In this document: positions 1 through 64,000 of the stretch, in pieces
How positions within the stretch are numbered: position 1 is the first letter of the stretch
Layout: each line of letters begins with the position of its first letter
Source of the DNA: Sphaerolaimus hirsutus
Taxonomy: Eukaryota > Nematoda > Chromadorea > Monhysterida > Sphaerolaimidae
Assembly: GCA_964036195.1 (NCBI GenBank)
Contig: OZ038459.1
Location: 8,553,206 to 8,617,205 of the forward strand
Reading direction: 5' to 3'
Length of the DNA: 64,000 nt
The notes under the pieces: model-generated
What the model saw: the letters and a program-made list of their open reading frames with translations, nothing else
The model's database searches: none
Told to the model about the DNA's origin: nothing
Program-made: the position numbers and the translations under genes

Positions 1-15
1 CTGGATACGTACCTG
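1..15. mobile_element. 3' terminus of a family-P hAT-like element
   Basis: The first bases read CTGGATACGTACCTG, which closely matches the right end of the complete family-P element at 48560-49225 (CTGGATACGTTTCTG). The rest of this copy lies outside the window. It ends about 40 bp before a PIGC splice acceptor. Confidence 0.6.
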
Positions 16-56
16 GTTGGTGCCAAGCCGTGTGCGATCAATAAATAGATTTTCAG

Positions 57-2105
57 CGTGTCCCGGCCGGTGTCGCTGAACATGGCCGTGTTCGGCGCCG
101 TGTGTCTGCAGTCGCGGCTGCACTCGAGCGCGCACGCGTTCGCCCTGCTCATGCTCGCCATACTGCTGTTCGCTTTCTGGCCCTATGCGCAGGTCCGTTA
201 CGTTATGCGCGCGTCTTGCTTTTTGGGTGGCTTTTGAGTCATTTGAAAGTAAACACCTTCCCGGACAAGTTCACCACCCAATGTTTTATTTCACTTCGGA
301 TGTAATATTTCCATCTATTGGGGTGTTATAAAGCTGAAACGTTGAATATATAAAGTTGTAACACCCTCCTACTCTGCTTCAGTGGGGGGAGGTGGGGCGA
401 CTCAATGCAAGGTGGGTTGCCCCATACACAACAATTTTTTTGGCGTTTTTGGTGACCCAAACAAGTTCACCACCCACTTGATTAGCTACACTTCGAGGGT
501 CGTATCTCCAGCTGTGAGGCTGGTATAAAGCTGAAATTTGGGGGATGTTTTGCCAACAACCCCCCTTACAATACACCAGTGGGGCTACCTGCCAGCGACC
601 CACTACAGTATGCATTGCTGCATGTACAGTTGTTCATTTTTTAAAACAACCCAGGTGTCCCAAACAAGTTTGCCACCCGACTGCATTATTAAAAATGTTG
701 TGAGAACATACCTGATATAAAATTGAGTCAGATTTGAACCCTAGTTCTGCTCATTCAAAATGTTTCAGTAGGGCACCCACCCCGTCCCATAAATGGCAGA
801 TCAAAAATTTAACTTTAAACCAATTTTTTGTTTCACACTTTAAAAGTTGGTTTACAAAGTTCACTAGGGAAGGGTCCAAGGTTCAAAGTTATGTAGACAA
901 CATGACCTCTAAAATGCCTCTATAAGGAAATTTATTTGGGGTGAATATTATGATGTCATAATCACATCATTACAAGAACAAAATTTGACAAAATTTCCAC
1001 TTTTTCATTCACCCCAAATAAATTTCCTTATGCAGGCATTTTACAGGTTATGTTGTTTGCATAACTTTGAACCCTAGACCCTCCCCTACCAACCTTTGTA
1101 AACCAACTTTTTAAGTGTGAAACAAAAACTTGGTTTAAAGTGAAATTTTCAGTCAGTTGTTTATGGGACAGGGTGGGTGCCCTACTGAAACGATTTTAAT
1201 GAGCAGAACTAGGGTTCAAATCTTATTCTATTTTATATCAGGTATGTTCTTGCAACATTTTTTTATAATGCAGTTGGTTGGTTAACGAACTTGTTTGGGA
1301 GACTTGGGTTGTTTAAAAAAAATGAACAACTTTATATGTGGCGACCCATGCTGTAGTGGGTCGTTGGCGGCCAACCACTGGTGAATTGTGAGAGGGGGTT
1401 GTTTGCAAGACATCCCCCAAATTTCAGCTTTCTATCACCCTCACAGCTGGAGATATGGCCTTCGTAGTGTAGCCAATCAAGTGGGTGGTGAACTTGTTTG
1501 GGACACCTAAAAAGCCTCAAAAAATGTTTGCATATAGGGCGACCCACCCTGTAGTGCGTCGCCGCACCTTCCCCCATTGACACAGAGTAGCAGGGTGCTA
1601 GGACTATATACCCACCAAATATTAGCTTTATACCGCTTCCATAGCCAGACATATTGCATCTGAAGTGAAATTGAAAAATGGGTGGTGAACTTGTCCGGGA
1701 AGGTGTTTAGAAACTGCGCCAAAGAAGCCTGCTTCATCAAGCGACAAGGGTCTTCACACGCAGGAGGAGTTGCTGCAGTGCGGCGCGGACCGGTGCGTGG
1801 CGCGGCTGCACCTGGCCGTGTCCGTGTCCAGCTCGGTGTTCGTGTGCGCCGCGTCGCTGTGGTGGGCGGCCGCAGCCACGCTCACGCTGCTTTGCATCGC
1901 CTTCGTCTGCCCCGCGCTGCTAGTCGCCATGCAGCCGTTGAAAAAGTGCGTTGTAAATAATAATTAAAATATGTTTGTTTTCTTTTTTCGTGCGGCCTCA
2001 CAGCGCAGTTTCAAAGTGAATCTCAGCACTATTCACGGGCCTTGGGACGAGGCGATGATCAAAGAGCACCAACTTCAGCAGAGCCCCAAGGAAAAACGGC
2101 TATAA
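57..2105 (+). CDS. PIGC: PIG-C, GPI N-acetylglucosaminyltransferase subunit C (3' exons)
   Basis: PIG-C (the Gpi2 family) is a multi-pass ER membrane subunit of the complex that transfers GlcNAc to phosphatidylinositol, the first step of GPI-anchor synthesis. Three terminal exons are visible: 57-192, 1764-1945 and 2009-2105, stop TAA at 2103-2105. The first encodes SLNMAVFGAVCLQSRLHSSA and a hydrophobic helix ending FAFWPYAQ. The second encodes two hydrophobic segments (around VFVCAASLWW and LTLLCIAFVCPALL). The last encodes STIHGPWDEAMIKEH, the family's near-invariant C-terminal HGPWDEA motif. Phases fit (0 at the first junction, 2 at the second) with GT-AG borders. The N-terminal part lies upstream of the window. 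A palindromic element occupies most of the first intron, and an array element lies just behind the stop codon. Codons are strongly GC3-rich. Identification is by recognition of the conserved segments, not by a search. Confidence 0.93.
252..1707. mobile_element. Family K: 1.46-kb near-full-length palindrome in PIGC intron
   Basis: The two halves are inverted copies meeting near 980. The left arm starts AACACCTTCCCGGACAAG and the right arm ends CTTGTCCGGGAAGGTGTT, each flanked by TA (250-251, 1708-1709), suggesting TA target duplication. Inner segments repeat as inverted pairs too, for example TTTCAGTAGGGCACCCAC near 767 and its complement near 1180. No protein is encoded; short reading frames here are mirror images. 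A diverged relative is at 27417-28392. Confidence 0.85.
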
Positions 2106-2118
2106 CTGATCACCCAGA

Positions 2119-2518
2119 TAGGGTTCAAACGGGATTGACTTTTCGGGATCGGGATCGGGATCGGGATTCACTTTTTGAAATTTCGGGATCGGGATCGGGA
2201 TCGGGATTGGGGTTTCGGGATCGGGATCGGGATTGGTTTTTTGAGATTTCGGGATCGGGATCGGGATTGGCCGGGATTGGGGTCACGGGATCGGGATCGG
2301 GATTGGGATTGGCATTTTTCCGGGATCGGGATCCCGGACTTGGGTGTTTCTCGGGATCGGGATCGGGATTTGAAAATTTTCAGGATCGGGATCGGGATTG
2401 GTATTTTTGGATTTCGGGATCGGGATCGGGATTGGGGTTTCGGGATCGGGATCGGGACTGGTAAATCCCGGAATTTCACGGGATCCGGGATCGGGATCGG
2501 GATCCCGTTTGAACCCTA
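2119..2518. mobile_element. Family A: hAT-like element with a GGGATC array
   Basis: TIRs are TAGGGTTCAAACGGGAT at the left and ATCCCGTTTGAACCCTA at the right. The TSD CACCCAGA is perfect (2111-2118 and 2519-2526). The interior is almost entirely a degenerate array of GGGATC and GGGATT. It inserted 5 bp after the PIGC stop, so it lies in the 3' UTR. Reading frames through it give Arg-Asp-Arg-Asp strings, an artefact of the hexamer. Confidence 0.9.
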
Positions 2519-2526
2519 CACCCAGA

Positions 2527-2760
2527 TTGGAACTCCATTGTCCGCCCTAATTGGTATTTTTAACTCTTCTATGTTGAATGTTTATTCTTTGTCCAGTGGT
2601 TTAATTTTATTGTAAGTCTATGTCTGGTTTCGTTTCCCGACGATGATCTCGTCTTGGTAGTGTTCAACCTTTTTTCACTAACCGGTCGTGTTCAACCAAC
2701 CAACATGGCAACAGTTCAGCGAACTGCAGCTCTGTTGTGGCTGCTTGCACAGAATGAAAC
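2527..2760. other. Probable remainder of PIGC 3' flank, no feature
   Basis: AT-rich non-repetitive sequence after the family-A insertion, probably the rest of the PIGC 3' UTR. No AATAAA is present in the first 100 bases. Confidence 0.4.
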
Positions 2761-2762
2761 TG

Positions 2763-2945
2763 GTGCCAGTTCCGCAAAATGAGAAGTGAGAAGTGCAATG
2801 GCAAGTGAATTGGCAAGTGAAGTGGCGAAAGCGAAGAGAAATTTCTTTTTCTTTTTTACTTCGCTTTTGCCAATTCACTTGCCGTTTCACTTCGCTTTTG
2901 CGCTTGTATTTCGCCTGTTCACTTCTCATTTTGCGGCACTGGCCC
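2763..2945. repeat. Foldback repeat (CAAGTGAA-type hairpin)
   Basis: The left arm has GTTCCGCAAAATGAGAAGTG and the right arm CACTTCTCATTTTGCGGCAC. Between them are inverted copies of AAGTGAATTGGCAAGTGAAG-like motifs around a poly-T centre near 2850. It resembles a small non-autonomous TIR element; I could not define a TSD. Confidence 0.7.
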
Positions 2946-2994
2946 CTGGTCATGCATTTTTAAAGATTTCATTCACAGTTTTCCAGTCACGCTG

Positions 2995-4497
2995 TTATTT
3001 AGGTTGTTAGTCCTTAGGTGATCCTTGCTCGAATATTTTGCTAAATATTGTAAATCTTCCGTTTTCTAACAGTCTGTATAAATGGTTTATTTTGACGCCT
3101 CACAAACGGTGGAGCGTGAAGGCTTTACGTTACACATTTTTAAGGCGTTAATTTTCAATCTCCAATTGACAATCGAAGTTCGACCCTTCCGTTCCTCCCA
3201 TCTGCCAGTTTGACACCGATAAGGCAGGAATTCACGCCTCTTTGTATCCATGTGATGCCTTCATTGGCAATGCCGAGATTCTAATCGCTGCAATAATTAT
3301 CGCGTTAGCGATTTGATTCGGATTACTGAAAATACATTCCTTCCTGAGCGACAGGACTTTTGATTTAGAATTGGCAGCTACCGAAAAATGGAACATTTCG
3401 TTTCCGGACTCAATGAAATTTTATGTGCATCTTTCGATTACTTTATTGCCATATGTGGAGACATTAAAATTGCACAGTAGGTTGTAGGGTGGGGAATTTC
3501 AAAAAATTTCGTTTTCGGTTCCAAAAGATTTCGGTTCGGATATCGGTTCCCGGTTCTTCAAAATTTTTGGTCCCGCTTCTCTAGTTCGGTTCCTGGTATT
3601 CGTTTTTTGGTAGTAAGTTCGGTTCCGTTCTTTCGGATATTTATTATACCTAGTTCGTTTCTGTCCTTCTGGGTATTAAGTTCGGTTCCGGGTATAAGTG
3701 CCGGTTCTCGGTTCCGGTTGTAGTATGAAATTCGGTTCCGGTTCTTCGAACCGTTATTCTTCGAACCGCATGTCGGGTCGGTTCGGGTTCCCAACTAGAG
3801 TACGTGCATGAGAACTGGCGCACTTTGTTCCCACCCACTGCCAATGATACGCATGCACTTCGTGCATAATCGATGTGTTATTTCGGGTTTATTCAATATT
3901 TATAGTTTTCGACAAAGGTGCAGACTGGTATCTGTTTGGTTCCACTCATACGGGACTCTCCGTTTTGTAACATCTTTCAATAAATAAGTAATTCGACGCA
4001 AAATTAACCGCCATCACACTTTTATTGCCGTCACGTCGGTTTTGGTGCCTATTTTTATGGTTTTTGGCACAAGGACACCTGTGCGGCACTGCGGGTTGAA
4101 TTTTGCGAAACAAAAGTATCGGATTTGTAGATATTACGACCTGGGAATTAACTTCTGGGCCTGAATTATGGGAATTCGACTGTTATTCATGCAAATTATC
4201 AACAAAAAATTGATGGCGTAGAACAAAAAGTCGACACCAGAAATTCTAACGAATCGTAAACAAAAAAGAATATTCAGTTCGTTTTCATATTGAATATCCA
4301 CATCAGACTTTTTTAAACATATCTACCGCATTTCCTTGCATAATCCCCCTTTTTGAAAAATTCGCGTTGAATAAAACACATGTATGGCCAATTTGAACAA
4401 AAATGACATGTTATTTTGTCATAAAGCATACTTCGTGGAATGAGTTGATAGAAACATGCTTGAAAATTATGACGAAATGATAATTCCTCGACGGTAT
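2995..4497 (+). repeat. Dispersed 1.5-kb repeat, copy 1
   Basis: Matches 54580-56095 in the same orientation over most of its length, for example CAAACGGTGGAGCG, then a run on both sides of CAATTGACAATCGAAGTTCG. Both copies carry the same nested family-C element at the same place and a family-M remnant at the right end, so those insertions predate duplication. Open frames are short and differ in stop codons between copies (a 30-residue frame ending GDIKIAQ is open in both but not conserved around it), so I do not call a gene. Confidence 0.8.
3485..3797. mobile_element. Family C element nested in the dispersed repeat
   Basis: Starts TAGGGTGGGGAA and ends TTCCCAACTA, degraded relative to TAGGGTTGGGAA. 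The interior is a degenerate array of GGTTCCGGTTC and TTCGGGTATT units. The left flank GTAGGTTG nearly matches the right flank ATAGGTTG of the sister copy at 55075-55365. Confidence 0.75.
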
Positions 4498-4599
4498 ATT
4501 GTGTAGTGTATCTAACAAAGATCTATGATTTAAACAAATATTTATATAAGGCACTGGTCAAACACTATGATTGTTCACATGATGATTTGCATGAAAATA

Positions 4600-4993
4600 C
4601 CGTATTACCTCGAAATACCCCCATGGGGGTTTATTATTTCGCCAGCAAAATTTGAGGGGGGTTAATTCGCGGGGGGGGGGGTAATATTTCGTCAGGAATT
4701 TTTGTAAGGATAGTAGTAAATAGTAGACATTTGCGTACCCAAAACAGGTAATAAATGTATCCAAACAGGATATATTTGGACATAAAAACGTAAATAGCTA
4801 CACAAACTAGTCTATGTGTAGCTGCAATGCAAATCAGCAGTAATATATATCATGTTCATTGCATACATGACGTATTTATTATGTACATGTACATCATTCC
4901 GAAGGGGGGTATTTCGAGGGAGGTGATTATTTCCCCAGCCCATTTTGAGGGGGGGGGGGGTTATTCGAGGGGAGGATAATTGAGGTAATACGG
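4600..4993. mobile_element. Family M: TA-flanked element with G/C-run interior
   Basis: TIRs are CCGTATTACCTCGAAATA at the left and a right end finishing GAGGTAATACGG, each flanked by TA. The interior carries the family phrase TTATTTCG(C/T)CAG followed by poly-G runs. Confidence 0.85.
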
Positions 4994-5230
4994 TAACCCA
5001 ATTTCACGCTATTCCGTGACTACAGTTTACTTTACACTTTTATTTTTATTGGTTTACTGCAGGTGAGGCACTTAAATCGATCAATACTAAAAAAAATCTG
5101 CATCAATAAATAGTTCAGTAAAAGTTATTCATGTAGTGACTACTGAATACTAGTTTCTGTGGTGCCCTAAAAGTCTGCACTGATGCTTTTTTATCAACGC
5201 TTTTTTTTATTTCTATGGGTATTATATACA

Positions 5231-5827
5231 TATACTCGACGGACCGCATGCTATGATTTTTCTGAAGGAAACACCATAATGGCGTCATCATTAATAAGAT
5301 TAAAATAATTCCAGCAAAAAAACTTGACGGGAAAAAACATTCCTCGTTTTGTACGCGACTCCGCTTTTTTTAAATATTTTTCTTTTTGTGAAAGTGCATA
5401 TACTCGGCGGACCGCATGCTATGCATTTTTCTGAAGGAAACACTCCATCATGACGTCATCAATTATAAAATAAAATTATTCAGCACAAAAGAAAAAAATA
5501 TTTCGGGAAAAAACATTCCTCGTTTGTACGCGACTCCGCTTTTTTAAATATTTTTCTTTTTGTGAAAGTGCATATACTTGGCGGACCGCATGCTATGCAT
5601 TTTTCTGAAGGAAACACTCCATCATGACGTCATCAATTATAAAATAAAATTATTCAGCACAAAAGAAAAAAATATTTCGGGAAAAAACATTCCTCGTTTG
5701 TACGCGACTCCGCCTTTTTTAAAATATTTTTCTTTTTGTGAAAGTGCATACATAAGTATCCAGCTCGCGCGTTATCGACCAAGACATAAATAATTTTGGA
5801 CGCATACTTTGCGGTCCGCTGAGTATA
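5231..5827. mobile_element. Family L: three tandem copies ending in an inverted terminus
   Basis: Units of about 170 bp begin at 5231, 5399 and 5573, each starting TATACT(C/T)G(A/G)CGGACCGC and containing GGAAACA and TTGTACGCGACTCCGC. The block closes with the inverted end GCGGTCCGCTGAGTATA at 5811-5827. Units 2 and 3 are almost identical, which suggests recent tandem amplification within one TIR pair. Confidence 0.8.
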
Positions 5828-5968
5828 CCTATTTATGTCACAGTAAACACGGGAATTTAGTCTCCACATCCAGGCCTGATGTTTTTTTAATGTTGCAACG
5901 CGAAAGTTTCATTAAAAAATTGAGTTTTGGAGTGTGTAATCTCCCATCGTCAAAAAAGCAAAGGAGTT

Positions 5969-6080
5969 TATCGTATTACCTCGAATTAACCCTCCCCCCT
6001 CTCGAATTGACCCCTTCCTCTCGAAATACCCCCAGGTCTGAGCGACACCCCCTAGAAATACCCCCTTCTTGAATGATGTA
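5969..6080. mobile_element. Family M, left part only
   Basis: Begins TATCGTATTACCTCGAATT, followed by C-runs and CTCGAAATACCCCC. No right terminus was found, so it looks truncated. Confidence 0.6.
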
Positions 6081-6700
6081 CATCTCCCCCTATATGTTTG
6101 TGGAAGACTGTGTGCAAAGTATACCACATGCAAAGCATAGCCCATTGAATTTTTTTGGCATATTATAGGGAGCGTTGGGCAATGAGCTGACAATGCAGCT
6201 ACAAGTTGACTTTGGGAGTTGCCAGAGTCAATTCATGACAGACGATGGATTCGGTCCAAGTAAAACATTAAATTGCTCCCTGGTCCTAGGGAGCAATGGA
6301 GCTACAAGTTGACATGTGTGTTAGGATTGTCAACTTGAGGCTATAGATTAGATGACTCCTGGATTGGCTCCTGGACTGAATAATTTTGCTTTGCCTGATA
6401 AATATTGGACCAGTTTACAATTCATGCCATGTCAGAATTGGAACCAATTAGCATTTGAAAAAATGATCTATTTTCCAGAAAATATATAAATATATTACCC
6501 AAAATGTTGAAAAAATATAAATATATATAAATCTCTCCAGCTTTTCAGAAAATATATATATAAATTACTGAAAAAATCACTCTAAGCGGAAACAAAATCT
6601 CAAAAAATCACTCAAAAAAAGCTCTGAAATAAGTTTAGTTTCAATCAGATCAGGTTAGCTATGATTAGATTAGCACCAATCAGCCAAAATGTTGCTTCCT
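6081..6700. other. AT-rich intergenic DNA, no feature recognised
   Basis: Contains repeated ATATATAAATATAT stretches at 6480-6560 and one short inverted pair around GGAGCAATGGAGCTACAAG. Nothing coding is visible. Confidence 0.5.
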
Positions 6701-6705
6701 GTGTC

Positions 6706-6954
6706 AGCACTGCCAGACCCTGTAAAGTGTCAAATGTCATGCAAAGTATCAAAAGTCGTGTGAAATGCTGTGTAAAATGTCAAACGTACAATTTCCCAGG
6801 GTAGTTACATTACTTTTGGTGTTTTGAATGACAATACAGTGCATTTTACACATTACAGGACATGACATTACAGTATGTTTTACAGTGCATTTTACATGAC
6901 TTTTGACACTGCATGACATTTCGCATTTTACTGAGCATCTGGGAGTGGCACCAG
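6706..6954. mobile_element. Family F foldback element
   Basis: Left end CACTGCCAGACCCTGTAAAG, right end CATCTGGGAGTGGCACCAG. The arms consist of repeated TGTCAAATGTCATGCAAAG-type units in opposite orientation. Same family as the intronic copy at 51322-51501. Confidence 0.7.
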
Positions 6955-6961
6955 GTGACAG

Positions 6962-7207
6962 TAGCCGAAAAAAATTCGCCTCAAGAGTGGCGTTTTTTTG
7001 GCGCTTTTAAAAACACTAGCGCCGAGCGCCAATGGCGCCAGGGCACTATAGCGCCAAGCGCCAAAAGCGCCATGGCGCTTTTCGAAAGTTCAGCGCCAAG
7101 CGCCAATGGCGCCACAGCAAAATCGCGCCAAGCGCCAAAAGCGCCATGGCGCTTTTTGCTTTGGCGCTAGCGCCAGGCGCTAGCGCCATGGCGCTTTCAC
7201 ATCACTA
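6962..7207. mobile_element. Family G: hAT-like element with GGCGCC array
   Basis: The interior is a dense array of AAGCGCCA and TGGCGCTT, and the right end is GCGCTTTCACATCACTA. The left end is degraded (TAGCCGAAAAAAATTCGCC). The family end consensus is TAGTGATGNAAAAGCGCC. Confidence 0.7.
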
Positions 7208-7447
7208 GTGAAAACTAGTGTGCGCAGGGCCATTAAAGCCAGTATTGAGGCAATTTTTTTCACTGCTACCGCTGAACCCTTCCCACAAATTTACCCGCTG
7301 TCTAGCTATCAGAGCAATTTTTGAGAAATTTTTGCCACAATTTTTGCTTGAAATCTCTAATTTTTGTACTTTTTGCCCATTTTCACCTTTAAAGTTCTAA
7401 ACACATAGCCAATCGTGTACCTATTTTCAGTGCAATATATCTAGTAC
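7208..7447. other. Unassigned sequence
   Basis: Non-repetitive apart from TTTTTGCCATTTTCACC-like text also seen around family-I elements, so possibly a family-I remnant. Confidence 0.3.
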
Positions 7448-7449
7448 TA

Positions 7450-7911
7450 GCAGGATTCTCTCCGACCGCGGTCGGGTTTTGTGGTTCTCTACAATTAATA
7501 CCATTGGAGAAAATATGATACTTTGTTTGCCCACATGCTAGGCATGTGTTTTGAAATGCAGTATGTAATGTACCAACAATAACAAGACCAATACCAAAGA
7601 TGCAATGTTTTGGAATGGATTTTTGTAAACTTGGTTGGTAAAATGTAAAACTGTTAACTGTAAAATGGTTGGGCATGAAACTCGGTAGTAAAATGTGGAC
7701 AGTTTGCGATTTGGTATGATGGTGTGCAGTGTGCATTCTGTGTGGTATAGGTTTTGTGATATGATAGTGTGGTTTTTGCAAGGTGTCAAACTTTGTTGTA
7801 ATCTTCAATTGGTTACATTTGTGCTTTGCTGTTCTTTTTGTGTTTGTAAATCCTTGTGGTATTAATTGTAGAGAACCACAAAACCCAATTGAAGGTTGGA
7901 GAGAATCCTGC
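7450..7911. mobile_element. TA-flanked MITE with 53-bp TIRs
   Basis: Starts GCAGGATTCTCTCC and ends GGAGAGAATCCTGC. TIR identity continues for about 53 bp through CAAAACCC and TTGTAGAGAACCAC, broken only by a short block (GACCGCGGTC versus the complement of CAATTGAAGGTT). Flanked by TA at 7448-7449 and 7912-7913. The roughly 360-bp centre is unique in the window and has no convincing ORF. Confidence 0.8.
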
Positions 7912-7944
7912 TATAGGTACCCACTACTCAGAGGCTTGCAAAAA

Positions 7945-8470
7945 CTGACACCCCAATGGGGACCCCCCTCCAAATGGCACCCCCCGGGGAACCCCCCAAA
8001 AGTGGCACCCCCTGGGAACTGCCCAAAAATGAGACCCCCTAGGGCCCCACAAATATGGCACCCCCTGAGGACCACCGAAAAATGGCACCCCTTAGGGACC
8101 CCCCAAAAATGGCACCCCCTTGGGACCCCCCAAAATAGCACCCCCTGGGGACCCCCCAAACATGGCACCCCCTAGGAACCCCCACAAAAATGGCAGCCCC
8201 TGGGGACCCACCCAAAGTTGGCTCCCCCTGGGGACTCTCCAAAAATGGCACCCCCTGGGGACCACCCCAAAATGGCACCCCCTTAGGACCCCCCTGCAAA
8301 AAAAATATAGCACCCCCCTGAGGACCACCAAAAAATGGCACCCCTGGGGACCACCCAAAAATGGCACCCTATGTGGACCCCCTTGAAATGGCACCCCCAT
8401 ATGTACCTCCAGAAAATGGCACCCCCTGGAGACCCCCCAAAAATGGCACCCCATGGGGACCCCCTCTAAA
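7945..8470. repeat. Tandem array of ~28-bp unit (GGGACCCCCCAAAAATGGCA)
   Basis: About 18 degenerate copies of a unit built on CCCCCAAAAATGGCACCCCC. Proline- and glycine-rich frames on both strands are translations of the unit, not genes. Confidence 0.9.
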
Positions 8471-8880
8471 TCCTGTAAACACAGCCCCTAGTTTGGAAAC
8501 TCATGTAAACTCAGCCCCTAATTTGGAAACTCCTATAAACTCAGCCCCTAACTTGCAAACTCTCGTAAACTCAGCCCCTAACTTGCAAACTCCCATAAAC
8601 TCAGCCACTTATTTGTAAGCTCCCATAAACTCAGCCTCTAATTTGAAAACTCCCATAAACTCAGCCCCCAATTTTGGAAACTCCTGTAAACTCAACCCAT
8701 AATTTGGAAACTGCTGTAAACTCAGCCCTAATTTGGATACTCCAATAAACTCAGCCCCTAATTTAGAAACTCCCATAAACTCAGCCCCTAATTTGGAAAC
8801 TCCCTTAAAATCAGCCCCTAATTTGGAAACTCCCATAAACTCAGCCCCTAATTTGGAAACTCCCGTAAACTCATTTTCAG
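8471..8880. repeat. Tandem array of 30-bp unit (ACTCAGCCCCTAATTTGGAA)
   Basis: About 14 copies of a 30-bp unit, ACTCAGCCCCTAATTTGGAA plus ACTCCCATAA. The same unit resumes at 11131 after the 116-bp array, so the longer array interrupts it. Confidence 0.9.
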
Positions 8881-11130
8881 GTTTATGGTAATGTAGTGTG
8901 AAAATGGTATGAATATTTCAAAAAATCACTATCATCAATCCACAAATGCATCAATTCACAATTTTCAATTTTTTAGCCCCAAGGGTTAGACTTAAAAGGT
9001 TATGGTAATATAGAGTAGAAATGGAGTGCACATCTCAAATCACTGCAATAAAAAACCCACAAACGCATCATTTCACAAATTGAAAGTTTTTGTGCCCAGG
9101 GGTTCATTATCAGGGTTTTAGTAATGTGGTGTCAAAATGGAGTGCATATTTGAAATCGCTACAATCAGAAACCCACAAACACATCATTTTATGATTTGAA
9201 AATTTTTGGCCCTGGGGGTTCATTTTCAGGGTTATGGTAATGTAGTGTCAAAATGAAGTGCATATTTCAAATCAAGGCAATCAAAAAGCCACAAATGCAT
9301 CATTTCACAATTTCTAATTTATTAGCCCCATGGGTTCAATTTAAGGCTTACAGTAATGTAGAGTTGAAATTGAGTCATTTCAAATCAGTGCAATAAGAAA
9401 CCTGCAAAATGCATCATTTTACAAATAGAAATTTTTGGGTCTAGGGGTTCAATTTCAGAGTTTTAGTAATGTAGTGTCAAAATGGAGTGCATATTTGAAA
9501 TCGCTACAATCAGAAACCCACAAATGCATCATTTTATGATTTGAAAGTTTTTGGCTTAGGGGGTTCATTTTTATGGTTATGGTAATGTAGTGTCAAAATG
9601 AAGTGCATATTTCAAATGAGTGCAATCAGAAACCTGAAAATGAATGATTTCACAAATTGAAAGTTTTTGGCTCCAGAGGTTCATTTTCAGGGTTATGGTT
9701 ATGTAGTTTTCAGGGTTATGTAGTGTCAAAATGGATTGCATATTTCAAATCAGTGCAATTAGAAACACACATCGAATCATTTCACAATTTCTAATTTTTT
9801 AAGCCCTGGGCATATTTGAAATAGCTACACTCTGAAACCCACAAATCCATCATTTTATGGTTTGAAAGTTTTTGGCCCAGGGGGTTCATTTTTAGGGTTA
9901 TGGTAATGTAGTGTCAAAATGAAGTGCATATTTCAAATGAGTGCTATCAGAAACCCGAAAATGCATCATTTCTCAAATTGAAAGTATTTGGCCCCATGGG
10001 TTCATTTTTAGGATTATGGTAATGTAGTGTCAAAATGGAGTGCATATATCAAATTGGTGCAATCATAGACCCAAATTTGAAATCAGTGCAATCAGAAACC
10101 CAAAAATGAATGATTTCACAAATTGAAATTTTTTGGCCCCAGTGGTTCATTTTCAGGGTTATGGTTATGTAGTTTTCAGGGTTATGTAGTGTCAAAACGG
10201 AGTGCATATTTCAAATCAGTGCAATTAGAAACCCACATTTAATCATTTCACAATTTCTAATTTTTTAAGCCCTGGGCATATTTGAAATCACTACACTCAG
10301 AAACTCACAAATCCATCATTTTATCATTTGAAAGTTTTTGGCCCAGGGGGTTCATTTTAGGGTTATGGTAATGTAGTGTCAAAATGAAGTGCATATTTCA
10401 GATGAGTGCAATCAGAAACCCGAAAATGCATCATTTCTCAAATTGAAAGTATTTAACCCCATGGGTCCATTTTGAGGGTTATGGTAATGTAGTGTCAAAA
10501 TGGAGTGCATATATCAAATCAGTGCAATCAGAAACCCAAATTTGAAATCAGTGCAATCAGAAACCCAAAAATGCATCATTTCACAAATTGAAATTTTTTG
10601 GCCCCAGTGGTTCATTTTCAGGGTTATGGTAATGTAGTGTCAAAATGAAGTGCATATTTCAAATGAGTGCAATCAGAAACCTGAAAATGCATCATTTCTC
10701 AAATTGAAAGTATTTGGCCCCATGGGTTCATTTTTTGGGTTATGGTAATGTAGTGTCAATGGAGTGCATATATCAAATCAGTGCAATCAGAAACCTATAT
10801 TTGAAATCAGTGCAACCAGAAACCCAAAAATGCATCATTTCACAAATTGAAAGTTTTTGGCCCCAGTGGTTCATTTTCAGGGTTATGGTAATGTAGTGTC
10901 AAAATGGAGTGCATTATATATCAAATCAGTGCAATTAGAAACCCACAATGCATCATTTCACAATTTGAAAATTTTGGCCCCATTTTGGGTTCAATTTCAG
11001 GGTTATTGTAATGTACTGTCAGAATGGAGTGCATATTTCAAATCATTGTAATCAGTAACCCACAAATGCATTATATCACAATTTATATTTTTTAGCCCCG
11101 GGGGCCTCACTTAAGGATTATGGTAATGTT
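8881..11130. repeat. Tandem array of ~116-bp unit
   Basis: About 18 copies, each with GGTTATGGTAATGTAGTGTC, then ATGGAGTGCATATTTCAAAT, then AATGCATCATTTCACAAATT and GGCCCC plus GGTTCATTTTCAGG. The phrase GTAATGTAGTG recurs at intervals of 113-118 bp. Some units are internally shortened or duplicated around 9690-9840 and 10070-10250. Confidence 0.92.
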
Positions 11131-11335
11131 ATTGTTAACTCCCATAAACTCAGCCCCTAATTTGGCAAACACCCATCAACTCAACTCCCATAAACTCAGC
11201 CTCTAATTTTTAAACTTGTGTCAACAGCCCCTTATCTTTAAACTTCTGTCAACTCAACCCTAATTTATCAACACCCATCAACTCAACCCTGAATTGTAAA
11301 CTCAGCCCCTAAAAACTCAAGTCAACCCCCTATAC
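11131..11335. repeat. Resumed 30-bp array (AACTCAGCCCCTAATTTG)
   Basis: Degenerate continuation of the 30-bp unit of 8471-8880, on the far side of the 116-bp array. Confidence 0.8.
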
Positions 11336-11430
11336 ATGTGCAATTGCATTCTTGGGAAGCAACTTTGCCATCTACTAACCCTGTTTGTCAAGATTGTGGA
11401 TCGTGTTTGTAAAGGGCATTTGTACTAATA

Positions 11431-11687
11431 AATAGTGACTGCATTGTGTGCAAAAACACACACAAATCGGGCACAATGAGGCCTGTGATTGTGCCTCCTA
11501 TCTTTTGCATTGAAGCATCCTTAGCGTGCAGTTCTCTCGAAATTGTATAGGTGGAGATAAATAGTGACTGCATTGTGTGCAAAAACACACACGAATCGGG
11601 CACAATGAGGCCTGTGATTGTGCCTCCTATCTTTTGCATTGAAGCATCCTTAGCGTGCAGTTCTCTCGAAATTGTATAGGTGGAGAT
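11431..11687. repeat. Tandem duplication, 129-bp unit x 2
   Basis: AATAGTGACTGCATTGTGTG begins at 11431 and again at 11560, and the two units are essentially identical to GGTGGAGAT. I saw one difference (CACAAATCGG versus CACGAATCGG). Confidence 0.95.
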
Positions 11688-11689
11688 GA

Positions 11690-12330
11690 GTGATTTTCTC
11701 AGTGATATTTTTTGGAAATTAAAAATGTATGTAAATATATCACTGAGATTTTGAGAAAAATATTAATATATATAAATCTTCTATATATTTATATTTATTG
11801 TGATTTTCGAAAATATAAATTACGGGTGATTTTTTGAATGCTAGAATCGATGTGCAGTTCCAATTCTGGGGAATGTAATTTACTCTTCAAAAGATGGGAT
11901 TTCTACACTAGAAACTCCTCCCACACGCTGTCCATCCCTGCTGTTCACCATCTGGTGACAGCTACTACAAACAAATACAACCAATATAGGTGGGCTGCCC
12001 ATCTCTGGGTTTCCCTAGGCCCAATATTGATTTTGGTTATTTACCTCAGCATACTTGTGTAAAAACCAGTAGGGGCAGTAAGCACAGTTCATGTAAGTGT
12101 GCCGTGAAACGTCACCTTAGTGGATTTAGAATTGGCCCAGTTGAGTTTAGTACATGGGAGGAAACATGTTTTTTTTGCTGAATTTGAAATTGTATAACTA
12201 TACCATTTCCGGGCCAATTTCATTAACCCAAGGCTTAAATAGATCGGGAGAAACTTGAGATTCCAGTTTTGTTGTTGGATTAGTGGTGCATCAATTCTGT
12301 ATACTGATTTAACCACACAAAAATAATTTT
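11690..12330. other. AT-rich sequence, no feature recognised
   Basis: No gene or clear repeat beyond an AT-rich stretch near 11730-11800. Confidence 0.4.
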
Positions 12331-12334
12331 TTGA

Positions 12335-12640
12335 ACATGCTATGAAATGATGTCTCGATCATTTCTCAGCTGATTTGTATGAATGAACACTTTAAATGAT
12401 CAATTCAATTTCAATTTCATTCTCAGATTATCAATATCAGACTTTCCATACAAGAAAATAATGTGAACTAAAATAATGTGATAAAATCTCGTATGGAATT
12501 ATCATTATGAAAATGTATACAGATATTTTGAGAATACAATGATGTTGATGATATTTTGAGAATAGAATGAATGATCTCCAGGTTTTTATGATCATTTTAA
12601 GTGTTCAATGGCAAAAATTAGTTGAGAAATGATAAATATA
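12335..12640. repeat. Foldback repeat
   Basis: ATCATTTCTCAGCTGATTT followed by GAACACTTTAAATGATCA near 12360-12400 is mirrored by TGATCATTTTAAGTGTTC and AGTTGAGAAATGAT near 12590-12632. The centre repeats ATATTTTGAGAATA. Confidence 0.65.
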
Positions 12641-12944
12641 TGGAGTTTTGCAGTTGCAGTTCATCATCAGTCATTTAAATGGTTGGGTGGCAGAAGTTTG
12701 AAGTGAGTTTGAGTATGGGTAATAAAGTATTTTACATAATTTCTTACATGTCTGTAATTCAATCCATTTCCATGGTTAACTCAATATCCACAATTTTGTA
12801 AATTTACTATCCACGTCATAACTATTCAGTTTGTGTAGATATATACCTACCTCTATATGTCCAAACATATCCTGTTTTGTCACAATTATTACCACTTTCG
12901 GTATGTAAAAGTTTATTGTTTATGATGTTCTTTCACGAAATTTC

Positions 12945-13048
12945 CTGACGAAATAAAAAACCCTTGGATAAGCCCCCCTCAAATTAACCCTCCTTACCTC
13001 AAGATTTGCTGGTGAAATAAAAAACCCTAATTCGAGGAAATATGGTAT
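12945..13048. mobile_element. Family M remnant
   Basis: Carries the family phrases GACGAAATAAAAAACCC, CCCTCAAATTAACCC and the terminal AATTCGAGGAAATATGGTA. Confidence 0.55.
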
Positions 13049-13091
13049 AATAGTTCCTTTCACGCAATGCGCGTGCGTTTCTTTCTTCATA

Positions 13092-14292
13092 AACTGCCGG
13101 TCAATATAAACTGGCTTTCGCTCAAAATTTTTTCAAAAGTTTGTAGTTCGATCCAGGAAGGGAGTTCGGCCAAGGTGTTCATATTTTTGGATAGCCCTAA
13201 CATTTGTCTACTCGCACCCCCGGGGGAACCCCTGTGGCTGCACCCCCGCAGCCACAGGGGCGCCTCCCATAAAAATTTTTCATATTTGAGTTGGTCAATA
13301 TAATCAAGCTTTTTGCAGAATTTTTTTTGCTCGCTTTACACGGAATGTGTAAAGAGATCTAAGCTATCCGATTAGGATACTTCAGGTGTAGAAATTCACG
13401 CTCTTTCTTTTGAGCGTGGATTCAAGCCCTATATCCAAAAAAAATCGCAACTTTTTAAAGTTATCGCTGATTTAAAAAAAATCAGTCTATCGTTACTGAA
13501 TCAACGGGGTGGGGGTAAAAATTTAACTGTGGGGGGGGTGAAAACTTAATGATGGGGGTTGAAAATTTGACATAGTATACAGAAAACTATGGCGCACATT
13601 TTGAATACATCACCCCCACACATCTGTACACACAGAAAACAATTTTCGTAAAATAAATTTGAAATTTAAATAAACTTTTTCTCGTCCAGGGGCGGAGGAG
13701 GACAAGAAAACGTTAGTTTAAATTTCAAATTTTATTTTACGAAAGTTTTTTCTGTGTGTACAGATGTGTGGGGGTGATGTATTCAAAATGTGTGCCATAG
13801 TTTTCTGTATACTATGTCAAATTTTCAACCCCATCTTTACATTTTCACCCCCCACAGTTAAATTTTTACCCCCACCCTGTAGATTCAGTAACGAAAGCCA
13901 GATTTTTTTTAAATCAGCGATAACTTTAAAAAGTCACGATTTTTTTTTGATACAGGGCTTGAATCCACGCTCAAAAGAAAGAGCGTGAATTTCTACACCT
14001 GAAGTATACAAATCGGATAGCTTTGCTCGCTTTACACATTCCGTGTAAAGCGAGCAAAAAAAATGCCGCAAAAAGCCTGATTATATTGACCAACTCAAAT
14101 ATGAAATTTTTTTACGGGAGGCGCCCCTGCAGCTGTGGGGATGCAGCCACAGGGGTCCCCCCGGGGGTGCGAGTAGACAAATGTTAGGGCTTTCCAAAAA
14201 TACAAACACCTTGGCTGAATTCCCTTCCTGGATCGAACTACAAACTTTTGAAAAATTTTTGAGTGAAAGCCAGTTTATATTGACCGGCAGTT
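13092..14292. mobile_element. Family Z: 1.2-kb near-perfect palindrome, TA-flanked
   Basis: Arms of about 600 bp meet near 13697. Left end AACTGCCGGTCAATATAAAC, right end GTTTATATTGACCGGCAGTT, each beside TA (13090-13091, 14293-14294). Inside, each arm carries its own small palindrome (CCCCTGTGGCTGC at 13230, inverted at 14130) and a GGGGGTGATGTATTC-type segment. No protein is encoded. Confidence 0.88.
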
Positions 14293-14838
14293 TATTTGCG
14301 TGTGGGTAGACTCTTTTTCGTTTTTTTAACGTTTGAAATTTAGCAACTAAAAACCATGCAGGCGCGGAAACATCGATCAGCTGCCTGTTGTTTTGATCTT
14401 TATGTGATGCATTTTCTCCCAACATTTGTGTTTTCAATGAAATGTGTTATCCTATTTCGAACAGGATTCCAAATTTGGATTTTCTTGGATCTCGTTGTCA
14501 TTCATTCTATTTCTCTTCTTTTCAAAATGCACCCACTAGGTACTGATGGACAGGGTTGGTTTTTGGATACAATTTGCTTTAAATTAACACTAAAATTTAT
14601 ATTTCTCAGGACAGTTGACACTTAACATGACACTTTACAGGGTTTGGGACTGCCTCCAGTTCTGCGAATAAACAGTTAGGCGCCTTTCACACTGTGAAAC
14701 TGTGACAACAAAAAATGCAATTTTTCAACCATTTTTGTTGGATGCATATGCAATATTTTACATGTGTGAAGCCTCAATCGATCATAACTTTATCAGCCCC
14801 ACTGCCTAAGACAAACATCAAATTATATACATTGTGTG

Positions 14839-14999
14839 TTCATTCACACTAGATCACACTTTTTTTGTTGTCGGAGCTGTCGCTGTATTTGTTCCAGGGG
14901 CGTTGTCGGCGGCCTCGTTAAAGGGGCTGGTGACAACAAATCAGTGACTACCTCCGACAACAAGAAAAAGTGTAATCTAGTGTGCATGAACACGCAATA
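14839..14999. repeat. Hairpin (family R-like)
   Basis: GTTCATTCACACTAGATCAC and TTGTTGTCGGAG are mirrored by CTCCGACAACAAG and TGTAATCTAGTGTGCATGAAC (less its last base). Confidence 0.75.
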
Positions 15000-15001
15000 T
15001 A

Positions 15002-16877
15002 TATATACACTAAATCCTTGAATAAGACCCCAGGCCCCAGATTTAATTGGGCAGACAAATTTTTGCCCTCCCTGCCCGACGCCTGACACGCCTGTCACGC
15101 CTGCCAGGTGCCTGACACGACCATAGCGCCTGCCCGACGTGCCCTCACATTGCCAGATTTGCCCGAAAAATGGCAAACGAGATTTAATTGGGAGGGCAAT
15201 TGCACGTCTGCCAGGCAGAATAAAAAAGAAAAAGGATATTCTGCCCTGCAGCCCCGGAGGTGCAGGGTGGGCGCAAATTTGCATGATATTTCATGGTTGT
15301 AATTAAAAATTTAGATAAAAAAACATCTGAGGATGTCAGATGTAATGAAAAACATTGAAAATCGCAATAATCATCGCCACAAACGTTGATTTTTATTGTC
15401 CACATTGTTCAAAAAATACAGTGTTCGAATATGAAGGTTGCTAAGACAGCGAAAGCAACACGTCCTGTGGTTGATGTGTATGTGTTTCTGCTGGGAGTTC
15501 ACAGGTCCTGTGTTCAAACATGCCTTGAGGTGCCAAATTTTTTGCACTTTTTTTCATCAACCATCATATTCCTGCACAGTATTTTTTGAAGTTGGGACAA
15601 TAAAAATTAACATTTGGTGACGATTTTGGCAATTTTTAATGTGTTCCATTACAACAGACATTTTACAGGGTCTTTTACATGACATTTGACATTTTACAGG
15701 GTTTTTTACCTGACACATGACATTTTACAAGGAATTTTACACTTTACAGGGTTTTGTACAAGGTCTGGGACAGCCCCCGGATGCCGCTCAGCTATCTATC
15801 TACCCAGAGCCAATTTTTTCTCAACTATCTCCTGACCCCCCCCCCCCCCAAACCGCTCTGCAACAATTTATTTATGTGTAGCAAATTATGAGCGATTTTT
15901 CCCCCATTTTTTGTCCAAAATCGCACCATTTTGAAAACTGTGACCTTCATAATCGCTATTCTCATCTTTTTACATGGTTATATACAGATTTTTTATATTT
16001 ATGGCGATTTCAAAATTTTTGGGCGGCTGCCAAGTTTTGTTAAGACGTATCTCCGATTTTTCTTTTCGGGAGTAAAATCCCGCCCGACCCGCCCGTCGCG
16101 CCAGGCACCTGACAGCTGCTGCCCGGCACGCAATTGAATCTCGATCTGCCTGGCAGTCGGGCAGCGGCTGTCAGGTGCCTGGCGCGACGGGCAGGTCCGG
16201 CGGGATTTTACTCCCGAAAAATAAAAATAAAAATCGGACATATGTCTTATGCAAACTTGGCAGCCGGCCAAAAATTTCGAAATCGCCATAAATATAAGAA
16301 TAGGTATATAACCGTGTATAAAGATAAAAATGGCGATTACGTAGGTCAAAGTTTTCAAAATGGAGTGAATCTGAGCGGTTCTGGGCAAAAAAGGGGCGGG
16401 CGGGCGGGCGAGGGCATGCCTGTCCAATTAAATCTCGAATTGCCAGACACGCCCGTCATGTCCTCCCTCTCAGGGATAATCTGCCCAATTAAATCTGGGG
16501 CCAGGGGAGTTATTTTTTTGTCAGAAGTTTTGGAGGGGGGAGTTATTCGAGGGGGGGGGTTATTATTTCCTCAGGAAACTTGGACTTAATTCATTGTATG
16601 GATGCAGTATGTAAACTCGTTAAATTCAGGTATTTCACCGTTCAATAACAACAAAATGATGTGTATACACTGCATACATATTATGTATCTGCTGTCGCTG
16701 TCATAGGCTACTATTCTTTTATAGTTTTGTATTGTATCCTTTTCATCAGAGGGAGGAGTTTTTAAGAGGGGGGAGTTATTCAAGGGGGGGTGTAATTTTT
16801 TCGTCACCCCGCCAGCAGGGGGGACTTATTCAAGGGGGGAGTTATTCGAGGGGGGTCTTATTCGAGTATTTGCGGTA
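15002..16877. mobile_element. Family M element interrupted by palindrome
   Basis: Left end TCCTTGAATAAGACCCC near 15013, right end GGTCTTATTCGAGTATTT near 16855. Interior phrase TTTTTTTGTCAGAAGTTTTG near 16513. Copies of GATTTAATTGGGCAG face each other at about 15040 and 16470. Confidence 0.6.
15897..16387. repeat. Family Q palindrome (~490 bp), GC-rich centre
   Basis: Arms mirror around 16142: GGGAGTAAAATCCCGCC at 16069-16085 against GGCGGGATTTTACTCCC at 16199-16215, with GCCAGGCACCTGACAGC just inside. Outer parts mirror with more divergence (TATGGCGATTTCAAAATTTT against AAATTTCGAAATCGCCATA). Confidence 0.8.
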
Positions 16878-17084
16878 ATTTTATGTTTGTCTCAGGCAGT
16901 GGGGCTGATCATGTCATGATCGATTGAGGCTTCACACATGAAAAATATTTCATATGTATCGCACAACAATGGCTGAAAAATCGCATTTTTTGTCGTCACA
17001 GTTTCACAGTGTGAACGCTGTCTAAGATTTCTGTGATTTGCCAACCCTGTTGATGGAAGAGCACCATATTTTTGAATTTTTGCA

Positions 17085-17233
17085 CCCTTTTTGGCGCTTC
17101 GCCCTTCCTTCAAGATGATGCCATTGTAGTGTAATTACGGCGTCAATTATGTATGGCGCCTTTTTTTATGAGCCCGATGGCCCCTTTGGCCTCTGATGCT
17201 TGGCGCTTTTTTCCTTACGCTTTTCCATCACTA
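17085..17233. mobile_element. Family G, right half
   Basis: Ends TTCCATCACTA after GGCGC-containing text (TTTGGCGCTTCG, ATGGCGCC, TTGGCGCTTTTTTCC). A left terminus is not evident. The family-C element inserted immediately to its right. Confidence 0.55.
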
Positions 17234-17241
17234 CACCCCAT

Positions 17242-19023
17242 TAGGGTTGGGAAGCCGACCCGACCCGACCCGAACCCGATACCCGCACACTTTTTGGAAC
17301 CGAAACCCGATACCCGAACCCGACACTACTACCCGAACCCGAACCCGATCTCAACACCCGAACCCGCACTCAATACCCGAAAATACCCGAAAAAATTTCC
17401 CACAGTTCAATCTTTCAAGCAGTTTGGGAGCATTCTAAATACAACTTCCATTGTTTGGTGCAGTAGTCATTTAGACAATTCTAATTGGTTTGTTTCAATA
17501 AGTTCAGATCTGATTTTATTATGTACTGCATGTCTTCATTCACATTTGAAAAAATTGATTCAATTGAAGACAATTCGGATAGCTGCCTATCCCTTGGCCA
17601 AAATGGCTGCCAGATATCTGGGTACACTTGATTTCGGTTTTCTTCTCAAAGTGTGTTCAGTTGCACTGGTTCACTGAGGCAGACAGTCTGACTGGGTGCA
17701 CTGCCAGGCATGGTTCTAGAGCAACTTCAAAAAAGTGGTTTGCTCAACCAAAAAGTTACAAACTCCACAGTTGAGTTTGCAACTGTTTTGTAATCAGGCA
17801 ATGAGAATTCATATCCTGAGTGTGCCAACAGTTGCACTTTATTAGCATCCTGTGAAGGCCAATGCAATACTGCCTCCATTAACTGAGATGTTACAAGCAC
17901 TGTTGAAATTTTTTATCAGTTGAGTGTTTATATCAGGGGTCTCGAATGGGGGGGGGGTTGGGGGGGGGGGTTACCCCCCCCCCCCCAAACCGCCCAGCTA
18001 TCTATCTATCCCGGAGGCTGCTCAGCTATCTATCTATCCCAGAGGCAAAATTTTGGGCTACTACCCCCTAAACCCCCCCCCCCCCAAATCGCCCAGCTAT
18101 CTACCTGTCTGGAGCGATTTTTTAGAAACTATACCCCAGTTTTCGCTCAAAATCGCTATTTTTCATACCTATATATAGATTTTCACCTCCAAAATCACTA
18201 GTTCATGCATCTAACTGCCTATTTTCAGCTATTTTAAGTACTATATGCTCTTGTATACTCATTTTGAGCTATTTTTCACCTACTTTTAGCGATTTTTCTC
18301 CATTTTCCTCCTATGCCCCGAAAAAGCCTATATATCGAACCACCACAACCCTCCCCCCCAAACCCCCCCACAACCCCCCCCCCCAGAAAATTTTTCAGCT
18401 ATCTATCCCTCCAGAGGAGCGATTTGCTATCTATCCAACCACTTGGAGTACCCCTGGTTTATATAGTATAGGTATTCTACTTGCCACTGGTTTTTGACCA
18501 AATATACTGAGGTAAAAATGTGGGTCAAAATGAAACCTGCAAAAAATATGTTACAACATTCTTGGGGCCTCAGCAGCCATGACATGACACCATGCAAAAT
18601 AACAGAGCCATTAAGCTCAATTGCTACAACTGGAAATGATTACTAAGTATTATTGAAACATACTTCTGCTTCGATTCACAGTGCAATGCTTTCAGCAGTT
18701 ACTATCCAAGTATGTTGAGGTAACACTGTAAGCCATTTTTTGGAAAACCTGCTGCATCACCATGTGTATTTGCATTTAGTTGTACACTTTGTGATAGATA
18801 CACTACATCATGCTGTATTCTTGTTGTTCGATCCAATACCAGATGATTTTATTCCCTGATACCCATCAATTCTATTACCCAATACCTACAATTTTATTAC
18901 CCGACATTTTAACCTGAAAACCCGACCCGATACCCGTTCTCAAAACCCGAACCCGATACCCGCAAAATTTTTGGAACCGATACCCGATACCCGAACCCGA
19001 AAATTTTGAAATTCCCAACCCTA
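17242..19023. mobile_element. Family C: hAT-like element with CCCGAACCCGATA array
   Basis: Starts TAGGGTTGGGAAGCCGACCC and ends TTCCCAACCCTA, with perfect TSD CACCCCAT (17234-17241, 19024-19031). Subterminal arrays of ACCCGAACCCGATACCCG flank about 1.4 kb of other sequence that itself holds a family-I element. It sits about 100 bp upstream of the start codon of the 21-exon gene. Confidence 0.9.
17934..18456. mobile_element. Family I: hAT-like element nested in family C
   Basis: Starts CAGGGGTCTCGAATGGGG and ends GGAGTACCCCTG. Perfect TSD GTTTATAT (17926-17933, 18457-18464). Interior units are AGCTATCTATCTATCCC and GGAGGAGCGATTTG-like, plus long C-runs. CAGGGGTCTC-type termini with 8-bp TSD are typical of hAT elements. 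Confidence 0.93.
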
Positions 19024-19031
19024 CACCCCAT

Positions 19032-19124
19032 TAACTACTCAACAGTAGTCGCGTGTTGCGTAAATTTTCGTTGTTCATTCATGCAGTCGGGCTGTGCGGC
19101 TAGCACGGCTTCACCCAGGCCAAA
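19032..19124 (+). promoter_or_regulatory. Presumed 5' UTR / start-proximal region of the 21-exon gene
   Basis: GC-rich stretch between the family-C TSD and the first ATG. The frame of that ATG is closed by TAG at about 19101, so the ATG at 19125 is the first in its frame. No TATA box is evident. Any more distal promoter has been pushed upstream by the family-C and neighbouring insertions. Confidence 0.4.
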
Positions 19125-19304
19125 ATGTCCGGCGGCGGCGGTGATGAAAGCGAGTGCCCTAATGGCGGCGGCGACATACCGAAGATATCGTCAGCGCGGC
19201 TCCTCTGCGCTACTGTGCTCAGCGTCCATTCTCAATATATTTTGGTCGACTCCAACCGTGGCCGCTGGCTCGTCCCTCTAGACAAGGATGTAGTTTCTTG
19301 CCAG
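19125..19304 (+). CDS. Exon 1 of the 21-exon gene (start codon)
   Basis: 60 codons from ATG, beginning MSGGGGDESECPNGGGD and ending DKDVVSCQ, then donor CAG|gtggtc in phase 0. A family-M element begins only 19 bp inside the intron. Confidence 0.75.
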
Positions 19305-22300
19305 GTGGTCTTTCTTACATTTACCGTATTTCCTCAAAATACCCCCCCTCGAAATACCCCCCTCAAAATGGGCACTGAATTTGTGGTCCGGGAAATGCAT
19401 AACAGACGTTCAAAACACTGTGTTACGTTAGAACATCGTTTATACCATCTACATCCTTATATAAAGCTGTAAAAACTTATAAATGGTGGTTATTGTTGCA
19501 TTTTTCACGTTTTTCTCTCAAAATTTACACTCTGAAAAAATAAACCCCCGGGGGGTAATTCGAGGAAATACGGTATGTCGGTGCAATGTTGCACGGCACA
19601 CTCGAATTTTCAGTTGCAGTATGAACACTTTTTCAAGGGCGGAATTAAAAACGGGCGGAATCCAAAAACGATCAAACTGCCCTCGATTTCAATTCCGCAC
19701 ATGAAACGTTCAAACACTTTGCACGATGGCGGAATTGCCCCGGATTGTGCATGGGTGGAATTATTTCAGACAGGTAGGAAAGTGCTAAATGTCTGAACCA
19801 CCCTTGGAATTCCGCCTTGGCGGAACTCAAAAACGTCCGAACCGCCCTTGACGATTTTGAGTGTCAGTGCGCCATCTAGGCAAGAAAACATTCGGACACT
19901 TTCTAGAGGGTGGAATTCAGTTTCAGTTTTCACAAATATGCCACACGGTGAACTTCAATATCTTTTAAACAAGTGGATATTACGAAAAAATTTCTCTATT
20001 CATTTTTGAAGACAAAGCCTAGATCTACCTATAAAATTTTTTTCACAAATATGTTTGGTAAAGCGGCGTTTACACTGCGAGCTGTGCCAGCAAACTTTTT
20101 TCTGTCGGCAATGGACATTTTGTCACGACAACGCACAAATTTTACAGAAATCTCGCCTGTGCCGACAAAAAAGCCTCGTTCAACAGAAAGCGAACCGACA
20201 ACGAAAATATGACGAAAAAGCCTCGTTCAACAGAAACCGAACCGACAACGAACATTTGGACGGATTGGCAAGTGTGATCATTTTTGGAATGAGGTATGAA
20301 TTGCCCCATTTTGAGCAAATACAGGGCAGCCTCCCGTAAGACACAACCGCCTCGAACCCCCCCCCCCGCGTGAATTACCTACCACCTCGAATTATCCCCC
20401 CCACGTGAATTACCTACAACCTCGAATTATCCCCCCCCTCGCGTGAATTACCTACCGCCTTGAATTCCCCCCCCCGCGTGAATTACCTGCCACCTCGAAT
20501 TATCCCCCCACGTCCATTACCTATATTCCCTCAAATTTCCCCCCCCACGTGAAGTACCTACGGCCTCGAATTTCCCCCCCCATGGGTGAATTACGAATAT
20601 TCCCTCAAATTACCCCCCCCCCCCGCGTGAAGTACCTACTGCCTCAAATTATCCCCCCCGCGTTAATTACCTGCCACCTCAAATTATCCCCCCCACGTGA
20701 ATTACCTACAACCTTGAATTATCCCCCCGCGTGAAGTACCTACTGCCCTGAATTCCCCCCCCCCACGGGTGAATTACCTATATTTCCTCGAATTACCCCC
20801 CCCCCCCCCGCGTGAAGTACTTACTGCCTCGAATTATCCCCCCCCCCGCGTGAATTACCTACCGCCTCGAATTATCCCCCTGCATGAATTACCTGCCACG
20901 TCGAATCCCCCCCACGTCCATTACCTATATTCCCTCGAATTATCCCCCCCCCGCGTGAAGTACCTACCGCCTCAAATTTCCCCCCATGGGCTAATTACCT
21001 ATATTCCCTCGAATTACCCCTCCCTGTGTGAATTACCTACCACCTCGAATTATTCCCCCCCGCGTGAATTACCTATCGCTGCATGAATGAATTATCTACC
21101 TCCTATTAGTAAACCCCCGAGGTGGGTGAACTACCTACCCCCTCAAATTACCCCCCAAGTGAATGAATTATACTTGGCAAACATCACATTTAGTATGAAA
21201 ACCTACCATAACACATCTGAGTAATGAACCAAAAATTATACAGTTTTTTATCATAATATTTAGTTTTTACTATGGAATAATTAATTATGAATAATAACAA
21301 AATTTATCACAATATTGTATTCATTAAATTATGTTAGGCTTCATACTAAGTGTGCTGTGGGCTGGGTGTGTTAAAAATGAAATATGATAATGAAAAACTG
21401 TATAATTTTTTATTCATTATTCAGATGGGTTATGGTAGGTCTCCATACCAGGTGTTATGTCCGCCGTGTATGCCTACCTCCTCGAATTACCCCCCCCATG
21501 TGGGTGATTACCTACCTACTGGAACTATCCCCCCACATGTAGGGTTCTAATGATATGACTTTTTGATATCAACATTCGATATTTGATATTTTTTCTTAAA
21601 ATTGATATTCAATATCAATACTATATGGAACCTTGATGTCAATATTTGATATAAAAAATGGTCTATATAAAATCGAAATTTCTCTTGGTATAGCAAGGCA
21701 TTTTTAAAAGGGCATATTGTATTTTCATGTGGTTTATTTTCATGTGGTAATTAATTTAGGGACACATTACAGGTTTGATATATCAAAAAAATGGTCAATA
21801 TTCAATATTGATATTTGATATTTTTCAAAATTTTTGATATTGATATTTGATATTCAATATTTTTTCAATTTTTTTTATTGATATTTGATTTAAAAAAATG
21901 GTCGATATCCGATATTCGATACGATATATCATTTGTACCCTACCCACATGAATGAATTGCCTACCTCCTCAAGTTATACCCCCTGTTCGAATGTTTACAA
22001 ACCTCCTCAAATTATAACCCCCTCCCATCAATGAATTATCCTTCCCTCGTGAATTACCTACCCACTCGAATTATCCCCTCATATGAATGAATTACTGGGG
22101 GCAGGCCTGATACGCACATCTGCCTGTTACGCACATTTGCCCGTTTTTTTCACTTGACACTTTTTAAAGTGATTTTCAGATATGAGTCAAGTGAAAAAAA
22201 GTTGCGCAATGACATTAGTGAACTTTTTTCACTTCACTCATATCTGAAAATCACTTGAAAATGTGTCAAGTGAAAAAAACACAGTGAAAAATAGCCATTT

Positions 22301-25300
22301 TTCACTGTTTTTCACTTGACACATTTTCAAGTGATTTTCAGATATGAGTGAAGTGAAAAAGTTCACTAATGTCATTGCGCAGCGTTTTTCACTTCACTCA
22401 TATCTGAAAATCACTTTAAAAAGTGTCAAGTGAAAAAAACGGGCAAATGTGCGTAACAGGTGGATGTGCGTATCAGTGCACCCCCGAATTACTGACCCCC
22501 TCAAAGTATCCCTCTGCATGAATTAATTACCTACCTACATGAACTATCCCCCCACATGAGTTAACCACCCCCTTGAATTATCCCCCCACATCAATGAATT
22601 ACCTACCTCCTCAAATTATACCCCACGTGGATGATTACCTACCTCCTCAAATCTTTGTGTTCCATTTAAGTTTGTTTGTAATCCCTATTATTAAAATCAT
22701 TTTCAGTGTTTTCAATTGAACAGGATTTTTATAATAGCTCTGTATACTCAGCAGGCATCACACTTTTTATGGAAACCTACCATAACCATCTGAATAATGA
22801 ACCAAAAATTATATTGTTTTTATTATACTATTTTGTTTCTACTATGGAATCATTCATTACAAAATTTGTCACAAAATTTTATTCACTAAATTATGGTGGG
22901 ATTCTGTGCATACTTTGTGGTTCACCAACAGAGCTGTTAAATGTAATTTTTACAAAAACTTTTTTAAAGTGTATGTAATCATAAACTATTTATTTTTACT
23001 CATCCCCAAGTACAGAAAACAAAGGATTTTTTTTTACTTTCACTCACAAGTAAATGTGAGTATCATACTTTTCCCCAGAAAATGTAAAATTGAGTATTTT
23101 TGAAAAACATTTGCCCCAATTTTCACTGAAAATCACTACTTTCCATGTTTTACCCATTTTTACCTTCAAATTAACTTATTTTCAGCTTTTTGGCTATATA
23201 TGATCTTATAAACCTTTTTGGCTATTTTTCTATATTTTTTTTGCATTTTGTTGCTTGTTTTTCCCTTCACTGCTTTGAATAAACCTGACAGAAATATGTT
23301 TTCTGTGCTGGAGTACTTTCAAAAAGGATATGTAAAAGTGAGTAATTTTGAATAGCAATAAAAAATTTGTAAACAGAGAAAAAGAACCACCAGTCAGATG
23401 TGAGGAATTTTTGTTGTTGATTTTTTGTACTTTACCGTATTTTCTCAAAATACCCGTGGGTTTATTTTTTCAGAGTGAGAATTTTGAGGGGGGTAATTCA
23501 AGGGGGGTATTATTTCACCAGTAATTTTTTTTAACCCAGGACTTCTTTGTTGTTTGTAATGTACGCAGACGTAGAAAAATGTGACAAAAACCATCATATA
23601 TAAGAGTCTACAGACTTTAACAAGTATTTCAATGGTATAAACAACGTTATAATGTAACAGTCATTGTTTTTAACGTGTGTTATGCATTGCCAGTTGACAA
23701 AACATCTTTTGCCATGTATGTTCTATTTACACTAAATTTGGGGGGGGGGGGTAATTCGAGGGGGGTTTATCAATTCCTCAGCCAAATTTTTTGTGGGGAG
23801 GTATTTTGAGGGGGGGGGTTAATTCAAGAGGGTAAATTCAAAGTAATATATGGTAGGCTAAAAATAGGTATATTAATAACTGTGTAAACTGGTGGAAAAT
23901 ATAAATGAGAAAATCACTTATTTGTAATTTAAAAATCCCACATGCAAGATGTTAGGCTTTAATCTTGTGTGAGGGTGCCCCCAAGTATTTACTATATTTA
24001 TATACCCTAAGGGGCACCTCCCTCAGGCCACCCTTGGTGCAGAAAAATTTTTTTTCACATTTTTTCTGGAAAATATAAATGAGAATTCCATACAAATTTG
24101 TGTTCCCGATGACATTCAAAAATTTTTTTTTAAATTTTTTCTGGACATTTGAGACCATAAAGTTTTTTTAACATTGGTAGATGTACCAGAGTTGTGAAAG
24201 TGTATTTACACTTACCTGAAATACCTGGGTAAATGGGTATTTATATTTACACTTACACTTACACTTTCATAAAATACCCATACACTTTTTTACACTTTCC
24301 TGGGCAAAATACCAGGGTACAGAAAGAGTATTTTTTCTTTCAGATGGCCCTGTTTTATGCTTTTGAGAAAGCATAAAATAGGGTCATGTAAAAAAATGCA
24401 TTGAATGTAGAAAATATGGCAAATGTACAAACTAGTCTTTGATCTACAACCTTTGATCAGTCCTCATGGTATTCTACAGTTTCATCATACTTTTGTAAAA
24501 AGGACAAGATCAATGGAAATTCACCAGCTGGACACAAAGTCAACTTTTGCATTGACATTTGCTGCATGTCCATTCTTGCATTTAAACAGTGTGATTCGCA
24601 TTGCTTAATCAGTAAAATATCAACACTGAAAAAGTGCCATTATTAGGGAACTTCATACCACTACTCTATTTGTTACAGTCTGAAATGTTTCATAAAATGC
24701 CGTAAAATGTGAAATATGCATGAAAATGATAAATAAATTGATCTAAAGGTGAGAACAGCGGTGTTTTCTAATGCTCAACAGTGAGAGCTCTTTCTAAAAT
24801 TTTTTTACACTTACACCTTTTTACACATTTTTAAAATACCTCACACTTTTGGTATCCATACTCAAAATTTGGAAAGTGTATTTACACTTACACTTGCACT
24901 TTCCAAAAATACCAGTATTTTAACAACTCTGGTTTGTACAACTTTTCTACCCCCTCAGAACCCCCAGAATCCCCACACAATTTTTTTTGAGAAAAACATA
25001 GGTTTTAGAAAGTGGACAATCCACTATCCCAAGCTATTCATGGACCACATAAGAGCCAGAATTGGCTTGTTCGGTGTCAGGGGCAACATATGGCTGCTCC
25101 TGTGCCCCGTTTTTGCTCTCAAGTATTTTTTATAGCAAATGATAAAAAAGCCCTGTGTAAAGAGGGCACTTGCGTGACAGCGTGTAAAACAGGGGTCTCC
25201 TAGGGGGGGGGGCTGGGGGGGGGCTGCCCCCCCCCAAATCGGCCAGCTATCTATCTATCCCGGAGGCCGCTCAGCTATCACCAATTTTCGCACCTTTTTA

Positions 25301-28300
25301 TAGTTTTTCACCTTCAAAATCGTGCTTTCCGGCTATATACATGGTTATATACCTATTTTTAGCCATTTTATACCTACTTTTGACTACTTTTAACTGATTC
25401 TTAGCGATTTTTTGCCCCTTCTGCCTTCTTAACCTTGAAAAAGCCTATATATTGTGCCCCCGCCAGCCCCCCCCCCAGAAAATTTTTTCAGCTATCTATC
25501 CCTCCGGAGGAGCGATTTGCTATCTATCCAGCCCCCGCGAGGGTCAAAATCCTGGAGACCCCTGGTGTAAAATAAACGTGCCCATTCAATGTGGGCATTC
25601 ATTATTTGTTTAAAAAATCTATAGGGGCCAATGGGCAAGGTGCCATGTATCTAGTTTGAATGGGCCAGACAAAAAACTAGGTCATGTCCAGAAAGTTGAA
25701 AACAATGGTTTTTCAATTACAATCACAATTTGGATTATCACAAAGTTCAAAATACTTGTTGAGATGGCTTCATAGCACATATTTGCATATTGAGGGCCAT
25801 TTTTATGTGGGGGTAGTGGAATGGGGGTCAAAATATACCCACAAATGACCAGCGGGTCAAAATATGGCTTTTGGCAAGCCACAAGGATTTTTATTTTTTG
25901 AAAAAGCACCAACACAAGTGTATTCATCACTTGTGTTGTCAGCACACCAAAAAAAGGCTGCACACTTTACCGCAGCTATATTTTCTGGGTTTTTTTTTTT
26001 AAATTCTCATTTATATTTTCTGGGAAAAAACTGGCAAAAAACCTTCATCAATTTGTAGCAGCAGAACAGGGGGTGCCATGGGGTGCCACTTGGCATATAT
26101 GTCGACAAATGTTGTGGGCATCCCCACAACAAATGGCAGCCAGATTGGGCTGCACATTTCCCTGTGAGATTGTTGGGAAGAACGAGGTACCTGATTTTTC
26201 ATTTATATGTTCCACCAGTTTATATAGACAAAAAAAGCGATCATTGATGTTACACTTGCAAAATACGTCTGCCAAATTCATATGTTATTCCTAGGGTGTC
26301 AAATTTCTGTTTTCCGTTTCCGTTTTCCGCAGGTAAATTTTTTCCGTGTTCCGTTTTCCGGGAGCTGAAGATTTTTTCCATTTTTCACTCCATTTCCCAG
26401 CCACTAAACTTTCCATTTCTGCTTTTCCGGCTCATTTTCCGTTTTCCAGCCAAATTTTCAGTTTTTTCCACCTTTTTCCATATTCCGGCTCACATTTCAG
26501 TTTTTCCAGCTTTTTTTCCTATTTCTGCTCAATTTTCTGTTTTTCCGCTTTATGTTCCATTTTACCGGTTCAATTGTCTGTTTTCTGTTTCAGCCAAATT
26601 GGTAAACATGCATGCAGGTTTTCAATTATGTTAGGTTTTTTCCATTTTCCATCAAAGTTTCAGTTAATTTTTTCCATTTCCATGCAAATTTCATTTTTCC
26701 ATTTCCGGTTTTCTGGATTTGTTTTCCGTTTTCAGGCCGCTGAAATGTTTTATCCATTTCTGTTTCCGTTTTCCGCCAATTGCAAAAAAATTTCCGATTC
26801 CGTTTCCGTTTTCCAGCAAGTGCCAAAATGTTTCCATTTCTGTTTCTGTTTTCTGTAAAAAAATGTTTTTGACACCATAGTCATTCCTTTTTTGGATTAA
26901 TCTGTCTGGGCTGCGACGATAAGATCTAAGGCAATGACCTAAGGCCCTACAATCTGAGTTTCAGTAACGATATGTCTATCAAATTCATATCGTTCTCTTA
27001 TAAAAAGTCTGATTGAATCTAATGTATCATAAATAGTGATGGAAAAGCGCCAGAAAAAATGGCGCCAGGCGCCAATGGCGCCATGGCGCCATTCAAAAAA
27101 AATGGCGCTGGGCGCCAACGGGCCCCAGAAACAATGGCGCCGGACGCCAAAATAGCGCCAACTGTAAAAGTCATTATTGCAGCATGTATATCAACAGAGA
27201 GGGATTTTTAGAAGAGCAATTTCTTATACGATTTTTCTCATGTATTTAAACTGCCTAAAAACTGCATCTTATCATGAATATAATATATATTGATATTCAA
27301 AAAATTGTGGGGGGACCGGTGTCTTTATTTTCGACCCTTGCACTTTTTCAATGACAAGTATTTGAAGCGGAAATAACATACTACCCCAATTTTTACAATT
27401 TCATACTATTTAAATAAACACCTTCCCAGTCACGTCCGGCACCCATTTTCTTATTTTACATCTTACATCCTATCCCCAGTTCTAGGGCGCCCCAGAGGCT
27501 GAAACTTGGGGGAGATATTGGCGCAACCCCCCTCTACTTGCATGAATTGGAGGGGTCGCGGCGACTTATTTGTGTTCATTGGCTTTTTTGGTGTCCCACA
27601 GCAGGTCCGGCACCCGCTGATTTCTGAGCTGTGGGAGAGGTAAAAATCTTAAATTTTGGGGATGTGTTACCAACACCACTCCCCTACTATACACTATTCA
27701 ATAATGTGAGATTAATGTGAAAAATTTCGCAAAAATCTGCTTATTCTCTAAAAAAACACCACACCCCAATAGATGGATGACAAAAAATTCACTTTTTGGA
27801 ACTTTTTTATTAGACACTGGAAGAGATGGTTTACGATACTTTAAAGGGAAGAGTTTGATGTTTAAAGTTATGTAAAGAACCATACCTCTAAAATGCCCAC
27901 ATTGCAAAATATACTTAGGGTGAATTTTATGACATCATAATGACATCATTCCAGGAACAAAAATTAACAAATATTACACTTTGAAATTCTCCCCAAGTAA
28001 ATTTTGCAATCCATGCATTTTAGAGGTATGGTTCTTTACATAAGTTTAAACATCAAACTGTTCCCTTTAAAGTATCGTAAACCAGCTCTTCAATTGTCTT
28101 ATAAAAAAGTTCCAAAAAGTGAATTTTTTGCCATCCATCTATTGGGGAGTGGTGTTTTTTTAGAGAATAACGAAAAAAATTTAGAAATTTTTCACTATTA
28201 TCTCACATTATTGAATAGTGTATAGTAGGGGAGTGGTGTTGGTAACACATCCCCAAAATTTTAGATTTATACCCCTCCCACAGCTCAGAAATCAGCGGGT

Positions 28301-31300
28301 GCCGGACCTGTGCAGGGCAACAAAACAGCCAATAAAATTTGTGCACTTAGCGACCCACCCTGTAAGGTGTCGCCGCGACGCTCCCAATTACTAAGTATAC
28401 TCGGCGGACATCACACTTAGTATGGAAACCTACATAACCCATCTGAATAATGAACCAAAAATTATTTTTTTTCATCATAATATTTCGTTTTTCTATGGGA
28501 TGGTTACCTTATTACAAAATTTATCACAAGATTTTATTCATTGAATTATGGTAGACTGCTGTGCATACTGCGGTCCGCCGAGTATAGCATATTTCTTCTA
28601 AAGCCGGAATTACAGCTCAGCAGCGTTTGACGTGAAATGATGACGTTGTAAAATTGATTACATCAAAATAGAAAAAGGTACAGCATTGAAATTTCAGAAT
28701 AAGATAGATCTAGTAATTGTGTGTAATGTCCCAAAAAAATTTTTATCAAATAATCATTTAAGGTAGTTATTAATTTAACGTCAACATTTTTTGGTGATGT
28801 GAAATGTTTGACGTGAAATGTTGACGTAGAATGTGTAAATTTTGACGTAAAATTAATAACTTACCTATTAGATAATAATTATTTTCTTAATTTTTTTTAG
28901 GACATTACACACAATTACTAGAACTATCAAATTCTGAAATTTCAACGCTGTACCTATGTCTATTTTGATGTAATCAATTTTATGACGTCATCATTTCACG
29001 TCAAACGCCGCTGAGCTGTAATTCCGGCTTTATAGTTGGGCACTCTTCTATTTTTTCATCAAACTTTGTACCTGCCCTTCTATTAGAAAAATATGATGAT
29101 TGGATTTTGATACAAGCAAACTCTAAGTATTCAAAAATATCTCCAAAGAATATAGAATTCAAAGTATTCTTGTAGTATTCCAAGCAAAAGAACTTGCAAT
29201 GTTGGCAAAAACGGTAGACACACTTAGGGTTGGAAAAAAAACGTTTTTTTAACTCGATGTTGTTGTTTTTTAAACGTTTTTTTTAAAAGCTCCCAGATAT
29301 GACCTTGTGTCAACATATATAGGTATATCAGACAGTGGCAATACTCTGTGATGTTATATATGACCATATAATGGCTTTAGAGCCATGGGATAGCATTATA
29401 AGTGGTCATTTGTGTCAAAAAATATCCATTTTTCATTGACATGTTTGTATATCGCCTTATAGTCAAATGTTCGTGACTTCAGGTGAAGTTTGGCATAGTG
29501 GAATAGTGATCAAACAAGGTTATAAAAGGAGGTTGTTAGTTTGGGAGTGAAGTTACACATTGTGGAGGTACATAGAAGTGCATTACCTCAATATTATATA
29601 CTACAGCAACATATGACGGCTTATAAACCCATGGTAAAACATAGAAATGGATTCTTTGATACTAAAAATGCCACAAAACCAATGAAAACAACCACCAATG
29701 GCAATTTATGTCTGAAATTGCGCGCTTGCGCGCAAAAATTTTGCAAAATACCTAGTGCTTAGTACTAAAAATTTCGGCTGATGTTTTAAAAAAAAAACAT
29801 TTCGGACGTCATGTTTTTAAAAAACAACAACGTTTTTTTAATAAAAAACGTTTAAAAAAACATCGGCCAACCCTAGACACACTTAATCCTATAAAAATCC
29901 TATTATTCTGAAGATAAGGTATCCACTTGAAAATGTATGAAAATGAACTCTCATCGCAGCATGTTGGCGCCATCCAAAACAATGGCGCCGGTCGCCAAGT
30001 TGGCGCCAGCAAAAATGGCACCAAGCGCCAAGGGCGCGATGGCGCCATTTGGAATAAGGGCGCCAGGCGCCAGAGAAAAGGGCGCCAGGCGCCAATCGGT
30101 CCATTAAAGGGCGCCAGCACCATGGCGCCATTCCATCACTAATCGTGAACCAAATGGAATCTGTTCATTCAAGTTCAAATTAAAAAACATACATCATTGG
30201 TAAAGAAGGGCCGAATCACTTATTCGTTTCATGTCCGCCTAGTTTAGATGGCATAAACACTGTTCTACCAAAACAATTCTCAAGACGGGGGGGGGGGGGG
30301 GTATTTCGAGGAAATACGGTGTATAAATACACACCAGGGTAAAAACTTTCTTTTTCTACTTTATTGGGTCCATTTTTGCCATTTTTTATTTTTGTCGGTT
30401 TGGGTCTCGTTAACGAGACCCGAACCGACAAATCGAGCAAAAACGAGGACAGACGCGTGTGTCTTGTGTCATGTTGTTGGCACATTGCCGTCACAAGCTG
30501 TGAACGTGTTTTTTATATTTTTTTGTGCCGACATTTATTGGCTCTCGGCTAAAGTAAACCGGCCGTTGGCTAAAGCTATTGGCTAAAGTAAACCGGCCGT
30601 AATGTTTTGTACTAAACACGTATACTCGAGTGCTGCGTGAATACGTTTATGTTTATAGTTTTTCAGAGTGGAAATTTGAGGGGGGATGGGTTAAACAAGG
30701 GGCTATTTTGAGGGGGGGTTATTATTTTGACAGAAATTTCTTGAACTCCCTGTACTAATATGTTGTTTTTATTCAACTCAGACATACAAAATGTAAAAGA
30801 CCCTATAGACTTATATAAGTATGTAGCTAGTATAAACCCTGACATTTTTCATGGTCTTTTACACGACACGTGGCATTTTACACTTTACAGGGTCTTTCAC
30901 ATGGTCTTGAACTGCCCACGGGGGTATTTCGAGGAGGATAAATTCAAGGGGGGGGGGATAATTTGAGGTAATACAGCATATGCATTCCCCCTATCACTCA
31001 CTATATACTACTTGCTCACACACGTTTAGAAGCAACTGTGGTAAACTTCAGCACCTGTTGTAAAATTTACTCATTGTCGTCACCAAAAATGAAGAAAAAA
31101 AACACGTTCGCAGCTCGTGCCGACAATCGACAACAAAAATCAGGCTCCCATGACAACATTTTTTCTCGTGTGACGACAAGCGCTCATTGTCGCATTGTCG
31201 CCAATCAAAAGCTTGTGCCGACAACTACATTTTTTCGATCGAAAAAAGCGAACCGACAACGCAAAATTTTTCAAATGCTTATAACTATGAAACGAAAAGA

Positions 31301-34300
31301 TCGATTTACCTGAAATTTGGCATGTGAGTGCACCTAACTAGTGAGTATACTTCACTGTTTTTTCTCGCAGATATGGAACTTTATTCCGGATTTATGGAAC
31401 TTTTTCACTTTTTGATTTGTCGGCACATTTTGCAGTGTAAACGCCGCTTAAGATAAATAAGATGTGTTTCCCATAACAACCTTCTCTAAAGGGCGTATCT
31501 CTTAAGTCAAGGGCGGAATTGAAAGTGTCCCAATGTTTTTGAAACGTTTTGTTATGATATGCAAATGGACAAAAACTGTGTGAATTCATCCGAATTCGTG
31601 TGAATTTCATCCGAATGTCCTAAAAATGCCACATTTTTCCTAAATAAAAATGTTCGAACCGCCCTTGGAGTTCTGCCTTGGCGGAACTCAAAAACGTTCG
31701 AACCGCCTTTGAAAATTTTGAGTGTGCAGTGCGCCAATAATATGCTGTTGATGTTTGAATGAGTAATTTTGGTTGATCTGGCCAGTGATGTAAGAGCGTC
31801 ATTCTGCTGTGGCGCTATGCCCACGAAGAGCGTCGTGGCGCTTGGCGACAGGAACAAAATGCCTGGCGCTAGCGCCATAGCAAAACGGGCCATTGGTGCT
31901 GGTGGTCGCAAAAGTCATGGCTCTTTTTACATCACATCACAAATCATGGCATGCGGTCTGCCTATAACATGTACAACTCAGCTAGATGTCCGCCGGGTTT
32001 ACATGTCAGCCGAGCCTACCTCCATGAATCATGATAATGACACCATTCTACTTTTTTACATGTAAATAACCAAATTGTCCTGGAGAGTTATGACAAAAAA
32101 CAATATCAGGCCACAAGCAATATATGCTTCAAATTACATCATTCCAACCAAATATAGACCTTCACAAGGAAAAGCACAACCCAGACAATTTTTTAAAGGC
32201 AACGGCAGGGGAGGCGGAGTCACGATTCAGCGCAGGAGAACTTCTAGTGTGCACCATGGCCAAGAATGAGCTGGGTGTGGAATTTGTGGAGAGATTCTGT
32301 AAGCGCTCAGACTTGGTAGGTTGAAAACTCTATTTACCGTATTTCCTCGAAATACCCACAGGGGGTTTAGAGTGGACATTTTGAGGGGGGGGGGTTATTA
32401 TTTCGTAAGAAATTTTCGTGGAATTCATAGGAAGGAACACGCTTTTACATACCTAAAATCGGTAATAAATGTACTTAAAAAGGGTGAATTGTATGGTATT
32501 TTATACGGTATTTTAATTCTCTATGCCCGAAAGCACAGTGAAGTTTTAAAAGCTGCCCCGATTGCCCACCTGTCTGCATCGCTTAGAAAGTTTGTCGACC
32601 TGCGATGGCCAAAAATCTGCTTTGCTTTGTGGCTCAGATGTTCGGCTGCGGTCGCGTTGCCTCGGTGATCATTAGCCCAGAGCATTGCATATTGATAACG
32701 GACGATAATGATGGAAGAATTGTGAAAGTTGACGCTTCAGCGTTGCTCGCAAACAGTTTGCTCAGATTGCAGACCGGCGATGTGTGAGTAAACTTTTTCA
32801 ATACGTTTTCGATTTTCGATGTTAGATTCAGTTCACTCATGTTTTTTAAATACCGTATTACCTAGGGTTGGAAAAAAAAGTTTTTTTTTAACTCGATGTT
32901 GTTTTTTAAAAAAACGTTGTTTTTTTTTAAACGTTGTTTTTTTAAAAACAACGTTTTTTTTAAAAGCTCCCAGATATGACCTAGTGTCAACATATATAGG
33001 TATATCAGACACTGGCAATTAGGGTGTCAAATTTCCGTTTCCGTTTTCCGTTTCCGCCTTTCCGCAGGAAATTTTTTTACCTTTCCGTTTTCCGTTTTCC
33101 GGCAGCCGAAAAATTTTTACCTTTCCGTTTTCCGTTTTCCGGCAGCTGAAAAATTTTTACCTTTCCGTTTTCCGTTTTCCGGCAGCTGAAAATTTTTTAC
33201 GTTTCCGTTTTTCCGGCCCATTTTTCCGTTTTCCGGCTGAAAAATTTTTACCTTTCCGTTTCCGTTTTACCAGGCCATTTTTCCATTTTCAGGCTCGATT
33301 TTCAGTTTTCTGGCATTTTTCCATTGTTTTTCCAATCTGTATTTATCTTCAATTGGCTCATCCCATTGTGTTGTTTTTGTCTCTTGGAGCAGCATTGACA
33401 ACTGGGATTTCAGGGTCATTGAAACAGGTGCTGTGAACCCAATTGGGTCATATGCTGACACCAATAATTTATTCAAGTTTCGTCTGGTTGGTGTTGTGAT
33501 GCTGTCAATTTGCAATTTTGGTGTTGATATTGCCAGCATGTCCGTTCGGTGATTTTATTTCATGCCCATTACTGCGACAATGTTATTAACCTTTGGACTC
33601 CTGTCGTTTTCTGCTATTTCATCCATGACTGATCTGGAGTTTGACAGCCATTCCCTCATGTTCATAGAACATTGTTTAAATAAAGCTTTGACTTTGTAAT
33701 ATAGTTCTAAAGCTTCAACTTCATTCGTGACACTCATGATGAAGTTATTAATGTAAATGTTGTTTATTATCATTGCCAACTGGTTTTGTTCCCCTTCATT
33801 TTCTTCATATTCATTCATGTTGTTTATTGTCACATTTAAATGGTATTTTATGACTGCTCCCAAAATTGCTGGGCTGCAGACAAGTCCAAACAGTACGCAT
33901 TTAAAAAGAAGTACTATTAAGTTATTTTCAGTTACTGGTTTTGAGGCATCTTTCAGCCAGAAAAATTGTGTGTAGTCTCTAGCTTGGTCATGCAATCCTT
34001 TTTGCAAAAATGCCTTTTCAATATCGGCAATGAATGCTAGATTGCCTGCCCTGAACCTCAGGAGTAGGCCCAGTGCTAATGGTGTTGTAATTGGTCCTCT
34101 AAAAAGGCACTCGTTGAAACTGGGCTTACCTGACGACCCATTGTACACAATTCTGCATGATGTCGATTTGCCCGGTGTGATTACTGGCTGGTGTGGCAGG
34201 TAATGAATCCCCTTGTTGTCTGTTTTGTCATCACAGATCTCAATTATTCCCTTTTCTAGTTGGTCATCCAAAACTTTCTGGTATTGTTCGAATAAGTTTG

Positions 34301-37300
34301 GATCTTTGTTGAATCTTCTTATCAGTGATTTAAACTGCACCAAGGCTTCTGCTTTTCCAGTGGGCAGGTCACTGATACTCTCTTTATATGGCCAATCAAT
34401 ATAGTATTGTTTGTTGTTGTTGTTGAATTTTATGCTATTTATTATCATCTCCTCTGCAATGTTGTCATCAATTGCATAGGAGTCATCAGTGATTCCCACT
34501 GCTTCTAGACTGTGAAATTGTCGTAGTGTTTCCTTTCCTATGGCCACTATGGCTACTTTTTGATGATTATTGTTGGTTCAGTTAAGCTTGAACTACAAGT
34601 GAAGTTACAGGCATGATCCATAGTTGCAGAATGTACAGCTACCACAATCAAAGCCAAACAGGCAAACCTGCATGCAGGTTTTCCTTCTGCAAATTTGTCT
34701 ATTACCATGCTAATTTCACTTTATTTTTTTCCGTTTCCGTGAAAATTTTGCTTTCCGTTTTCCGGCATTTCATTTTTCCGTTTTCCGTTTTCCGACCGAC
34801 AATTTTTTTTTACCTTTCCGTTTTCCGTTTTCCGCTGAGTGAAATTTTTTTACCTTTCCGTTTTCCGGCAGAATTTTTTTTTTTACCTTTCCGTTTTCCG
34901 TTTTCCGTAAAGTGAAAAATTTTTACCTTTCCGTTTTCCGTTTTCCGTAAAAAAATTTTTTTGACACACTACTGGCAATACTCTGTGATGTTAAATATGA
35001 CCATATAATGGCTGTGGAGCCATGGGATAGCATTATAAGTGGTGATTTGTGTCAAACATATCCATTTTTCGTCGACATATTGTTCGTATATCGCCTTATA
35101 GTTGAATGTTTGTGACTTCAGGTAAAGTTTGGCACGGAATGGTGATCAAACAAGGTTATAAAAGGAGGTTGTTACTTTGGGAGTGAAGTTACACACTGTG
35201 GAGGTACATGGAAGCACATTACCTCAATATTATATATTACAGCAACATATGTCGGCTTATTCACCCATGGTAGCACATAGAAATGGATGTTTTGATACTA
35301 AAAATGCAACAAAACCAATGAAAACAACCACCAATGTCAATTTGTGTGTGAAATTGCGCGCTTGCGCGCAAAAATTTTGCAAAATACCTAGTGCTTAGTA
35401 CTAAAAATTTCGGCCGATGTTTTTTTAATAAAAAAAACATTTCGGACATCATGTTTTTTAAAAAAAAAAACGTTTTTTTTTTAAAAAACGTTTTAAAAAA
35501 AACATCGGCCAACCCTAGTATTACCCCATCCGTTGAATTAACCCCCTCAAAATACCCCCCTAAAATTTTGCTGCGGAAATGATAACCCCCCTCGAGTCGA
35601 AATAGCCCCACCCAAATTGAGTGTAAAGAGAATGTACACGACAAATACCGCAATTTGTGATCTGTATGATGCAGAACACACGTTGAAACCAATGAGTGAG
35701 TGACGTTAGGTCAGGGTTTATGCGTGAAATGAATGAAATATTTAAATGAATAGTTGTCACTGAATACAGGCAAATTTATACATGAAAATTCTTTTTTTTT
35801 TCATAAGTTTTGTTGTCACTTGGCTTGCACTTTCACTTAACACTTATTCAGTTGCAGTAATGGCACTGGGTGGAAATTGTATTCACATGAATCTTATATT
35901 TATGATATTTCCACAATTAATAGGATATTCCACAATTAATAACATGTTGAACTTGCGGTATGTCTAGCTTTGTCAGATGCACGATTTCGTGCAACTTGAA
36001 TTTTTACGTTTTCTCTGGTAGCAGGGTAATTGTCTCGGGAAAACGTAACGGTATTTCCGGAAAAAGTAAACGTAAGTATAAATACCTGGAATACCGGTGT
36101 ATTTCGGGTAAACGTAAACACGTTTTACCAACTCTGCCCACAACTGACGCCATACCATCACTACTGCGGACACCCCATGCAGAATGGAATACAGCGCATT
36201 TTTGGACGGAACTTCGGGCGAGCTTTGTGCTGTGCGCGTTCGCATGTCTAAGCTTTTGGACAGTTGCCGGCGTTTGCTGGACGCCGGCAGAAGTGTCCTA
36301 TGCGGCAAGGTTGTGGATGCTGATCCGGGCGGCGTGGTTACGGTGTCCATGACCGATGGCCACATTGTTCACTTGCAGGTAAGTGTTGTACAGGGGTTTA
36401 GTGGATTTGGACACCTCCTGGGGTTCATATAGGTAGTAAAATCTGTAGGGATAGTTTTAAAAAATTCTGGGGGGCGTTCACGGGGCCTCAATAGATACGT
36501 TTTTGTTCAATATATATGTATGTACATAAGATATAGAAGAAAAAAGTAATTAGAAAAACATAAAATTACTTTGTCTTAGTCGATAACGCGCGAGCAGGAC
36601 ACTTATTACGCACTTTCACCAAAAAAAATATTTTAAAAAGAAAAAGGAGTAGCCGAGTAAATACAACCGATAAAGAAAATAACGGTTTTTTCAATGACCC
36701 CTTTTTGAAAACAACGTTCCCAAATGTGGTTGTGAGATCCAGGGGTCTCCTAGATCTGCCCCCCCCCCCAAATCGGCCAGCTATCTATCTATCCCGGAGG
36801 CCGCTCAGCTATCTATCTATCCCGAGGCAAAATTTTTGGCTACTACCCCAAAAGACCCCCCCCCCCAAATCGCTCAGCTATCTATCTATCTGGAGCGGTT
36901 TTTGAGAAATTTTGCCCCAATTTTCGCTCAAAATCACTAATGTTCGCACCTTTTTATAGTTTTTCACCTTCAAAATCGTGTTTTCCGGCTATATACATGG
37001 TTATATACCTATTTTTAGCCATTTTATACCTACTTTTGGCTACTTTTAACTGATTATTAGCGATTTTTTCCCCTTTCTGCCTTCTTAACCTTGAAAAAGC
37101 CTATATATTGTGCCCCTGCCAGCCCCCCCCAAGCCCCCCCCCCAGCCCCCCCCCCCCAGAAAATTTTTCAGCTATCTATCCCTCCGGAGGAGCGATTTGC
37201 TATCTATCCAGCCCCTGCGAGGGCCAAAATCCTGGAGACCCCTGGTGAGATCACACTGGAGATTGATGTTTCACACTGCAGAAGTATGTGGGAGCGCATC

Positions 37301-40300
37301 TGCTGGATATTATATACTACACTAACATAAATATCACGGCTTATTGATGCACAAAGACTGAACAACTGGAAGTTTTACATGTAAAATACTTAAAAGCAAT
37401 GAAAACAATGTCATTTCGTATGTGAAATTGCGCGCTTGCGCCCACAATTTTGCAAAATACCTAGTGAAAAAGTACAAAAAATTTCAACTGTGTTAAAAAA
37501 CGGTTTCGGTAATTGCGTTTTTTTATTTTAAAAAAGCCTTTATAAAAAAACTTCGGCCATCCCAATGTCAATACATCAATCGTATTTCACTTTTCTACAG
37601 TTATTCAAACAACGTAACGTCAGTGGTCTACGTTTCGGGGACGTGTGTCTTTGCGTCACCAGACCGAACGAGGAAATGCAGCTGGTGCGACCGAGCAGCC
37701 TAATGCCCGGCGTTGTCGTCGCCGCGTCTCAAAGCGAATGCGAAGTTCAGAGCTGCTCTAATCCTGATTTCAGTGTTTCAATCAGATTGGAACACACTGT
37801 GTTTGAACAAGTATTGTCAGATTTCCGGTGGATTTTGGACGTCGGCGATCCGTCAGTTTTTAATCAATGTATTTATTTAAATATAATAAACAAATTTGGA
37901 TTCATGTTCGTTTTTGTAGGGTTGAAATCGTTGTGGGCAACGACAGCGAAGTGATGCATCTGGCCCCGTTGCCGCTAGCTGTTGACTCGCGTCGTTCTAT
38001 TTTGCAAGTACGTTTGATTATTGTGTGTGTGGCACTTTCTTGCTATTGAAGATTTGTTGTGTTAGAGGACGGTGAAATTGGCGCTACACACACTGAAACC
38101 GAATATTTCGGCATACGCACGTTTTTGACAAATGCCGAATTAAATGCTGAATAGAAAAAAAGCTTGCTGAATCAAAATCGTCCGGACTCCTGAAAATTGG
38201 GCGGTTTGTCAATTCAGCATGCGACAACATCTGTACACTTTTTTAACGCTGAAACATTCGGCATCAAATAAAATCTCAAATGCTGAATTGCGAAGTTTAG
38301 CAAGCTCTGAACAAAACATTAGTAACCGCATATTTCCATGAATTCTCAGCCAATTTTGATGGTTTAGCACTTGAAATGATCAGAATGATGTAGCGATCAC
38401 TATAACTAGGGTGTCAACAAAAACTTTTTGGCGGAAAACGGAAACGGAAACGGAAAAAAATTAGCACTTGCCGGAAAACGGAAACGGAAACGGAAAAAAA
38501 TTTGCACCTGCCGGAAAACGGAAAACGGAAAAATGACAGGCCGGTAAACGGAAATGGAAACGGAAAAATTTGCTGAAATTTTGCCAGAAACGGAAAAAAT
38601 TTGCTGAAATTTTGCCAGAAACGGAAAAAAAATTGTAGAAAGTTATCCAGAAATCAAAAAAATTGCAGAAATCTTGCTAGAAATAGAAACAATTCACATA
38701 ATTGAGAACCTGCATGCATGTTTACCAGTTTGGCTAAAATAGAAAACAGAGAATTGCGCCAGAAAATGAAAAAAAGTTTGAAAAACAGACAATTGAGCCA
38801 GAAAACGGAAAAAAGGCGGAAAAACTGAAATTTTAGCTGGAAAACGGAAAATGAGCCGGAAAAACGGAAACGGAAATGGAAAAAAAATTGAGCAGCTGGA
38901 AAACGGAAACCGAAACGGAAAAATATTTGCCTGCGGAAAGCGAAAACGGAAAGTTGACACCCTAACTATAACGAAGTGATTAGAATGATTACACATGATA
39001 GCTCAAATATTTCATATTCTCCAATTCACATACCTTATTTTCAACGTTATTTAATCACTATTCCATGCGAAACTTCACTTGAAATCACAAATGTTCAACA
39101 AAAGGTGATATACGTAAGAAGTCGACTCAAAATGGATATTTTTGACATAAATAACCAATTATAATGCTATCCCATGGCTCCACAGCCATTCTATGGCTAC
39201 ATATAACATCACAAAGTACTGCCAGTTGTCTAATGTACCTGTATATGGGGACCAATAACCATATCTGGTACTTTCTGAAAAAAACACATTTTATTTTTAA
39301 AAAACGGGGTTGTTGAAAAAAAACACGTTTCATTTTGAAAAATGGGGTCATTGAAAAAACGTTTTTTTCCATCCCTACTTTGGGTATCAGGTCCGAAAAA
39401 ATTTCAGGTCGGGTATTGGTTCCAAACAATTTGCAGGTATCATGTTTGGGTTCGGGTATTGAGGTCAGGTATCGGGTCGGGTTTTCAGGTCAAAATGTTT
39501 GGTATTGAGTAATAGAATTGTTGGGTATCGGGTAATCAAATCATCTGGTATTGGATTGAACAACAAAAATACAGCATGGTGTAGTGTATCTATCACAAGG
39601 TGCAACGACACATGTGTAAATGCAGCAGTTTTTCCAAAAAGGATCATCTTGCTCAAGAAAAAAGCATTACCATGGTTTGTGACATTAAACATAGCTCCAT
39701 TTGTAGGGGAATACCATTACAACATTGTTGCTGAGGCCCCAAAAATAGTGAAAATATTGAACTGTGGGAAACTTTTGTGGGTATTTTAGGGTATTGGGTG
39801 CGGGTTCGGGTATTGAAGTTGGGTATCGGGTTCAGGGTTCCGGTAGTAGAGTCAGGTTCAGGTATCGGGTTTCAGTTCCAAAAAGTGTGCGGGTATCGGG
39901 TTCGGGTTGGGTCAGGTTCCCAACCCTATTACATATTTACAAATTGACATTGGTTTTAGGGTTTAAATGGGATCCCGATCCCGGATCTTGGGAAATTCCG
40001 GGATTTAGCAGTCCCAATCCCAAAAATTCCGATCCCGATCCGAGAAACTCCCAAGTCCTGGATCCCAATCCCAGAAAAATTAGTGGAAATAAAAAAAATG
40101 AAAAAATGACATTTTTGCATGCAAAAATGTGAACACAAACACCCAGCATCCATTTTATGCCAATTTTCTGGCATCAAAAGTGTTTTGAGACCTTTATGAA
40201 CAACTGTGGATGCCAGAACATTGGCCAAATCTTTATCCCAAGACCCCAATCCTGATCCTGAAAAAATGCCAATCCCGATCCTGCTCCCGTGACCTCAATC

Positions 40301-43300
40301 CCGGCCAATCCCAATCCCAAAATCTCAAAAAACCCCAACCCTGATCCAGAAAATTCAATCCCATTTGAACCCTCATTGGTTTATGGCATTTTAATTGTCA
40401 AAGCTTCCATTTATGATGGCTACGCCATGTAATAATGAGGTGAAATGTGTTAGTGTAGTAAATATATAATTTCCCGCCACAGTGCTTCCATAATGTTGAA
40501 AACAAGGTCGATATTCTATATTTTTTCAAAATTTTCCATGTCGATGTTAAATATGAAAAATTAGTTGATATCCAATATTTGATACGATACATTGGCGCAC
40601 CACACACTCAAAATTTTCAAGGGTGGTTCGAACGTTTTTGAGTTCCGCCAAGGCAAAACTCCAAGGGCGGTTCTAACGGTTTGAGTTCGGCCAAAAGCAG
40701 TGTCAGGGGCGGAATTCGAACAAAGTCCGGACAAAATTCTGACGGATCCACCCAAGTTCAAACACTTTTTGGGCATTCGCTTGTTGTAACATATGCACGC
40801 CTAATGTTTCAAAAACATACGGACACTTTCAATTCCGCCCTTGACTTAAGAGATACGCCACTTAGAGAAGGTTGTTATGAGAAACACATCTTATTTATCT
40901 TGCCAAACACATTTGTAAAAATTTGAACTGAAAATTTGAGTGTGCCGTGCGACATTGTCCTAGTATTGGGGCATATGAAATATCTGAGCTATCATTTGTA
41001 ATCATTCAAATCGCTTCATTATAGTGATCGCCACAAAATAGTGATCATTTTTAGTGCTGAACCATCAAAATCGGTTGAGAATTCGTGGAAATGCTGTTCG
41101 GAAATTACAGCCACTAAGAAAGTAACCAAACTATCCCAAATGGTTTGAACGTTTTCCTGTTTACACACTGGAAAATGCTGAACTACAATATCTCAAGAAT
41201 GAGCAGTTTTTAAAAAAAATTTGGGTCTTCATTTTTGAAGATCATGTTCATACATGCTCATAAAAAATGTTTCATGAAGATGTATGAAAAACTGGATGAG
41301 ATCTGGATAAATTTACAGCAGTAGATTTTCTGCCAAACGCTGAATTGTTTTGCTGAAATGAAAGTGACCGGATACAATTTTTTCACAAGATGCTGAAATG
41401 TTGAATTCAGCATATGACCAAAAATGCTGGAAAATGATCTAAATCCATCCGAATTTGTCCGAATTCATACGGATGCTGAATGTCTGGACCCCAAAATGCT
41501 GGTCTAAAACCGTCCGAACAGCAATTTTTTAGTTCGGATTCGGCAGATGAAAACGTGTGTATGCCGAATATTTCGGCTTCAGTGTGCGTAGCGCCATTAG
41601 CGCCATGAGGCAAACCCATGACTATTTGGTTGGAACCCATTCCACAGTTGATTTTTCCCAACTAAATCATTATTTACTATTAGGTTGTCAACTAAGTAAC
41701 CTTAATTTTTTGCGTATGTGTGATCGCAAAAAATTAATGTTACTTAGTTGACAACCTAATATTTTACATGAAAATTTTGCATACGGATGCAAACGGCTGG
41801 ATGAAACAGCGATTTATATTCATCATTGGTAAAGTGGGACAGCCCCATGTGACAGAGTTACAGTGATGTGCTTAACACCTTACTGCCACCGTTTCCATTC
41901 TCTCAATTGTCTAACGCGGTCGCTAATATTTCAGCAAGAAATTGGCCAACTGAAGCAAAATACAGCGGCGATGCGCTTCCCGCAATACCTTCAGTCGTAC
42001 ATGTTCTGTTTGGGACCGACATCCAGCTACCCAGCCCTGCCGCAGCAAAGCCACGGCGCGCATTTTGATCAACCCTCGGTTTGCGGCAGGGATCTTGTCA
42101 GGAGTAGAAAAAAGGGGGGTTTGGGGGGGGGGGTTACCTCCCCCCCAAACCGCACAGCTATCTATCTATCCCGGAGGCCGCTCAGCTATCTATTTATCCC
42201 AGAGGCAAAATTTTGGGCTACTATCTCCTATGAACCCCCGATTCCCAAATCGGCCAGCTATCTATCTATCTGGAGCGATTTTTCAGAAATTACACCCTAC
42301 TTTTAAGTCAAAATCATATTTAGCTATCTATCCCTCCGGAGGAACGATTTGCTGTGTATCCAACCCCCCGGATGGCCCGCACAGGCCCGTCAAAATCTAG
42401 CCTAACCCTGGATCTTGTAGATTTTGACAGTTTGCAGGGATAGATACCGTATTAAAAAATTTTCAATTACAGAGAGAGCGGGTGAAAAGCTTCTGATTTG
42501 ATCGCCCTCACTGAATCGCAATTGTATCGTAATTCGTAAGTGCTAATGAATTTCATTGTTTTCAGACACCCAGCCAGTTAGGCATTTTCGATGAGCACGT
42601 ACCACAAGCAGTTCCACCTGACCAGCCAGTCGTGCATACTAATGGTTAAACCTCAATGGCCCTACACACAGTAGTTGACAACGACACCAAATGTCAATTT
42701 TTTCTACTGATCCCAATTCAAAGGTTGCTACAGAGTAACACTACGCATTATTGTATACACATACAGGGACATAGCCAGGATTTTTGAGCGAGGGGGGGCG
42801 GATTGTATGGGGGGCCAGGCCTCCTACGCACAAATGACCGGCGCGCACAAACGCCTGGCACGCACAAAATGAAAGTCCGGTACGCACAAACGCCCGGTAA
42901 GCACAAAACTGTAGCTTTGTGCGTGCCAGTCGTTTGTGCGCGCCGGGCGTTTGTGCGTACAGGTGCGGGGCCTACGGGGGGTCCGCCGCCCACCCCTAAA
43001 ATTCCGCTCCTGATGTGAGGGAATGGTGCCATTCGTAGGCGCCACGCCATGGCGCCACTGGCGTTGGCATTGGCGTGAAAACGCGCTGTCTTTGTATGTA
43101 TTTTACATACATATTAAGCGACGTCGATACCTCTAGTACATTAGCATAGGATTTGAGGCCGCCGAGTCAAGCAAACCAAAAATACCTGCTGTGTGAACGT
43201 AAAATGCGCGCTTGCGCGCAAATTTTTTGCACAACATCCTTGAAAATGTATCAAAAATCGCCTCTTCTGGCCATTTTCCGTGTATCACCCGGGAAGGGGG

Positions 43301-46300
43301 GTGGCCCCCCCCCCGCCCCCTGGCTATGTCCTTGTACACATATACTTCACGCCGGCCTGGTACCTACCCACATTCGACATACATACCGCAGTATTTTTTC
43401 AACATTACAGCTTCATTTTCAACATGATAAAATAGTTTAACATTTAAACGTCGTTCGCCGACTCGCCAGCAATCTTCTAATTGGGATCGGAACCAGTTGA
43501 CATTTGGTGTCGTTGTCAACTGGTGTGTGTAAGGCCCATGATTATCGTTCCAAGTTTTGTGCATTCTGGTCGAACCCCGCAGAGCCAACAGCGCCACCCG
43601 AGCATTCGTCGCCGAGCTCACAGTTCGAATGGATTCCAATCCCTGTTGTGGCTGCGCGCAACAAAACTACTGGTTCTCGTAAAAATAAAAAGAAGATAGA
43701 AACAAAAAAGGGGGAAAAGGATCCAGAAAGGCGATGGTTTGATAGTTCTTGGTCGTCCGAGTGCTTTGAGGTTAGTTGTCTGTAGGGTTCAAACGGGATC
43801 AACTTTTCGGGATTGTTTTCTTTCAATTTTCGGAATAGGGATTGGGGAAGGGAAGTTTTATCGTGATTGGGATGACCCTGTGGATATGTAACCCCGTTCA
43901 ACATGTAGACCCGCTCGACATGTATCGTTTTGTACATGTCAAACGGGCAGGTCGGTAAAAAGTGATAAATTTTCATGTTTTGACATTCACTTTTTCACAA
44001 AGTGATCTTTTTTTTCATTCACTTTAAAAAGTGTTAAGTGAAAAGTAAGAAGGAATTACTTTTCATTTGTTGACATTTATTTTACGTTTATTCACTTTAA
44101 AAAGTGACGAGTGAAAAGTAAAAACCGATGCGCTTTTACTGCCCTGCCTGGTGGTCATGTATGACCCTGATACGTGTTGAGTGGGTCCACATGTAGAGTG
44201 GGTTTACATGTCTAGGGAGCCAACATCATTGGGACCCCATTTCAACCCTAAATGTTCGCACTTCGAAGAGGGTAGCTATGGGTGGACCATGCCATGTTGA
44301 CTCCCTAGACATGTAAACCCACTGGCTATGTAGACCCAATCTTTTCTTGTCACTTTTTACATTTTCAAGTGATATTTACTGTGATAAGTAATTTACTATA
44401 AGTGATGATAAGTAAAGTCTTTTCTTGTTACTTTTTTACTTATCATTGAACACCACTTTAAAAAGTAAAAAGTGATCGACTGACTTAACTGCCTGTTCAC
44501 TGACATAACTTGACTTGTCGCTTACCACTTTTTTATAGAAATAAGTAGTAAGTCAAATATTTACTTGTCACTCACTTACTTGTCTCCCCACTAGACATGT
44601 ATGCCCCTGCTACATGTCTGCTGGGTCTACATGGCCAATGGGCTGGAAATACATGTCCAGGGCACAGTGGACAGTGGGTTGGTGACACCATTCATGATAA
44701 GTGCAAGTGGTGAAAAAGTTTTGCGTCATTTCAATAATGGTGTCCAGGGTTGCTGTCACAGCAATGGCTCACATTATTCCGTACTAGGGATGGAAAATGT
44801 GTTTTAAATGACCTGGTTTAAAAAAACGTGTTTTTTTACAGAAAAAGTGGTGTTTTTTGATAAAAAAGTGTTTTTTCAAAAGCTCCCAGAAATGGTTATG
44901 AGTCAACATGCACAGGTATATCAGACAGGTGACAGTACTTTGTGATGCTTTATATAGCCATATAATGGCTGTGGAGCCATGGGACAGAAAAGGAATTCCA
45001 TGGGACTGGAATCTGCATTTTTTCAGGGTCAGGATTGGGATTTTGGAAAAGCTTCTAATATATGCGGGTTTTTTGCTGATTTTTCACATAAAGGGTCTAA
45101 AAACACTTGGATGCCACTTGGGTGCTCATTTTTACCGGGTGCTCATCGTGCCCAACGTATGATGAGCACCGGGTGGGCATGTGCATGAGCACCGTGTGGC
45201 TGTGTAGATGAGCAGCCAGTTGAGCAAATAAACAGCTGGACCCCCCCCCCTCACAGCATGCACTAAGAATGGCAAACAAAAAATTCCAAAATTCAAAAAC
45301 ATTTTCAAATTTTTTAGTACTTTTTGCAGTTTTATTTCAACAGATATTAAAAATGACTCATTTCAGTAAGCTGAAATGCGGTCAATGCTGAATAATGGTT
45401 TTTCAAATTTTTTTACATTAATAGTAAACTAGTGTGTGCAGGCCATTGTCATTCCCCATTTTGCTTTTCTTGTCACGTGAGCAGTATTCTGTCTGTCTAC
45501 ATACTTTATGCTTATTTTCAGCCTACCATGATCGAAGTGAATGAAAACATTGTGACCACCGCCAAACAGATCAATGATGTGAAATCAATAGAATCATCAT
45601 ACAGTGACTACTGCACTCCCAATGAGGGTTCAGTGAGCCCAACTGGAATTCAATTCATGAGCGAGTCGTCGGTCAGTTATGATATATTTCAATGGTTTTC
45701 AAGCTATTGAGCATCAACTTAAATTCATTTTTGGCCTTTATTTTCTACTATACAACCAGATGTTTTGATATTAGATTATGCCATACTGGCTGATTATGGT
45801 GTTGCGCTGTTGCAGAATAGTGTGCAATTTAGTGAAAAGCATCCCATGCACAATGCAAAAATTAACCATTTTCAGCACCACTTCTTGTTATTGCACAATT
45901 TTTTTTTTCAACTCAACCAAACACCATACATACTATAGCCTGTGATGGATGTCTGCGATGTTGGCAGCAATGGACAATCGGCTGAGCCCCATTTAGATGT
46001 CGATGTTGCAGACTTATCTAGCAGCACCTATGCCAGTTGTGAAGATGGCACCATTTTCAGCATGGAGAAATTAACACATGACTGCCATAAACCTGACATG
46101 GTTGATACGGTGGTTTGTTTGTTTTTGTGGATTTTTATTGGGTGATTTTAAAATCCAAATGTCTAGAAATCATTCAAATCCCCACATCACCATCAAGTTG
46201 ATTGAGAGCCAACATACAAGATTACCATAAATCAAACTACCCTCTCACATATTGTCAGAAGCACTGAACATACACTTTGAGGAAACACTGGTACACGTAG

Positions 46301-49300
46301 CAATGGAAAAATGCCATGTTTTTTCAAGCTGCTTGATTTTAGCATTAAAATCTGATTTTTTAAAAATTGCCCAAGTATGGTCTAGAGCAAAAAAGATGTA
46401 AATATGTATGTACCATAAATCTTTGATCAAGTCCCCTCAGGGGTATCTTGAATTTTGACCCTCCGAGTGGTTGGATAGATAGCAAATCGCTCCTCCGGAG
46501 GGATAGATAGCTGAAAAATTTTCTGGGGGGGGTTGGGGGGGGGTTTGGGGGGGGGGGTTGTGGTGGTTCGATATATAGGCTTTTTCGGGGCATAGAAGGA
46601 AGAAAAGGGAGAAAAATCGCTAAAAGTAGGTGTAAAATAGCTCAAAATGGGCATACAAGAGCATATAGTACTTAAAATAGCTGAAAATAGGCAGTTAGAC
46701 GCATGAACCAGTGATTTTGGAGGTGAAAATCTATATATAGGTATGAAAAATAGCGATTTTGAGCAAAATTTAGGGTATAGTTTCTGAAAAATCGCTCCAG
46801 ATAGGTAGATAGCTGGGCGATTTGGGGGGGGGGTTTAGGGGGTAGTAGCCCAAAATTTTGCCTCCGGGATAGATAGATAGCTGAGCGGCCTCTGGGATAG
46901 ATAGATAGCTGGGCGGTTTGGGGGGGGGTAACCCCCCCCCAACCCCCCCCATTCGAGACCCCTGAGTCCCCTCCCTTGAATAACTCCCTCCCTCGATAAT
47001 TGCAAATATCCCAAAAGTCAAGCCCCTCACAGGACCCACTGCCTCATGATCACGTGAGCAAAATTCCAGAAAGCAGATACTTTTCTCTCGCATCTGATTT
47101 GATCAAAGCTGAACCACACTTCATAAAATGGTGTGATCAAACCAGCCATTTATGTGCTCCTGGAAATAGTCAAGCATTTACTCAAGAGACTGCACCTATT
47201 CAGAATCTTAGTGGTTGGTTTGACCCTGTATCTGCAGACATGTAAATCTGCCCAACATGTAGATCCAGTCAACATGTATTTGTACCCATTCAACATGTAG
47301 ACTTGCTGTACATGCATTGACGGCATACATGTCAAGCATGGGGGATACATCACCAGTGCGCTTGTCAAGTGGGTTTAATCATACCCTCCCTGCAGCTGAT
47401 AGCCATATCACATTTTATCTTGACATTGCAGTGAAATATGCTGACATTCTCACATCCTAATCTGACCAGTAAAGAAACAAATGACATCTTTAAAATGAAT
47501 CACATGGTATCCAAATCAGATTACACTGACAGAACAACCTGTTTGATTTGGTGCCCACTCAAATCATGAATTTTAAAAGTATGTTCTCACTTATATCAGT
47601 ATCTTATGTAATTGTAGCTTTGTCATTTTGCCAATAACCAGTTCAGATACCACTTTAAAATTACTATTGTATCTGGGTCTGCACTTTAAAAAAAAAGAAT
47701 TCTCCCATCTGGTTTCCATCTTGCCTTTTCTGCAAGAAACTAATTTACATTATATGCCGTGGTAAAATGAACCAGTGACAATCATTTCACTACACCATTT
47801 TGGACTATTATCGTGAGTTTTTTAAACTATTTTGTGACCCAGCATTCATTTTTGGCTCTGACCAGCATCCATTTTTGGCCAATTGACTAATTTCCTTTTT
47901 TAAGTGTGTTTGAGCATTTTAGCGTCTCACGTTTACACTCTGTTCTATGAATACTTGTTCAGAGTTACATCAGCATATTTCTATGAAATTTGATATGGCT
48001 ATCTTGGCTGCGGGAAAGAGAGGTGGTGATCGTCAAACCCACTTGACATGTAAGTCCGCGGGTAATGTACAATGCCCACTGGACATGTACGCACCTAATA
48101 CATGTCCAGCGGGTCTACATGTCGACCGGGTAGAAATACATGTTGAACGGTTCTTCATGTCGGGCGGGTTTACATGTCAACGAAGCTTACGTTGTTGATT
48201 GTGTGCTTGCCGTCTTTTTTTATGTCCAATTAATCACGCTGACGATTAGATAGATAAGTTATCGACCGAGTACCGACGCCATCAAATCTGGTTTATCCCA
48301 CAGATTATCAGACTGTGCCAGACGACCCGTCTGATGTAAAATCAGCTGCTGCCGCTCAATCGCATTCAAAATCATCAACTGACCAAATCAATGCTGTGCC
48401 GCAGACTGAAGAATTTTTCTTCACCTACAACATTGCCCATGCGCTGCAAATTGAAAACGCTGACAAATATGTTGGTAGTAGTATCACAAAATGTGATCAG
48501 AGTACAAGCGAGGTTTGTGGCCTCGGTGTTCATTGCTCCTTGCCTTGGATCGTTGGAGATAAGGACGTATCCATGGGGGGGCAAGGGGCTGCAGCCGCCC
48601 CCCCTTCCCGGGGTGAGAGCTTAAAATTCCATGGAACTGGATCCGTATAAATTTTCATGGTGCTGTTTAAAAAATTTTGCGCGCAAGCGTGCATTTTTCC
48701 GCCACACTATATTATCACTATCAATCTCTGTTGTCTGGAACCCATATAATATGCCCTCAGTAGTATGACTGTCGCTGTATATCTATGCAGGGGCGGCACC
48801 CCAATCGGTCATCTTTCCCGGAGGCTGCTGCTCAGCTATCTTTTTGCCCCAAGGCAAAGTTTTTTGGCTACTATCCCCTGAGCCCCCCTCCCAATCGCTC
48901 AGCTATCTATCTATGTGGAACAATTTTTGACTGATTATTCCCCAATTTTTGATAAAGTAGCTAAATTTTGTTCCATTTTTCCAATTTTTTCCTTCAAATT
49001 TTCACTATTTTCGGCTATACACATGTTTATATACCTATTTTGGGCTATTTTAAACCTATTTTTAGCGATTTTCTTCCACTTTCTGCCTGATATACCTTGA
49101 AAACGCCTATATATTGCGTCATACCGCAACTGTAGGATAAAATTTACGGGGGGCTGAGCCCCCCCCCGTTCGTCAGGCTCCGTAAACATACAGCCCCCCG
49201 CTTGAAAATCCTGGATACGTTTCTGGTTGGGGAGTGTTCACCCTTGCAACTCTCCCCACTAATTTACCCCCAGAGGGCCCTGTGCCGGTGCTCATCTGTA

Positions 49301-52300
49301 CCCCGTGCTCATCCTGTGCTGCTCGGTGCTTATAAACAGTGCCATGGGTAACCTAGATTTTGATACTCCGGGGGTTGGATAGATAGCAAATCGCTCCTCC
49401 CTCCAGAGGGATAGATAGCTGAAAAAAATGTGGGGGGAGGTTGCAGGGTTCAATATAGGTATAGGCTTTTTCAAGGTGAGGAAGGAATAAAAGGGCGAAA
49501 AATTGCTACAACTAGGTGAAAATTAACTCATAATAGGTATATAAGAAAATATAGTACTAAAAATAGTACTGAGCAGTAGATGAGCACTGTTCTTTGTCCT
49601 GGAGTGTTTGTTGCGCAGAAAATATGTTTATTGCTGTTGTACGAACTTGTCACCGCACTCGCTCCGCATTCATATTTACTTTGGCTGATTTGGGTGCATG
49701 GGATATCCGCCTTCTAACGTTTCAGATGAGTACTTCGAGTTTCCATCGATCGAGTTCCAGCTTGCCTCACCCGCCTCAATATGTTGCTCAAGTTACATCG
49801 GCTGCAGTGGCGTACACCCCGCCTTTGTTTCAACCAAATATGGGCGGTTTTTTGCAGAGGCCCCAATACCTGCCGCGACCGTTCGCTCTGCAGCAACAGC
49901 CTGCTCACATGGTGTGGATGTTACAGCAGCCAGTTTTCGCACCCTGTAAAACGTCAGGCAAATTTGTCAGGCTCAGGGTAATATGTAAAATGCTCGATGA
50001 AATGCATTTTCGCGGGTATTTTTGATTTTTGACACCAGTTCATTCGCTGTTTTTTTCGCATTTGATCTTTCTCATTTTTATGCGTGGTCTGCGCTGTTCC
50101 TGCACCCTGTGTATTATTCAGCTGCGCATGTGTTTATCTACGTTCTGTCGCAGATGCACGGCGTGCCGATCGTCCAGTTGCAATACGGCACTCAGCAACA
50201 TTTCGTCCCCCCAGTCGCGTCGCTACAACAACCTATGGTATTGTTGTTTTGTTCAAACATTGATAAAATGTGTCCATAGTTTGCAAAAAATGGTGCGCTG
50301 AATGAGTGTTCGTTTTCAGACATTCAACACTGCGGGGCCGGGCAATTTCGCCACGCCGCAGTTGGTTTACGAGTCGGGTGTGATTCCAAATTGTTGGTCT
50401 CGTTATAACTGAAATCCTTGGCGACGGCGACATTGCAATCGATGTGGATATTTTTGCATACAAATTCAGGCGGGCCATCGGCACCTGCCTACTTCGTGCC
50501 ACACGGACAGCTCGTACACAATCAGCCACTGGCGCCGCCCCTGGCGCATGCCGCTTGCACTGGTGCCAATCCCATACCCTGTAAAATTCCCTGTAAAATG
50601 TCAAATGTCACGCAAAGTGTCAAAAATCATGCAAAATGCCCTGCAAAATGGTATTCTTGCCATTTGCAAAACGTATGCTTGCCATTTTGCAGGGCATTTT
50701 ACATGATTTTTGACACTTTGCATGACATTTGACATTTAACAGGGCATTTTACAGGGTCTGGGACTCCCCCCTGGTGAGGAAAATAATGGTGATACTATCG
50801 CCTATGAAACTCTCCCGGAACCTGTTCGTTTGTGTTTTTTTCACTTTTCTTGTAAATTGCGTGTAATACGCGCTCTTTTCAGTGTGTTGTGGCCGAGGCT
50901 GGTGAGGATATTACGACTGCATCGAATCAGATGAATGCTGAAGCAGCGTTCACATCGTCGTGCAGCAGCTATGGCACGCCCGGCGAAGTGGTTGTCAAGC
51001 CTCCAGCAAATCAAATTGTTTTAATTTCAGCCTCCTTTCGCGGACAATTTGGACTCGTCGCACTGCAGCCGCCGCCGACGTCGGACGAGTCGCATTCGGG
51101 GCGTCCTGCAGACAACACCGTAACCGAAAGTGATCCCGGTATCGGTCCAAACCGCAGCAGTCCCGGGGGCTTTGAGATCATCCCTATTTGTTCGAGGTGC
51201 GACTGCACTCTTCATGTTTTTTTTCTTCATTTGTAATGACAACTGTTTTCGCAGCTCGACAGAATCATCATCTGCTCCTTTCGATCTGCCTAACCCTAGT
51301 CAGGGCATTCTGCACAACCAGGTGCCACTCCCAGACCCTGTAAAATGTCATGTGAAAAGTCAAATACCGCATGCAAAGTATCAAAAGTCATGTAAAATTC
51401 CCTGTAAAATGGCAAACTTCGTTAGGGCATTTTTCATGACTTTTGACACTTTGCATGACATTTGACGTCCGTTTGACAAGAATCTGGGATAGTGCACCCA
51501 GGAAATCACTTCCAAACCCGCATTCACCCTGAGTGAACCGAAATGCCACATGGAGACGGTTTCGCCAGTTCTCAAAGTGGCCCCTGTGACAGTGGATCAA
51601 TTGCCGACTGCCAACTTGGGTTCTCGCGGACGCGGCAGAATGTCGAGAGAGAACCGAAAAACGCGCTACAGCAAAACCGCTGCCCCTTTGAAGCCTCTCA
51701 TCGAGGAGGATCGAATTGATAATCGTTCAGCGGGTTTGTTCAATCTTTTGCTAATTATCAAAATTTCATGTCCACCGTGGCCGAACAAATGTGTACCGTA
51801 TATCCTCGAATAGATCCCAGGTGAGTTATTATTTCGTCAGAAGTTTTGGAGGGGGAGTTATTCATAGGGAGTAGTTATTGTTTCCTCGGAACTTACACTT
51901 TATTCATTGTGTGAATGCATTGCACCAACTCATCTAATCCAGTACTACACAGTGAAAGAACAACCAAGCAAGGTTCAAACAAACAAATTTGTGTTCATGA
52001 TCTGAATCATTCAAATACACATTGGATACATAGACCAAATACCCAGAGGGGGGGGGTATTCAAGGGGAGGAGTTATTTTTTCCTCATCGGGCCAACAGGG
52101 GGGATTGTTCAAGTGGGAGGTCTTATTCAAGGATATACGGTAGACATTCACTGTTTCCAGAGAGCATTGATCGCTGCCAGCCGGCCAGTCGCTCGGAAGC
52201 TGCGAGTCACAGTTGCGTGAACAGTTTCGTACATGTCGATTCATCTGATTTTCTTCAGTTGACTGACGGCGCGCGAGTTGAAATTGTCAACTGGATTGCT

Positions 52301-52399
52301 GGTCAGGTGTTGAAGTTTAACCGATATGCAAATGATGTGCCCTTCCCTGAACACACCAACATGATAATGAGAACAGCAAAAGGACTTTCCCAGCTGTGA
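19125..52399 (+). CDS. Unrecognised 21-exon gene (~1,200 codons)
   Basis: Exons: 19125-19304, 32199-32315, 32587-32783, 36183-36378, 37601-37851, 37920-38007, 41935-42096, 42566-42649, 43534-43770, 45522-45671, 45939-46112, 47033-47213, 48304-48512, 49726-49977, 50154-50237, 50320-50377, 50470-50823 (interrupted), 50883-51196, 51255-51321, 51502-51733, 52161-52399. Phases match at every join except exon 8/9, where an in-frame TAA and an element intervene. I do not recognise the family. The N-terminal third shows repeated beta-rich stretches such as VLSVHSQYILVDSNRGRW and VASVIISPEHCILITDDNDG. The C-terminal half is Ser/Pro/Gln-rich with a basic RGRGRMSRENRKTRYSK segment, then a final ordered stretch (ARVEIVNWIAGQVLKFNRYA). 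Exons 10 and 18 look like paralogous copies. Coding is GC3-rich. Tudor- or RNA-associated function is a guess from texture only. Confidence 0.8.
19324..19573. mobile_element. Family M element in intron 1
   Basis: TA-flanked; left CCGTATTTCCTCAAAATA, right TTCGAGGAAATACGG. Confidence 0.85.
19590..19900. mobile_element. Family T foldback (AAGGGCGGAATTC-type)
   Basis: Ends resemble GCACGGCACACTCGAATTTT and TTTTGAGTGTCAGTGCGCC. The interior has repeated AAACGTTCGAACCGCCCTTG and GGCGGAATT motifs. Relatives are at 31440-31737 and 40592-40958. Confidence 0.65.
20055..20290. mobile_element. Family R, left part (AAGCGGCGTTTACACTGC end)
   Basis: Starts AAGCGGCGTTTACACTGC, with repeats of AACCGACAACG and CCTCGTTCAACAGAAA and the pair TGTGCCGACAA. 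The inverted end of a relative is at 31430-31450 (GCAGTGTAAACGCCGCTT). Confidence 0.5.
20345..21160. repeat. Tandem array N (GTGAATTACCTACC..CCTCGAATTATCCCCCC)
   Basis: About 20 units of 35-42 bp built from CGCGTGAATTACCTACC, GCCTCGAATTATC and a C-run of 5-13. Its text overlaps the TIR text of family M (CCTCGAATTACCCCCC). The array continues at 21470-21531, 21951-22088 and 22494-22650 between inserted elements. Confidence 0.88.
21160..21350. mobile_element. Family L copy, degraded ends
   Basis: Shares ATGAACCAAAAATTATA, ACATCACATTTAGTATG and a CATACTAAGTGTG inverted end with 28396-28586. Confidence 0.6.
21540..21942. mobile_element. Family O: hAT-like element with GATATTTGATATTC array
   Basis: Left end TAGGGTTCTAATGATAT, right end ATATATCATTTGTACCCTA. 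Perfect TSD CCCACATG (21532-21539, 21943-21950) inside array N. The interior is a palindromic AT-rich array of TTGATATTTGATATT. Confidence 0.9.
22097..22485. mobile_element. Family E: 389-bp near-perfect palindrome, 8-bp TSD
   Basis: TSD GAATTACT (22089-22096, 22486-22493). Arms of about 190 bp carry GATACGCACAT, CTGTTACGCACATTTGCCCG and two inverted TTTTTCACTTGACAC / CACTCATATCTGAAAATCAC modules each. Near-identity of the arms predicts a stable cruciform or hairpin. Confidence 0.93.
22735..22935. mobile_element. Family L copy
   Basis: Starts TGTATACTCAGCAGGCATCA and contains ATGAACCAAAAATTATA; the right end TGCATACTTTGTGGTTCACC is degraded. Confidence 0.65.
23435..23853. mobile_element. Family M element in intron 1
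   Basis: TA-flanked; left CCGTATTTTCTCAAAATACC, degraded right end ATTCAAAGTAATATATGG. Interior poly-G runs and the TTATTTCACCAG phrase. Confidence 0.75.
24188..24932. mobile_element. Foldback element with TTACACTTACACTT array
   Basis: Left end CAGAGTTGTGAAAGTG, right end ACAACTCTG. Subterminal arrays of TTTACACTTACACTT lie near both ends. The flanks agree only loosely, so the TSD is uncertain. An isolated similar end (CCAGAGTTGTCAAAAGTA) lies at about 61819, and a variant lies just upstream of exon 4 (36030-36130). Confidence 0.65.
25190..25564. mobile_element. Family I element
   Basis: Starts CAGGGGTCTCCTAGGGG, ends TCCTGGAGACCCCTG; perfect TSD GTGTAAAA (25182-25189, 25565-25572). Confidence 0.93.
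25573..26283. other. Intronic sequence, no feature recognised
   Basis: No repeat family or coding signal that I can support. Confidence 0.4.
26292..26879. mobile_element. Family B: hAT-like element with TTTTCCG array
   Basis: Starts TAGGGTGTCAAA, ends TTTTTGACACCATA. TSD GTTATTCC / GTCATTCC (7 of 8). The interior is a degenerate array of CCGTTTTCCG around a short core containing ACATGCATGCAGGTTTTC. Confidence 0.9.
27417..28392. mobile_element. Family K palindrome, right end truncated
   Basis: Left end AACACCTTCCCAGTCACG beside TA. Arms meet near 27950 (TGACATCATAATGACATCAT). Pairs include GTCCGGCACCCGCTGATT against AATCAGCGGGTGCCGGAC. The outermost right-arm segment is missing where the family-L element begins. 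Confidence 0.8.
28396..28586. mobile_element. Family L element
   Basis: TIRs TATACTCGGCGGAC and GTCCGCCGAGTATA. Interior has TCACACTTAGTATGG and ATGAACCAAAAATTAT. Confidence 0.8.
28601..29030. mobile_element. TA-flanked 430-bp palindromic element
   Basis: Left AAGCCGGAATTACAGCTCAG, right CTGAGCTGTAATTCCGGCTT, each beside TA (28599-28600, 29031-29032). Arms of about 200 bp include CGTTTGACGTGAAATGATGA and its complement. Confidence 0.88.
29225..29875. mobile_element. Family H: hAT-like element (uninterrupted copy)
   Basis: Starts TAGGGTTGGAAAAAAAACG, ends CATCGGCCAACCCTA; perfect TSD GACACACT (29217-29224, 29876-29883). Subterminal AAACGTTTTTTTTAAA-type palindromes. It provides the empty site that defines the family-B insertion at 33020. 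Confidence 0.93.
30285..30322. mobile_element. Family M right-end remnant
   Basis: Poly-G run then GGTATTTCGAGGAAATACGG. Confidence 0.55.
30393..30430. repeat. 38-bp hairpin
   Basis: TGTCGGTTTGGGTCTCGTT followed directly by AACGAGACCCGAACCGACA: 19-bp arms with one mismatch and no loop. It may be the centre of a larger degraded foldback element. Confidence 0.75.
30660..30977. mobile_element. Family M / F mixed remnant
   Basis: Family-M phrases (GGGGGGTTATTATTTTGACAG; right end ATAATTTGAGGTAATACAG) enclose family-F text (TTTACACTTTACAGGGTC). Confidence 0.5.
31058..31450. mobile_element. Family R element, right end preserved
   Basis: Repeats of TGCCGACAA and TGTCGTCA; right end GCAGTGTAAACGCCGCTT. 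Confidence 0.5.
31451..31737. mobile_element. Family T foldback copy
   Basis: TGTCCTAAAAATGCC and AAACGTTCGAACCGCC motifs; ends GAGTGTGCAGTGCGCCA. Confidence 0.5.
31775..31940. mobile_element. Family G-like remnant
   Basis: CCAGTGATGTAAGAGCG at the left, TGGCTCTTTTTACATCAC at the right, GGCGCT motifs between. Confidence 0.5.
32199..32315 (+). CDS. Exon 2 of the 21-exon gene
   Basis: 39 codons, phase 0/0, after the tract ATTTTTTAAAG. Encodes SAGELLVCTMAKNELGVEF and ends CKRSDL before gtaggt. A strong Kozak-like CACCATGG inside is an alternative start. Confidence 0.65.
32337..32508. mobile_element. Family M element in intron 2
   Basis: Left CCGTATTTCCTCGAAATACC; poly-G and TTATTTCGTAAG inside; degraded right end TTTTATACGG. 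Confidence 0.55.
32587..32783 (+). CDS. Exon 3 of the 21-exon gene
   Basis: Acceptor after TGTCTGCATCGCTTAG; 197 nt, phase 0 to 2, donor GATGT|gtgagt. Encodes AKNLLCFVAQMFGCGRVAS and a beta-rich continuation. Confidence 0.8.
33020..34971. mobile_element. Family B element with internal BEL/Pao fragment
   Basis: Starts TAGGGTGTCAAATTTCCG, ends TTTTTTTGACACACTA; perfect TSD CTGGCAAT (33012-33019, 34972-34979). Arrays of TTTCCGTTTTCCG at 33030-33300 and 34725-34960 enclose retroelement sequence and the family core (AACCTGCATGCAGGTTTT). Confidence 0.93.
33267..34547 (-). pseudogene. BEL/Pao retrotransposon pol fragment (reverse transcriptase)
   Basis: A minus-strand frame of about 330 residues (34547-33555) shows BEL/Pao RT features in order: YLPHQPVITPGKSTSCRIVY, then FNECLFRGPITTPLALGLL, then IADIEKAFLQKGL with the first catalytic Asp region, then FFWLKD. 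The YxDD-like box reads INNFIMSV, so the usual catalytic aspartates are missing. The frame stops once at 33555-33557 where the family normally has a conserved Trp (GMK then stop then N), and reopens to 33267 with the downstream SAYDPIGFTAPV motif typical of Pao. No LTR, gag, protease, RNase H or integrase is visible. It is broken and lies wholly between the arrays of a family-B element. Confidence 0.9.
35526..35605. mobile_element. Family M right remainder, split by family H
   Basis: GTTGAATTAACCCCCTC, CAAAATACCCCCC and TGCGGAAATGATAACCC continue the M element interrupted at 32862. Confidence 0.6.
35606..36182. other. Intron 3 remainder with a degraded foldback
   Basis: 36030-36130 holds AACGTAACGGTATTTCCGG and its inverted counterpart near GTGTATTTCGGGTAAACG; otherwise nothing recognised. 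Confidence 0.4.
36183..36378 (+). CDS. Exon 4 of the 21-exon gene
   Basis: 196 nt, phase 2 to 0, acceptor ACCCCATGCAG, donor CAG|gtaagt. Encodes MEYSAFLDGTSGELCAVRV and GGVVTVSMTDGHIVHLQ. Confidence 0.85.
36379..36659. mobile_element. Intron 4 start with family L-like text
   Basis: 36575-36655 contains TCGATAACGCGCGAGCAGG and AAAAGGAGTAGCCGAGTA, the complement of the tail of the 5231-5827 block. Confidence 0.45.
36660..37563. mobile_element. Diverged family H element interrupted by family I
   Basis: Right part matches family H (AAATTGCGCGCTTGCG, TTTTGCAAAATACCTAGTG) and ends AACTTCGGCCATCCCAA. Confidence 0.65.
36740..37244. mobile_element. Family I element nested in family H
   Basis: Starts CAGGGGTCTCCTAGATC, ends GGAGACCCCTG; perfect TSD GTGAGATC (36732-36739, 37245-37252). 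Confidence 0.93.
37601..37851 (+). CDS. Exon 5 of the 21-exon gene
   Basis: 251 nt, phase 0 to 2, acceptor TTTTCTACAG, donor GATCC|gtcagt. Encodes FGDVCLCVTRPNEEMQLVRP. Confidence 0.85.
37920..38007 (+). CDS. Exon 6 of the 21-exon gene
   Basis: 88 nt, phase 2 to 0, acceptor GTTTTTGTAG, donor CAA|gtacgt. Encodes VEIVVGNDSEVMHLAPLPLA. Confidence 0.85.
38407..38964. mobile_element. Family B element, reverse orientation
   Basis: Starts TAGGGTGTCAAC, ends GTTGACACCCTA; perfect TSD ACTATAAC (38399-38406, 38965-38972). Arrays of GGAAAACGGAAACGG. The mirror arm of family U (41017-41029) preserves the empty site. Confidence 0.95.
38985..39377. mobile_element. Family H remnant, reverse orientation
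   Basis: CTATCCCATGGCTCCACAGC and the end GTTTTTTTCCATCCCTA are complements of family-H interior and terminus. Confidence 0.65.
39380..39928. mobile_element. Family C element, reverse orientation, left end lost
   Basis: GGGTATCGGGTTCGGG arrays; right end GTTCCCAACCCTA. Its centre (TGTAGTGTATCTATCACAAG) is the complement of the interior of the 17242-19023 copy. Confidence 0.75.
39957..40374. mobile_element. Family A element
   Basis: Starts TAGGGTTTAAATGGGATCCC, ends ATCCCATTTGAACCCTC; perfect TSD ATTGGTTT (39949-39956, 40375-40382). Interior GATCCC arrays around about 190 bp of other sequence. Confidence 0.9.
40500..40590. mobile_element. Family O remnant
   Basis: AAGGTCGATATTCTATATT and TTGATATCCAATATTTGATA match the family-O right half. 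Confidence 0.5.
40592..40958. mobile_element. Family T foldback copy
   Basis: Left GGCGCACCACACACTCAAAA, right TTTTGAGTGTGCCGTGCG; inner GAACGTTTTTGAGTTCCGCC repeats. Flanks share ACATT on both sides (40586-40590 and after 40952), a possible short TSD. Confidence 0.65.
41680..41759. mobile_element. 80-bp mariner-like mini-palindrome
   Basis: TTAGGTTGTCAACTAAGTAA and its complement, about 34-bp arms with a short loop, each flanked by TA (41678-41679, 41760-41761). The (T)TAGGTTG.CAACTAAGT pattern resembles mariner termini. Confidence 0.85.
41935..42096 (+). CDS. Exon 7 of the 21-exon gene
   Basis: 54 codons, phase 0/0, acceptor CTAATATTTCAG. Encodes FPQYLQSYMFCLGPTSSYPA and ends CGRDL. Its donor GATCTT|gt lies inside the TSD of the family-I element that follows. 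Confidence 0.85.
42099..42410. mobile_element. Family I element at exon 7 splice donor
   Basis: Starts CAGGAGTAGAAAAAAGGGG, ends CTAGCCTAACCC and TG; perfect TSD GATCTTGT (42091-42098, 42411-42418). Interior CAGCTATCTATCTATCCCGG units. Confidence 0.9.
42566..42649 (+). CDS. Exon 8 of the 21-exon gene (ends in TAA)
   Basis: Acceptor CATTGTTTTCAG, phase 0. Encodes TPSQLGIFDEHVPQAVPPDQ and reaches TAA at 42647-42649. With the family-V insertion removed, the same frame continues after TAA as ACC TCA ATG GCC CAT GAT into exon 9. A GT at 42645 could be a weak donor but gives the wrong phase. Confidence 0.6.
   Translation, partial: TPSQLGIFDEHVPQAVPPDQPVVHTNG
42663..43532. mobile_element. Family V element splitting exon 8/9 sequence
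   Basis: TIRs TACACACAGTAGTTGACAAC and GTTGTCAACTGGTGTGTGTA; flanking GGCCC on both sides (42658-42662, 43533-43537) is a possible 5-bp TSD. Arms continue through GACACCAAATGTCAA. A family-P element is nested inside. Confidence 0.75.
42764..43334. mobile_element. Family P: hAT-like element, GC-rich interior
   Basis: Starts CAGGGACATAGCCAGG, ends CCTGGCTATGTCCTTG; perfect TSD TACACATA (42756-42763, 43335-43342). It contains a GTACGCACAAACGCC palindrome (42808-42985) and a family-G remnant (43020-43085). Confidence 0.92.
43534..43770 (+). CDS. Exon 9 of the 21-exon gene
   Basis: 79 codons open to donor GAG|gttagt, phase 0. Encodes HDYRSKFCAFWSN, then KNKKKIETKKGEKDPERRWF. The AG at its start is formed by the element terminus plus the flank; the true acceptor is uncertain. 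Confidence 0.65.
43787..43870. mobile_element. Family A left end, truncated
   Basis: TAGGGTTCAAACGGGATCAA begins 16 bp into intron 9, then a few GGGATTG units. A possible partner end CCCCATTTCAACCCTA is at 44237-44252, but the flanks do not match. Confidence 0.6.
43880..44660. repeat. Family X: ACATGTAGACCC inverted arrays with AAAGTGA stem-loops
   Basis: CAACATGTAGACCCGC and its complement recur in both orientations around CACTTTTTACTTTTC and AAAAGTGACGAGTGAAAAG hairpins. Smaller relatives are at 47230-47380 and 48035-48190. Confidence 0.65.
44787..45000. mobile_element. Family H left part
   Basis: TAGGGATGGAAAATGTG, AAAAAACGTG, AAAGCTCCCAGAAATGG and ATATAATGGCTGTGGAGCC match family H; the right end is missing. 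Confidence 0.55.
45090..45235. repeat. GATGAGCACC inverted repeat cluster
   Basis: GGGTGCTCATTTTTACCGGG and TGATGAGCACCGGGTGGG face each other; a similar cluster is at 49275-49345 and 49570-49590. Confidence 0.5.
45522..45671 (+). CDS. Exon 10 of the 21-exon gene
   Basis: 50 codons, phase 0/0, acceptor GCTTATTTTCAG, donor TCG|gtcagt. Encodes IVTTAKQINDVKSIESSYSD then YCTPNEGSVSP, resembling exon 18. Confidence 0.85.
45939..46112 (+). CDS. Exon 11 of the 21-exon gene
   Basis: 58 codons, phase 0/0, acceptor CATACTATAG, donor GTG|gtttgt. Starts PVMDVCDVGSNGQSAEPHLD; acidic and Ser-rich. Confidence 0.8.
46438..46964. mobile_element. Family I element, reverse orientation
   Basis: Starts CAGGGGTATCTTG, ends TTCGAGACCCCTG; perfect TSD AGTCCCCT (46430-46437, 46965-46972). 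Confidence 0.93.
47033..47213 (+). CDS. Exon 12 of the 21-exon gene
   Basis: 181 nt, phase 0 to 1, acceptor CCCCTCACAG, donor AGTG|gttggt. Encodes KIPESRYFSLASDLIKAEPH and ends TAPIQNLS. The join to exon 13 is in phase. Confidence 0.75.
47230..47380. repeat. Family X array
   Basis: CAACATGTAGATCC, CAACATGTAGACTTG and GCATACATGTCAAGC in opposite orientations, beginning 16 bp inside intron 12. Confidence 0.6.
48035..48190. mobile_element. Family X element
   Basis: CACTTGACATGTAAGTCCG at the left is mirrored by GCGGGTTTACATGTCAACG at the right; interior ACATGTCCAGCGGGTCTACA. Confidence 0.65.
48304..48512 (+). CDS. Exon 13 of the 21-exon gene
   Basis: 209 nt, phase 1 to 0, acceptor TTTATCCCACAG, donor GAG|gtttgt. 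Encodes YQTVPDDPSDVKSAAAAQSH and ends CDQSTSE. Confidence 0.85.
48560..49225. mobile_element. Family P hAT-like element
   Basis: Starts TAAGGACGTATCCATGGGG, ends ATCCTGGATACGTTTCTG; TSD GTTGGAGA / GTTGGGGA (7 of 8). Contains family-I-like AGCTATCTATCTATG text. The fragment at window position 1 is the same family. Confidence 0.85.
49365..49570. mobile_element. Family I remnant, reverse orientation
   Basis: GGTTGGATAGATAGCAAATC and GAGGGATAGATAGCTG match family I; the terminus is degraded. Confidence 0.55.
49726..49977 (+). CDS. Exon 14 of the 21-exon gene
   Basis: 84 codons, phase 0/0, acceptor TAACGTTTCAG, donor AGG|gtaata. Pro/Gln/Ser-rich, for example FALQQQPAHMVWMLQQPVF. Confidence 0.85.
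50154..50237 (+). CDS. Exon 15 of the 21-exon gene
   Basis: 28 codons, phase 0/0: MHGVPIVQLQYGTQQHFVPP and VASLQQPM, donor ATG|gtattg. Confidence 0.8.
50320..50377 (+). CDS. Exon 16 of the 21-exon gene
   Basis: 58 nt, phase 0 to 1: TFNTAGPGNFATPQLVYES, donor TCGG|gtgtga. Read on without splicing it meets TGA 24 bp later. Confidence 0.75.
50470..50823 (+). CDS. Exon 17 of the 21-exon gene, interrupted by a family F element
   Basis: Coding parts are 50470-50565 (GGPSAPAYFVPHGQLVHNQP and on to AACTG) and 50777-50823 (EENNGDTIAYETLPEP), joined in frame if the element plus one repeat copy is removed (143 nt, phase 1 to 0). Flanking exons fit only with this model. Unspliced, the insertion (211 bp net) shifts frame and meets TGA near its end. 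Confidence 0.75.
50566..50770. mobile_element. Family F element inside exon 17
   Basis: Flanked by CTGGTG (50560-50565, 50771-50776). Ends CCAATCCCATACCCTG and CAGGGTCTGGGACTCCCCC. Arms of CAAATGTCACGCAAAGTGTC type form a hairpin around 50655. Confidence 0.85.
50883..51196 (+). CDS. Exon 18 of the 21-exon gene
   Basis: 314 nt, phase 0 to 2, acceptor CGCTCTTTTCAG, donor TTCGAG|gtgcga. DITTASNQMNAEAAFTSSCS then SYGTPGEVVVKP parallels exon 10. An internal TTGTTTTAATTTCAG might be an alternative acceptor. Confidence 0.8.
51255..51321 (+). CDS. Exon 19 of the 21-exon gene
   Basis: 67 nt, phase 2 to 0: STESSSAPFDLPNPSQGIL then HNQ, donor AACCAG|gtgcca supplied by flank plus element. Confidence 0.85.
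51322..51501. mobile_element. Intron 19 = family F element (introner-like)
   Basis: The 180-bp intron is the element: after the donor, GTGCCACTCCCAGACCCTG; before the acceptor, AATCTGGGATAGTGCACCCAG. The arms carry inverted CAAAAGTCATG and ATGACTTTTGACACTTTGC. CCAGG flanks both sides, so donor G and acceptor AG come from the target sequence. Splicing joins HNQ to EITSKP in frame. Confidence 0.8.
51502..51733 (+). CDS. Exon 20 of the 21-exon gene
   Basis: 232 nt, phase 0 to 1, donor GCGG|gtttgt. Encodes EITSKPAFTLSEPKCHMETV and the basic RGRGRMSRENRKTRYSK. Confidence 0.85.
51796..52140. mobile_element. Family M element filling intron 20
   Basis: TA-flanked; left CCGTATATCCTCGAATAG, right TTATTCAAGGATATACGG. 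Interior TTATTTCGTCAGAAGTTTTG. It makes up most of the 427-bp intron. Confidence 0.88.
52161..52399 (+). CDS. Exon 21 of the 21-exon gene (stop codon)
   Basis: 239 nt from acceptor CTGTTTCCAG, phase 1, to TGA at 52397-52399. Encodes DFLQLTDGARVEIVNWIAGQ and ends RTAKGLSQL. Confidence 0.88.
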
Positions 52400-52400
52400 G

Positions 52401-52777
52401 CGGCTAGGGCCCATTCCGCATCAAAGCCCATTCCGCATGTAGATCCATTATAGACACATTATGCCTGCAGGGGTAAGAAAGGGGGGTGGGTAACACCCCA
52501 AACCGCCCAGCTATCTATCTATCCCTGGCGCAATTTTTTTTGGCTACATTGCCCTGAACACCCCCCACCCGCAAATTGCCTAGCTATCTGGAGCGCTTTT
52601 GAGCTATTTTACCCTAATTTTCGCTAAAATTCCCTAATTTTCAAACTTCTTATAGATTTTCACCTTTAAAATAAGTAGGTCATGTGTTTTATTACCTATT
52701 TTCAACATGCCAGGTATAATTAAATGTGTTCCGGGTCAACATGCGGGATGGGTTTACATGCGGAATAGTGCATTGCC
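52401..52777. mobile_element. hAT-like element directly after the stop codon
   Basis: Left CGGCTAGGGCCCATTCCGC, right GCGGAATAGTGCATTGCC. Perfect TSD GCTGTGAG (52393-52400, 52778-52785), which includes the TGA stop. Interior has CATTCCGCATGTAGATCC repeats and a family-I remnant. Confidence 0.85.
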
Positions 52778-52791
52778 GCTGTGAGCTGCTG

Positions 52792-53836
52792 AATTGAGGC
52801 GTTTGGTTCCGTAACTCGATAAACGCCAAAGTGAAAAAAATTGAGTTAAGTGCATATCTGATATATATATATATACCGTATATCCTTGAATAAGACCCCC
52901 CCTTGAATAATACCCCCCCTTGAATAACACCCCCCTGTTGGCCAGGTGAGGAAAAAATAACGCCCTCCCTTGAATAACTCCCCCCTCTTGAATAAGTCCC
53001 CCCTATGGGAAAAACGACAATGTGTATTTGAATGATTCAGACGCCGATGAACACGAATTTTAGGATGGAAACGTTATTTTTGTTCTTGTTGAACTGGTCA
53101 TTTTCTGCATTAGATGTGTTGACGGAATGCATACAAACAATGAATAAAGTGAAAGTTTTCCTGGAAGTTCTGAGGAACAAATAACTCCCCCCCTTGAATA
53201 GTACCCCCCCTTGAATAACTCCCCCCTCCAAAACCTCTGACGAAATAATAACGCCCCTGGGGTCTTATTCAAGGATATACGGTATATACTTTTTTCTTCA
53301 AAATAAAAAAAAATTACGTAAATATCTCATACCGTTCCCGAGATACAGAGACACCGATTTTTGAAAAAAAATGTAAATTTCCATCCGAAACTCGATATCT
53401 CCACCATAAAAATGGTGAATTTTCACTCGAAACTCGATAACTCCATAAATATCTATCATATTTTTCACTCGAAACTCGATATCTCCACTGAAAAAACTAA
53501 TCATCCGAAACTCGTTATAAATTTAAAGGGAAATGGCTCAAATGGGAAAAATTCCCATACAAAAATGAAGTTTGCATCCGAAACTCGTTATAAAATTTTG
53601 TTAGTTAAATTTGTTGCCATAATGACAGTAAAATGGACCTAACTCTAGCCATATTTGCCGGCCAGAGGATTGTAGATATGGAAAATGTAGAGAAATTCGT
53701 TGGCTTTTCAAAAAGTATTGGGCAAGGGTTGTCACTCAAAGCGTATCCGCTCAGGCCACTCTCAATGTTTCAAATGCAATTTTCACAAAACTGAAAAACA
53801 TGGAGTTATCGAGTTTCGGAAGCAAACTCCTCAATT
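52792..53836. mobile_element. TIR element with CCGAAACTCGATATCTCC array, stacked behind
   Basis: Left AATTGAGGCGTTTGGTTCCG, right CGGAAGCAAACTCCTCAATT, flanked by GCTG on both sides. A CCGAAACTCGATATCTCC array occupies 53330-53600. A family-M element is nested at 52876-53282. Confidence 0.75.
52876..53282. mobile_element. Family M element
   Basis: TA-flanked; left CCGTATATCCTTGAATAAG, right CTTATTCAAGGATATACGG. Interior repeats of CCTTGAATAACTCCCCCC. Confidence 0.88.
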
Positions 53837-54579
53837 GCTGTAGATAAAAGGGTTCCCAAACATGTTTAGACAAATACATTTTACGTGGCATTGCGAGGCA
53901 CTGTGATTGAATTTGCAGTTTTCGTCAGTTTAAGGTCATTAAAAAATTGGTGATGGCTTTTTCCTAACTTCATATAACACAAGCTTCTTTTATGGTTTCA
54001 CTTATCCGCTTAACAACGTGGGTAGGATATATCCGGTGATATTAAATATGTACAATGTTTTTGTGAACATTGCTTTGTACTCAATGAGAGCTGTCTAGAT
54101 GCGTCTATATTGCTTTCAGACTTCACATTAAATGTGAAAAAAATGTCATTTTCATTGTATTTTGGTTCGTTCGTAATCGTAACAACCTGGGGATTCATTA
54201 GGTATGTGACCTTTTAGTCATCATAAGTCTTGTATCTTTCCACTGTTTCCTTTCTTGGAACTTTACTATACTTCTTTTTTTATTAACTATTTATTGTATT
54301 TCTATAGATATTCAACCCTCTTCAGTGCCAAAATCACGCTACCTGCCAGTATTTTCAATGAATCTATAATTATTTAGTTTCAAGCTGATTGTCATCTTAA
54401 AAATGAAGTGAAGATTGAGTTTCTTAATCTAACTTTTACGCCAAGTTTTCTAAATCACAGGAAGCACTAAAAATTCAATAAAATAGTGTTTACTTGACCG
54501 TTTCCAAAATTGAAGCTGACCGGCGCTGCGATGATGCATGCGTTTTTTTAGATGCATTCACATTTCTCGAGTCGCGTTG
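53837..54579. other. Unassigned AT-rich sequence
   Basis: No repeat or gene recognised. Confidence 0.4.
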
Positions 54580-55074
54580 TTAGGTTGTTGGTAGTTACCT
54601 ACCTAATTATATCATTGCTGGATTGTTCACTAAATCTTGTGAATCATGCCGTATTCTAACAGTCTGTCTAAACGGTTTATTTTGACGCCTCACAAACGGT
54701 GGAGCGTCAAGGCTTTACTTTAGACATTTTTAAGGCGTTAATTTTCAATCTCCAATTGACAATCGAAGTTCGACCCTTCCGTTCCTCCCATCTGCCAGTT
54801 TGACATCGAACAGGCAGGAATTCACGCCTCTTTGTATCCATGTGACGCCTTCATCGGCAATGCCGAGTTTCTAATCGCTGCAATAATTATCGCGTTAGCG
54901 ATTTGAATCGGATTACTGAAAATACATTCGTTCCTGAGCGACAGGACTTTTGATTTAGAATTGGCAGCTACCGAAAAATGGAACATTTCGTTTCCGGATT
55001 CCATGAAATTTTAGGTGCATCTGTCGATTACTTTATTGCCATATGTGGAGACATTAAAATTGCACAGTAGTTAG

Positions 55075-55365
55075 TAGGGTTGGGAATTTCAAAAATTTCC
55101 GGTTCGGATATCGGTTCTCGGTTCCTCAAAATTTTCTGTCCCGTTTCTCAAGTTCGGTTCTGGGTATTCGTTCTTTCGGGTATCAAGTTTGGTTCCGTTC
55201 TTTCGGGTATTTACCTAGTTCGTTTCCGTTCTTTCGGGTATTAAGTTCAATTCCGGCTATAAGTGCCGGTTCTCGGTTCCGGTTCGAGTATGAAATTCGG
55301 TTCCGTTTCTTGATTCAAAATATTCTTCCAACCGTGGTTCGGTTCGGTTCGAGTTCCCAACCCTA
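55075..55365. mobile_element. Family C element in the dispersed repeat
   Basis: Starts TAGGGTTGGGAATTTC, ends GAGTTCCCAACCCTA; GGTTCCGGTTCGAG-like array. Termini are better preserved than in copy 1. Confidence 0.8.
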
Positions 55366-55912
55366 ATAGGTTGTGCGTGCACGAGAACTGGCGCACTTTG
55401 TTCCCACCCACCGCCAATGATACGCATGCACTTCGTGCATAATCGATGTGTTATTTCGGGTTTATTCAATATTTATAGTTTTCGACAAAGGTGCAGACTG
55501 GTATCTGTTTGGTTCCCACTCATACGGGACTCTCCGTTTTGTAACATCCGCAATAAATAAATAATTCTACGCAAAATTAACCGCCATCACACTTTTATTG
55601 CCGTCACGTCGGTTCTGGTGCCCATTTTTATGGTTTTTGTCACAAGGACACCTGTGCGGCACTGCGGGTTGAATTTTGTGAAACAAAAGTATCGGATGTG
55701 TAGATATTTCGACCTGGGAATATACTTCTGGGCCTGAATTCTGGCAATTCGACGGGTTTTTTTCAGGGTAAATTACCAATAAAAATTTGATGGTGTCGTG
55801 TGGAACAAAAAGTCGATCCCAAAACTTTGAATAATTATAGAATAAAGAAACTACAGTTCTTTTTCATATTGAATATCCACATCAGAAATTTTGATAACAT
55901 ATCTACCGTATT

Positions 55913-56163
55913 CCCATTGAATAATTCCCCCCTGAATTCCCCCTTAAGGCATTTATGGTCAATTTGCTATGCCTTATTTGTACAAAAATGACATGTTATT
56001 GTGTTAATAAAGCATACTTTGTGGAATGCGGTGATGGAAACATGCTTGAAAATTATGGCGAAATAATAATTACTCCGCTTGTATAATTTCTCCCTCGAAT
56101 AGTCCCCCTCAAAAAAGTCTGATGAAAAAATTCCCCATGGGAGATATTCGAGCAACTACTGTA
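55913..56163. mobile_element. Family M element at end of the dispersed repeat
   Basis: CCGTATTCCCATTGAATAAT at the left, GGGAGATATTCGAGC at the right; GAAAAAATTCCCCATGGG between. Confidence 0.6.
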
Positions 56164-56424
56164 TATTGGCAGACCATTTCTTCTGAATCGTAGTTGCTGC
56201 ATCGGGATCGGGTCCATCCTTCTCTGCAGTTTTTTTTAATTCGAACAGCGATCACTGCGCTGGTCCATCAATCAGTGGTCAAGCGAACTCTGGATAGCGT
56301 CAGATGACCAATATATTTACACGTCGGACAACTGGACGCGTGTAACGACAGCGCCAGGTAGATGTAACTGGTAGTGTAAAATGCGCCATGAATTTCTTTG
56401 TTGCGCCATGCTTTTTTTGCTGCA

Positions 56425-56480
56425 GAGCGCTAAACACTCAGCGGACCACAAAGTATGTGTCCAAAAAATATTTCCGTCAA
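56425..56480. mobile_element. Family L end remnant
   Basis: AACACTCAGCGGACCACAAAG resembles the L terminus. Confidence 0.4.
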
Positions 56481-56574
56481 AAAATCAGCTTTTTCAAAAG
56501 ACAAAATCCTCATTTCGATTGGTAATAAACTTAGTGTGATACACTTATTTCTCAGCTGCAATTGTGGTATACCG

Positions 56575-56830
56575 TATATCCTCTAATGAGTCCCCAGTAG
56601 AGTTTTTTTCGCCAGAATTTATCGAGGCTCGAGGGGAGTTATTTTTTTCGTCAGGTGGAATGCATTATTCATTTATTTAAAGTAAAATTTAGCTGCAAAA
56701 ATACAGAATACATTAATGTGGCATATTTCCCATCCATTAAAGAGGGGGATTTATTTGAAGGGGGGTATTTTTCCTCACTCGACTAACAGGGAGGAGTCGT
56801 TCAAGGGGGACTTTTTCGAGGATTCACTGA
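56575..56830. mobile_element. Family M element
   Basis: Left CCGTATATCCTCTAATGAG; TTTTTTCGTCAGG inside; degraded right end TTTCGAGGATTCACTG. Confidence 0.65.
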
Positions 56831-56879
56831 ATTTTGATTAGGTATTTATCTACCATTATGAATAACTCCTTCAACGGTA

Positions 56880-56935
56880 CGACCTGCCATTGGCGCCAGC
56901 GCCTACGCCACACCACTTGTTTCCATCACTATACA
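56880..56935. mobile_element. Family G end remnant
   Basis: CATTGGCGCCAGCGCCTACG followed by TTTCCATCACTA. Confidence 0.45.
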
Positions 56936-57473
56936 GAACAGAATGCACGCGTGTGGCCGCGACCGACCGCATTTTGGACATTTCACGAAAAAATTCGAAA
57001 TCCACAGGTGCGGCGTGTAGACTGCGTGATCGGTCTTATGGTAGGCGACAGTCGGGCGCCAGCTCAATGCTAATCTGTGCATGTGCGCTATTTAGTGTTT
57101 TATCATGTTTTTTGGCCTTGACTTCCAGTCATGATATTTTATTGGGTGGGCTGCTATGGGCTTGTTTGCAGAAATTTCGCTAATTAGCAATTAGCTGCCA
57201 GCGCGACTGGCTGAGGCAGTTTCAATTGCATTTATGTTAGCTTTTAAAGGTGAAAATGTGCATACGGTTGCTGTTTTGCCACCGTTTTATTAGCTGCTAC
57301 TTTTCAGGGTTCGTAGGCTTGTTTTCCTTCACGCGATTTCGTACTTATGTACTTTCCGAACGTCGTCGTTTCATGATCTAAAATACCCATAAAATGACTG
57401 CATTTCCCTGAAATCGTTCAATCTCCAATCATCATTAGGTATCTCGCTCAAAAGTTAGCTTTAATGCTAACAG

Positions 57474-57618
57474 GCACACGGCCGAGCTGACAAACGGCAT
57501 GATGGCGCAGTGGCGGCAGCAACGTCGCAGTTGCGTCTGTCAGATTGTGTCTGCGCTGACGGACGTGGCGCCGCAGTGTCGCCGCGCTCATGCACCCAAA
57601 GGACGCAAACGAGCGGCG
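57474..57618 (+). CDS. Possible isolated exon
   Basis: After a branch-point-like GCTAAC and CAG, 145 nt stay open (phase 2 to 0) to donor GCGGCG|gtaata, with GC3-rich codons like the other genes here. Encodes TAELTNGMMAQWRQQRRSCV and a basic Cys-containing tail. I do not recognise it and no partner exon was found. The opposite strand is also open, so this may just be a CpG-rich segment. Confidence 0.3.
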
Positions 57619-57629
57619 GTAATATGCAT

Positions 57630-58745
57630 GAAATTGTGCCGCCGCCGTGCCGATGACCAGGTAGCGCCGCTCCTGCGGTTTCATGCAAAACATTATTGTT
57701 TCCACGGTGAATCATGCATCGTTGAGTTTGTGGGATCAAACTGATGATGTGATGGTTGCCGGTTTGTTGCAAACATTTTGAAGTCTTGCATCAGCTTGGG
57801 TGCGAGTGGTCTTTCCAGGGCTCGCGTCGTAAATTAATTAATGTACTGGATTTTTGACAAATGCTTTTATTTATGTTACAGACGTATCATTGCGCTTTAT
57901 TTGATTTTCAAAGCCCCACTGACTGAAACGATAAAAATAACCAATTTTGCTAAAATGCTTCATTTAAATTAGGTATATACGGTAGTTTTATTTCATCCTA
58001 CTTCCATTGCATTTTTATTGCTTGTCATTTTGCCTCAATATTATAAGGAAGTTTCCCACGATTTGTTAACCCTGATCTCCAACAACAACATCATTATAAG
58101 CAGGACAGACGTCATCAATACAACCCATTTTCAGTAAATGTCAAGCTATTCAGAAATAAAGTACCTAACTTTCCGTGTAGATTACCTAGGGCACATTTTA
58201 CAATGTTTTCTGCATTAAGAATCTATCATAATTGTTTTACAATCGTTTACAGGGGGATTGGAATTGGGTTGGATTGTTGTTTGGTACCTGTGTAAATACG
58301 CTGTAAATAAATAAGTATGTATACTCGGCATACATGATACTCTGCCCTCGCACTGATTTATGTCTCGTGTTGGAAGCGTGCCAATGATTATTTAATCATG
58401 CGACTTCCGTAAAAAGATGAAAATAATTCATCGATGTGAATATGTTAATGAATAACATTATAACAACAATCAATTTTGTCATCCTTTTATGAAACTCGCA
58501 CGCGTTAACCATCGTTGGCATACTTCCAGCAGGAACCACGCGTGCAGGGTGTAAAGTAACCGGAGTATAAATATGATAAGGTGGCTTCTAGTCGTAAATC
58601 AAGCAATCAATCAACTAAATAAATGTCTCATTGTTTAATGGACAGTTGGGCAGTTTTTATTGGTGGTTAGCATTCCAGGAGATTTAGGTACATAGATTTT
58701 TTTTAACTATGGGAAAAATTTCTCCATGTTTCTCAAGAGAGATTT
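57630..58745. other. Low-repeat sequence, no feature recognised
   Basis: No transposon family or clear exon. Contains AATAAATAAG-like AT runs only. Confidence 0.4.
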
Positions 58746-58752
58746 AATTACC

Positions 58753-58857
58753 GTATTTGCGTGAATAGTTCTCCTTTGAATAATTCCCCTGTAACACGAG
58801 TGAGCAAATAATTATGAACCCTTAAATAATCCCCTGGGGAATTATTTAAACAATACG
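58753..58857. mobile_element. Short family M relative
   Basis: ACCGTATTTGCGTGAATAG at the left, GGGGAATTATTTAAACAATA at the right before CGG; about 105 bp. Confidence 0.6.
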
Positions 58858-61040
58858 GCATATTTTATTTGTAAGAAACTGTCTGCTGTTATATTTTATT
58901 CTATTTTCTCATAATCACCCATTTTTGGAACGCTACTGGTGGTATTTTTCAGTATAGGTATCCGCTTTTACTATTACTATCTTTTCTTGACCCCTAATAC
59001 CAAATAAGTAATTTCAATATTGGATTTCGTTCACATGGTGGTTTTCATTGATATCCTCGATCGGATATACGGTAGTTTTTTCATGCATCGACGACAATCA
59101 AAAAATACATTACAAATTCAGTGGCCGATTTTCAATGAAATCGAATCGATTCAAAACCCAGTGTGGTCCATTATTCACGATAGTGAACTGCAGTAAAATT
59201 AAATGTGTTTCTCCCTGTACGAAATGGATCATGTGCAGTCAAGGCCGCCCAGTTCATGCATATTGATACTAATTTTGCCCGGTTTTTGCATGAAAAATTT
59301 CGTGGTTAGCGGTTTACGGTATCGGAAATGTTTTGCTTGCAAAAGCTAAAAAAAGTCTCTAGTTTGAATAATTCTGCTCATGAAAAGTCGGCATTGCGTG
59401 CCTTGCATATCATTCCCAATCTGATAAGTAAGTAGGTAATTCGGAACGCATAAAGATGTCAAAGTTCAAAGGTAGGTCGGCTCTTTTCCTAGATCGCTGT
59501 CATGAATCATGACGAACTTTTCAGCCACTTTTATTCATTTTGCCGCGACATGATTGATAGTATTGCGGCACGTGCTTTTCCAGATTTGTACCGATCTGAC
59601 ACCCATATCGGATCGGTGGCATGCATTTTAGTCCGAAAGATCGTTATCTGTTCTTTTTATAACTTATTTGGCCCTTGATGCCTGATGAGTATATTTATGA
59701 AATGCACACCGAGTGAGATTGAGGAAAATTTGGATAAATGTGGAAAATACTTTGTCTACCACATTTTCTTTTGCTGGACTTCTCACCATGCGAATGGCTT
59801 GAAAATCGAATCAAATCAAACAACTGCAAAGATATCTAACCTGGCAATCCGCAACTTTGATGCGTGACCTTGGCGCTGCACCGGTTCATGACTTCATCGG
59901 CTCTCCCACACATCATACTTTCATTTCATCTGTGGCTGTTAGATTTCCGTGACTAAACACGGGGGTAGTCTTACTTCTGCATATGCAGAACCCAGTTTAC
60001 AAAATTATTCCGAAAAACAATGCAGTTGAGGGTATGCAAGCCATGACGTCACTTATGTCATCACTACCGATATCCATTACTTTCAAAGTGAGGCTGCATC
60101 AATAAAAAAGAAACTTTAGTTGTGTGGAATGTTTTGTCCCCAGTAGTATTTTCCACAGCCTGTTCTGCATACATAAATGTTTAATGCCAGACTATAACTT
60201 TTCCTCCGCACATATAATTCCCGTCGCCCTGCCTCAATGCCACTTCACTAATATGCATGACTGAGACAATATTTCGATATTTAGATATCGCATTGAAAAC
60301 TTTACTGCGCTCCCCTGACAGATTCCGCTACGATTTTGGTGATAGGCGTAGCGAAGTTTTGATGACTGGGCGCCGCGGCGGTGTAAAGACAATTAAATAT
60401 ATTTCGATTGATTTGATACGATTGTTAGCGGGTTCGAAGACCCGCGTGTAAAATTTTGGGCGATTTACGCGTGTTGAAATTGCGGATTTTTTCGAAATTC
60501 AGGAATAATTGATTTAAGTCACGTTTTTCAATGAGTATTATATTTACCACAAGTGGTCAGGCGAAAAAAGTGAAGTGATAAGTCGGGTGTCAAGTAAATA
60601 AATACCTAGGTATGTAAGACTGACAAGTAAAACAAAATGAAAATACGTTTGATGTATTTTTTAACACTCGCCACCTTTTTCTCATTTGAGCAATTCTTAA
60701 ATTGGCGCCTTGAGTACTATTTACTTGACATGGTAAATTTCATTTTTCATAAAATTATAATTTCTAGTCTTTCATTATCTTTGTCGACTGTGGGCAATGC
60801 CTTACTGGTGGAATTTCGACACCCGTGAAATTACATTTTACCGCCGCGCGCGAGTAAATAAACTTTGACGTCTGAATTAGATTTTATTTTCTGGCGCACT
60901 GTTTTGAAGCTGGGCGGAGAAAAGACCTTGACAATTTTACTAGGCCATTTTTCTTCAAACTTGTGTCATAAATTCATCTGAGCATGCAACCGCTATCTAA
61001 TTTCAGTTCATTTGCACAAATGAAATTCAACAAAATTCCC
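58858..61040. other. Low-repeat sequence, no gene supported
   Basis: Several open frames of 60-72 codons exist (for example 59048-59266, 59685-59867, 60257-60451, 60637-60828), but none shows splice context or a family I know. This is the largest stretch without recognisable transposons, so it could hold regulatory DNA. Confidence 0.4.
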
Positions 61041-61055
61041 AGTGCATCTTAGCTG

Positions 61056-62450
61056 GAGTCTGCATCATCTTGCATCACAGGTATTTCACATCAAGCATGA
61101 AGTGCTCCACTTCACATCAGGAACTGCTTCACTTCACATCAAATTCTCACATCAAACTTCTGCCTCATTTCGCAGAATATACTGCATCATCTCGCATCAA
61201 TTAGTGCCCCGTTTCACAGTAAAACTTTCACATCAAAAAATGCATCGATTCACATCATCAAATTGAACACCAATTAACATGACAGCACCGCCGATTTGCA
61301 AAAGATTTACCTTATTTTTCATTTTGCATTATGAGATTAACATCACCGCATACGCACAACTAAGCGGAACACTTTGCGGATTTGCCGCCCACACCCCTGC
61401 AAAAATTTTGAATGCTCTTTTTGCATGAGGCCACGTTTGATCTAAGTACTTGAGTAACAGATGTAGCTCTGTGGGAAACAGGCGTAATTAATGGCATGCG
61501 GTAACTATCAGAGGCAAAATTTGCCTCATGATATCTATTGCATCAGGTTTCCACCATCAGTTTGAAAAAGGAATAAATATTTTGGTTCAATTCATGATGA
61601 TGGTGTTGAAAATGGTTTCTCATTGAGGAATAAGCCTTTGATATATGTCAAAAGTTGTTCAAAGATTAGAGTTCTTCAAAGTACTGAACTTTTTCACCAG
61701 TATATGTAACTGTAATTGATCCCTGCCAATTTTTTTAGTATTGTCGTACTTCATTTGAGTACTTACCACAGCTGTATTGATACATATCAAATGTTGTATT
61801 GTTTTTATTTATTTACCAGAGTTGTCAAAAGTACATACACTATTATGCACTGTACTCACTCGACCTTGATTATTTACCTAAGTGGCATTCACATTGTCAT
61901 CACATCGAAACTGGTGGCAATCCCAAGCCCTGTAAAGTGTAAAGTAAAGTGTCAAATGTAAAGTCAAATGCAAAGTAAAGTGTCAAATGTAAAGTCAAAT
62001 GCAAAGTAAAGTGTCAAATGTAAAGTCAAATGCAAAGTAAACTGTCAATTGTCATGCAAAGTTCAGTAATAAAATTTTTTCTTTTTTGTTTTGATTGACA
62101 CTTTACTTTGCATTTAACTTTACATTTGACACTTTACTTTACACTTTACAGGGCTTGGGATTGCCCCCAAATATCTTATGTTACACATTATGCATTCTTG
62201 ATGTGAAGTGAAGCACTCAGCCCTGTTGCAAAAAATGGCTGAAATGAAAAATGTGAATCAATGCACTTTTTGATGTGAAAGTTTTACTGTGAAATGGAGC
62301 AGTAGTTGATGCGAATCGCGGCACCTTTTCATGCGAAGTAGTGCACTTCTGTGATGCGAAATTGTTGTTGTGAACTGAGGCACTATTTGATGCGAAACAT
62401 AGCACTAACACCTGATGCGAAACAACGTTGATGCGAAATGGTCTGGACTC
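61056..62450. mobile_element. Family W: foldback element with 9-bp TSD (MULE-like)
   Basis: Starts GAGTCTGCATCATC, ends TGATGCGAAATGGTC and TGGACTC; TSD TCTTAGCTG (61047-61055, 62451-62459). The interior consists of TTCACATCA and TGATGCGAA arrays in opposite orientation. A 9-bp TSD fits Mutator-like elements (inference). A family-F element lies in the middle. Confidence 0.85.
61912..62169. mobile_element. Family F element nested in family W
   Basis: Left CTGGTGGCAATCCCAAGCCC, right GGGCTTGGGATTGCCCCC. Arms are arrays of GTAAAGTCAAATGCAAAGT in opposite orientation around 62070. Confidence 0.85.
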
Positions 62451-62459
62451 TCTTAGCTG

Positions 62460-63290
62460 AGGTGCGGGGATACGGCCTTCACTAGCGTTCGCAAAAACAG
62501 TTATCACATAAAGCCCCAGTTTCAAAATGCGTTTTTGTAAAATGAGAAGGTTCAGATGGTAAAAACGATCTGAAATGACATGTGCAAAATTTTTTTCTTT
62601 TATTTGATGTTAATATTTGAATTATGCTTAGAGAATCATTCCTCTGTTGATTTGTTTCATCTGTACTTTTGATCGAAATTACTTGATTTTTGCAAAGAAA
62701 ATTAAACATTTCTCTTCAGAGCACCCATTTGCAGTGGTGTTTGATGGTTATCTCCAGATGCGTGTGGTTGCACATTGTTTAATTCTGTATTCTTTACTAA
62801 CATCTCAAAATTTAATTTTAAGATAGTTTACACTAAATGAAACTGTAACAATATCCCAACACCAGTGAAGCAACCTCCAAGTAATGTTGCAGTTGATAAT
62901 GTTTCCGTGCAAAAGTTTTACTAAATCAAAATGTGTTTACTTTGGCTACCGTTTTTACCAAAAGATACTTTGTTTTCATAAAACATTGTTTTAAAAAGCA
63001 AAACAAAACGGTAGAAAAAATACCTCCTAATCCTAGTCTTCACGAATCCATGTTTCTTTTAGGTTGAATGCACTGATGTGAACTGCGCAGTGCCTTTGCT
63101 CCCCTAAATGAGTTATCGGACTTTCTACAGAAAAACAGCCTCGCATGCAGCGACGGCTTTTCACGCTTTCAGAGTGCACTGTCTTTTCAGACTGTCTCTC
63201 CTTTGACATTTCTATACAAAACATTACCTACATTGAGGCAGGCCAGTTAAATTAATTCAAATCCTGTGTGCATACAGCAACAGCAACAGT
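62460..63290. other. Unassigned sequence
   Basis: No transposon family or gene recognised. Confidence 0.4.
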
Positions 63291-63294
63291 GAAT

Positions 63295-63375
63295 GCAAAA
63301 ACACGCGCTAGCTATCGCTCGCGTGCCGCCCTCCGCGCGGCCGCCGCGCCGTGACCCCGCCCATTTTGCATTTCC
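63295..63375. promoter_or_regulatory. CpG-dense patch with GC box, possible promoter
   Basis: A local run of CpG (CGCTCGCGTGCCGCCCTCCG, then CGGCCGCCGCGCCGTG) followed by GACCCCGCCCATTTTGCAT, containing a GC-box-like CCCCGCCC. It stands out from AT-rich flanks. No gene start is identified on either side, so this is tentative. Confidence 0.35.
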
Positions 63376-64000
63376 TGGACTTGGGGCACTGGAGATATTA
63401 TTTTACGGCCCCATTGCCCGGTTGAATGGCAGCGAGTGAAACCGCAATTTTGTAGGTATTTCAGGGCTGTAGTATATTTTAGTGTGGTAGTGAGTGGTGT
63501 AAGAAAAGTTTTATGTGGGCCGGAATTGAGCTCAGCAGCTGCTTTGTGTTTAGGTGAATGAGCTTTGCTAGTGGCGCATGTAAATACGACCATGTCCATG
63601 CGTATTTTTGTTACATTCGTACCTCACTGGTCTCTATTCTAGGATTAGATTTACCTTGAAAAACACGATGTGGGTACGTTAGCATCCATTGTTTCCAAAT
63701 TAGTATTCCTATTGTTGTTTTGCAAGCTTTCAGCCAGGTTTTTCTCTCTCACTACTTTTCGCAGCTTTTGCACCCGCTCCCCCATTGATTTGATCTTTGG
63801 CCAGTTTTCCTTTCATGCTCGAAACTTTCAGCTTTTACCTGCCATTTCAATCGCACAAAATGCCCACCCATTGACATTGACATTGCATCATCGCAGGTTC
63901 CATTTGCGATACTGGATGCGTCATAAAATGGAGTGAAGAATTTACACTGCTGCTGCATTAAAGGAAGGATTAAAAACGCTACGATTTTGGCTGGCAACCG
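63376..64000. other. Unassigned sequence to window end
   Basis: No feature supported. Confidence 0.4.

Follow-up and report, generated by a model that had tools for sequence, protein, structure and literature searches.

The window analysed here (the whole stretch of 64,000 nucleotides, numbered from its first letter) contains a plus-strand gene model whose 3′ part comprises exons at 50883-51196, 51255-51321 (ending HNQ), 51502-51733 (beginning EITSKP), and 52161-52399, the last including the stop codon. Joined, these four give a 283-residue open tail with a terminal stop; none of 2000 dinucleotide shuffles was open in any frame. A Pfam search with six protein pieces, those of the host protein included, gave nothing above the cut-offs, a comparison of the tail with viral contigs confirmed nothing, and no homologue of the host protein was found at E <= 10 among 6896 and among 800 candidates. 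Since the host protein has no homologue in either set, intron gain at this site is not demonstrable. A CTATCTATC-rich repeat recurs, by eye, in introns of the gene model (36770-37210, 42140-42360, 46440-46940, and 48790-49120). An Rfam search of the window gave no match at the gathering score, and a tRNA search of it found none.

Between the HNQ and EITSKP exons lies a proposed GT...AG intron of 180 bp (51322-51501, plus strand, read directly from the sequence), which starts GTGCCACTCCCAGACCCTG and ends TCTGGGATAGTGCACCCAG. The abutting exon ends are CACAACCAG on the left and GAAATCACT on the right (exon letters there: GAAATC). An earlier note on this DNA had claimed that removing the segment joins HNQ to EITSKP in frame and that reading through it meets a stop near its right end. 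Both claims hold: one of the three frames stays open through the joined exons (51255-51321 plus 51502-51733; 299 nt), with HNQ leading into EITSKP, and the unspliced segment presents two in-frame stops, TGA at 51463-51465 and TAG at 51490-51492. Frame restoration by itself is weak evidence for an intron: of the 283 deletions of 180 nt possible in the region, 154 restore the same frame too, and when the two joined exons were shuffled 2000 times, that frame stayed open in 83 cases. Skipping of the 67-nt exon 51255-51321, considered as an alternative, would break the frame.

As also noted earlier, CCAGG is present on both sides, at 51318-51322 and again at 51498-51502; of 63,815 window positions, 194 (0.3%) have an identical 5-mer 180 nt away. 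Because of this repeat, the borders at this locus taken alone are ambiguous by up to two bases. By matrix scoring, the donor at 51322 has the top score (0.74) of the 14 GTs in 51256-51501, no alternative there scoring above it, within a range of -1.32 to 8.59 for the donors of 10 other usable modelled introns (the intron starting at 37854 was left out). It is without the +4 to +6 consensus. An in-frame donor at 51340 is weaker (-2.27), and its use would add six residues. Among 10 AGs, the acceptor at 51501 comes second; its pyrimidine tract is poor (-1.11). There are two branch-point-like TTGAC sequences, by motif match only: one at 51473-51477, whose A (51476) lies 25 nt before the end of the intron, and another with its A at 51465, 36 nt before that end.

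The 180 nt are predicted to fold, as RNA, with -69.7 kcal/mol (z -9.0; none of 200 shuffles reached this stability). The minimum-energy structure pairs the donor with the repeat on the acceptor side, which could either bring the splice sites together or hide them. Complementarity between the first and last 30 nt was matched by 36 of 500 shuffles; for 11 other modelled introns, 190 to 500 of 500 shuffles did at least as well.

The segment was previously said to coincide with an element of a repeat family, F, and this agrees with the present delimitation: a fold-back element at 51322-51498, its borders assuming a CWG duplication, plus a 3-bp target copy at 51499-51501. The left TIR (GTGCCACTCCCAGA, 51322-51335) is the apparent source of the donor GT, the right TIR is TCTGGGATAGTGCACC (51483-51498), and the interior folds back on itself. 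The left target copy, CAG, forms the last exon bases (51319-51321); the right one, also CAG (51499-51501), is the apparent source of the acceptor AG.

Four complete family-F copies are present in the window, at 6706, 50563, 51322, and 61914. By blastn, the 51322 element matches 50600-50775 (E 2.9e-28) and, more weakly, 6708-6956, 14601-14652, 15659-15770, and 61913-62064. An nhmmer profile of the ends found 11 strong ends (E <= 1.1e-11), the same 11 ends that had built it. The copy at 50563-50770 has fold-back arms of 97 nt, is flanked by direct CTG repeats (50560-50562 and 50771-50773), and lies inside the modelled intron 50378-50882. The copy at 61914-62167 has arms alike at 70 of 71 positions and flanks CTG and CAA, so that its duplication is not clean; it looks young, and direct repeats about 31 bp long lie in its interior. 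The copy at 6706-6951 has a CAG right flank and a degenerate left end. These last two are outside the exons modelled here, and all three sister copies lie outside the 51322 intron, as the earlier note had them. Its motif TGGCACCAG, given there as a bounding motif, is actually the right end of the 6706-6951 copy; the 51322 copy ends AGTGCACCCAG. Its reading of the segment as a candidate introner is supported in part: an introner is defined by several introns made from one family, and of the four complete family-F copies in the window one (51322) is a proposed intron end to end.

Further single family-F ends are found at about 14656-14657 and 15777-15778, and a match ending near 30905-30923 has an end too degraded for use. 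A stretch at 49930-50040, which covers the 3′ end of exon 49726-49977 and runs into the following intron, may be an older family-F relic: its local alignment score to family F is 36, against at most 30 for 1000 shuffles and at most 34 for 196 control windows; CCAGTT flanks it at 49930 and 50035, and the nhmmer E-value is only 0.22. The end motif was also found at 2 isolated loci in viral contigs and at 10 in bacterial genomes. None of these matches the window at E 1e-5, and their matches to two element queries are 13-26 nt long; they are taken as chance. A 24-base inner motif had no matches in viral contigs.

The size of the target duplication decides where the splice sites come from. Read from outside inwards, with a hyphen between flank and element, the ends are CAG-GTGCCA and CTG-GGTGCA at 51322; CTG-GTGCCA and CAG-GGGGGA at 50563; and CTG-GTGGCA and TTG-GGGGCA at 61914; single ends are CTG-GTGCCA (6706, right), CTG-GAGGCA (about 14657), and CCG-GGGGCT (about 15778). 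CWG flanks 7 of the 10 readable family-F ends, at 5 of 6 sites, the paired ends of a copy not being independent and one of the 11 ends having been dropped as unreadable; the background is 2.8% of window positions. The trinucleotide is a direct repeat at 51322 (CAG and CAG), at 50563 (CTG and CTG), and at a cousin fold-back element of another sequence family (2763-2945, plus strand; CTG and CTG, with ends GTGCCAG and GGGCCAG), as would be expected of a target duplication, unlike a longer inverted repeat. The cousin was a post hoc find of an inverted-repeat scan, which accepted 12 of 14 matching end bases and any identical flanking trinucleotide; CWG was not enriched among the resulting 37 pairs with identical flanking trinucleotides (one CAG, one CTG), and the 51322 and 50563 copies are absent from its CAG and CTG pairs. 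An inverted-repeat pair at 13483-13899 is flanked by CAG, with 12 of 14 end bases matching. Other duplications considered were CCAG or CCAGG at 51322 and CTGGTG at 50563, each of which suits its own locus but not the ends taken together. An 8-bp duplication of the kind made by hAT-type elements, to which maize Ds belongs, was sought by eye at 51322 and none was seen.

The target duplication is thus most likely the 3-bp CWG, clean at 51322 and 50563 and not so at 61914 or at 6706. Since CWG recurs across the copies, the element itself would supply the donor GT, as its first two bases, and the target would supply the acceptor AG. The previous derivation of the acceptor from the target copy is retained; that of the donor, from a target G plus an element TG, gives way to an element GT, given the 3-bp CWG of the sister copies.

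The two ends of an element are not equivalent. One begins GT and the other GG in all four elements with both ends readable (51322, 50563, 61914, and the 2763 cousin), so that the asymmetry is common to two sequence families; at 61914, position 2 is the sole difference between the ends within their first 14 bases. This may distinguish the transposon's left end from its right, without being an adaptation to splicing. Only one of four insertion configurations can form GT...AG, since the GT end must be upstream and CAG must be on the coding strand. The exonic copy at 51322 alone has it; the other three have CTG beside the GT end. With just one exonic copy, its configuration could be due to chance.

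By its target duplication, and by GGG at one end of related copies, the element is probably a NuwaI-like MITE. NuwaI elements are PIF/Harbinger-like (PHIS superfamily), with 5′-CWG-3′ duplications and TIRs of 12-61 bp that usually begin GGG, and were found in 16 animal genomes, in animals only, according to Han et al. (2015, PMC4482050). An autonomous partner would be expected to encode a DDE transposase and a Myb/SANT protein. The CWG duplication is shared by the copies here (clean at 51322, 50563, and the 2763 cousin), and GGG is found at the right ends of 50563, 61914, 15778, and 2763. By contrast, the left ends here have GTG and the right end of 51322 has GGT; the fold-back arms (97 nt at 50563) exceed the NuwaI TIR range; and there is no transposase among the six protein pieces given to Pfam. 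Given the longer arms and the lack of a transposase in those pieces, membership is likely but not certain. The animal-only distribution of NuwaI has a parallel in the window, which also has a BEL/Pao-type fragment with animals among its named relatives. This open retrotransposon fragment (33558-34577, minus strand) has 33 related proteins, the best at 39% identity, with a Pfam RVT_1 match below cut-off; where an organism is named for these, it is mostly an animal, and one record carries the label of a bacterial metagenome bin.

Aligned with gaps, the arms of the 51322 copy disagree at 8 of 70 positions; elsewhere, 1 of 71 (61914), 12 of 97 (50563), and 13 of 81 (6706) differ. The 51322 insertion is probably not new, to the extent that 61914 can serve as the one reference copy for age and arms are near-identical at insertion. 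That the downstream exons keep their frame despite these diverged arms argues for removal of the element from the message.

The best explanation, and on balance a probable one, is that a MITE inserted into a coding exon and is removed exactly by the spliceosome. A non-autonomous fold-back MITE of the CWG-duplicating, NuwaI-like group would have entered the exon at CCAGG, oriented so that its GT end lay upstream and the coding strand read CAG. The product would be CAG-GTGCCA...CACC CAG-G (hyphens here marking splice junctions), with the element terminus as 5′ splice site and the duplicated target as 3′ splice site. Exact excision by the spliceosome would then leave the original HNQ-EITSKP frame, and the target as it was before insertion, because the donor is the element's first two bases and the acceptor the duplicated target's last two. 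From the sequence, it is very likely that a CWG-type MITE inserted into a coding exon, and likely that the spliceosome removes it at 51322 and 51501; splicing of the segment, an originally intronless site, and mobilisation by a NuwaI-like transposase are inferred. The introner mechanism of the earlier note is upheld to the extent that an exonic element would supply one splice site and its target copy the other, with the frame restored. The segment is therefore described as a probable transposon-derived intron; as an introner it is a candidate, because one intron is seen here.

A rival reading is that the insertion is disruptive: the allele seen here, or a gene in decay, keeps the MITE unspliced, and the protein ends after 47 element codons. 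Borders of GT...AG form would then be found anyway, since the GT element end and the CAG duplication produce them with or without splicing, and no homologue among the 6896 and 800 candidates shows conservation of the host gene. Against this, the flanking exons keep one continuous frame, while the 51322 arms (62 of 70 alike) are more diverged than those of the young 61914 copy (70 of 71). Simple disruption is unlikely.

Removal might also proceed by another route. Inverted repeats are the trigger of SOS splicing, in which the hairpin is cut from the mRNA independently of the spliceosome and RTCB joins the ends, so that GT and AG would be incidental; because the element is a hairpin, and a strong one by the folding energy given above, this is a live rival. 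The process has been described for transposon-carrying animal mRNAs (PMC13247085). The GT...AG borders, a donor that is the best of 14, and the restored frame are, however, spliceosome requirements, and the arms are imperfect (62 of 70); SOS splicing seems quite improbable here. There is even less to recommend a MITE that entered an older intron, the rest of which then disappeared, a course of events considered very unlikely: a MITE does lie inside a larger intron nearby (50563-50770 within 50378-50882), but at 51322 the exon ends abut the element ends with no intron sequence between them, and it is precisely these borders that the direct CAG repeat spans.

If the preferred reading, spliceosomal removal of an exonic MITE, is correct, it bears on the long-standing question of the origin of new introns: removal of an exonic transposon as an intron is a known route to them, seldom reported in animals. 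CAG-G is the classical proto-splice site, and intron birth would here be tied to a group of transposons with a 3-bp target (CAG/CTG) identical to the exon side of a splice site. It can be suggested, tentatively and as a possibility that may well prove wrong, that CWG-duplicating NuwaI-like MITEs are a ready-made class of animal intron-makers. About a quarter of their exonic insertion configurations would be spliceable at once, as CAG-GT...CAG-G, because of the CAG-G target and the one-base asymmetry of the ends (GT vs. GG). The genome should in that case hold many such introns, with predictable orientation. Any animal genome that has CWG-duplicating elements would allow a test of the orientation expected to survive in exons.

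That DNA transposons make introners is an established finding (Gozashti et al., 2022, PMC9860276). Across 3,325 genomes, that survey reports just two introner-bearing groups when animals and land plants are taken together, both of them animal, names copepods among the bearers, and gives family sizes of 5 to >2,000 copies per genome; 'Harbinger' was not found in it, and another paper, on fungi, has 'introner' and one 'Harbinger' (PMC8476143). Among the literature matches listed, no paper had both 'introner' and 'NuwaI', which is not proof of absence in print. As in these introners, a short non-autonomous TIR element with a target duplication would form the intron here, although theirs have 5 to >2,000 copies and one intron is seen here. 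The symmetrical stwintrons and sister introns of the Hypoxylaceae likewise have terminal inverted repeats and a possible double-stranded RNA, but are without flanking duplications, from which their authors excluded DNA transposition (PMC8469720); direct repeats are present here. SOS splicing also removes a DNA transposon from animal mRNA, but without the spliceosome, which the GT...AG borders here fit (PMC13247085). Maize Ds is an older precedent, judging from titles cited in PMC3260210: an exonic transposon is removed from the message like an intron, in plant mutant alleles as opposed to a gene model with an intact frame. A likeness in the division of the splice sites is in Figure 2C of PMC9860276, where the donor comes from the element and the acceptor from the duplicated target, with a 4-bp duplication and no TIR in place of the 3 bp (CWG) and TIRs found here.
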